Source: Rhodobacteraceae bacterium REDSEA-S34_B6
Lineage (GTDB): Bacteria; Pseudomonadota; Alphaproteobacteria; Rhodobacterales; Rhodobacteraceae
Assembly: GCA_001627925.1 (NCBI GenBank)
Contig: LUQC01000014.1
Span: 42,177-83,470 of the forward strand
DNA: 41,294 bases
Direction: 5' to 3'
Positions within the stretch are counted from its first letter, which is position 1. Every line of letters starts with the position of its first letter. A program made the translations under genes and the position numbers. Below are positions 1-41,294 of the stretch, piece after piece. The notes under the pieces were generated by a model. It was not told the DNA's origin. It saw only the letters and a list, made by a program, of their open reading frames with translations, and did not search any database.

Positions 1-1
1 A

Positions 2-1027
2 GAAAAAATTGGTGATCGTCGTGCGATAATTTTAGGAGGATTTACATACGCTTTTGGACTTCTTTTATCATCCGCAGCAGTGACCCCTCAAGCTCATCAA
101 ATTTACGAAATTTTAGTTGGTTTCGGTGTTGCCGGCACCGGTTTTGGAGTAATCCTGGCAGTTGTTGGGCGCGCTAGTTCTGAGCAAAATAGATCTATGT
201 CACTAGCAATCGCGACCGCTTCTGGAAGCGCTGGGCAAGTACTTGGCGCACCGATTGGAGAATTGCTTTTAAATTACATGCCATGGCAATCTGTTTTTCT
301 AATATTCTCTATTACTATTTTATCAACCCTACTTTTACTTCCTTTCATGCGAGTTTCTGTAGCGGATACCCAAAGACATGTAACGCAAAGTATGAGGGAT
401 CTGGTCGGAAAAGCAGTAGTCGACCCAAGTTACTCAATGATATTTCTAGGATTTTTTAGTTGTGGTTATCAATTAGGTTTCCTCACTGCACACTTTCCAG
501 CTTTTGTTACCGAAATGTGCAACCCAATACTACCTACAACAGCAATATACAATTTAGGAATAACTTCTACCTCTGCGCTAGGTGCTATATCCATTTCGTT
601 AATTGGACTGGCAAATATTGCGGGTACCCTTGGCGCTGGATACCTCGGCAAAACATATTCTAAGAAGTACCTTTTATCATCCATATACTTTGGACGTACT
701 ATGGTCTGTACGGTATTTATATTAGCGCCAATCACACCGATATCAGTTGTGTTGTTTTCGCTCCTGATGGGTTCATTGTGGCTTGCTACTGTTCCTCTAA
801 CAAGTGGGCTGATTGCTCAAATTTATGGACTGCGTTACATGGGAACGCTTTATGGTATTGTATTTTTTTCACATCAACTTGGAGGCTTCATGGGAATATG
901 GCTTGGAGGCAGACTATATGATGTTTATGGGAACTATAATCTTGTCTGGTGGATAGGGATAGCTGTTGGCGCATTTAGCGCTCTTGTACATTTGCCCATA
1001 AGAGAACAGCAGAAATCTTGGGTCTAG
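2..1027 (+). CDS. MFS transporter, 5' end cut off by the window edge
   Basis: C-terminal part of a major facilitator superfamily permease in the inner membrane. The reading frame is open from base 2, so the start and first helices lie outside the window. The first visible residues, EKIGDRRAIILGG, fit the DRxGRR loop between helices 2 and 3 that marks MFS proteins, and about ten hydrophobic segments follow. It ends with TAG at 1025-1027, facing an ornithine-cyclodeaminase-like gene 30 bases away. The substrate cannot be told; the general look is that of a monocarboxylate/oxalate-formate type carrier, which is only an impression. The internal GTG at 80 is not a credible start because the conserved loop lies before it. 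Confidence 0.85.
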   Translation, partial: EKIGDRRAIILGGFTYAFGLLLSSAAVTPQAHQIYEILVGFGVAGTGFGVILAVVGRASSEQNRSMSLAIATASGSAGQVLGAPIGELLLNYMPWQSVFLIFSITILSTLLLLPFMRVSVADTQRHVTQSMRDLVGKAVVDPSYSMIFLGFFSCGYQLGFLTAHFPAFVTEMCNPILPTTAIYNLGITSTSALGAISISLIGLANIAGTLGAGYLGKTYSKKYLLSSIYFGRTMVCTVFILAPITPISVVLFSLLMGSLWLATVPLTSGLIAQIYGLRYMGTLYGIVFFSHQLGGFMGIWLGGRLYDVYGNYNLVWWIGIAVGAFSALVHLPIREQQKSWV

Positions 1028-1057
1028 CAGTACAAATCGTCATAAACTAAAGGTATT

Positions 1058-1987
1058 TCAACTTTTTGGATATTTATTTTTTTCCCATGCAGTCAAAATA
1101 TATTTGGCAACTATCAGATCCAAATGAGCGCCTCCACCATTTTTAAAAAATGTGATCTCATCATTTGATCTGCGTATAAAATTACCAAGTCCATAAAAAT
1201 CTGCCAAAATATCTTCCCTGGAAATAACATTATTTTTCAATGGAATTTTTAATTCACCAATATGATCCAGGGTCGTATCATAGCTATCAACAAATTTTGT
1301 ACTTCGGCATAGGGCTAAATCATCAACTTCTCGCATGTCAGGTCTATAGGCACCAATAAGGTCAAGATGCTGACCAGGTATAAGCCATTCCCCTTTGATA
1401 ATTGGTTGTTTCGACATGGTAGCGCAAGTTATAATGTCAGCACGTTTAACACCCGCCTCCAAGTTTTCTACAGCCACCGCATTACTTTTGTTTTTAACCA
1501 TATATAATGCTCGTTCATGGGTACGGTTCCACACTAGGAAATTAGCCTTAGGAAAGGCCGCAGAGTAGGCATCAAAAAGGCTCTGCCCTACAGTCCCTGC
1601 CCCAACTATCAGAATATTTTTACTATCAGGTCGTGCCAAGCGGAGCGCTGCTGTAATACTATCACCGGCTGTCTTCCATTTTGTAACAAGGTGAAAATCT
1701 AGAATTGCTTCTAGGACTCCAGTTTTGTTAGAAAACAAACTTACTGCACCATTTACTTTTGGTATCGAATGCATTGAGTTTTTTGGAAAGATTGTGGCGG
1801 ACTTAACAGCTAATCCCAGCCCATCAATCCACGCAGAACGAGATAAAAGCGTATCCTCCTCTCTATAGATAAAAGTATCTTGAACTTGCGCCTTGGGCAT
1901 TTGATGCCCACTCGCAATTGCGTCCACAAGCTCAAGCCAATCCAATAAAGAATTACCCTCGTCATAATTAATATATTCTACATCCAT
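1058..1987 (-). CDS. Ornithine cyclodeaminase / mu-crystallin family protein
   Basis: NAD(P)-binding enzyme of the ornithine cyclodeaminase/mu-crystallin family, about 309 residues, normal for the family. The Rossmann motif ILIVGAGTVGQSL sits mid-protein, followed by the family segments ADIITCAT and IGAYRPDMREVDDLAL. Members include true ornithine cyclodeaminases, pyrroline-2-carboxylate and ketimine reductases and alanine dehydrogenases, and the sequence alone does not decide between them. I chose ATG at 1987 because GGTGAG lies five bases upstream; an in-frame GTG at 1996 is the alternative. It follows fghA by 24 bases on the same strand and is probably cotranscribed with it, but no link to formaldehyde metabolism is known to me. 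Confidence 0.85.
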   Translation of the reverse strand: MDVEYINYDEGNSLLDWLELVDAIASGHQMPKAQVQDTFIYREEDTLLSRSAWIDGLGLAVKSATIFPKNSMHSIPKVNGAVSLFSNKTGVLEAILDFHLVTKWKTAGDSITAALRLARPDSKNILIVGAGTVGQSLFDAYSAAFPKANFLVWNRTHERALYMVKNKSNAVAVENLEAGVKRADIITCATMSKQPIIKGEWLIPGQHLDLIGAYRPDMREVDDLALCRSTKFVDSYDTTLDHIGELKIPLKNNVISREDILADFYGLGNFIRRSNDEITFFKNGGGAHLDLIVAKYILTAWEKNKYPKS

Positions 1988-2011
1988 AGCGCTCACCGAT
2001 CACGACTGACG

Positions 2012-2845
2012 TTAGTTTCCAAAGAGTGCCTTTGCATGAAAATTCATATGCTCTTCCATAAATGTCGCTATAAAGTAATAGCTGTGATCGTACCCATTAT
2101 TCATCCGAAAAATAGCATTCATTTTTCTCTCTTTTAAAACCTTGGAAAGACTGTCTATTGACAATAGATCGATATATTCATCGTTAGATCCTGTATCAAC
2201 TAAAATAGGGCCAGAAAAATTTGTTTGCTGCGCAACGACACTAGCGTCGTAGTTTTCCCATAAGTTTTTATCGCTTCCTAAATAGGCAGAAAATTGCTTG
2301 CGACCCCAATCTGACTCCATTGGATTACAAATTGGAGCAAACGCTGATACCGATCTAAATTTAATATTCATTTGAAAAGCGAGTAACAATGCGCCATGCC
2401 CGCCCATTGAATGACCCATCACAGACTGCCTCGAAATATCAACATTAAAGTTTTTTTCTATCACACTGGGTAACTCTGAAATAAGATAATCCCACATCTG
2501 ATAATTTTCTTTCCACGGCGATTGAGTAGCATTAAGATAGAAACCGGCCCCCTGCCCAAGATCATATGAATCATCATCCGGAATATTCTTTCCTCGCGGA
2601 GAAGTATCTGGAAAGACTACTGCAATTTTATGAAGTTGCGCAAACTTTTGCATTCCTGCCTTAAGCATCGCATTCTCGTGGGTGCAGGTTAAACCCGATA
2701 AAAACCATAAAACCGGTATTTGCGTATTTCTAGGTGCGTTAGGCATAAACACTGCAAAATTCATACTGCACTTCAACGCTCTTGATTTATGTTTATATAC
2801 GCCTTGTACTCCGTCGAACATTTTATTTTCTGAAACAATATCCAT
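2012..2845 (-). CDS. fghA: S-formylglutathione hydrolase
   Basis: Cytosolic serine hydrolase that splits S-formylglutathione into formate and glutathione, the second step of glutathione-dependent formaldehyde oxidation. At 277 residues it has the usual length. The nucleophile elbow GHSMGGHGAL places the catalytic serine near residue 146; the aspartate is likely in VDTGSNDEYID and the histidine in GYDHSYYF near the end. The oxyanion-hole region WFLSGLTCTHEN is typical of the esterase D family. The partner dehydrogenase FrmA is encoded about 1.8 kb away on the same strand, separated by an AEC transporter and a tetR gene. The start ATG at 2845 has only a weak ribosome binding site. Confidence 0.93.
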   Translation of the reverse strand: MDIVSENKMFDGVQGVYKHKSRALKCSMNFAVFMPNAPRNTQIPVLWFLSGLTCTHENAMLKAGMQKFAQLHKIAVVFPDTSPRGKNIPDDDSYDLGQGAGFYLNATQSPWKENYQMWDYLISELPSVIEKNFNVDISRQSVMGHSMGGHGALLLAFQMNIKFRSVSAFAPICNPMESDWGRKQFSAYLGSDKNLWENYDASVVAQQTNFSGPILVDTGSNDEYIDLLSIDSLSKVLKERKMNAIFRMNNGYDHSYYFIATFMEEHMNFHAKALFGN

Positions 2846-2917
2846 AACTTTTATTGTCGAGACCCACTTTCGTTAAATATACATTCTAATCTACTAATCA
2901 GCTTATCTAACTCATAA

Positions 2918-3841
2918 CTACAGAACCAGCGCAATTGTGCACGTAACAGTTAGTGCACTAAAAAGTGTAGAAAGCAATATAGCCGCAGATATACGCTCAG
3001 GCACTATTTTATAATGTTGAGCCAACATAAAGGTGTTACCTGCAACTGGCAAAGAGGCCGTTATAACCATTACCGCCGCTGCATATGGCTCAATGTAAAA
3101 TAGATAGAATGCCATAATACCAACCAAAAACGGATGGGCAAATAATTTGAGAAAGCTCAACCAGAATGCAGATGTTGGATCATCTACTTTTCGAAAAGAT
3201 AGTGACGCACCAATTGCAAATAATGCACCTGGAGTGGCTGCCTGTCCTAAAATTACCAGAAAATCACTGAAAAATTTTGGTGTTTGAAAATCTAAATAAC
3301 CCCAGACGAGTCCCAAAGAAAAAGACACAATCATTGGATTTTGAAATAGTCCTTTAACAATAGGTTTTAATAATCCTAGTCCCCATATTCTGTCCCGGGA
3401 TACCATTATTAAAACAACTATCAGTGTGCCAAAGATTGCGAAATCTGTTGCTAGGATCATCATAACATAGCCAACTGACTGTGGGCCAACTAAGGTGGCC
3501 AGGAGAGGGATACCTAAAAACCCAGTATTTCCAATTGTTGCTATTTGAGCATCAAAAACTGACGTTTCAAACTTATTGCCTGAAAAATAACTTGCCGAGA
3601 TTACAAGAAGATAAAGAAATAACGTTGCAGCCACATAACATCCAACAAATTTCAAATCGAAAATTTTATTAATCTCAAGCTGTGCTGAAAATCGAAAAAG
3701 CATCGCAGATAAGGCAAAATAAAAAACAAATTTTGTTATTGCATCCGTTCCACGTTTGCCCAAAAACTTATATTTTCCAGAAAAATAACCGATGGCTACT
3801 ATTAAAAAAAAAGGTGCCGTTTGTAAGAAAATGCTGATCAT
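2918..3841 (-). CDS. AEC-family (auxin efflux carrier-like) permease
   Basis: Inner-membrane permease of the auxin efflux carrier family, 307 residues with about ten hydrophobic segments in two halves of five. The opening segment (TAPFFLIVAIGYFSGKYKFLG) and the later NPMIVSFSLGLVWG and PVAGNTFMLAQHY stretches are typical of bacterial AEC proteins, several of which export or import malate, malonate or other organic anions. The substrate here is unknown. The gene is divergent from the tetR gene across 166 bases holding two palindromes, so that regulator is a reasonable candidate controller. Downstream on the same strand lies fghA, 72 bases away, so cotranscription is possible. Confidence 0.88.
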   Translation of the reverse strand: MISIFLQTAPFFLIVAIGYFSGKYKFLGKRGTDAITKFVFYFALSAMLFRFSAQLEINKIFDLKFVGCYVAATLFLYLLVISASYFSGNKFETSVFDAQIATIGNTGFLGIPLLATLVGPQSVGYVMMILATDFAIFGTLIVVLIMVSRDRIWGLGLLKPIVKGLFQNPMIVSFSLGLVWGYLDFQTPKFFSDFLVILGQAATPGALFAIGASLSFRKVDDPTSAFWLSFLKLFAHPFLVGIMAFYLFYIEPYAAAVMVITASLPVAGNTFMLAQHYKIVPERISAAILLSTLFSALTVTCTIALVL

Positions 3842-3953
3842 ATAGAAGGGTTAGCAGCTAATTTAGAGTGGTCAACCAAAATTAGAAAATGTTTCAACTT
3901 GATGCATAAATTATTGCTTTAGCCATCAACTACCTAATCAAAATGTGCGCACG

Positions 3954-3986
3954 AATTACCAGTAATTAGTAAGTTTACAAAAACTT
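3954..3986. promoter_or_regulatory. Tandem palindromes, candidate TetR operator
   Basis: Two perfect inverted repeats lie just before the tetR start. AATTAC-CA-GTAATT spans 3954-3967 and AAGTTT-ACAA-AAACTT spans 3971-3986. Both have six-base arms and sit 22 to 54 bases upstream of the tetR ATG, in the gap shared with the divergent AEC permease. TetR-family proteins usually bind short palindromes in their own promoter, so autoregulation is inferred. AT-rich DNA yields short palindromes by chance, which limits confidence. Confidence 0.4.
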
Positions 3987-4007
3987 GCAAAATGATAGGC
4001 TCCCATA

Positions 4008-4622
4008 ATGAGTAAAGAAAAAATAAATAAGGGACGGAAATATCAACAAGTTATTTCAGGCGCTCGATCTATTTTTTTGAGCGAGGGTTTTGAAGCTGCA
4101 AATATGGATGTAATTGCACAAACCGCAAAAGTAAGTAAGGCCACTCTTTATAGTTACTTTCCGGACAAACAGAGCTTATTTATTGAGGTCGCTAAGTCAG
4201 AGTGTGAAAGCCAAGCTGACAATGCGCTCAAAATAATTGATCAAACACAAAGTGTTGATAAGGTTTTACATCAAGCAGCAGCTTATACAATTCACTGGCT
4301 GGTTTCAGATATAGCACAACAAATTTTTCGAATTTGCGTTTCCGAAATCGAACGATTCCCAATTTTAGGGAAAAGTTTTTATGAAAATGGTCCCTTGATG
4401 GGCCAATCTAAACTTATCGAGTATTTCAAATATGCAGAGCAACAAGGTTGTTTGAAAATAAGTGATCTGTACCTGGCAGCAGATCAGTTTACGGAGTTGT
4501 GTAAAGCCGACCTTTACACAAAAGCACTATTTGGAATTCAACAAAAATTTACCGATGCCGAGATTAATCGTGTTGCAGATGGCGTTGTGCAAGTTTTTTT
4601 GGCTAAATACGGACAGCACTAG
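4008..4622 (+). CDS. TetR/AcrR family transcriptional regulator
   Basis: One-component repressor-type regulator, 204 residues, the usual TetR length. The N-terminal helix-turn-helix lies at about residues 33-52 (MDVIAQTAKVSKATLYSYFP), followed by DKQSLFIEV, the standard start of helix 4. The C-terminal ligand domain resembles the AefR-like group (RICVSEIERFPILGKSFYENG). The ligand is unknown. The gene is divergent from the AEC permease and convergent with frmA, whose stop lies only seven bases away. The nearby permease, and less likely formaldehyde metabolism, are the natural candidate targets. No transcription terminator is visible between it and frmA. Confidence 0.9.
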   Translation: MSKEKINKGRKYQQVISGARSIFLSEGFEAANMDVIAQTAKVSKATLYSYFPDKQSLFIEVAKSECESQADNALKIIDQTQSVDKVLHQAAAYTIHWLVSDIAQQIFRICVSEIERFPILGKSFYENGPLMGQSKLIEYFKYAEQQGCLKISDLYLAADQFTELCKADLYTKALFGIQQKFTDAEINRVADGVVQVFLAKYGQH

Positions 4623-4629
4623 TCTATAA

Positions 4630-5742
4630 CTAGTACACGACGACGGATCTGATGCTTTCTCCAGCATGCATCAAATCGAAACCTTTGTTAATTTCTTCAA
4701 GCCCAAAAGTGTGAGTAATCATCGGATCGATCTCGATTTTTCCGTCCATATACCAGTCCACAATTTTTGGAACATCTGTGCGACCGCGTGCCCCTCCAAA
4801 GGCTGTTCCCTTCCATACTCGACCTGTAACAAGCTGAAATGGGCGAGTAGAAATTTCCGCTCCTGCAGGGGCTACTCCAATTATTATACTTTCACCCCAA
4901 CCTTTGTGAGCACTTTCTAACGCTGCTCGCATTACCTCAACATTACCAGTGGCATCAAACGTATAATCTGCACCACCTTTCGTTATATTTACTAAATGTT
5001 GAACCAGATCCCCAGAAACTTCGTTTGGATTCACATAATCCGTCATACCGAATTTTTTCGCCATTTTTGATTTCTGCGGGTTTAGGTCAACTCCCACAAT
5101 TTGATCAGCACCTGCTAACCTAAGTCCTTGTATCACGTTAAGGCCAATGCCTCCCAACCCGAAAACAATGGTCCGACTTCCAATTTCAACTTTGGCTGTA
5201 TTAATAACAGCACCAATTCCAGTCGTTACACCACAACCAATATAGCAAACTTTATCAAACGGTGCCTTTGAATTAATCTTAGCCAAAGCGATCTCAGGTA
5301 AAACGGTGAAATTAGAAAAGGTCGAGCAGCCCATATAATGTAGAATTGGAGTACCATCCAACATACTAAACCGAGTAGTTCCGTCTGGCATTAAGCCTCG
5401 TCCTTGAGTTTCTCTAATGGCTTGACAAAGATTTGTTTTGGGATGGAGACAATATTCACACTGCCTGCATTCGGGAGTATATAGCGGGATTACATGGTCT
5501 CCAACTTTTAGGTCAACAACATCAGGGCCAACTTCTACAACTACACCAGCTCCTTCATGTCCTAGGATAGCCGGGAACAGTCCTTCCGGGTCAGAACCAG
5601 ACAAAGTAAATTCGTCCGTATGACATATGCCAGTAGCTTTTATCTCCACTAAAACTTCACCAGCCTTGGGCCCTTCAAGGTTGACGTCCATCACTTCCAG
5701 CGGTTTTCCAGCTTCTATTGCAACTGCAGCACGAGTTCTCAT
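4630..5742 (-). CDS. frmA: S-(hydroxymethyl)glutathione dehydrogenase (class III alcohol dehydrogenase)
   Basis: Cytosolic zinc- and NAD-dependent enzyme that oxidises S-hydroxymethylglutathione, formed from formaldehyde and glutathione, to S-formylglutathione; members also reduce S-nitrosoglutathione. At 370 residues it matches the family. Catalytic zinc ligands are visible at Cys40, His62 and Cys170, structural zinc ligands at Cys92, Cys95, Cys98 and Cys106, and the nucleotide fold at [11 protein letters not shown]. The ATG at 5742 follows a strong GGGAGGA site. FghA, encoded nearby on the same strand, takes the product. In Rhodobacter the orthologue is called adhI or flhA. Two inverted repeats upstream may be regulatory. 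Confidence 0.96.
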
Positions 5743-5775
5743 AATGTCCTCCCATTGTTATTAGTATCCTGCACA

Positions 5776-5816
5776 GCAAAAAATATTTTGCAATCAGTAT
5801 AACTCAGGGGCCCTGA
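5776..5816. promoter_or_regulatory. Pair of inverted repeats upstream of frmA
   Basis: Two perfect six-base inverted repeats lie 34 to 74 bases before the frmA start. GCAAAA-AATA-TTTTGC spans 5776-5791 and TCAGGG-G-CCCTGA spans 5804-5816. The GC-rich one stands out in AT-rich surroundings. Neither is followed by a T run in either transcription direction, so terminator function is unlikely. Placement in the frmA promoter region suggests a binding site for an unidentified regulator; this is inference. Confidence 0.35.
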
Positions 5817-5885
5817 AAAATATTGCTGTAAGTACCCATTAAAGCTTAAGCAGCGGACCAAATTGAAAATTAAATTATAACAGGT

Positions 5886-6323
5886 CTATTTTTTTATCCG
5901 ATAAGCTTTGTGACATGAACCACAAGATTGGCCTATATTCCCAAGCCCAGCTGCCAGGGTATTTGCAGAATTTGTTTCAAGACCTTCCACCATAAATGCA
6001 AAATCATCAGCCTTTTCGACAAAATCTTCCCAATTTTCCCAAATAGCTGGAGAACCTTCTGATAGTGGGTCAGTTTCATTTGATTTAAATTTAACTTCAA
6101 TATCTGCCGCGGCTAGCAATAGTGTTTGCTTTGCATTTGCTGCACTTTCTTCAGTAAATGGGTCCAATCCACGTGCCATTGCACCAATTTTCGCCATCGT
6201 ATCTTTAATTACCTTCATCAACTGCATGCGCTGCTTTACAGCATCATTTTTTACACCTTCATATGCAAAAACAGGAAATGCAAGAAAAGCTATTGATGCC
6301 AAACATATAATTTTTGTTTTCAT
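5886..6323 (-). CDS. Class II cytochrome c (cytochrome c'/c556-like)
   Basis: Periplasmic monoheme cytochrome, 145 residues. A signal peptide covers about residues 1-20 (ending FPVFA). The single heme motif CGSCH lies at residues 134-138, close to the C-terminus, which is the hallmark of class II cytochromes c with a four-helix bundle. Met33 in AVKQRMQLMK is placed where low-spin c556 types carry the axial methionine, so an electron-transfer role is more likely than the five-coordinate gas-binding c' type; this is inference. The ATG at 6323 follows GGAGAA. It precedes frmA on the same strand with a 143-base gap, and is divergent from imuB. Confidence 0.88.
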   Translation of the reverse strand: MKTKIICLASIAFLAFPVFAYEGVKNDAVKQRMQLMKVIKDTMAKIGAMARGLDPFTEESAANAKQTLLLAAADIEVKFKSNETDPLSEGSPAIWENWEDFVEKADDFAFMVEGLETNSANTLAAGLGNIGQSCGSCHKAYRIKK

Positions 6324-6419
6324 TTTTATTCTCCAGTATAAGGAATATAGCTCACTGAATATGAAAAAAAAGTATCAATCTTGATTATTAAACTGGACAA
6401 TATATCTACTATATAAATA

Positions 6420-6434
6420 GAACAAAACAAGAAC
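6420..6434. promoter_or_regulatory. LexA (SOS) box upstream of imuB
   Basis: GAAC-AAAACAA-GAAC is an exact GAAC-N7-GAAC direct repeat, the complement of GTTC-N7-GTTC, the LexA site described for alphaproteobacteria. It ends 13 bases before the imuB ATG and follows a TATAAA-like -10 element at 6412-6417, so bound LexA would block transcription. The match of site, spacing and SOS-type gene makes this a strong call. Confidence 0.85.
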
Positions 6435-6447
6435 ATTTGAGGTTAGA

Positions 6448-8097
6448 ATGTCAAGCCCAAGATACATTTCTTTATGGTTCCCATATTTTGGGGCAGAACG
6501 GGTACAACGAATTTTCAAATTCGAAAAAAATCATAAGCTCGCGATAATTGAAAATAATGGTAATACACAAACATTATCTTCCGTATCTTTCGGTGCACAT
6601 AATTCAGGATTAAATATCGGCCAGCCATTGCAAGATGCAAAAGCCATATGCCCAGAATTAATGACCCGTGTTCGATCTGTAAAATGCGAATTAACTTTTC
6701 TACACGCCTTATGTCGTTGGTATACTCAATTCACACCTTGGGTAGCAGCTGACAACTATGACGGAGTGATCCTTAACATTAAAGGTTGTGCACACTTATT
6801 TGGTGGTGAAGAAGGAATGCTTGATTTAATTGTATCTCGTACAGAAACATTCGGCTTGACCGTAACAAGTGGAGTGGCTGATACTGTAGGAGGTGCTTGG
6901 GCACTAGCTCGCTTTACTCCCAAGCCAACGGAAAGCTACCTTAAAAGTAATTCTATTGATCAAGAAGCTCGCGCAACCCGTAGCCGTGCTACAAAAAAAA
7001 TACAAATAGACGATACAAAACAGCAAGTGACGCAATTACTTAAAAATAATGCAATACGCATTGCACCAGCGGGAAATACTTATAACTCATTAGCTAAACT
7101 TCCAATTGCGTCACTGCGTATTGAAAATAAAATAGTAACTAAATTAAACCAACTTGGCTTAAAATCTGTAAAAGACCTGTTGAAACAACCAAGGGCACCT
7201 CTTGCCAGACGCTTTGGCCCTACATTGATTGCTAGATTAGACCAGGCACTAGGACATGTGCCAGAGACAATTTCACTGATTACTGAGAAAAAGCATTTTG
7301 GTGTGAGAATAAGCTTTCCAGAACCTATTGGGCTTATTGAGGATATCAAGAACGCTATAGAAAAATTGCTTATTCGTTTATGTAACAAATTAAAAACTGC
7401 TGTTTTAGGATTCCAGGAATTAAAAATTGATTTGGGTTTTAGTAATAATGAAACACAATCACTTTTGGTAAGTCTGGCATGTTTCACTAATAATCCTGAA
7501 CGTATCTTCTCTGTTTTACTGCTCAAATTAGATGAAATTAAACCAAGTTTTGGCATTGATATTATCCGACTTGAAGCAATCAATGTAGGCCCTATCACAC
7601 AATCTCAATCTATTAATAATTTGGATCTGCATGAAAAGGTAATAAAAAATCAAAATAGCGTACTTAAAAACCTAATAACGCGGCTGGGAACAAAAGTTGG
7701 ATTAGATGCAATTATCAGACACATACCAGCTCAAAGTCATATACCTGAAAAATCGTGGCAGGTTTTAAATGCAGCATGGTCAAATTATGATATGAAAAGC
7801 TGGCCAACTTCAAACCGCAATAGACCTTCATTTTTATGGGCACCGGAAGCATTAGAAGTGCCAAAACATTCAAGACTAGAAGATCATTTTATTTGGCGGA
7901 AAAAATTATACCAAGTAAAAACTAAATTGGGACCAGAACGGATTGCACCAGAATGGTGGATAGAAGATAATAATTGGCGAAGTGGAGTGCGTGATTATTG
8001 GCAGGTACGATGTAATAATGGAGAATTTTTATGGCTATTTTATGCTCATGGAGCGCAACTACCAGGAGGCTGGTTTTGCCACGGAAAATTTGGATAA
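6448..8097 (+). CDS. imuB: ImuB, inactive Y-family DNA polymerase homologue of the SOS mutasome
   Basis: ImuB bridges the beta clamp, ImuA and the error-prone polymerase DnaE2 during damage-induced mutagenesis; it has the Y-family fold but not the catalytic acidic residues. Here the first motif is ISLWFPYFGAERVQR instead of a metal-binding DxDxFFAxVE. Diagnostic segments GCAHLFGG (residues 113-120) and DQEARATRSRA (171-181) are present, as is a little-finger and C-terminal region; at 549 residues it looks complete. The ATG at 6448 follows GAGG. A LexA box lies just upstream. Unusually, neither imuA nor dnaE2 adjoins it: its neighbours are a cytochrome gene and a ureide enzyme, both on the other strand. 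Confidence 0.92.
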   Translation: MSSPRYISLWFPYFGAERVQRIFKFEKNHKLAIIENNGNTQTLSSVSFGAHNSGLNIGQPLQDAKAICPELMTRVRSVKCELTFLHALCRWYTQFTPWVAADNYDGVILNIKGCAHLFGGEEGMLDLIVSRTETFGLTVTSGVADTVGGAWALARFTPKPTESYLKSNSIDQEARATRSRATKKIQIDDTKQQVTQLLKNNAIRIAPAGNTYNSLAKLPIASLRIENKIVTKLNQLGLKSVKDLLKQPRAPLARRFGPTLIARLDQALGHVPETISLITEKKHFGVRISFPEPIGLIEDIKNAIEKLLIRLCNKLKTAVLGFQELKIDLGFSNNETQSLLVSLACFTNNPERIFSVLLLKLDEIKPSFGIDIIRLEAINVGPITQSQSINNLDLHEKVIKNQNSVLKNLITRLGTKVGLDAIIRHIPAQSHIPEKSWQVLNAAWSNYDMKSWPTSNRNRPSFLWAPEALEVPKHSRLEDHFIWRKKLYQVKTKLGPERIAPEWWIEDNNWRSGVRDYWQVRCNNGEFLWLFYAHGAQLPGGWFCHGKFG

Positions 8098-8149
8098 TGT
8101 AACCAAATTAATTTTCTACTTAATCGAGCCAAAAAAATAGCCAATAAAC

Positions 8150-8971
8150 TTATAAAAATGGCATATGCCTATTTACATCCTTATAAAGTAAATATCTGAA
8201 AGGTCCTGGTCCTCCTGCATAACATGCCTGGGGGCAAAAAGCTCGAAGCCACAAAAAGTCTCCTGCCTCCACCTCAACCCAGTCTTGATTAAGATGATAA
8301 ACAGCTTTTCCCTCAAGAATATATATTCCATGTTCCATGACATGTGTTTCCGCAAAAGGAATGACACCACCAGGCTTAAAAGTCACAATATTAACATGCA
8401 TGTCATGGCGAATATCATCAGGCTCAACAAAGCGCTTAGTAAACCACGTGTTGTTAGAATTAGGCATTTCGATGTCTTCGCATTCATTTTCATTTTTTAC
8501 GAAAGCTGCAGGACGCTTGATCCCATTGATATCTTTATATAATTTCCGAATCCAATGGAAATTAGTTTCTTCATTAGAATTGCTCCAAATACTCCATTCA
8601 GAACCAGCTGGAATATAGGCGTAACTACCACTTTTCAGAATATAGCTTTCACTGTTAATTGTTAATTCAGCTGAACCAGACGTCAAAAAAAGCACTGACT
8701 GAACCTTCGAGTTAGCTTCCGGATTGTCACTTCCTCCGTTTGGTTCTAGTTGCACCACATACTGACTAAATGTTTCTGCAAAACCGGTCATTGGCCTGGC
8801 GACAACCCACATCCTCATATGCTTCCAAAAAGGAAGAAAACTAGTAACTATATCAGAGAAACAACCACGGGGAATTACTGCATAAGCACTTTTAAATACA
8901 GCTCTGTCCGTTAGTAATTTTGATTGCGATGGGAGCCCCCCCGCTGGAGAAACATATGTATTTTTTTTCAT
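8150..8971 (-). CDS. allE: (S)-ureidoglycine aminohydrolase
   Basis: Manganese-dependent double-cupin enzyme that releases ammonia from (S)-ureidoglycine to give (S)-ureidoglycolate, downstream of allantoate in purine breakdown. The 273 residues hold two cupin domains. The second carries the likely metal site in FAETHVMEHGIYILEG (Glu, His and His) and a Gln in FCPQACYAGG, and the protein ends with the typical YLLYKDVNRHMPFL. The opening SPAGGLPSQ is also typical. It is convergent with imuB and stands alone here. PuuD, which makes 5-hydroxyisourate from urate, is encoded at the far end of the window, so the organism probably degrades urate or allantoin for nitrogen. Confidence 0.85.
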   Translation of the reverse strand: MKKNTYVSPAGGLPSQSKLLTDRAVFKSAYAVIPRGCFSDIVTSFLPFWKHMRMWVVARPMTGFAETFSQYVVQLEPNGGSDNPEANSKVQSVLFLTSGSAELTINSESYILKSGSYAYIPAGSEWSIWSNSNEETNFHWIRKLYKDINGIKRPAAFVKNENECEDIEMPNSNNTWFTKRFVEPDDIRHDMHVNIVTFKPGGVIPFAETHVMEHGIYILEGKAVYHLNQDWVEVEAGDFLWLRAFCPQACYAGGPGPFRYLLYKDVNRHMPFL

Positions 8972-9112
8972 ATAATTTTTTCTAATTAAACATTTATATA
9001 TTCAAAACGTGAAAACTTTAACTTAAAGCAATTGTACCCATAATTTATGGACAGTAATAGAAATAACCTATTCAGAGTTTATATTACCACAAAATATTTA
9101 AACATAAAAATA

Positions 9113-9619
9113 TCATTCACTAGACATCGAAGGTGTACGAACGCCTAACGAACGCCAACGCTCCAATTCTTTTGGAGCACTTAATGTCATTTTCCGATAT
9201 ATTTGATTATATCTATCTACTCGAAAAAGCTTAACACTTGTTAACACGCCCATCCTACGCAAAAACTTCCGGTCTTCTTCCGCAAGCTCTTCACGGATAT
9301 TAGTGTCTACTCCAGCCCTCGATACGTACTCCAACAAGTTTTTATCTCTCTTTGATATGCTGTCAGTATCATCAATGCTGCCGCCCAGCTTTTCAATCAA
9401 ATCACGCTTTGGTGTCGGATCTGCTAAATTACCTGCTGATGCATCAGGTATTGGAAGCTTCGTTAAATTGTTTGGTATTATTAGAGGCTTACTAGGCAAT
9501 ACCGCAAATTCCTCGGGACCTGTCCCAACATCATAAAGGTCCCGAAGTCTCGCATCATCACTGCTACAAGCACTCAATAAAAATAAACTGACTAAGATGC
9601 CTGAAATCCTACAGACCAT
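9113..9619 (-). CDS. DUF3035 outer-membrane lipoprotein (BamF-like)
   Basis: Small lipoprotein of 168 residues. The N-terminus is a type II signal with lipobox LSAC (Cys near residue 18), followed by SSDD. The body contains VGTGPEEFAVLPSKPLIIP, the conserved core of the DUF3035 family, which has been described as the alphaproteobacterial BamF subunit of the outer-membrane protein assembly complex; I recall this link from memory and rate it moderate. The gene lies 47 bases after lspA, whose product would process its prolipoprotein, and ends the rsmB-to-lspA run. The start ATG at 9619 has a weak ribosome binding site. Confidence 0.8.
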   Translation of the reverse strand: MVCRISGILVSLFLLSACSSDDARLRDLYDVGTGPEEFAVLPSKPLIIPNNLTKLPIPDASAGNLADPTPKRDLIEKLGGSIDDTDSISKRDKNLLEYVSRAGVDTNIREELAEEDRKFLRRMGVLTSVKLFRVDRYNQIYRKMTLSAPKELERWRSLGVRTPSMSSE

Positions 9620-9666
9620 AAAATACCATTCTTAATTTAGTTACAATATTAACGGATGAAACAGCT

Positions 9667-10140
9667 TCAGTCACTCTCATTCTGTTTGCCTGAAAATATA
9701 ACCAACCCAAGAGCACCAAAAAATATAAAGATATCTGCTACATTAAACGCAAAAGGGTTGGATATTCCACAACAAGATACATTTAGAAAATCAACAACTG
9801 CACCATGAAAAAATCGATCGATAGCATTTCCAGCTGCCCCACCAACCAAAAAACCACAAGCGACTAAGCCAAGTGATCCAAATTTTTCTGAAACCGACCA
9901 TCTAATCACAACAAAACAAATTAAAAAAGCAATTATGATTAGAACCCAGCGCATGATCTCTGTGCTGTTTGCAAACAAACCAAAGTTTACCCCATAATTC
10001 CATGCCATAGTGAATTGTAAATAAGGAGGGAAAACATCGATTATTCCAACGGACGGTAAATCTAAAAGATACAGCATGGTGAGTTTAGAAAGCTGGTCGC
10101 ACAGTATCGTAATTATCGCAACTTGTAAAATTTTATACAT
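9667..10140 (-). CDS. lspA: Lipoprotein signal peptidase (signal peptidase II)
   Basis: Inner-membrane aspartyl protease that removes signal peptides from prolipoproteins. It has 157 residues and four hydrophobic helices. The catalytic aspartates are Asp117 in GAVVDFLNV and Asp136 in FNVADIFIF, with the conserved GGAAGNAIDR and MAWNYGVNFGLF motifs also present. The ATG at 10140 has an AGAGGT site and starts only seven bases after purH, so translation is probably coupled. The next gene downstream encodes a lipoprotein substrate. Confidence 0.96.
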   Translation of the reverse strand: MYKILQVAIITILCDQLSKLTMLYLLDLPSVGIIDVFPPYLQFTMAWNYGVNFGLFANSTEIMRWVLIIIAFLICFVVIRWSVSEKFGSLGLVACGFLVGGAAGNAIDRFFHGAVVDFLNVSCCGISNPFAFNVADIFIFFGALGLVIFSGKQNESD

Positions 10141-10147
10141 ATTACCT

Positions 10148-11737
10148 CTAATGTTTAAAATGCCTCATTCCAGTGAAAATCATTGCAAGCCCAGCCTCAT
10201 TTGCCGCATCAATTACTTCATTATCTTTAATTGAACCGCCCGGCTGAATTATGGACGACGCACCTGCTTCAATTGCAGCCTCTAGTCCATCTGCAAATGG
10301 GAAAAAGGCATCTGACGCTAATGCAGATCCCTGTGTTGGAAGCTCATCTAAACCCTGAGCTTTAGCCATGTCTTCAGCCTTCTTAGCTGCAATCATACAA
10401 CTATCTACACGGCTCATCTGTCCAGCCCCAATCCCAACTGTACAAAGATCTTTTGCATATACTATGGCATTTGATTTTACGTGCTTAGCAACTTTCCAGG
10501 CAAAAAGCATATCTTGAAACTCGCTATCTGTAGGATTTCTTTGTGTAACAACACGCAAACTATTTTGTGATAAAGGCTTTCTATCTTTATCTTGAACTAA
10601 GTAACCACCAGACACATGCCTAATGACTTTTGATTGACACGCCAGATTAGTAGACCTCTCTGCTGTCAATAATCTGAGATTACTTTTCGAAGAGAAGACT
10701 TTACGCCCACCTTCCGTTATGCCTGGGGCAATGACGACTTCAGTAAAGACCTTGGTAATTTCTCTCGCAGATTCCTCATCAATGATCTGATTTACAGCAA
10801 CGATGCCTCCGAAAGCCGAAGTCGTATCACATTGTAAGGCCGCTTTATAAGCCTCAACTAGATTATTTGCCACACCGACGCCACACGGATTAGCATGCTT
10901 AATAATAACAGCTGCTGCTCTATCACTTTCCGTGAACTCATTCACTAATTCGAGAGCGGCGTCAGCATCATTTATATTGTTATATGACAACTCTTTACCT
11001 TGAACTTGATACGCAGCACCAATGCCACTATTAATATTTTCATCTACGTAAAAAGATGCGCTCTGGTGTGGATTTTCTCCGTACCTCAAATTTTGTGATA
11101 AAGCTGCTGAAAATGAGAGGCGCCGAGGTTGTATATGCCCAGCTTGCTCTAACATCCAAGTTGAGACCATAGCATCATAATTGGCAGTTAACGAAAAAGC
11201 ATTCTGTGACAGTTTTTGCCTGAAGGTATAAGAGGTGCATCCGTTGTTAACATTTAATTCATCAATTAAATCTCCGTAATCTTGGCTATCAACCACTGTG
11301 GTAACATACTTAAAGTTCTTTGCGGCCGCTCTAATCATTGCGGGGCCGCCAATATCTATGTTTTCAATACAATGATTATAATCAGCACCGCTCTTAACGG
11401 TTTCTGCAAAAGGGTACAGATTCACTATTAATAGATCTATCTCCTTTATTTTATGTGCTTCCATTGCTTCTAAATGTGATTTTTCATCTCTTACAGCAAG
11501 CAAACCACCATGCACACTTGGGTGAAGCGTTTTTAAACGCCCATCCATCATTTCAGGGAAACCTGTTAATTCTGACACTTCTTTAACATTAAAGCCCGCA
11601 TCACGCAGCATAGATGCGCTCCCCCCAGTTGAAACAATTTCAACACTTCTTTCTTTAAGTTCCTGTGCAAGTTCCAAGATGCCTGCTTTATTTGATACAG
11701 AGATTAATGCTCGTTTAATTTTTATTAATTTTTCCAA
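10148..11737 (-). CDS. purH: Bifunctional AICAR formyltransferase / IMP cyclohydrolase
   Basis: Catalyses the last two steps of IMP synthesis in the cytosol. At 529 residues it is full length: the N-terminal IMP cyclohydrolase domain (about 5-195, opening [14 protein letters not shown] and [13 protein letters not shown]) and the C-terminal AICAR transformylase domain with [11 protein letters not shown], and the terminal [18 protein letters not shown] and FTGMRHFKH. The start is apparently TTG at 11737, with TAGG about ten bases upstream; no ATG or GTG precedes the conserved [11 protein letters not shown]. It sits 54 bases after the heparinase-like gene and seven before lspA. Confidence 0.96.
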
Positions 11738-11791
11738 CAGAAATACCTATTTTTGTTCGAAAGAACACGTGAGAAAGCAACAATTTAATTT

Positions 11792-13474
11792 TCAAGTTTC
11801 GATATCATAGGATTTTTGTAAAGACCACCTGACTTGCTTTAAAAAATCATTCAACCTTGCCGAAAAAATAACCTGCTGGGCGGGAATTGGTGATGCGTGC
11901 CCTTCACTAAAATAATAACTAGGATGAAAACGGGGAGCTAAATCAAAAGCCTCCAAAATCCACGTCCCTGAGTACTTTGAATTCATCTGTACTGTATCAT
12001 CATCTAAAATTTGCGCCGTTACCTCAGGATGCAAGTGAAACCTCACTTCATACTCTATACCATAAACGGAAATCTCTTTTGATTTGCCAAGAGTTGAAAG
12101 TGGCTCGATCTGATCTTGACCGATCAAGCTGTCCCCATTATCCGAAAGTTCTAACTTTCTCTCAAGGATAACTCCATATTTATTAGCATAAGCATTATGA
12201 GAGACAGTCAGTGCAGTCCCTCCTGCAACCCTTGATTTGTTTACCGTAACTTCTGTTGGGCCTTGAGTTAAAAAATCTCCCATTGCCGATCCACGAGATA
12301 AGCTCTTTAAAAGTTTTGCAGAAGATTTACCTTTTAAACAGAATATAGAATGCGACTGCGTCGCTCTACCCGCCTTGTGCCAGTCCCTGCCAAAATTCAC
12401 CCCGGAGCCACAATTAACGATAAGCGGCTGTCTACCATGCGTTAGTTCAAATCCTAAAACAGAGGCATGTGATAAATTAGAATACGGAATATTAGGTAAC
12501 CGACCAGCATCCTGTATGATACTAGTACGCCCTCCCTCCATCCGCGCGTAGCCCATTTTCAAAATTTCTGTCGTTTTCTTTTTGTTTCCAGATAAAAATA
12601 AATAACGATCTAGATCTCCTGGGTATTTAACACAACTACCATTAAAACGGCATAAGTTTCCGTCGACATGCCGAAGATGGCGTAAAGCTGGTGCAATGCT
12701 ATTTATAGTCTCTATATGAGCTTGACTTGGGGTCCAATCAGCCTCATGCAAACCATGAGCAACCCAAACCAGGTACATAAATATTTCTAGTAACTCCTCG
12801 GGATTCCTAGACAAAATACCACCATCTTCATCTATTTTATCTCTGCACTCCCTAGAGAGATGCTCCGTCCCAACAGTAATAAAGCGTTCAAATCCGTCTA
12901 TATATAGACCGCAATATATAACGCCAACAATGGCCTCGAAATTCATGGTCAACTTGTCAGTTTTGTAGAACCGCTTGGATATGAAATTTGCATGCTTATA
13001 AATTGACTTAAAATAAGTGGTTATATATTTTTCCGATAATCCATTTAATATTGTATCCTCATGGTGGATAAGTCTTATGAGGCGCCTGCTAGTCAGTCTG
13101 GGCGTCCAGCCCGGACCTGAACCTGATCCATATTTTTCGATCCAGCTAAAAACCCACTTCTGGACAATTTCCACAGCCGCTTTATCTCCCCTAGCCGCCA
13201 AGTCATCCAACCAGGGGAACCCATGTAATTCCTCATAATTCTCAATACTGGATAACGAATGATCCCATATGACTTTATCGCCAAGTTCAAAAATATTTCC
13301 AAAAACAAAGAGTTTTCCATCACAAATTTTGTCTGCAAGTGAGATATTACCAATGGAACGTGGACCGGGTTTAGAAATAAATTGCTCAGATTTGGCAAAA
13401 TTTTTCACGGTTCTAGCACAAACTAAATGCCCAAGTTTAAAGAAATAATTTCTTATAATCCGTATAAAGATCAT
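11792..13474 (-). CDS. Heparinase II/III family protein
   Basis: A 560-residue protein with an alpha-helical toroid N-terminal half (containing WSWIEKYGSGSGPGWTP-like elements and NFEAIVGVIYCGLY) and a C-terminal heparinase II/III beta-domain (PNLSHASVLGFELTHGRQPLIVNCGSG). Family members cleave acidic polysaccharides by beta-elimination, but this conserved alphaproteobacterial version between rsmB and purH has, as far as I know, no established substrate. I see no clear cleavable signal peptide; the N-terminus is basic and only weakly hydrophobic. The ATG at 13474 follows a strong AGGGGG site. It shares the strand with rsmB (98 bases upstream) and purH. A role in envelope or exopolysaccharide remodelling is a guess. 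Confidence 0.85.
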   Translation of the reverse strand: MIFIRIIRNYFFKLGHLVCARTVKNFAKSEQFISKPGPRSIGNISLADKICDGKLFVFGNIFELGDKVIWDHSLSSIENYEELHGFPWLDDLAARGDKAAVEIVQKWVFSWIEKYGSGSGPGWTPRLTSRRLIRLIHHEDTILNGLSEKYITTYFKSIYKHANFISKRFYKTDKLTMNFEAIVGVIYCGLYIDGFERFITVGTEHLSRECRDKIDEDGGILSRNPEELLEIFMYLVWVAHGLHEADWTPSQAHIETINSIAPALRHLRHVDGNLCRFNGSCVKYPGDLDRYLFLSGNKKKTTEILKMGYARMEGGRTSIIQDAGRLPNIPYSNLSHASVLGFELTHGRQPLIVNCGSGVNFGRDWHKAGRATQSHSIFCLKGKSSAKLLKSLSRGSAMGDFLTQGPTEVTVNKSRVAGGTALTVSHNAYANKYGVILERKLELSDNGDSLIGQDQIEPLSTLGKSKEISVYGIEYEVRFHLHPEVTAQILDDDTVQMNSKYSGTWILEAFDLAPRFHPSYYFSEGHASPIPAQQVIFSARLNDFLKQVRWSLQKSYDIET

Positions 13475-13572
13475 AAATTATTACCCCCTAAAATTTAATT
13501 CTGAAATTTGACATCGTGCAGTAATCGTCTGGGTCATGGCCATATTAAATTCAGATAATCTAATCGCGAAGA

Positions 13573-14850
13573 TTAAACTTTTACAAGCTTCACAATATAG
13601 AATCCATCAATACCGCCTGTCTCAGCCAAGTGAATTGGGAGCAACCTTAATCCGCCCTCCTCAGTCCGGTACTTTTCCAGGAAATCTAACTCTTTAGGCA
13701 AATATTTTTCCACTCTTATTTCGTGCTTCTCGTTTAAAAGTTTCCTCACTTGGTGCTCACCCTCCTGCGGAAACAATGAACAGGTGCAATAAACTAATTG
13801 AGTAGTCGGCTTCATTAAACTTACTGCATGTTCCAACATGCTATATTGTAAACAAAATAATTTTTTTAGGTCCGCTTGTGATTTGACATAAGGTAAATCT
13901 GGGTGACGCCTGACTGTCCCAGTTGCGCTACACGGAGCATCTAAAATGATAATGTCAAAAAAACCCTTAATTTTGAATAAATCAGAAATAACTATATTTG
14001 CATTAAGAGACGTTCTAGCTAGGTTCTCCTTTAGTTTTGCGGCTCGAACCTTTGACATATCTACAGCAGTCACATTAGCCCCAGCCGCAGATAACTGCAT
14101 AGTTTTGCCGCCAGGAGCTGCACACAAATCGAGGGCAGATTTCCCTTTTACGTCATTAAAAAGATGTATAGGGATACTCGCTGAGATATCTTGAACCCAC
14201 CACTCTCCTTCTTTAAAACCTGGAAGCTCAGATATTTGCCCAGCATTTTCCAATCGCAAACTATGCTTAATGATCTGCTTGCCCTTCAATTCGATTGAAA
14301 AACGGTCTATTAGTTCTGGGGTCTTAATGGTTATATCTACAGGCGGACGCTCTAAATGCTGCTTCTCAATTTTATGTGTAATTGAACTACCGTATGCCTG
14401 TAAAAGTAGCTGCCGAAACCATTTTGGTAATTTAGGAATATCTAACTTGTTCCAAGAACTCCTATCAACTTTAGATATTTTCCTAAGAACCGCATTCACA
14501 AGTCCTTTGTAATTTTTAAGTCGCTTATTCATTCCAACAATAGAAACGTACTCATTTACAATACCATGTGCATCACCATCATCCATAATTTCAACAGTTG
14601 CTAATCTAAGAATGTTTAAAATCTTTAAAGTTGGTCTTTTTTTTAACAAAGGAAGTAGCAAAGCATCGGCACGCTCCAAATGCCGTAGCGTGTTAAGCAG
14701 CAAGCGTTGTGAACGCGCACGATCGGCGGCATTCAGATTTTGCATGATTAAATTTAAATTTAAATCTGCTAATAAACGCTTCTCACTTAATATATTATCC
14801 ATCAAAAAACTCGCCTGAAAGCGAGCAGACAGCACTTTTTTTTCAGGCAT
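13573..14850 (-). CDS. rsmB: 16S rRNA m5C967 methyltransferase RsmB
   Basis: SAM-dependent enzyme that methylates C967 of 16S rRNA. The N-terminal third is a NusB-like RNA-binding domain (LLNTLRHLERADALL), followed by the Rossmann methyltransferase domain with LDLCAAPGGKT, the DAPCSATGTVRRHPD motif IV and the catalytic-cysteine motif TCSLFPQEGE. I chose ATG at 14850 because AAGGA lies about nine bases upstream, giving 425 residues; an in-frame TTG at 14868 lacks a site. It heads the run rsmB > heparinase-like > purH > lspA > lipoprotein and is divergent from the small SDHAF4-like gene. Confidence 0.94.
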   Translation of the reverse strand: MPEKKVLSARFQASFLMDNILSEKRLLADLNLNLIMQNLNAADRARSQRLLLNTLRHLERADALLLPLLKKRPTLKILNILRLATVEIMDDGDAHGIVNEYVSIVGMNKRLKNYKGLVNAVLRKISKVDRSSWNKLDIPKLPKWFRQLLLQAYGSSITHKIEKQHLERPPVDITIKTPELIDRFSIELKGKQIIKHSLRLENAGQISELPGFKEGEWWVQDISASIPIHLFNDVKGKSALDLCAAPGGKTMQLSAAGANVTAVDMSKVRAAKLKENLARTSLNANIVISDLFKIKGFFDIIILDAPCSATGTVRRHPDLPYVKSQADLKKLFCLQYSMLEHAVSLMKPTTQLVYCTCSLFPQEGEHQVRKLLNEKHEIRVEKYLPKELDFLEKYRTEEGGLRLLPIHLAETGGIDGFYIVKLVKV

Positions 14851-14914
14851 TAAGTGAATTCCTTGCAATTTAGAAGAGTTTTATATACCCAAGCTTCATT
14901 AGAGGGAAGAGATT

Positions 14915-15091
14915 ATGGTAAACCCAAAAAAAATACCCCCAGAAGCAAAACGGGCATTAGAGGAAGCTGAAGAACGTCGAAAATCAATAAAAGACAAACC
15001 CGCTCCTAAAAAGGAGTTCGGCGGAAGAGATGGCCCAGAACCAGTTAGATTTGGAGACTGGGAACGGAAAGGTATTGCTATAGATTTTTAA
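14915..15091 (+). CDS. DUF1674 protein, SDHAF4-like succinate dehydrogenase assembly factor
   Basis: A 58-residue protein. Its C-terminal half carries the family signature: EFGGRDGPEPVRFGDWERKG followed by IAIDF at the end. In mitochondria the homologue SDHAF4 binds the flavinylated SdhA subunit before it joins SdhB; a similar role is likely here but the gene is not beside sdh genes. The N-terminal half is charged and probably flexible. The ATG at 14915 follows AGAGGGAAGAG, a strong ribosome binding site. Its last four bases overlap the convergent hemF stop. It is divergent from rsmB with 64 bases between starts. Confidence 0.88.
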   Translation: MVNPKKIPPEAKRALEEAEERRKSIKDKPAPKKEFGGRDGPEPVRFGDWERKGIAIDF

Positions 15092-15981
15092 TACCACTTT
15101 GCGAAAGGTGGCAAACTCATTAGAACGGCATTCGCGTCATGGCCAGTTGCCAGCCCAAACTTTGTTCCGCGATCATATACAAGATTATATTCAGCGTATA
15201 AGCCTCTGTGCTCCAGCTGGATATCTTTATCTCTCTCATTAAATTCATTAACCATTCGTTTTTCAAGCAGTGGAAGATATGCTGGCAAGAAAGCTTTGCC
15301 AATATCCTTAGTAAGATTGAAGTCTGCTTCCCAATCCCCAGTGTTGCGATCGTCCATGAATATACCACCCACCCCTCGGGCTCGCTTGCGGTGCGGAATG
15401 AAAAAATACTCATCAGCCCATTTTTTCAATTTGGGATAGAGTTCAGGGTCGTGCTTATTCAAGTAAGATCGAAGTGTGGAATGAAAATGAAGAGTATCTT
15501 CCTCGAATTCAATACAGGGGTTCAAATCTGAACCACCACCAAACCACCATGCATATGGCGTCCAAAACATACGAGTATTCATGTGAACCGCCGGACAATT
15601 AGGATTTCTGACGTGAGCAACTAAACTAATACCACTAGCCCAAAATTTTGGATCCTCTCGCATTTCAGGAATTCCCAAACGCTCAGCCATCGACTGTTGC
15701 GCGGCTTTATTAAGATTTCCATATACCGTTGAAACGTTGACGCCTACTTTTTCGAAAATACGCCCATTTCGCATTACACTCATTAATCCGCCGCCGGCAT
15801 CAACACCCAGCTTATCCTCTCGTTTTGTTTCGTTGACTTCAAATTTACCAGCACCGAGCTCCGAAAAAGGTCCTTTAAAATGTGACTGTTCCAACTCTTC
15901 AAAAGCAGATACGATATCGTTTCTTAAACTTAAAAACCATTCACTGGCTCTATTTTTTTCAACTTCAGTAATTTGTTTCAT
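15088..15981 (-). CDS. hemF: Oxygen-dependent coproporphyrinogen III oxidase
   Basis: Converts coproporphyrinogen III to protoporphyrinogen IX using oxygen, in heme synthesis. The conserved WWFGGGSDLNPC segment, the histidine motif DTLHFH and RGVGGIFMDD are all present, as is the C-terminal RGTKFGLATG. I start it at ATG 15981 (MKQITEVEKN), giving 297 residues, the usual length; the frame continues upstream to 16059 but those residues overlap the SDR gene and are not family-like. It is the last gene of the minus-strand run clpS > methyltransferase > SDR > hemF, 28 bases after the SDR. The aerobic enzyme implies growth with oxygen. Confidence 0.96.
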   Translation of the reverse strand: MKQITEVEKNRASEWFLSLRNDIVSAFEELEQSHFKGPFSELGAGKFEVNETKREDKLGVDAGGGLMSVMRNGRIFEKVGVNVSTVYGNLNKAAQQSMAERLGIPEMREDPKFWASGISLVAHVRNPNCPAVHMNTRMFWTPYAWWFGGGSDLNPCIEFEEDTLHFHSTLRSYLNKHDPELYPKLKKWADEYFFIPHRKRARGVGGIFMDDRNTGDWEADFNLTKDIGKAFLPAYLPLLEKRMVNEFNERDKDIQLEHRGLYAEYNLVYDRGTKFGLATGHDANAVLMSLPPFAKWY

Positions 15982-16009
15982 ATATGCTCTAATTCTTTTG
16001 ATGCTTACA

Positions 16010-16816
16010 TTAATGAAAAGGTGAAGATACGGGATCCAGAAGACACCGGCCTCCGTCAACTGTGATTATTTGACCGGTTACAAAACCAGAAGCTGGCGCA
16101 GCTAAATACTGAACAGTTTCAACTATTTCGGAAGCGGAAGCAATGCGTCCCATTGGTGTATGCGCCTCAATATCCTGTCTAAGCTCATCCGCATCCTTAA
16201 GACTATTCTGCAAGCTAGCAGACATAATTGAACCAATAGCCAGAGAATTTACTCTGATACGGCTAGGAGCAAGTGAAACCGCAAGAGAACGTGTCATCTG
16301 ATCCATTGCAGCCGTAGCTATTGAGTAGCCTAAAAGCCTCGGTTGAGCCAAAGTTGAGGCAATTGATGACAAATTTACAATTGTACCAATAATACCGTCA
16401 GCTTCCGTGTCTTCTTCCGACTGTTTGATCATTCTTTTAGCCACATGCTGGGATAGTCTAAAACTATTCAATACGTTTTGTTGCCACATAACAGCAATTG
16501 TTTCGTCCTCTAAATCAAGTGGATCTGTAAGCAAAACTTGCCTTGAAGCGTTAATCAGAATATCAACACGCTCGAAAGCATCTATAGTGGCAGAAAGCAA
16601 ATTAGCTATTGTCAGTCTTTCACGCAAGTCTCCAGAAAAGTAACGTACATTCCCATTCTCACATTCTTCACCTAATTCCTTCTTTAGACTTTTATCATCC
16701 ATATCAGCGAACATGACGTGCGCACCCTCCTCGGCAAAGTGCTTCGCTATTGCCAAGCCAATACCATTAGCGGCCCCAGTTACTATGGTAGTCTTACCTT
16801 CTACAGAAAAGGACAT
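16010..16816 (-). CDS. SDR-family oxidoreductase with altered active site
   Basis: Short-chain dehydrogenase/reductase fold, 268 residues. The cofactor motif TGAANGIG (residues 13-20), the acidic ADMDD after strand 2, catalytic-type Asn114, Ser151 and Tyr164 are visible. However the YxxxK motif reads Y164-S-I-A-T168, with threonine where the catalytic lysine belongs, and NNAG reads INAS. The C-terminus (TPMGRIASASEIVETVQYLA, GFVTGQIITVDGG) is otherwise standard. It may be catalytically impaired, specialised or non-enzymatic. The substrate is unknown. ATG at 16816 follows GGGAGAAG. It lies between a methyltransferase gene and hemF, with 27- and 28-base gaps. Confidence 0.85.
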   Translation of the reverse strand: MSFSVEGKTTIVTGAANGIGLAIAKHFAEEGAHVMFADMDDKSLKKELGEECENGNVRYFSGDLRERLTIANLLSATIDAFERVDILINASRQVLLTDPLDLEDETIAVMWQQNVLNSFRLSQHVAKRMIKQSEEDTEADGIIGTIVNLSSIASTLAQPRLLGYSIATAAMDQMTRSLAVSLAPSRIRVNSLAIGSIMSASLQNSLKDADELRQDIEAHTPMGRIASASEIVETVQYLAAPASGFVTGQIITVDGGRCLLDPVSSPFH

Positions 16817-16843
16817 TTCTTCTCCCCTATAAGTTTCGTAAGT

Positions 16844-17851
16844 TTAGGTTTTTTTTCTCGATACTGCGAGAGGTTTTTCAGCCAGAAATATTTTAAACCT
16901 ATTATCTCCCCCAATTTCTTTCGAATTACCAAAATATCTGCAAAGTATATTTTCGTAGGGAAGGTGCCTATTTGAAACCATATATAACTTACCATTCCTC
17001 AGAAGGTTTTTTGCAGCAGAAATTATAAATCCCTCACCAAGCTCAATGTCTACCTTACCATTTGAGTGGAAAGGGGGATTCATGACAACGAAATCCAAAG
17101 GTTTTGGCGCTCTCCATTGCTGAACATCGTCCCAAACGAATTCAACTTTAGATGTATTACAATTTTTTACCGCGCATTCTAATGCCCGTTTTGAGGTATC
17201 TATTGCAAAAATATTATCAACTAACTCTAAGTTTTCCAAAAAATTTGTCAGGAAACCCCAACCAGCACCAAAATCAGCACCAGAACCATTTAAATTTTGG
17301 GGTAATTGATCTTTCAATAACTTAGACCCTGGATCAACATGATCCGAAGAAAAAACACCTGATAAGGTTACAAACTCATTATTAATTTTATTAAATTTAT
17401 TAGGGTGCCAAGTTGAAGGCAGATTTCCGCTAGCCGTTCTGTAAACTGCTATTTTGCCATGTGCTTTAGAAAGGTTTACCTCAAAGGAAATTTTTTTTTG
17501 GAGTTCTTTTATAATAGAAACAATACCATCGTTTTTGTCTCCATCTATAACGACATATCCTTTGTTAGCAATTGTGGAGCCCAAAAGTATTAACTCTTTC
17601 GCAAGCTCTTTCGACTTTGGCAGAAGAATTATCGAAACATCAGTTAAGAAATTTACGTCTGATTTACAGTTGTAGCCTGCATCCGACAGAGGAGAATAAA
17701 GTCTTATATCGTCAGTTAAAACAACCGTATTCTTATTGCTGAAGTAATCTAAATCGGTTAAATCTTGTGGGTTGATAAAACAGATTGTTTTATTTAAAGT
17801 AAAAAGATCTGGAAGGATATCTTTTAAAACAGATAAACGCTTAACAAACAT
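16844..17851 (-). CDS. RsmC/RlmG-like class I methyltransferase
   Basis: SAM-dependent methyltransferase of 335 residues with two similar halves, the layout of RsmC and RlmG, which make m2G in 16S and 23S rRNA. The C-terminal half holds the SAM-binding GADFGAGWGFLTNFL and the N6/N2-type catalytic motif DFVVMNPPFH. The N-terminal half lacks the catalytic motif, as in RsmC. Which rRNA base it modifies cannot be told; RsmC-like is my preferred reading. It is in the clpS-to-hemF run, 31 bases after clpS, with a weak ribosome binding site before ATG 17851. Confidence 0.85.
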   Translation of the reverse strand: MFVKRLSVLKDILPDLFTLNKTICFINPQDLTDLDYFSNKNTVVLTDDIRLYSPLSDAGYNCKSDVNFLTDVSIILLPKSKELAKELILLGSTIANKGYVVIDGDKNDGIVSIIKELQKKISFEVNLSKAHGKIAVYRTASGNLPSTWHPNKFNKINNEFVTLSGVFSSDHVDPGSKLLKDQLPQNLNGSGADFGAGWGFLTNFLENLELVDNIFAIDTSKRALECAVKNCNTSKVEFVWDDVQQWRAPKPLDFVVMNPPFHSNGKVDIELGEGFIISAAKNLLRNGKLYMVSNRHLPYENILCRYFGNSKEIGGDNRFKIFLAEKPLAVSRKKT

Positions 17852-17882
17852 ACATAATTCTTGTTAGTATACCTTGTCAAAA

Positions 17883-18221
17883 TTACTCTTTCTCCATTGT
17901 GCATTGTAATGGATGTTGATGGCGCCTAGAAAAATCCATCACCTGAGCAACTTTTGTTTCTGCTATTTCATGACTAAAAATTCCCACAACAGCCATTCCT
18001 TTTTTGTGAACTGTCAACATGATCTCAAATGCTTGAGTATGATTCTTACCAAAAAATCGCTCTAAGACTACAACTACAAATTCCATTGGAGTGTAGTCGT
18101 CATTTAATAGTAGGACTTTGTACAACGGTGGACGCTTTGTCTTAGTGCGAGTTTCCAGCGCTACACCTTGTTCGCCATCCTGATCAAACTCACCTGACAT
18201 TTGGTGGGGAACAACCGGCAT
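17883..18221 (-). CDS. clpS: ATP-dependent Clp protease adapter ClpS
   Basis: Adapter that delivers N-degron substrates to ClpAP. It has 112 residues: a flexible N-terminal tail followed by the core, opening [17 protein letters not shown] with the [10 protein letters not shown] pocket that reads N-terminal bulky residues, then [12 protein letters not shown] and the closing [12 protein letters not shown]. The start ATG at 18221 is weakly supported; a second ATG at 18200 is possible. clpA is not in this window. It is first in the minus-strand run and divergent from the DD-carboxypeptidase across a 306-base gap. Confidence 0.95.
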
Positions 18222-18527
18222 TTTATCTCAACGTGTTATTATTTATCAATTTGTTATATAATGTAGCTGTGTAACTTGAAAAGACCCTTACAAGCCATAC
18301 CAAAAATAAATTACAATAATCGGTAAGTCGGTCAATTTATTCAAGAACTTTAATACAATAATATTTATCTAGTATATCGAATGTATATTGCTACCATATA
18401 TTGTGCTCAAATGCTTTAGTGGGACAAAAAGTAAGTGAAATTAAGACTTTATTTGACAAAGTTCGCTTAATATTGTTGATTGTTCGACAATAATCTGACC
18501 AGAAAACTGGCAGAATGAGGCAGGAAA
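18222..18527. other. 306-base intergenic region between clpS and the DD-carboxypeptidase gene
   Basis: The only gene gap above 300 bases. It must hold divergent promoters. For the plus-strand gene, TTGACA at 18453-18458 is a consensus -35 box, but the -10 at 17-base spacing (TTGATT, 18476-18481) is poor. For clpS, a TATAAC -10 reads leftwards around 18258-18263 with a weak -35. A short palindrome ATTGT-TCG-ACAAT lies at about 18479-18491. I see no RNA gene, repeat or coding frame in it. Confidence 0.4.
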
Positions 18528-19946
18528 TTGGTAGTTAATATTACGAAACGGCTTTTAAAGTCCGCTTGGTTAGGCATATTCATTATACTATTTGTTTCAA
18601 TGGTAGTGCTAGCATCACAGCCAGCAATGGCAGTCACTTATGCTGCAATGGTTATGGATGCGCGCGATGGTAGCGTTTTACATACTGAAAATGCAGACCA
18701 AAGATTACATCCAGCATCATTAACTAAAATGATGACATTATATGTCGCATTTGAAGCAGTTGAGAATGGAGAAATAAGCCTTGATACAAAAGTTAAAATT
18801 TCAAAAAAGGCGGCTTCAGAACCACCTTCTAAACTTGGCCTTAAAGCGGGTCAACGTATTAGTCTCAGATATTTAATCAGAGCCGCTGCAATCAAGTCAG
18901 CTAATGATGCTGCTACGGCTATTGGAGAAGCAATAGAGGGCAGTGAAGCGGCTTTTGCACGGCGAATGAACCGAACTGCAAAAGCACTTGGCATGAAACG
19001 AACAACCTTTAAGAATGCTCACGGTCTCACCCAGCAAGGGCATCTCTCAACTGCCAGGGATATGACAATACTTGGGAGACATGTTTTTTATGATTACCCA
19101 GAATATTATCATTTGTTTTCGCGGCGCACAGCTAATGCCGGGATTAAAAAGGTTCGTCATACGAATACCCGCTTTTTAGCAAATTACAGGGGCGCTGATG
19201 GTATTAAAACAGGGTTTACGAGTGCCGCTGGCTACACTCTTACCGCGTCTGCTGAGAGGGGAAGCGAAAGAATAATTACAACTGTATTTGGCGGAAGAAG
19301 TATTGCTACAAGAAATAGACAAGTGGCAAAATTAATGGACCTAGGTTTCAAGAAAGCACCAACGAATGTCTATTTAAGGAAACCACAGCTACCAAACTAC
19401 TCATCAACTAACTTGGACGCTAAAAAGATTAAGAGATCTTCTGGAGCAGTTAGAAAAAGTTTAGTCCCTAAACCACGACCGGGTTCAAAATCTGCAATCA
19501 TAGCATCTGTAGATCTCTCAGATGGGATCGAGAAAACCCTTGAAATGCTAATGGTAGCTTCAGAACAATCAGAAAATGTGGATACGGCACAAATTCACCT
19601 TGCAACCCTCGATGTTAAATCTTCTGATACAATATCTTCCTCAGTCACAAAAGAAACAAATATGCTGAAGCCAGCAAGGCTTGTGAGCCATAATTCATCA
19701 GATGAACACAAAGTTTGGGGTATAAATGTTGGTCGCTTTGGCACCAGATATGCAGCAGAAAAAATGCTGATCAAAACTGCACTTGCAGAAATGCCAACAT
19801 TGGGTGGTTCGTTGCGTAAAGTTGTGAAAACACAACTTGGTTTTGAAGCAAACTTTTATGGTGTTTCGCAAGTTATGGCTGAACAAGCCTGTCGCAAGTT
19901 AGCTAACCGACAAATAACGTGTGACATAATAAATCCATCTGGATAA
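18528..19946 (+). CDS. D-alanyl-D-alanine carboxypeptidase with C-terminal SPOR domain
   Basis: Low-molecular-weight penicillin-binding protein that trims the terminal D-alanine of peptidoglycan stem peptides in the periplasm. A signal peptide covers about residues 1-35 (ending AMA). Active-site motifs are S64-L-T-K67, S124-A-N126 and K227-T-G229. A long basic and Ser-rich linker leads to a SPOR domain at about residues 395-470 (VWGINVGRFGTRYAAEKML), which binds glycan strands lacking stem peptides and suggests placement at the division site. The start is apparently TTG at 18528 behind GGCAGGA; the ATG at 18514 is in another frame and stops after seven codons. 472 residues is typical for SPOR-bearing alphaproteobacterial forms. 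Confidence 0.92.
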   Translation: MVVNITKRLLKSAWLGIFIILFVSMVVLASQPAMAVTYAAMVMDARDGSVLHTENADQRLHPASLTKMMTLYVAFEAVENGEISLDTKVKISKKAASEPPSKLGLKAGQRISLRYLIRAAAIKSANDAATAIGEAIEGSEAAFARRMNRTAKALGMKRTTFKNAHGLTQQGHLSTARDMTILGRHVFYDYPEYYHLFSRRTANAGIKKVRHTNTRFLANYRGADGIKTGFTSAAGYTLTASAERGSERIITTVFGGRSIATRNRQVAKLMDLGFKKAPTNVYLRKPQLPNYSSTNLDAKKIKRSSGAVRKSLVPKPRPGSKSAIIASVDLSDGIEKTLEMLMVASEQSENVDTAQIHLATLDVKSSDTISSSVTKETNMLKPARLVSHNSSDEHKVWGINVGRFGTRYAAEKMLIKTALAEMPTLGGSLRKVVKTQLGFEANFYGVSQVMAEQACRKLANRQITCDIINPSG

Positions 19947-19992
19947 ATCTAAATGCTGGCTAACATTTACACTAAAGCGATACTAAAAGTTT

Positions 19993-21573
19993 TTAATGAA
20001 CCGATTTTAGCAAGTTTTTCGTATAAGCACTTTGTGGATTAGTATAAACTTGCTCTGCCCCACCCGTTTCAACAATATTCCCATCTTTCATAACAATAAT
20101 ACGGTGTGACATTGACCTTATAACTTTCAGGTCGTGGCTTATAAAAATATATGCAATTTTATGTTTTTTTTGTAGAGCCTTAAGCAAATCAACAATTTGA
20201 ACTTGTACGGTTCTGTCTAAGGCTGAGGTGGGTTCATCCAAAACTACTAATTTTGGCTTCAAAGCCATAGCTCTGGCAATTGCTATGCGTTGTCTTTGAC
20301 CGCCAGAGAATTCATGGGGATAACGATGCCTTGTTTTAGGATCTAAGCCAACTTCTAACATTGCTTCTGAGACCAAATTTTCGGTGTCTTGCAAAGATGT
20401 AGGAAAGTGAACTTTCACACCCTCTAATATTATTTGCTCACAAGTCATTCGAGGCGATAATGACCCATACGGATCTTGAAAAACGATCTGAATATCTTTT
20501 CTTAATTTTCTGAGGTCTTTTAGAGATAATTCATTTAAATTCCGACCATTAAAATAAACTGAACCTTCATATTTAATTAAGCGCATCAATGCGAGGGCAA
20601 GCGTAGACTTGCCAGATCCACTCTCACCAACGACACCTATAGTCTCTCCCTCTCTAACAGTTAAATTAGCCTCATTAACCGCTTTCACAAAACCTACTGT
20701 ACGTTTAAGAAGACCTCTTTGGATGGGAAACCAAACCTTCAGGGAGGAAACTTCAGCAACAACATCAGCTTTTTCATCCACCGGATCAGGACTGACCGAA
20801 GTATTAGCGAAAAGAAGTTTTCTGGTGTATGGATGGCTTGGTTTTTCGAAAACCTCTGATACCAAACCGTCTTCAACGATTTTTCCATTTTTCATTACAC
20901 AAACTCGGTTTGCTAATCTTTTTACTAGCCCAAGATCGTTCGTAATAAAAAGAATTCCCATCTCGGTATCTTTTCTCAATTCAACAAGCAAATCTAATAT
21001 TTGAGACTCAATAGTGACATCCAGCGCCGTTGTTGGCTCATCCGCAATCAAAATTTTTGGGTTATTTGCGAGTGCCATAGCGATCATTACACGCTGACGT
21101 TGACCGCCCGATAGCTGGTGGGGGTAAGCACTCAGCCTTTGTCTCGGTCTATCTATACCGACTCGCGTCAACAACTCAAGAATATACTCGCTAATGTTAC
21201 TAAAATACGCAGCACTATGCAGTTCAACCGCTTCACGCAGTTGCTTTTCAATGGTGTGAAGTGGATTCAAAGATGTCATAGGCTCCTGAAAAATAAAACT
21301 GACTTCACTACCACGAACACTTTTGAGTTCTTTATGGCTAATGCCTAGTAATTCAATGCCTTGAAGTTTAATCGAGCCAGAAACATCCGCATTATTTGGC
21401 AGCAGCGAAAGTATTGAGAGGGCCGAAACTGATTTACCAGACCCACTTTCTCCAACTAAGGCTACGACTTCTCCCTTGTTAATTTCAAAATCAATCCCAT
21501 CGACAGCAATAACCTCTGATCCATCACTCTGAAATTTAACCCCAAGATTATTTACAGATAATAGACAGGTCAT
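19993..21573 (-). CDS. yejF: Microcin C/oligopeptide ABC transporter, double ATPase YejF
   Basis: ATP-binding subunit of a Yej-type peptide importer. The 526 residues carry two complete nucleotide-binding domains: Walker A GESGSGKS at 41-48 and again near residue 315, signature motifs LSGGQRQR and FSGGQRQR, and Walker B ILIADEPTT and LVVLDEPTS. It energises the YejB/YejE permease pair. The ATG at 21573 overlaps the yejE stop by four bases (ATGA), implying coupled translation. Last gene of the yejABEF run; convergent with the DD-carboxypeptidase gene. Confidence 0.95.
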   Translation of the reverse strand: MTCLLSVNNLGVKFQSDGSEVIAVDGIDFEINKGEVVALVGESGSGKSVSALSILSLLPNNADVSGSIKLQGIELLGISHKELKSVRGSEVSFIFQEPMTSLNPLHTIEKQLREAVELHSAAYFSNISEYILELLTRVGIDRPRQRLSAYPHQLSGGQRQRVMIAMALANNPKILIADEPTTALDVTIESQILDLLVELRKDTEMGILFITNDLGLVKRLANRVCVMKNGKIVEDGLVSEVFEKPSHPYTRKLLFANTSVSPDPVDEKADVVAEVSSLKVWFPIQRGLLKRTVGFVKAVNEANLTVREGETIGVVGESGSGKSTLALALMRLIKYEGSVYFNGRNLNELSLKDLRKLRKDIQIVFQDPYGSLSPRMTCEQIILEGVKVHFPTSLQDTENLVSEAMLEVGLDPKTRHRYPHEFSGGQRQRIAIARAMALKPKLVVLDEPTSALDRTVQVQIVDLLKALQKKHKIAYIFISHDLKVIRSMSHRIIVMKDGNIVETGGAEQVYTNPQSAYTKNLLKSVH

Positions 21574-22553
21574 TTGAAGGTCTTCCTAGGATCAAAAGCG
21601 TCGCGAATACCCTCAAAAATAAAAACAAGCAGTGCCAACATTATTGCAAATGTAAAAAAAGCAGTAAAGCCTAACCATGGAGCCTGAAGGTTTTGTTTTG
21701 CTTGCAAAGTCAACTCTCCCAAAGACGGAGCAGAGGCAGGCAATCCAAAACCCAAAAAATCCAATGAAGCTAGAGTAGCAATTGTCCCAGTAACAATAAA
21801 AGGCATTAGAACTACGCCAACCAGACCCATCCAACCGAAAAGAACTGTAAGCAAAACAAGCAACCAAAAACTTCTACCCAAAATAGCAAATAATATTATG
21901 ATTACGTATAAGGAAGGCACAGCGCCCCAAATCTCTATAAATCTCTGGAAAAACAAATCTGTTCGTCCTCCAAAATATCCTTGAACAGCGCCTGCAAGAA
22001 TACCCAAAAGACTTGAAGCTATTGTGACTAACAAAGTAAACATTATTGATATACGGAATCCATAAATTACACGAGCCAGAACATCTCTCTTTACATCATC
22101 CGTCCCTAATATATTTGATTTACTGGGGGGCAATGGTGCCGCTCCAGGAATATCAACAGATGTGTCAAAAGAGTATGGGATTAAGGGCCAAATAATCCAA
22201 CCACGATGGAACTCTAAGTTTTCAAACTTATCTAACTTTATAGCATCTACTATATCTTCAGGTTTCTCAAAACAGTCACTAAGACCACCGGAAAGAATTA
22301 AGCACTCTACTTCTACCTCTTTGTAAGCTGCCTCTGTTTTAAAATCTCCACCAAACCTAACCTCAGGATAGAATGTAAAGATGGGCATATGTATTTCACC
22401 TCTATAACTGACAAAAACTGGCTTATCATTGGCAATAAATTCAGCAAAAAGAGACAGAGTAAATAAACCAGAGAAGATAATCAGTGACCAAAATGCCCTA
22501 TTGTTGGATCTAAAGCTTCGCCATCTTCGTTTTGTAATTGGTGAGCCTAGCAA
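21570..22553 (-). CDS. yejE: Yej-type peptide ABC permease YejE, apparently lacking the EAA loop
   Basis: Second inner-membrane permease of the Yej peptide importer. The N-terminal half, with a long periplasmic segment after helix 1 and the LGTDDVKRDVLARVIYGFRIS motif, is normal, and so is the end (SLDFLGFGLPASAPSLGEL to FEGIRDAFDP). Between WMGLVGVV (to residue 248) and LMPFIVTGTIATLASLDF the family normally has about 40 residues, including the cytoplasmic EAA motif (AARALGV...ILPNA) that docks on the ATPase. These are missing with the frame kept, leaving 327 residues. The start is TTG at 22553 behind GGAGGG, three bases after yejB. It may be non-functional, or reflect an assembly error. Confidence 0.9.
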   Translation of the reverse strand: MLGSPITKRRWRSFRSNNRAFWSLIIFSGLFTLSLFAEFIANDKPVFVSYRGEIHMPIFTFYPEVRFGGDFKTEAAYKEVEVECLILSGGLSDCFEKPEDIVDAIKLDKFENLEFHRGWIIWPLIPYSFDTSVDIPGAAPLPPSKSNILGTDDVKRDVLARVIYGFRISIMFTLLVTIASSLLGILAGAVQGYFGGRTDLFFQRFIEIWGAVPSLYVIIILFAILGRSFWLLVLLTVLFGWMGLVGVVLMPFIVTGTIATLASLDFLGFGLPASAPSLGELTLQAKQNLQAPWLGFTAFFTFAIMLALLVFIFEGIRDAFDPRKTFK

Positions 22554-22556
22554 ACG

Positions 22557-23639
22557 CTAACCCTCCCTGATTTCAAAATCAATGCGGGGATCTATAAACA
22601 CGTACATTAAGTCAGAAATTATACCGACCACTAGCCCCATCAGACCAAATATAAAAAGTGTTCCAAATATTACTGGATAATCACGTGCAATAGCAGCCTC
22701 GAAACCCATCCTACCGAGACCGTCGAGTGAAAAAATAGTTTCAATTATGAGGGAACCTGTAAAAAAAACACCTATGAAAACAGCCGGAAATCCAGCTATT
22801 ACAATTAACATAGCGTTACGGAAAACATGCCCGTAAAGTACGCGTTTTTCACTGACACCCTTGGATCTGGCTGTTATCACATAATTCTTCTGAATTTCAT
22901 CCAAGAAGCTATTCTTTGTCAAAAGAGTTAAGGTTGCAAAAGCTGAAATTGATGATGCTAAAACCGGTAAAGAAATATGCCAAAGATAATCTATAACTTT
23001 CGAAAATAGCCCAAGCTCAGAAAAATTTTCAGATGTGAGGCCTCTAAGGGGGAAAATCTGAAAATATGACCCACCAGCAAATAAAACTAACAACAAAATT
23101 GCAAACAAGAAGCCTGGAATTGCATACGCAAGAACTATAAGCACACTGGTCCAAGTATCAAATTTAGAACCATCGCGGACGGCTTTTCTGATCCCAAGTG
23201 GTATTGACACCATGTAAGCGATCAATGTTGACCAAAGACCTAGTGAGATGGATACCGGCATCTTCTCAATGACCAAGTCAATCACTGATATCGACCTGAA
23301 ATAACTTTCACCAAAATCCAAGCGGAGATAATTCCACATCATAAACAAAAACCGAGTAAGGGGTGGCTTATCAAAACCAAACTCTTTTTCTAATTCTGCT
23401 ATGAACTCTGGTGGTAGGCCCCTGGCACCAGTATACTTTTCATCCTGTTCAAAGTTTTGAGCAACTTCGTTACCACCCCCAGCAATACCTTCAAAAACAT
23501 CGCCATTTCCCTCATAGTTTGCAATTATTTGCTCTATTGGGCCACCTGGTACAAATTGGGTGAGCGCAAAATTTATCACCATAATCCCAAACAAGGTTGG
23601 GATTACCAGCAATAAACGACGCATAAGATATGCTGTCAT
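22557..23639 (-). CDS. yejB: Microcin C/oligopeptide ABC permease YejB
   Basis: Inner-membrane permease of the Yej importer, 360 residues. It begins [28 protein letters not shown]-like, the common first helix of DppB-type permeases, and has about six helices with a large periplasmic loop after helix 1 (PGGPIEQII onward). Its EAA loop is intact: [23 protein letters not shown]. The start ATG at 23639 lies six bases after the yejA stop. It pairs with YejE, whose own EAA loop is missing here. Confidence 0.95.
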
Positions 23640-23645
23640 CTTAAT

Positions 23646-25544
23646 TTATTGGCGCAGAAAACCAGCATCTTTTAATGCTTTTGCCTTACCTTCATTGTAC
23701 CACCAATAGTCCAAGTATCCCAAGTCATAAGGTGCAATTTCTTCTGGATGTTCATACATATCCCAGTAAGCCACGCGATGCTGATCGTTATACCATTGGG
23801 GTATCCAAAAATTGTAAGCTCTAAGTGTCCTGTCAAGAGCTTTGACTGCCACTTTTAAATCACTTTTGTTTTCAGCTGCAACCACATGCTCAATAAGCGT
23901 ATCAACAGCTGAGGATTTCAGACCCATTGAATTAAACACGGAATCATCAGCTGTCTCAGACCCAAAGTACTGTTTCAGCCCGGAGGAGGGTTCATATGAC
24001 ATTGGGAATTGATCAGTTATAATATCGAAGTCATAGTTACGAGTTCGATCTGTATACTGAGCAGGGTCTATTCTATCATATTCAGCATCGATCCCAGCTG
24101 CTTTCATATTTTCAACGAAGGGCAGTACGATCCTATCAAATGCGGCGCTGTCCTCAATTATTTCGATTTTCAAAGTATCACCGCTAGCATTTCTACGAAG
24201 ACCATCTGCACCAACAGGCCAACCAGCATCATCTAATAAAGCATTTGCTTTGCGGAGATTGGATCGGTCCATTGGCTTTGTTCCAGATACCGGAGCCATA
24301 ATTGCATCCTGCGTGAGTACGCCGCTTGGCAAATCACTTTCCAACGGTGATAAAAGCATCATTTCCTCACTAGAGGGGAGTCCAGTGGCCGCCAAATCTG
24401 AATTTTCCCAAAATGAATTAATTCTAGCATATTGCCCGTAGAACAAAGACTCACGGGACCATTCAAAGTTAAATAGATAAGATAAAGCCTTTCTCACCCG
24501 AATATCAGAAAATTTTTCCCTTCGGAGATTCATGACAAAGCTTTGCCCGTTTGCTATACCTCCATCCGGCATTAGTTTTTTTACCACATGCCCATCGTTC
24601 AATGCTGGAAAATCATATGCGGTAGCCCAACTTTTTGATGAGTTTTCAACCCGCATCGTGTAAGCCCCCGACTTAAATGCTTCAAATGCCGCATTAGTAT
24701 CCGCAAAATATTCAACTCTGATCTCATCAAAATTTGATCGACCCCTATTTATTGGTAGACTTGCGCCCCAATATTCAGGATTTCGTCGATATTTTACCCA
24801 ACGATTTATTTCGAAGCTATCTAGAACATACGGACCTGATCCGACTGCTGGCTCCATTCGAGACTCGTCAAGCCGAGCCTGACTTCTTTCAAACCAAGCT
24901 TGTGATTTAACCGGCAAACCACCAACGATTGGTATCGCGTCTCTTTTCGATGCTTGGTCTGAAAATATGTACTTGATGGTATAGGGACCAATAACTTCAA
25001 CGCCTTGAACTATTTCAGCCAGAACAGCCCTGTAGCTAGGCAACCCCTGTTCGAGGAAGAGGTTATAAGTAAATGCTACATCGTCTGCAGTAACAGGAGT
25101 TCCATCCGAAAACTGTGCCTCTTTGCGAAGTTTGAAAATTACCCATTTTTGATCTGCCGGGTACTCAATGCTTTCAGCAAGTAGCCCATATGAAGATCCA
25201 ATTTCATCGCCCGTCTCAACAAGGAGTGACTCGAATGGAGCAGATGATAGAGACGCAGCTCGTCCCTTCCTTGAGTAAGGGTTCATCGAGTCAAAAGTAC
25301 CAAAACCCCATATTGATATTTCACCACCTTTTGGCGCATTCGGATTCACGTAGTCTAAATGCTGAAAATCATTTGGATATTTCAGCTCTCCAAAAAAATT
25401 AAACCCATGTGCTTTTATAGTGTGTTGATCTGCATTCAGAACAGATGCAGTAGATACCAATAACACAAAAAAGATCAAACAAACAAATGCGATCAATCGA
25501 TTTCTTATTTCAACTAAATAATTTATTTGCAACAATTCTAACAT
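23646..25544 (-). CDS. yejA: Periplasmic peptide-binding protein YejA
   Basis: Extracellular solute-binding protein family 5 subunit of the Yej importer, 632 residues. A hydrophobic signal segment lies at about residues 14-38. The mature part shows the family landmarks YVNPNAPKGGEISIWGFGTFDSMNPYS-like N-terminus, FSDGTPVTADDVAFTYN and the RVRKALSYLFNFEW motif. Characterised relatives carry microcin C and oligopeptides. The ATG at 25544 follows AAAAGGGG. It heads the run yejA > yejB > yejE > yejF, with gaps of six and three bases and a four-base overlap. A palindrome ACCAT-ACTC-ATGGT at 25590-25603 lies in its promoter region. Confidence 0.94.
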   Translation of the reverse strand: MLELLQINYLVEIRNRLIAFVCLIFFVLLVSTASVLNADQHTIKAHGFNFFGELKYPNDFQHLDYVNPNAPKGGEISIWGFGTFDSMNPYSRKGRAASLSSAPFESLLVETGDEIGSSYGLLAESIEYPADQKWVIFKLRKEAQFSDGTPVTADDVAFTYNLFLEQGLPSYRAVLAEIVQGVEVIGPYTIKYIFSDQASKRDAIPIVGGLPVKSQAWFERSQARLDESRMEPAVGSGPYVLDSFEINRWVKYRRNPEYWGASLPINRGRSNFDEIRVEYFADTNAAFEAFKSGAYTMRVENSSKSWATAYDFPALNDGHVVKKLMPDGGIANGQSFVMNLRREKFSDIRVRKALSYLFNFEWSRESLFYGQYARINSFWENSDLAATGLPSSEEMMLLSPLESDLPSGVLTQDAIMAPVSGTKPMDRSNLRKANALLDDAGWPVGADGLRRNASGDTLKIEIIEDSAAFDRIVLPFVENMKAAGIDAEYDRIDPAQYTDRTRNYDFDIITDQFPMSYEPSSGLKQYFGSETADDSVFNSMGLKSSAVDTLIEHVVAAENKSDLKVAVKALDRTLRAYNFWIPQWYNDQHRVAYWDMYEHPEEIAPYDLGYLDYWWYNEGKAKALKDAGFLRQ

Positions 25545-25666
25545 AACAGACCCCTTTTAATAACATATGTAAGATTGAGGCGGATTTTGACCATACTCAT
25601 GGTGGTTTTTATTGACAGTTATAGTAATTACTTAGCATTAATAATCATGCTACTTTTGTGTCGCCT

Positions 25667-26188
25667 TTACTTTTCCACACTGTCCAAGTAGGCAATCAAA
25701 TTCGCTCGGTCATCTGGCTTTTTGAGCCCTGCAAAGCCCATTTTAGTACCGGGCGCGTATGTTTTAGGATTTTCCAAAAATCCATTCAAGCTATCAATAT
25801 CCCAAACTTCTGCAACCTTTATCAAAGCTCCAGAATAATTATAGTCACTCACAGAGGCAACCTCACGATCAACAATAGCGTAAAGGTGAGGTCCTGTTGC
25901 ATTTGCACCGTCCTCTAGCTTATGACATGCCTTACATTTACCCCAAACTTTTGCGCCTTTAGATACATCTGCGACTTCCATCAAACCAGCAAAGTCAATT
26001 TCTTCTTCGGGTTCATCAACAATTTCTTCTTCCTCAACTTCTATAGCATAGCCATAAGCATGTTTTTCTCCGTGCCCATGACCGCCCACATGATAAAAGC
26101 TTTCGGCAGCCCAACTACCAAGGAGATAGATTAAAAGGGCACCACAAAAGCCACCAATTATCTTTGTGAAAGTCATTGTATCAAGCAT
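25667..26188 (-). CDS. Membrane-anchored class I cytochrome c (CycM/cy-like)
   Basis: Electron carrier of 173 residues. Residues 9-27 form one uncleaved membrane helix, followed by a His/Gly-rich patch (33-43), an acidic stretch rich in Glu (50-64), and a class I cytochrome domain with heme motif CKACH at 85-89 and the Met ligand in GTKM at 150. This layout resembles CycM and cytochrome cy, tethered carriers between the bc1 complex and terminal oxidases; the His-rich and acidic linker may let the heme domain swing. It is divergent from pheA. The start may be ATG 26188 or the second ATG four codons on. Confidence 0.9.
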   Translation of the reverse strand: MLDTMTFTKIIGGFCGALLIYLLGSWAAESFYHVGGHGHGEKHAYGYAIEVEEEEIVDEPEEEIDFAGLMEVADVSKGAKVWGKCKACHKLEDGANATGPHLYAIVDREVASVSDYNYSGALIKVAEVWDIDSLNGFLENPKTYAPGTKMGFAGLKKPDDRANLIAYLDSVEK

Positions 26189-26301
26189 AACACACGGTCC
26201 ATTTAAACTAGTTTGGAGCTTTCTATCCTCATCGATACAGGTTATGCAAGATGTTGATCCGCGACGAAACGCCCTTTAGGGCAAATTTTTTGGGGTGAAA
26301 G

Positions 26302-27132
26302 ATGAAAACCATAGCTTTTCAAGGCGAACTTGGAGCCTATTCGCATGAAGCGTGTATGTCAGCTCGACCAAATTGCAAGGCATTACCATGTAAATCCTTT
26401 GAGGATGTTATTTATGCTGTTAATAACAATGTTGCAGATTTAGCCATGCTACCAGTCGAAAATACTACCTACGGCAGAGTCGCAGATATTCACAGATTAC
26501 TTCCTGGATCGGGCCTTCACATTATTGATGAAGTATTTACTCGGGTAAGAATAAATTTGTTAGGCTTGCCGGGGAAAAAGCTCGAAGATATCGAAGTAGC
26601 TAAAGCGCATCCAGTTCTATTACCACAAGCAGCTTCATTTTTAGACAAAAATAATATCCGCGGGATTAGGGCGATTGATAGCGCAGGCGCAGCCGCCGCC
26701 TTAAAAGACTCGAAAGCCAAAGGCCTTGGGGTGTTGGCCAGTAAGTTGGCTGCAGAGATCTATGGGCTTGAAGTACTTGCAGAAGACATCGAAGACTCCG
26801 ATCATAATACTACGAGATTTCTTCTGATGTCCTCCTACCCAGATAATACCAGGCGTGGTGACACAAAAATGATGACAACGTTCATTTTCCAGGTGCGCAA
26901 TATTCCGGCGGCTTTGTATAAAGCGATGGGTGGCTTTGCTACAAATGGCGTAAACATGACTAAATTAGAGAGCTACATGGTGGGAGGGACCTTCTCCGCA
27001 ACTCAATTTTATGCCGACATCGAGGGTCATCCAGATGATACAAATGTCAAACTGGCCTTGGACGAGCTTTCTTATTTTACTCAATCAATAAGTATTCTTG
27101 GAGTTTACCCAGCAAGTTCCGAACGAGTATAA
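26302..27132 (+). CDS. pheA: Prephenate dehydratase
   Basis: Converts prephenate to phenylpyruvate in phenylalanine synthesis. The 276 residues form a catalytic domain (about 1-180, opening IAFQGELGAYSH, with the catalytic TTRF motif in DHNTTRFLLMS) and a C-terminal ACT domain (FIFQVRNIPAALYKAMGGFA). The ACT segment that is usually ESRP, involved in phenylalanine feedback, reads ESYM here. ATG 26302 follows GGGGTGA. No chorismate mutase domain is fused. It is divergent from the membrane cytochrome c gene, and convergent with nudC. Confidence 0.95.
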   Translation: MKTIAFQGELGAYSHEACMSARPNCKALPCKSFEDVIYAVNNNVADLAMLPVENTTYGRVADIHRLLPGSGLHIIDEVFTRVRINLLGLPGKKLEDIEVAKAHPVLLPQAASFLDKNNIRGIRAIDSAGAAAALKDSKAKGLGVLASKLAAEIYGLEVLAEDIEDSDHNTTRFLLMSSYPDNTRRGDTKMMTTFIFQVRNIPAALYKAMGGFATNGVNMTKLESYMVGGTFSATQFYADIEGHPDDTNVKLALDELSYFTQSISILGVYPASSERV

Positions 27133-27188
27133 GTTCAAATTTTAAATATTAATAAAATACCATTTTTACGTTGTAGGATAGGTCATTT

Positions 27189-28136
27189 TTATTGCAATGT
27201 ATCAGCTAGCCAATTCAATAGCAGAAAATGTGCAATTGAACCAGGTCTCGCCGCTTTAAAACTGTCTTCTAGACCTGCCATGGCCATATGCAGATCATGT
27301 TTATTGACCCATTTTATATCTTCCATCTCAGAGTGATCTATTGTGATTTCTTTGGACTTTGCTTCCCCATAGCAACCAAACATCAAAGACATTGGGAATG
27401 CCCACGGTTGCGAGGCAAGATATTGCACAGCGCCAACATTAATTCCAGATTCTTCAAAAGCCTCTCGGCGAACCGCTGCTTCTAAAGTTTCCCCAGGTTC
27501 CATAAACCCTGCGAGTAGAGAATACATACCATCGGGCCATCCGATAGATCTACCCAACAAAACAAAGGGTCCATTTGTGATTAGCATGATAACTACTGGG
27601 TCAATGCGTGGAAAAGACGAACTGTTACAATTTTCACAATTTATCTGCCAGCCCGACTCAATAATTGAAACTTTCTGTCCGCATTTTGAGCAGAAGCGAG
27701 AGGTATTTTGCCAATGGAAAACAGATTTAGCGGTAGAAGCCAATTCAGCAGACCTAGGTGTTAATAAATGCATGAAGCTTCTTAGCTCCCAAAACGGGAA
27801 ATCTTTACCTAGAAATTCATGAAATTGTTGAGTTTTATCATAAAACGAGCCATCTATTTCATCTTGGCCAATAGGCTCCCATTCCGAAATATCAGTAGCA
27901 AAATACGAAACATCTTTCTTTCTTCCAAGAAAGATTATTTGTTTATTCGAAATTATCTTGTTTGGATATTTCATTAGGGCAAGTTCGCAGGCATTTTTTA
28001 AATCAACTGCAAATTTACCGCGCCAATGAATAATAAATAGATCTCCTTCACGAGGCGAAGCTTTTGCAGAGCCGCGAAGCTCACTTGCTCGATTTAACCC
28101 AGATCCCCCAAAAGTAACTCTTTCAGCATTTCTCAA
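27189..28136 (-). CDS. nudC: NAD(H) pyrophosphatase, Nudix family
   Basis: Hydrolyses NAD(H) to NMN(H) and AMP and may remove NAD caps from RNA. At 315 residues it has an N-terminal domain, a zinc ribbon with paired cysteines (CSKCGQK and CENCNSSS) followed by FPRIDPVVIMLI, and the Nudix box GFMEPGETLEAAVRREAFEESGINVG-like element matching Gx5Ex7REUxEExGU. The downstream SQPWAFPMSLM motif is typical of NudC, as opposed to other Nudix enzymes. The start is apparently TTG at 28136, eight bases after AAGGA. It is divergent from the SRP RNA gene and convergent with pheA. Confidence 0.93.
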   Translation of the reverse strand: MRNAERVTFGGSGLNRASELRGSAKASPREGDLFIIHWRGKFAVDLKNACELALMKYPNKIISNKQIIFLGRKKDVSYFATDISEWEPIGQDEIDGSFYDKTQQFHEFLGKDFPFWELRSFMHLLTPRSAELASTAKSVFHWQNTSRFCSKCGQKVSIIESGWQINCENCNSSSFPRIDPVVIMLITNGPFVLLGRSIGWPDGMYSLLAGFMEPGETLEAAVRREAFEESGINVGAVQYLASQPWAFPMSLMFGCYGEAKSKEITIDHSEMEDIKWVNKHDLHMAMAGLEDSFKAARPGSIAHFLLLNWLADTLQ

Positions 28137-28184
28137 ATATAAAGATCCTTACCGAAGTATTTGCCTTATCCCTAAAAATCAAAA

Positions 28185-28213
28185 TTGACAGAGTCAACTT
28201 GCAACTACACTTT
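28185..28213 (+). promoter_or_regulatory. Probable promoter of the SRP RNA gene
   Basis: A perfect TTGACA -35 box lies at 28185-28190. Possible -10 elements are TACACT at 28206-28211 (15-base spacer) or CACTTT at 28208-28213 (17-base spacer). Either would start transcription close to the SRP RNA 5' end near 28224. Confidence 0.5.
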
Positions 28214-28223
28214 AAAGCCTTTA

Positions 28224-28318
28224 AATGACTCCCGAGGGGTTGATGCGGGCGTATACCTCGCCAACCCGGTCAGGTCCGGAAGGAAGCAGCCGTAACGAGT
28301 TTTATTCGGGTCGTTATC
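28224..28318 (+). ncRNA. ffs: Signal recognition particle RNA, small (4.5S) type
   Basis: RNA of the signal recognition particle, which binds Ffh and targets membrane proteins. The universally conserved apical domain is present at about 28267-28291 (GGTCAGGTCCGGAAGGAAGC, then AGCC), flanked by pairing strands. The outer stem forms between ATGAC/CCCGAG at 28225-28236 and TTCGGG/GTTAT at 28305-28317, which sets the ends. At about 95 bases with no Alu domain it is the short proteobacterial type. A run of eight T residues at 28330-28337 probably ends transcription. End positions are approximate. Confidence 0.92.
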
Positions 28319-28373
28319 AATCTCTCACCTTTTTTTTATCAAAATCACCTAAAGATTTTCTAATTTTGCAGCT

Positions 28374-28847
28374 TTACTTGAAAGCCCAAAACTTTTGTTG
28401 TTCAGTTTCGATTGCGCAAGGTCGAAACTCTCGTAAACGCTCCAAAGCACCTTCAGAACTCCAACCCATTTCTAGAAGTAACCGCAGCAAAAACATGCCA
28501 GATCTTCCGCACCCACCCATACAATTGAAAATTATACCCCCACCACTGAGTACAGTTCTTTTTAACATTGGCATCATAGAATTCCATTCTTTTTCACGCA
28601 GTGCATCTGGTATCTGATAGTCATCTACCGCTATTTGAAACCATTTAATTCCTAATGTATGTAATTTTTCAGGCAAGCTGGCCGCTGAACAGTTAATCAT
28701 CTCATATTTGGTTGCACATGTTACAACGACTGTAGGCATTGCATTAACCAATTGCAAAAAGTCCTCATCAAATGAAGAGTACTTTCCCGGCATTGGACAT
28801 AAGCCAACGAAACCATTTTCAAATTCTATTTTGACTACCTCAAACAC
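28374..28847 (-). CDS. Protein tyrosine / dual-specificity phosphatase-like protein
   Basis: A 157-residue cysteine-phosphatase fold. The P-loop signature Cx5R is at residues 109-115 (NCMGGCGRSG), with Asn at the position before the catalytic Cys where His is usual. Candidate general acids are Asp75, Asp76 or Asp81 in VDDYQIPD. The N-terminus (GFVGLCPMPGKY) resembles small prokaryotic phosphatase-domain proteins often annotated as protein phosphatase. Substrate unknown. The start is GTG at 28847, since an in-frame TAG lies just upstream. It faces the SRP RNA and is divergent from dnaX. Confidence 0.75.
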   Translation of the reverse strand: MFEVVKIEFENGFVGLCPMPGKYSSFDEDFLQLVNAMPTVVVTCATKYEMINCSAASLPEKLHTLGIKWFQIAVDDYQIPDALREKEWNSMMPMLKRTVLSGGGIIFNCMGGCGRSGMFLLRLLLEMGWSSEGALERLREFRPCAIETEQQKFWAFK

Positions 28848-28946
28848 TGACTTCTATAATGCTATTTCAATTTGCCATTTAGAATAGTAAATAATGCAGT
28901 ATACTAACACTAGTAAATATTCTGTATGTCTACTGGGGACCTATTG

Positions 28947-30695
28947 ATGACTGAAATAACCGAAATGAACCTATATAAAGTCCTTGCTCGAAAATACCGC
29001 CCAGAGACATTTAAAGATTTGGTTGGCCAAGCGGCAATGGTTCAAACTCTTCAAAACGCTTTTGATGCTGATAGGATTGCACAAGCGTTCATTTTAACTG
29101 GCATAAGGGGTACGGGGAAAACGACCACAGCGAGAATAATTGCCAAAGGGTTAAATTGTATCGGTTTAGATCAAAACGGTGGGCCCACAATAGAGCCTTG
29201 TGGGAAATGTTCGAATTGTACTGCAATTATTAAAGGCAACCATGTTGATGTAATGGAAATGGACGCCGCAAGTCGAACTAGTGTTGATGACATAAGAGAA
29301 ATAATAGAAAGTATTTATTACAAAGCTTCCTCAGGCCGCTTCAAGGTATACATAATCGACGAAGTTCATATGTTGTCTAATAGCGCATTTAATGCACTGT
29401 TAAAAACACTGGAAGAGCCACCAGAACACGTAAAGTTTATTTTCGCAACAACCGAAATCCGGAAAGTGCCTGTAACAGTCCTATCCCGTTGCCAAAGATT
29501 TGATCTTAGAAGAATAGAGCCAGAAGACATGACGGCACTGCTTCAGAAAATTGCAGGATCGGAAGGTGTTAACGTCTCTGAGGATGCTCTGCGAATGATA
29601 ACCAGAGCTGCGGAAGGTTCCGCAAGAGATGCAACATCTCTTTTAGACCAAGCGATAAGCCACGGTGGTGGCAGTAGCGATGCAAAGCATGTCAGAGCGA
29701 TGCTAGGAATTGCAGACCGTGGCAGAGTATTGGACCTTTTCGAAATGATAATGCAGGGCGATGCAGCATCTGCCCTAAATGAACTTGGTTCACAATATTC
29801 AGATGGAGCAGATCCAATTGTAATTCTTAAAGATTTAGCAGAAATCACACATTGGATATCAGTTGCGAAGATAACGCCAGATATAAATGAAGACCCTACA
29901 GTAACGCCTGATGAGCGAATGCGCGGCATAGAATTTTCAAAACTTTTATCTATGCGTGTGCTCACGAGAATGTGGCAAATGCTTATTAAATCTCTTGATG
30001 AAATTGCTATTGCCCCAAGCCCGCTAATGGCCGCAGAAATGATAATTATACGACTCACACATGCGGCCGACTTACCTCCGACAGAAGATTTAATCAAGAA
30101 AATTGAGAGTAAATTGCAGGGGGCTAACAAAGAAAAAAATTTAGAAACACCATCAAAAAATATGGGTACGCGGGCGATTAGTCACGAGATTTTTCAACCC
30201 AAACAGAATAACGCGTCCAACTTAAAAGTTGCTCCGGCTGCTGATGAAGGTATTGGGATAGTCAGTTATACTAAATTCGAGGATATTCTAGAGTTAGTAA
30301 AACAAAATAGAGATGTTAAATTGCTCGTTGATATCGAAAATGGTTTGCGCTTGGTCACCTATCGTCCAGGATATATAGAGTTTACGCCAACGGAATTTGC
30401 TCCTGCTAACTTAGCCCAGAGATTAAGCAATCGACTCAAAGAATGGACAGGAAGCCGCTGGGCTGTAAGCGTTGTCCAGAATGGTGAAGCAGAGACAATT
30501 TTTGAAAAAAAAGAAAAAGATGCGAAAGAATTAGAAACTGAGGCATACGCTCATCCTTTTGTAAAAGAAGTGCTGGTTCAATTTCCTGCTGCTCGGATTG
30601 TTAATGTAATTTCAAAGAAAAAATTAGAGCAAGAGGCAGCCATTCAGGCACTTGAAGAAGTTGACAGTGAGTGGGATCCATTTGAAGAAGATTAA
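28947..30695 (+). CDS. dnaX: DNA polymerase III subunit tau/gamma
   Basis: AAA+ clamp-loader subunit of the replicative polymerase. Motifs: RKYRPETFKDLVGQ near residue 16, Walker A GIRGTGKTT (52-60), zinc-binding Cys71, Cys85, Cys88 and Cys91, Walker B IIDEVHML (Asp138, Glu139) and sensor 1 FATTE. After domain III comes a linker and a C-terminal tau region ending in an acidic tail. I chose ATG 28947, which has GGGG about ten bases upstream, over an in-frame ATG at 28926 without a site; this gives 582 residues. An A7 run at 30133-30139 could allow slippage to a gamma form. First gene of dnaX-ybaB-recR. Confidence 0.95.
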   Translation: MTEITEMNLYKVLARKYRPETFKDLVGQAAMVQTLQNAFDADRIAQAFILTGIRGTGKTTTARIIAKGLNCIGLDQNGGPTIEPCGKCSNCTAIIKGNHVDVMEMDAASRTSVDDIREIIESIYYKASSGRFKVYIIDEVHMLSNSAFNALLKTLEEPPEHVKFIFATTEIRKVPVTVLSRCQRFDLRRIEPEDMTALLQKIAGSEGVNVSEDALRMITRAAEGSARDATSLLDQAISHGGGSSDAKHVRAMLGIADRGRVLDLFEMIMQGDAASALNELGSQYSDGADPIVILKDLAEITHWISVAKITPDINEDPTVTPDERMRGIEFSKLLSMRVLTRMWQMLIKSLDEIAIAPSPLMAAEMIIIRLTHAADLPPTEDLIKKIESKLQGANKEKNLETPSKNMGTRAISHEIFQPKQNNASNLKVAPAADEGIGIVSYTKFEDILELVKQNRDVKLLVDIENGLRLVTYRPGYIEFTPTEFAPANLAQRLSNRLKEWTGSRWAVSVVQNGEAETIFEKKEKDAKELETEAYAHPFVKEVLVQFPAARIVNVISKKKLEQEAAIQALEEVDSEWDPFEED

Positions 30696-30721
30696 AACAG
30701 AATTTATTGAAAGGTTTTAAA

Positions 30722-31066
30722 ATGTTTAAGGGACTAGGTGGACTTGGAGACATGGGCAAAATGATGAAAGCAGCCCAAGAAACGCAAGAAAAAATGGCTC
30801 GTATGCAAGAAGATTTGGCTCTCATTGAAGTAATAGGAGAGTCTGGAGCTGGTCTAGTTAAAGCGACAGCGACAGCAAAAGGCGAGTTAACGGGCTTAGA
30901 AATTGATCCATCAATTTTTAATGGCGATGATAAAGAAATTGTAGAAGACCTCATTTTGGCCGCAATAAAGGATGCACAAGCAAAAGCATCTTATAGATCA
31001 AAAAAAGAATTGGAGAAAATAACCGAAGCATTGGGGCTTCCAGCTGGAATGAAATTACCATTTTAG
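30722..31066 (+). CDS. ybaB: YbaB/EbfC family nucleoid-associated protein
   Basis: Small DNA-binding protein of 114 residues that forms dimers and bends or coats DNA. The opening [19 protein letters not shown], a heptad-like helix ([15 protein letters not shown]) and the closing [11 protein letters not shown] are typical. ATG 30722 with AAGG nine bases upstream is preferred to the in-frame TTG at 30707. It stands between dnaX (26-base gap) and recR (37-base gap) on the same strand, the common bacterial arrangement, and is probably cotranscribed with them. Confidence 0.94.
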
Positions 31067-31103
31067 CTTCAATAAAATCCCCTATATTTGTCTGAGGAAA
31101 CCA

Positions 31104-31703
31104 TTGAGCACTTCAAGAACACGAGAAATTGAGATTTTGATAGATCTTGTCGCCAAATTGCCTGGATTAGGCCCTCGATCTGCCAGGCGCGCTGTTTTGC
31201 ATCTGATCCGCAAAAAAAGTAGTCTATTCACTCCCCTATCGAAACAGATGGCAAAGGTTGCTGAGCAAGCCCGAGAGTGTCTCAATTGTGGTAACATTGG
31301 GACCGCAAATATATGTGAGCTTTGTGAAGATCAAAAGCGAAATAACGGCCAAATTTGCGTTGTTGAAGATGTTTCGGATCTATGGGCTATGGAGAGAACA
31401 TCAGTTTTTAAGGGCCAATATCACGTTCTTGGCGGAACTTTATCAGCGTTGGATGGTATCGGGCCTGAAGAATTAAAAATTCCAAAACTAATAAAACGCG
31501 TTGATAATGAAGAAGTCCATGAAGTTATTTTAGCTTTGAATGCCACGCTTGAGGGACAAACCACGGCTCATTATATCGCTGAACAGATCGAAAATAGGGT
31601 TTCAGTAACCTCACTGGCCCGTGGAGTTCCTATGGGAGGTGAGTTAGATTATTTGGATGAGGGGACTATCTCAGCCGCTTTAAACGCTCGAGCTAAAATA
31701 TGA
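31104..31703 (+). CDS. recR: Recombination mediator RecR
   Basis: Works with RecF and RecO to load RecA on gapped DNA. The 199 residues contain the helix-hairpin-helix [12 protein letters not shown] (19-30), a four-cysteine zinc finger (Cys59, Cys62, Cys71, Cys74), and a Toprim domain from about residue 83 ([33 protein letters not shown]). The start is apparently TTG at 31104 with TGAGGAAA a few bases upstream; no ATG is suitably placed. Last gene of the dnaX-ybaB-recR run, convergent with trcR 22 bases away. Confidence 0.95.
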
Positions 31704-31725
31704 TCCTTAACAGGCTAATACTGAT

Positions 31726-32481
31726 TTACTTATCGTTATCAGCATCAGTTCCTTCCTCTGGTAAATTAAAAAAACTGTCTGCATCCCTGTAGTCCTGGCC
31801 CTCGTCAGATTGAACTTGAGTATTAGGACTATTTACGGGAAGGTCTCCCTCAGCATTAAATGGGTTAGATGCTTTTTCTTCCACATCCATCTCTAGAGAT
31901 TTTTCGGTGCTAACCAATTTTCTTCGATCCTCATCATTCATAACATCATCAGCAGCAACTTTCTTATCCGCTGCTTTTTGAACTGCTGCATCTAGTTCTG
32001 ATTGTTTACACAAACCCAAGGCAACTGGATCTATTGGTTGAATATTTGAAATATTCCAATGAGTGCGTGTTCGAATGGCTTGAATAGTTGGCTTCGTTGT
32101 TCCAATTAACTTGCTGATCTGCCCATCGGATAGTTCAGGATGAAACTTGACGAGCCAGTATATTGATGCAGGCCTATCCTGTCGTTTTGAAAGTGGAGTA
32201 TACCTAGGACCACGGCGCTTTTCCTCTCCAACTGCAGCTGGATTAAATTTTAGTTTTAGTTTGTGTAAAGGATCTCCCTCACCTTTCTTGATTTCATCCA
32301 AGTCTAACTGATTGTTTGCAACAGGATCAAAACCTTTAACACCTAATGCTACGTCGCCATCTGCAATTCCCTGGATCTCAAGTTCATGCATACTCACAAA
32401 GTCGCCAATTTGCTTAAATGAAAGGGTTGTATTGTCAACCAACCATACAGCAGTAGCCCGCGCCATAAGGGGTTTTACCAT
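31726..32481 (-). CDS. trcR: DUF1013 cell-cycle transcriptional regulator TrcR
   Basis: Alphaproteobacterial regulator of 251 residues. The conserved part, about 1-170, opens MVKPLMARATAVWLVDNTTL and includes GPRYTPLSKRQDRPASIYWLVK and a helix-turn-helix-like GQISKLIGTTKPTIQAI. The C-terminal 80 residues are acidic, low in complexity and probably disordered. TrcR was named for control of cell-cycle transcription in alphaproteobacteria; direct function here is inferred from the family. ATG 32481 follows AAAGGAGT, a strong site. It is convergent with recR and preceded by a 155-base gap before the TauE/SafE gene. Confidence 0.9.
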   Translation of the reverse strand: MVKPLMARATAVWLVDNTTLSFKQIGDFVSMHELEIQGIADGDVALGVKGFDPVANNQLDLDEIKKGEGDPLHKLKLKFNPAAVGEEKRRGPRYTPLSKRQDRPASIYWLVKFHPELSDGQISKLIGTTKPTIQAIRTRTHWNISNIQPIDPVALGLCKQSELDAAVQKAADKKVAADDVMNDEDRRKLVSTEKSLEMDVEEKASNPFNAEGDLPVNSPNTQVQSDEGQDYRDADSFFNLPEEGTDADNDK

Positions 32482-32636
32482 TGTGTTTTACTCCTTTAAA
32501 AACCCATCACTAGGTTTGTTTTATGTTACCATTTTGGGAAACTTTGATGTTTGTATAACCTACGATTTAAGAATTTAAAAGGGATAATAAAAACTAGCTA
32601 TCTTGGTGATAACTAAATACTTACTTTTGTAATATA

Positions 32637-33407
32637 TCAAAACACGTTGGCGGACCGATATATCAAATAAACGCCACCGATACACAGCAGAATAAGTGTG
32701 ACCACGCGAAATTTATCTTGATTTAAATAACGTTGGATGCCGACTCCAAATATCATACCGATCATGGCAGGTAAAACCATAAAAGTTGACAGAATTCCTG
32801 TATCTTTATTAAAAACGCCCGTGTACAAATGTGCAAACAATAAAAAAAATGAGCTTAAGGCAAAGGTCAAGCCTTGCACCAATATCTGTCTTTTCTTTGA
32901 CGTACCAATTGACGTCAAGTAAAGAACAGTTGTTGGTCCCCAAATTCCGGTTCCGCCTCCAAGCAAGCCGGTAATTGCTCCAGAAATACCCGACAGAGCT
33001 CTAGAATTTGTCCTTTTGGGTGCCCGAATATTTACTAACTGTAAAAGAGATAACAGTAAGACTACAGCGCCGATACCGGCTATTAAAATATTAAGATTGG
33101 CTGCAGCAAACAAATTTGCACCAACAAATAATCCAATCAAACATGCAAATAAAAAAAATCTAAAGTCCCTGATACTTTTTACGAGCTCTGCTTTTCCAAA
33201 CAAACTTACTTGGTAAATATTTGTTACGAGTGTCGGCATAATTAAAACCGCAAGTCCTAACAAAGGCATACCAAGTGCTGCAGAACATCCCAAAATTATC
33301 ATTGGCATTGCAAAACCAACTATACCTTTAATGAAACCCGCTACAAAACATACTGTTACAAAAAACAAAACAGTTGACGTTTCAAATTGGTGAATCACAT
33401 TAAGCAT
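32637..33407 (-). CDS. TauE/SafE family anion permease
   Basis: Inner-membrane protein of 256 residues with about eight hydrophobic segments. The repeated family motif is visible near residue 20-45 (FVAGFIKGIVGFAMPMIILG) and in the second half (SGAITGLLGGGTGIWGPTTVLYL). Relatives export sulfite, sulfoacetate or other sulfonate products, or act on other small anions; the substrate here is unknown because the neighbours, trcR and an acyl-CoA dehydrogenase, give no pathway link. The ATG at 33407 has no clear ribosome binding site. Confidence 0.85.
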   Translation of the reverse strand: MLNVIHQFETSTVLFFVTVCFVAGFIKGIVGFAMPMIILGCSAALGMPLLGLAVLIMPTLVTNIYQVSLFGKAELVKSIRDFRFFLFACLIGLFVGANLFAAANLNILIAGIGAVVLLLSLLQLVNIRAPKRTNSRALSGISGAITGLLGGGTGIWGPTTVLYLTSIGTSKKRQILVQGLTFALSSFFLLFAHLYTGVFNKDTGILSTFMVLPAMIGMIFGVGIQRYLNQDKFRVVTLILLCIGGVYLIYRSANVF

Positions 33408-33550
33408 TGTGGAGCAATAGATCTTACATCACGCTGCGGCGCAATATTTCGCCACGTAATTTTAGAACAATTTGCCACACTTCTTTGTATTTAAGTTGCG
33501 CTGCAAGTGCAAAATGTATATGAAGCGAGGAAATTGAGAAGGACTGATTC

Positions 33551-35245
33551 ATGGCACATGATGGACAAGATTTAGCGTTTCATTTGGATAACTCTTGGAT
33601 GATCGTTGATTTGCTAACAAAAACTCGGCGGGCAGCAGATGAATTAAGCACCCTTTTTGAAACCGCTAGACAACAAATGAAAGCTCAAATTGTTGTTGAT
33701 GGAAAAACTTCAGGCAAACTTTTGGAGGAAAACCAGGACGCAGTTCATGGTCTAGCGTGGCTTGCAACATATGCAACCGCGATGCAACAGATGCAAAATT
33801 GGGCGGAAAAATTGCACTCTGATGGCGAGTTTGGTGAAATTGAACAGCTTCTCCATCAGATTGGGACCAGTGAATATCATGCACAAGTTCTCGGCGGAAT
33901 ACCAATGTCGCAGGGAGAAATCGTGCGTCTGAGTGACATAGGGATTTCTGAGGCGGCCATCGATAAATATCAATCTGCAGAAGTTGTAGAGTTATCGAAT
34001 AAAGGCAACAGCCAAGACGCTCGCATGAGGTTGGTCCGCTTGATGCAAGATCATTCTGCAGAAATTATCACAGGCAAGTCTGGACTTGATGACGAATTAG
34101 AAATGATACGTGAGCAGTTTCGTAAGTTTTCTATCGATAAGGTGTTACCAAATGCACATGAGTGGCACCTAAACGATGAGTTAATCCCTATTGAAATAAT
34201 AGAAGAACTAGCAGAGCTGGGTGTTTTTGGCCTTACCATTCCAGAGGAGTATGGCGGATTTGGCCTCTCGAAGGCCTCCATGGCAGTGGTATCTGAAGAG
34301 CTGTCTCGTGGTTACATCGGGGTGGGATCCTTGGGAACCCGTTCAGAGATTGCCGCAGAATTGATTGAATGCGGTGGAACAGAAGAGCAGAAACAGCATT
34401 GGCTTCCCAAAATCGCAATGGCAGAAATACTACCAACTGCCGTTTTTACTGAACCTAACACTGGTTCAGATTTAGGTAGCCTTCGAACCAGAGCTACCAA
34501 AGATGAGCATGGCCATTACAATGTGACTGGAAATAAAACCTGGATTACCCATGCATCTAGAACTCACGTCATGACATTACTTGCAAGAACTGATCCCGAC
34601 AGCAAAGATCATCGAGGATTATCAATGTTTCTTGCAGAAAAAACACCGGGCGATGATGAAAATCCTTTTCCTACTGATGGGATGTCTGGTGGAGAGATTG
34701 AAGTATTAGGTTACCGAGGTATGAAAGAATATGAAATTGCCTTCGATAACTTTCATGTTAACAAATCTAATCTTTTGGGCGGAGAAGAGGGTAAGGGCTT
34801 TCGCCAATTGATGAAAACGTTTGAAAGTGCAAGAATTCAAACTGCGGCGCGCGCTGTGGGTGTTGCTCAGCAGGCAATAGATCTTTCTTTTCAGTATGCC
34901 TTAGACAGAAAACAATTCGGGAAGGCATTAATTGAATTCCCACGTGTAGCAAGTAAGCTCGCCATGATGGCCGTGGAAACTACAATAGCGCGACAGCTAA
35001 CTTACTATTCTGCATTTGAAAAAGATAATGATCGAAGGTGTGATCTCGAGGCGGGAATGGCTAAACTCTTGGGAGCGCGAGTTGCTTGGGCTGCCGCAGA
35101 CAATGGTCTCCAAATTCATGGTGGTAACGGTTTTGCTTTAGAATATCAAATAAGCCGTGTTCTTTGTGATGCTAGAATACTAAACATTTTCGAAGGTGCT
35201 GCGGAAATTCAGGCTCAAGTTATCGCCAGAAGACTTATGGAGTGA
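33551..35245 (+). CDS. mcd: Acyl-CoA dehydrogenase, probably (2S)-methylsuccinyl-CoA dehydrogenase
   Basis: FAD enzyme of 564 residues. An N-terminal extension of about 170 residues (HGLAWLATYATAMQQM) precedes a standard acyl-CoA dehydrogenase core (VFTEPNTGSDLGSLRTRA, ITHASRTHVMTLLART, ALDRKQFGKALIEFPR, IHGGNGFALEYQISR). The likely catalytic Glu is in IFEGAAEIQAQVIARRL. This extension and the EIQAQVIAR ending match my memory of Mcd, which makes mesaconyl-CoA in the ethylmalonyl-CoA pathway of acetate assimilation. Other pathway genes (ccr, ecm, mch, mcl) are not in the window, so assignment rests on similarity. ATG 33551 follows AAGGA. Confidence 0.78.
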   Translation: MAHDGQDLAFHLDNSWMIVDLLTKTRRAADELSTLFETARQQMKAQIVVDGKTSGKLLEENQDAVHGLAWLATYATAMQQMQNWAEKLHSDGEFGEIEQLLHQIGTSEYHAQVLGGIPMSQGEIVRLSDIGISEAAIDKYQSAEVVELSNKGNSQDARMRLVRLMQDHSAEIITGKSGLDDELEMIREQFRKFSIDKVLPNAHEWHLNDELIPIEIIEELAELGVFGLTIPEEYGGFGLSKASMAVVSEELSRGYIGVGSLGTRSEIAAELIECGGTEEQKQHWLPKIAMAEILPTAVFTEPNTGSDLGSLRTRATKDEHGHYNVTGNKTWITHASRTHVMTLLARTDPDSKDHRGLSMFLAEKTPGDDENPFPTDGMSGGEIEVLGYRGMKEYEIAFDNFHVNKSNLLGGEEGKGFRQLMKTFESARIQTAARAVGVAQQAIDLSFQYALDRKQFGKALIEFPRVASKLAMMAVETTIARQLTYYSAFEKDNDRRCDLEAGMAKLLGARVAWAAADNGLQIHGGNGFALEYQISRVLCDARILNIFEGAAEIQAQVIARRLME

Positions 35246-35287
35246 ATCTGCTCTCAAAGTTCGTTGAAATTTTTCTATGTGATTAAG

Positions 35288-36322
35288 CTATGGTATGTTT
35301 TTTGGTATGAATGCCTCTGGGATTTTATCAACACCATCGCAGATCAAGGAAATAAGTACGCTAGCCAATTCCGGGGCCATTCCAAAGCCTATTTTAAAAC
35401 CACCATTAATTATATAATCACCGTCCATTAAAGGATGTTTACCGACTATTGGTGCTCGCGATTGACTTCTTGGTCGAACATCTGCCCACCGTTTAATAGG
35501 TTGGTGTTTTCGTAGTTCGGGAATAATGCTTCTTGAATTTTCAATAAGCCTGTCCAAGCCTTCATCCGTTGCATTTGGTGAGCTGAATTCATTTTCAGAT
35601 GTGGATCCGACAGCCAAAGTACCATTGGAATGCGGTACAAAATGAACAGACTTTGCAAAAACTTGAGGATAATCCATACATTTAAAACTAAATAATGCCG
35701 CCTGACCTTTGACCGCTGTTCTAAATTTTGTTTTAGTTAACTTGGAAATTCTATCTAAATCATGTACCCCAGTCGCCCAAACTGTTTTTGCATTCAAGTT
35801 TTTTATTGGCTCCGTTTCAAAAAGCCCCCCGTGCTTTTCAATTGCCCTAGCTAGGCTAAAGCATGCATCTCTTGGATTGATGCGAGCAGATAAATTATCA
35901 AAAACCCATTTTTTTGTTTTTGACGCTATTGCCCATGGGCCACTACTATCAATAATCTGCCATTTTGCTAATCCACGCCAAAGATGTTTCGAGTTTTCCT
36001 GCCTATTTTGAGCGAGAAGTAAAGCTTTTTCATCATCAATTGGTTGAAGACGACCTAATCTCGCATACCCTGAATTCACACCAGATACTAAATCCACATC
36101 ATTCCAAAATTTTTCTGAATTAACTAAACTTTGAAATTGAAACTGCTTTTTTGAATTCCAATTTTCTGGAACATGTGGTGCGAGCGCGCCGACTATTCCC
36201 CCACTTGCCGTACTCGCAATGCCATTGGGATCAATTATGCATACTTTTAGGCCACGTTTTGCAGCTTCCCAAGCTACCGTTAATCCTAAAACGCCAGCTC
36301 CTCTAACAACTAGATCAACCAT
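35288..36322 (-). CDS. FAD-dependent oxidoreductase, DAO family (possible MnmC oxidase half)
   Basis: D-amino-acid-oxidase-type flavoprotein of 344 residues. The dinucleotide motif VVRGAGVLGLTVAWEAAKRG opens the protein and IDP ends strand 2; the C-terminal FAD segment is INGGFKIGFGMAPELASVL. Related proteins include ThiO, glycine/sarcosine oxidases and the oxidase domain of bifunctional MnmC, which removes the carboxymethyl group from cmnm5U34 in tRNA. Divergence from mnmD, which matches the other MnmC domain, across a 64-base gap makes the MnmC-oxidase role attractive but unproven. Convergent with the acyl-CoA dehydrogenase gene. Confidence 0.82.
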   Translation of the reverse strand: MVDLVVRGAGVLGLTVAWEAAKRGLKVCIIDPNGIASTASGGIVGALAPHVPENWNSKKQFQFQSLVNSEKFWNDVDLVSGVNSGYARLGRLQPIDDEKALLLAQNRQENSKHLWRGLAKWQIIDSSGPWAIASKTKKWVFDNLSARINPRDACFSLARAIEKHGGLFETEPIKNLNAKTVWATGVHDLDRISKLTKTKFRTAVKGQAALFSFKCMDYPQVFAKSVHFVPHSNGTLAVGSTSENEFSSPNATDEGLDRLIENSRSIIPELRKHQPIKRWADVRPRSQSRAPIVGKHPLMDGDYIINGGFKIGFGMAPELASVLISLICDGVDKIPEAFIPKNIP

Positions 36323-36386
36323 TGCTATTTAATTCCGATTAGGTGCAATATATTTATCGTTCAACTTATCTTTTCACAAGGTGACC

Positions 36387-37073
36387 ATGCCGAAAAAATA
36401 TGCAACTCTTTCATGGCATGACGAAACAGTGCCAATTTCGGATAAATTTGATGACGCTTATTATTCCTTAGAAAATGGACTGTTAGAAACGAATTATGTT
36501 TTTCTTGAAGGGAATAACCTTCCAAAACGGCTAAATGACGGTTTTCTAATAGCAGAATTAGGTTTTGGAACAGGGTTAAATTTTCTAGCAACATGTGCAG
36601 CTTGGAATAAATCATCAAAAACAGGGAAATTTGATTTTGTTAGTTTTGAAGGATATCCAATAAGCCGTCCTGATCTACGGAAGGCACATATACTTTTCCC
36701 AGAGTTAACAGAATATGCAGAAACTCTTCAAGACAGATGGGAAGAAATTCTTGAAGGTAATCTAGTGGATTTTGGATTTGCAAGCCTTCGAGTATTTACA
36801 GGAGATATTTCAAGTACATTGATAGAGTTTAATTCAGAAGTTGATTGCTGGTATCTTGACGGATTTGCACCAAGAAAGAACCCCGAAATGTGGACAGATC
36901 ATATTCTTAAATTGGTTGCTTTAAGAACAAAAAATGGGGGAAGCTTTTCGACATACACAGCCGCTGGGCATGTTAGGCGTTCGCTAGAACTATTAGGTTT
37001 TGAGGTAATTCGACAAAAAGGATTCTCAAAAAAAAGGCATATGATAAGAGGGACAAAAATCGCTAATGACTAA
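36387..37073 (+). CDS. mnmD: tRNA mnm5(s2)U34 methyltransferase MnmD
   Basis: SAM-dependent enzyme that methylates nm5U34 to mnm5U34 in the wobble position of tRNA; it corresponds to the N-terminal domain of E. coli MnmC as a separate protein. The SAM motif ELGFGTGLNFLA, VSFEGYPI and the catalytic-region WYLDGFAPRKNPEMW are all present, and the end FSKKRHMIRG is typical. I use ATG 36387 with AAGG five bases upstream rather than the GTG at 36381, giving 228 residues. The following DMT permease gene overlaps its end by eight bases. Divergent from the FAD oxidoreductase. Confidence 0.92.
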   Translation: MPKKYATLSWHDETVPISDKFDDAYYSLENGLLETNYVFLEGNNLPKRLNDGFLIAELGFGTGLNFLATCAAWNKSSKTGKFDFVSFEGYPISRPDLRKAHILFPELTEYAETLQDRWEEILEGNLVDFGFASLRVFTGDISSTLIEFNSEVDCWYLDGFAPRKNPEMWTDHILKLVALRTKNGGSFSTYTAAGHVRRSLELLGFEVIRQKGFSKKRHMIRGTKIAND

Positions 37074-37932
37074 ACAAAACGAGCGTCTTGGAATATTGTT
37101 AATGATAATAACAACAATTGTTTTTGCTAGCCAAGACGGACTGTCAAAATACCTAGCCACTGAATATAACGTTTATATGGTCGTAATGATACGCTATTGG
37201 TTCTTTGCTGCCTTTGTAATTTCCATGTCTAGCCGAAGAACTGGTGGAATAAAGCGCGTCGCAAAAACTAAATCGCCGATACTGCAAATTTTTAGGAGTC
37301 TAATTTTAGTAGCTGAAATGTGTATCACAATCCTTGCATTTACCTTGTTGGGACTAGCAGAGACACATGCAATTTTTGCTTCTTATCCATTAATTATTGC
37401 AATGCTGTCAGGACCGATTTTAGGTGAGTATGTAGGTTGGCGTAGATGGTTGGCCATTTGTGTCGGTTTTATTGGTATTCTAATCATTCTCAATCCAGGC
37501 AACGGTATTTTTAGCCCTTATGCATTGGTGCCACTAGCGGGCGCTATTCTCTTTGCAATATATGGATTACTCACTCGCTACGTCGGTCAGTATGATGATT
37601 CAAGCACCTCTTTTTATTGGACTGGGGTTGTAGGATCTATTGCAATGACTGTAATTGGATTGAATTTTTGGGACCCGGTATCAAGATCCGACTGGAGTGT
37701 AATGTTGCTTCTGTCCGCATCTGGAGTGGTCGGTCATTATCTATTAATTAAGTGTTATGAAGTTGCAGAAGCAAGTGCAATTCAACCATTTGCATACTTG
37801 CAGTTAATTTGGGCGTCCATGATTGGTATCATCATTTTTGGAGAGCAAATAACAACGAACGTTTTAATTGGTGCGTGCATCATCGTGGGTGCGGGTTTAT
37901 TCACTCTGTGGCGTGAACGAAAAGTAAGCTGA
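37066..37932 (+). CDS. DMT/EamA family transporter
   Basis: Inner-membrane drug/metabolite transporter of 288 residues with about ten helices in two EamA repeats (first half closing LGEYVGWRRWLAICVGFIGI; second half with GHYLLIKCYEVAEASAIQPF and IIFGEQI). The substrate is unknown. Its ATG overlaps the mnmD stop by eight bases, so it is translationally coupled to mnmD, though no functional tie is evident. Its last 36 bases overlap the 3' end of the convergent lytic transglycosylase gene. Confidence 0.9.
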   Translation: MTKQNERLGILLMIITTIVFASQDGLSKYLATEYNVYMVVMIRYWFFAAFVISMSSRRTGGIKRVAKTKSPILQIFRSLILVAEMCITILAFTLLGLAETHAIFASYPLIIAMLSGPILGEYVGWRRWLAICVGFIGILIILNPGNGIFSPYALVPLAGAILFAIYGLLTRYVGQYDDSSTSFYWTGVVGSIAMTVIGLNFWDPVSRSDWSVMLLLSASGVVGHYLLIKCYEVAEASAIQPFAYLQLIWASMIGIIIFGEQITTNVLIGACIIVGAGLFTLWRERKVS

Positions 37933-39885
37933 ACTACCTAAGAATTCAGAGAATTCATGATCTATTTCTTTACCCACTACTAAGGTTTTATAAAGGGTCA
38001 AACTTTCCGTAATACGCATCACGTAATTGCGAGTTTCTCTGAATGGAATCATCTCTACCCAGTCTATTAAGTTTGTTTTTCGGTCCAGCGGGCTTCCCAG
38101 ATGTTGAATCCACTTATCGGCATTGGAAGGCCCAGCATTATAAGATGCTGCAATTAGAATAGGATTACCACGATACCTGTATGATAATTCTTGTAGATAA
38201 GTCGCTCCAAGTAAAACGTTGTATTTCCAACTCGTTGTTAAGGACTCTTCTTCGAATGGTATCTTTAAATTCTTAGCCATTTCTTGAGCTGTACCTGGCA
38301 TCACTTGCATCAATCCCAATGCACCCGCAGACGACTTCGCATATTGGTCAAACTCACTCTCACGTCTGGCAACAGACAATAGGAGGTCAACAGGAACTGC
38401 CCACTGATAATCCGCCATTTCATGGAGAGCAAAATAGGAATCGAACACTATAATTCCCATTCTGGCCTGGCGTTTACCAAATCTAATTTGAATATGCGGA
38501 TCGTCTAACTCTGATAAAAAGCTCTCCAGTTTTAAAAGGTTATGCTCTGATAAATTTTCAGAAAGGTGTGTTAAAAATCGTTCCGCTAGACCATTCTCTT
38601 CCGCTGCTAACATTAATATTGCAGCTTGGAAGACAGTCGATTGTATAAATTCTGCATTCCTCCACTGAAGCTTGATGTTAGGATCCATAAGATCATACGG
38701 TAAAGATCGACCAAGCTTCTCTAACGCCAACTGACCGTAATAAGTAGTATAGTTTTCCGATGCCCTATCATATGCACGTCTTGCACTTTCGAGATTGTTC
38801 AAATCTTCGTGGGCACGACCCAACCAGTAAAAACCACGACCAATAGAGATTGGGCTCTCAACGACTTCTGTAAAGTTTTGAAAATGGTCAAGTGCAGAAT
38901 TAGGGTCCTTAAGTTTCCGTAGAGCTATGAAACCTGCCAGCCACTCCAAACGCGCTTTCAATTTAGCATCTTCGACAAAATGACCACTTAATACACGATA
39001 TGACGTTTTGTAATCACCATCCCAAAGTAGCTGTCTCGCTAACTTCTCACGTGTTGCACCCCATATCTCTGGACGACCTAAGTATTCCTTTTTATCACTC
39101 AATTCGTACAAAAGTTGGAACGCTCGATCATCATAACCAAATTTCAAGCGCCATTTGAACCTAGCAAAGTTTAAAACAGGATGATCGCGTAAGGTCTCAG
39201 GCACCCTATTAATTAACGTATTCACTCCATCCTTTTTATATTTTCTCAGAGCCACAACAGCTTTTACAAGCTTTTTATAATCATCTGATAACAAAGGGAT
39301 AAGATCATCTAAGGCGTCAAAAGCATCTCTCCATAATAATTCAATGGATCTCTCATCATGAAGCTGAGATAACGCCACATCATATTTCTTCAGGTAAACA
39401 GTTTGTAAATCTGGGTCCATGAGCTCAGATATCCACTTATCCTGAACAATCAATTCAGCTTTATTAGTTTGACCTGTTTTTAAAAGAGCATCCGCATAAA
39501 TAGTAGCCGCACTTGGTGAAATGGGTGGATTTTTGTCAAACCAACTCAGAATTTCATTACGACTACTTTCAAAGAAAACTTGCTCCCCTTTTTCTTTTAA
39601 ATAAGGCAAACCCGGCCAATCCTGGTTACGCTGCAAAAATTCCCTCAATTCTTTGGGACTTCCTCGACCAGATCTGAACTCATGCCACAGAATAATATCT
39701 CTAGCCACTTTTCCATCTGCTTCTGCAAATTGTTTTGCTTCATACCAGTAGCCAGAGCGCATCGCTTCAAGAGCTTTTTCTAAAGGACGTCTATTAGTAT
39801 CTTGGGCAGACACCCCAGTATTAAAAACAAGCACAAGAGAAATCAAAAAGTATAGTGTTTGTCGGACTTTACTTAATATCTGCAT
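37897..39885 (-). CDS. Soluble lytic murein transglycosylase (Slt70-like)
   Basis: Periplasmic enzyme that cleaves peptidoglycan glycan strands with formation of anhydro-muramic ends. The 662 residues comprise a signal peptide (about residues 7-30, ending VSAQ), a long alpha-helical superhelical domain with repeat-like helices (GYDDRAFQLLYEL, GLAERFLTHL), and a C-terminal SLT catalytic domain near residues 500-640 with the catalytic Glu in ARRESEFDQ, followed by AGALGLMQVMPGTAQ and SYNAGPSN. I start at ATG 39885; an in-frame TTG at 39891 is possible. It is divergent from dapA and its end overlaps the DMT gene. Confidence 0.94.
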   Translation of the reverse strand: MQILSKVRQTLYFLISLVLVFNTGVSAQDTNRRPLEKALEAMRSGYWYEAKQFAEADGKVARDIILWHEFRSGRGSPKELREFLQRNQDWPGLPYLKEKGEQVFFESSRNEILSWFDKNPPISPSAATIYADALLKTGQTNKAELIVQDKWISELMDPDLQTVYLKKYDVALSQLHDERSIELLWRDAFDALDDLIPLLSDDYKKLVKAVVALRKYKKDGVNTLINRVPETLRDHPVLNFARFKWRLKFGYDDRAFQLLYELSDKKEYLGRPEIWGATREKLARQLLWDGDYKTSYRVLSGHFVEDAKLKARLEWLAGFIALRKLKDPNSALDHFQNFTEVVESPISIGRGFYWLGRAHEDLNNLESARRAYDRASENYTTYYGQLALEKLGRSLPYDLMDPNIKLQWRNAEFIQSTVFQAAILMLAAEENGLAERFLTHLSENLSEHNLLKLESFLSELDDPHIQIRFGKRQARMGIIVFDSYFALHEMADYQWAVPVDLLLSVARRESEFDQYAKSSAGALGLMQVMPGTAQEMAKNLKIPFEEESLTTSWKYNVLLGATYLQELSYRYRGNPILIAASYNAGPSNADKWIQHLGSPLDRKTNLIDWVEMIPFRETRNYVMRITESLTLYKTLVVGKEIDHEFSEFLGSSAYFSFTPQSE

Positions 39886-40009
39886 TTTCAATTCTGGTAA
39901 TTATGGTTTTTAATAAGTTTACTTGAGCTTTAATCACGGTTAAACCAAGTTGTGAATTGATCAAAAACTTTTTTAAATAATTTTAAAAGTGTTTCAAGAG
40001 GAGATGAAC

Positions 40010-40882
40010 ATGCTGAAAGGTTCAATGCCAGCATTAGTGACACCATTTGAAAACGGGGAACTCGATCTCAATACACTTGAAAATTTGGTGGATTGGCACA
40101 TTGAACAGGGGAGCCATGGTTTGGTTCCTGTTGGTACAACTGGTGAAAGTCCAACACTGAGCCATGAAGAACATGAAATTGTAGTTTCAACAGTTGTTCA
40201 GAAGGTAAACGGGCGTATTCCGGTTATTGCTGGCGCCGGCTCAAACAATACACTCGAAGCGCTAAATTTCATGAAGCATGCAAAAACGGTTGGAGCGGAT
40301 GCTGCACTTGTCGTTACCCCTTATTACAATAAGCCCACTCAGGCAGGCCTTATAAAGCATTTTACAGAGCTTCATGATAAATGCGAACTTCCCATAGTCA
40401 TTTACAATATACCTGGGCGATCATCAATTGATATGAGCCCTGAAACAATGGGTCGTTTGGCCAAGTTACCAAGAGTTATTGGTGTTAAAGATGCAACCGG
40501 TGATTTAGCAAGAGTATGCGCCCAGCGTATTACATGTGGAACTGATTTTTTACAAATATCTGGTGAAGACGCGACTGCTCATGGATTTAACGCTCAAGGT
40601 GGTGTCGGCTGTATTTCTGTCACGGCAAATGTGGCACCAAAATTATCCGCACAACTACAGGCTGCAACATTAGCTGGTGATTACGACAAAGCTCTTGAAT
40701 TACAAGATAAACTCATGCCCTTGCATCATGCAATTTTTACTGAACCTGGGCTTGTGGGCGTAAAGTACGCAATGAGTCTTTTAGGTTTATGTTCAGACGA
40801 AGTAAGGCTGCCACTAATACCACTAAGTAATGAAACAAAAAAACTCATTAAATCTGCAATTCAGACTGCAGGCTTGACTTAG
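40010..40882 (+). CDS. dapA: 4-hydroxy-tetrahydrodipicolinate synthase
   Basis: Condenses pyruvate with aspartate semialdehyde, the first step towards diaminopimelate and lysine, feeding peptidoglycan. From ATG 40010 it has 290 residues, the usual size. Visible active-site residues: Thr43-Thr44 in VGTTGES, Tyr132 in YNIPGRSS and the Schiff-base Lys160 in GVKDATGD. I chose this start because AGGAG lies six bases upstream; the in-frame GTG at 39989 and ATG at 40004 are before or against that site. Divergent from the lytic transglycosylase gene, a neighbourhood I recall as common in Rhodobacterales. Confidence 0.96.
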
Positions 40883-40930
40883 TTTTTACATTTTCGAGAA
40901 ACTAATTACTCATCATTCGAGTTAAAATGA

Positions 40931-41293
40931 TCATTTAAGTGCTTCAGTTAAGCTCATACCGTTTACTGTGCTTCTAAACCACCTCTTTAGAATGGCCCTC
41001 TCATGATCCTCCATGTAAGTTACATTGGCTGGAGGCATTGCATGAGAAATAGCAGAGTGAAGGTATATTAATTTAGCATTTTTGGTTATGTCATATGTGG
41101 TTTCTAAGTAAACCTTACCAGGTGCCCAATTAATCCCATCCCACACTGGCTGTCTCGCATGGCACATCGAGCACCTACCTAAAACAATTTCCTTCGTTTG
41201 CGAGAATCCTTCTGCTTTTTCGAACGCTTCTTGTTTCTTACTCATCAAAGAGAGTTCCTGCTTATCTGAACTTAATGAAGGCGCCATCGATAA
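40931..41293 (-). CDS. puuD: Urate hydroxylase PuuD, C-terminal cytochrome c domain (5' part outside window)
   Basis: The frame stays open to the window edge, so at least 121 C-terminal residues of a longer protein are seen. They hold a heme motif CSMCH followed by ARQPVWDGINWAPGKVYLET, and HAMPPANVTYM carrying the probable Met ligand, matching the cytochrome c domain fused behind the membrane domain of PuuD. PuuD oxidises urate to 5-hydroxyisourate, passing electrons to cytochrome c. The in-frame ATG at 41287 is probably internal. Convergent with dapA. With the ureidoglycine aminohydrolase it points to purine degradation. A stand-alone small cytochrome is the alternative reading. Confidence 0.82.
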   Translation of the reverse strand, partial: LSMAPSLSSDKQELSLMSKKQEAFEKAEGFSQTKEIVLGRCSMCHARQPVWDGINWAPGKVYLETTYDITKNAKLIYLHSAISHAMPPANVTYMEDHERAILKRWFRSTVNGMSLTEALK

Positions 41294-41294
41294 C

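Follow-up and report, generated by a model that had tools for sequence, protein, structure and literature searches.

The yej locus and the gap in yejE

The window, i.e., the whole stretch of 41,294 nucleotides analyzed here, carries the genes of a YejABEF peptide importer, with yejE placed as in the operon order yejA-yejB-yejE-yejF (Table 1). Below, G000 denotes the assembly to which the window belongs, C18 its contig, and G006 a sister genome that is colinear with the window at 95.4% identity. The window begins directly after a run of 11 N (C18:42166-42176) inside a transporter gene of 410 aa in G006, and the frame at window positions 80-1027 is only part of this gene.

Table 1 Features of the yej locus (positions in the window)
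Feature	Position	Strand	Evidence
yejF, double ATPase, full length in the G006 alignment	19993..21573	-	NF011713, 701.9 bits, below the cut-off of 834
yejE, permease of the YejABEF importer, 327 aa as assembled, without 41 codons	21570..22553	-	ORF; NF011596 is the best NCBIfam match; gap relative to relatives
Blunt junction in yejE, 123 nt absent, no N, 0 nt slide relative to G006	21810..21811 (= C18:63987)	-	Alignments
yejB, partner permease, intact	22557..23639	-	NF011712, 536.7 bits, above the cut-off of 445
yejA, substrate-binding protein of the operon	23646..25544	-	SBP_bac_5, E 9e-67; closest solved structures are 7z8e and entries named YejA

The yejE frame starts with TTG and has the limits given in the original prediction, which had claimed that about 40 residues, including the EAA coupling loop, are gone in frame around 21803-21813. 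This description is correct. Nucleotide alignment with four genes of the same genus reveals a single in-frame gap, which measures exactly 123 nt (41 codons) and has its junction inside codon 248 (between GT and T). The absent residues run from RAEFLRARN through NAMVATLT and comprise the EAA/coupling region together with the beginning of the membrane helix that follows. Hence, the cytoplasmic EAA/coupling loop between TM4 and TM5 is absent from the assembled YejE sequence. With NF011596 (microcin C ABC permease), assembled YejE scores 305.4 bits against a curated cut-off of 439; an intact relative of the same genus is also below it, at 400 bits. The gap alone is compatible with DNA that is missing from the organism or from the assembly only.

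Conservation of the missing segment

The alignment was extended to related loci, as the original prediction had proposed. In all 113 of them, G006 included, the flanks are separated by exactly 123 nt, with the segment kept (29 loci plus the best 80 of 584 candidates plus 4, with at least one gene counted twice). A natural absence of the segment in this clade was thus rejected. The segment is among the strongly conserved parts of the YejE family. Among the 15 other genomes of the genus that were searched, all 12 with a yejE match carry the codons, the result that the original prediction had named as its refutation. No yejE match was found, at the limit used, in G008, G013, and G014, which are 53-69% complete.

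The junction itself was also used as a query. Among the matches listed from 394 genomes of the family, the whole 41-aa junction peptide is present at 100% in G000 only. Partial matches among those listed, running across the junction, cover nearly the whole peptide in G328, G363, and G364 at 51-56% and residues 1-32 in G007 at 59%; the loci of these four genomes all hold the 123-nt segment. Relocation of the segment was rejected as well, as no other place in the G000 assembly encodes a close copy of the missing peptide (best match, 36% identity). A search of viral contigs did not return the exact 36-base junction, which says little, and a plasmid search by protein returned only relatives below 60% identity.

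Selection on yejE and its neighbors

Relative to G006, dN/dS is 0.12 for yejE, 0.13 for yejF (525 codons aligned), 0.02 for yejB, and 0.09 for yejA, and it ranges from 0 to 0.30 across the ORFs of the window. The yejE branch of G000 carries 8 replacements and 15 silent changes, that of G006 3 and 14 (Fisher p 0.30), and these counts give no clear sign of relaxed selection. Under a majority-of-outgroups rule, 7 and 3 replacements remain, and residues 122-327 are free of the 7 on the G000 branch. A functional gene and a very recent loss would both give this pattern of substitutions.

Silent divergence in the window is uneven. At positions 4008-8097 and 15088-26188, it varies between genes from about 0.03 to 0.37 relative to G006 and, in neighboring genes, from about 0.25 to more than 1 relative to G012, which suggests patchy recombination. 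The last ORF of the window (40931-41287, at the contig end) has 23 replacements on its own branch and 3 on that of G006; recombination, or a contig end rich in errors, may account for this excess.

Unmarked gaps in the assembly

The G000 assembly comprises 2.41 Mb in 111 contigs and is 95.5% complete and 3.1% contaminated. In three of these contigs (C18, C5, and C27), 270,548 bases were aligned with the one sister G006 and all gaps were counted. G000 has 11 deletions of at least 13 nt that have no N close by; G006 has 0. The sizes of the 11 gaps are 127, 144, 68, 47, 34, 13, 24, 87, 34, 93, and 123 nt, the last being the gap in yejE. Their breakpoints slide by 0-1 nt, and once by 3 nt (at the 24-nt gap). 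Eight lie inside ORFs (called by a mechanical rule, minimum 100 codons); five of these shift the frame and three keep it, which is about what chance would give, as the keeping of frame is a one-in-three event. Among the frameshifted genes are uvrA (gap at C5:17732), gatB (C5:107779), pntA (C5:97200), and the gene of an AcsV-like activase, each of which is split into two frames in G000. A sarcosine-oxidase/GcvT-like gene and an RND transporter gene are likewise broken in this assembly. For at least two of the 11, a natural origin is possible: one gap lies in a tandem repeat of GACCAGA, and another, the 24-nt gap, is intergenic; both were kept in the count.

Short indels between the two genomes behave normally: those of 1-12 nt occur in similar numbers on both sides (G000, 33; G006, 27), and of the 49 that measure 1-2 nt, 45 are located outside ORFs. 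For comparison, we aligned G012, G003, and G010 with G006, at 80-84% identity and free of N (39,996, 21,831, and 13,361 bases, respectively). These 75,188 bases hold zero coding indels of at least 13 nt and a single 13-nt indel outside ORFs.

The assembly also contains marked joins. At C18:1-42176, there is a single N at position 13364 in place of about 161 bases that G006 has inside the RND transporter gene, and for the 11-N run just before the window, G006 has about 41 bases. C5 and C27 have one N run each, of 78 and 19.

Origin of the gap in yejE

Taking these observations together, we consider that the 123-nt gap stems from a fault of the draft assembly rather than from the organism itself, with a probability of about 0.88. 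The assembly has a one-sided, frame-blind excess of unmarked gaps. Natural indels are expected to be symmetric between sisters, mostly short, and filtered by frame within genes; the short indels fit this expectation, but the long ones do not. We read the long gaps of G000 as assembly losses because they are one-sided, blunt, and frame-blind and break housekeeping genes. Unmarked losses and misjudged gaps do occur in draft assemblies. The yejE gap matches the other ten in size, blunt ends, and one-sidedness and, as judged from these sequence features, most likely belongs to the same class. The assembly would repeatedly have joined two stretches bluntly and without an N, dropping 13 to 144 nt each time, and in yejE one such join would happen to keep the frame. 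The organism itself would then have an ordinary full-length YejE, probably with its coupling loop, in an ordinary YejABEF importer.

Some features of the junction speak against an assembly fault. It bears no N, whereas those scaffold joins of this assembly that are definitely faulty carry at least one; there is no overlap at the junction that would explain a false join; and the gap is the sole indel of more than 12 nt inside the window. Collapse of a repeat was rejected, as there is no sequence in common between the breakpoints (0 nt slide). Nor is there support for the assembler having skipped a segment that related genomes share: among four sisters, 27% of the 123-nt windows of the gene reach or exceed the conservation of the missing one. 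The original prediction had offered a collapsed assembly as one option; the evidence favors the assembly fault in it but not a collapse on a repeat.

Alternatively, the deletion could be real and recent, inactivating YejE in all or part of the population and tolerated after an apparent earlier loss of muropeptide recycling, with the importer mattering less. The junction would allow this, being blunt, unmarked, and in frame, and a normal dN/dS permits a very recent event. A yejE deletion mutant of Brucella melitensis is described as growing without a discernible defect in the media tested in that study, as far as the available part of the report goes (PMC4994006). The genomic background, discussed in the following section, would also make the loss tolerable. 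Nevertheless, the sampled contigs of this assembly alone hold ten more unmarked gaps in this size class, frame-blind and in several cases in housekeeping genes, and yejBEF are under purifying selection between G000 and G006. We therefore regard such a loss as unlikely.

A second possibility is a real burst of genome decay, with every gap a genuine deletion and yejE just one broken gene among many. In line with this, deletions are in excess on one side only and in a single genome. However, decay should also bring frameshifts of 1-2 nt into genes, and only 2 of the 27 such indels on the G000 side are in ORFs. It should further raise dN/dS, which stays in the low range reported above for the window. 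In addition, where the amidotransferase supplies Gln- or Asn-tRNA, a frameshift in gatB would be expected to kill the cell. Decay on this scale is thus very improbable. Early decay of yejE had been among the options of the original prediction; it is possible but less likely in view of the frame-blind gaps in other genes, such as gatB and uvrA, which are absent from the sister, and of the branch counts, which give no clear relaxation.

The option of a real deletion in a transporter that still works, with an asymmetric YejBEF coupled to its ATPase through the YejB helix alone in a lineage already without muropeptide-recycling enzymes, has next to no chance of being correct: the frame, the partner genes, and the downstream helices are kept, but all 113 loci keep the segment without a change in length, the missing block takes away positions that match contact residues of DppC and, according to a weak model, the first half of the next membrane helix, and the parts of the literature on EAA loops and coupling helices available to us contain no importer working with one coupling helix. 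The originally suggested one-helix transporter thus gained no support. If a truly shortened protein proved active, the idea that every permease half requires a coupling helix of its own would come under challenge.

Muropeptide recycling in the subclade

The window belongs to a subclade that consists here of G000, G003, G006, G010, and G012 (five drafts, 70-96% complete). This subclade was compared with G001, G002, G004, G005, G007, G009, G011, and G015, in which the YejE frame is longer (373-377 codons). G008, G013, and G014 were excluded from this comparison for want of a yejE match.

With family models, none of the five subclade genomes gave a match to AmpD, NagZ, AnmK, or a second YejA-family (YepA-like) protein. 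Among the eight comparison genomes, AnmK is present in all, and an AmpD-like amidase, a NagZ-like hexosaminidase (one above the curated cut-off), and a second, unlinked YejA-family protein are present in six each. As for the excluded genomes, G014 carries AmpD and AnmK, and G008 and G013 have none of the four. AmpG gave no match in any of the 16 genomes of the genus.

With PDB 4ony, the unlinked YejA-family protein of G011 reaches 450 bits, compared with about 271 bits for entries named YejA; the operon YejA of the window scores about 413 bits with the YejA entries, 419.5 with 7z8e, and 381 with 4ony. In Agrobacterium, YejBEF together with YepA import muropeptides, and YepA is a muropeptide-binding protein encoded apart from yejABEF and 38.7% identical to YejA, according to the portion of the study available (PMC9790009). 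The unlinked protein of the comparison genomes is likewise encoded apart from yejABEF and is a putative YepA.

From these family matches, muropeptide recycling appears to have been lost in the subclade, with YejABEF retained. This apparent loss is independent of the yejE gap, and it is in its light that the loss of YejE would become tolerable. The absence of AmpD, NagZ, AnmK, and a YepA-like protein next to a retained YejABEF may merit separate work.

Comparison with known systems

DppC: DppC of the E. coli DppABCDF transporter (PDB 8z1v and others) is a solved relative of intact YejE (E 2e-30). Its coupling helix connects TM4 and TM5, and its residues D191, S196, N210, and N214 are located in the coupling helix or touch DppF, as described in the accessible part of the structural report (PMC12136057). 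When an intact relative of YejE is aligned with DppC, the residues so described all fall inside the block that is missing from assembled YejE. Hence, if the gap were real, the contact of YejE with its ATPase at the matching positions would be gone.

Structure models: AlphaFold2 was run with shallow alignments and gave poor models, with a mean pLDDT of 55.1 for assembled YejE and 61.1 for the intact relative. In the latter model, the missing residues form the end of a helix at 228-253, a helix at 256-265, and a helix at 270-288, with rough helix limits. Residues 241-300 of assembled YejE are modeled at a pLDDT of about 40, which agrees with a damaged sequence in this region and proves nothing.

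YejABEF: Compared with YejE of the YejABEF peptide/microcin C importer, the window has the same operon order, the best family match, and conserved flanks. It differs in that the assembled protein is without the 41 residues holding the EAA loop, which every one of the 113 related loci retains.

Draft assemblies: The gap shares with known losses in draft assemblies that blocks are missing from one assembly only, regardless of frame, and that runs of N on the scaffold are misjudged. It differs from them in being in frame and unmarked and hence looks biological. A blunt, unmarked, in-frame gap in a draft can therefore pass for biology, and counting similar gaps against a sister genome exposes such cases.
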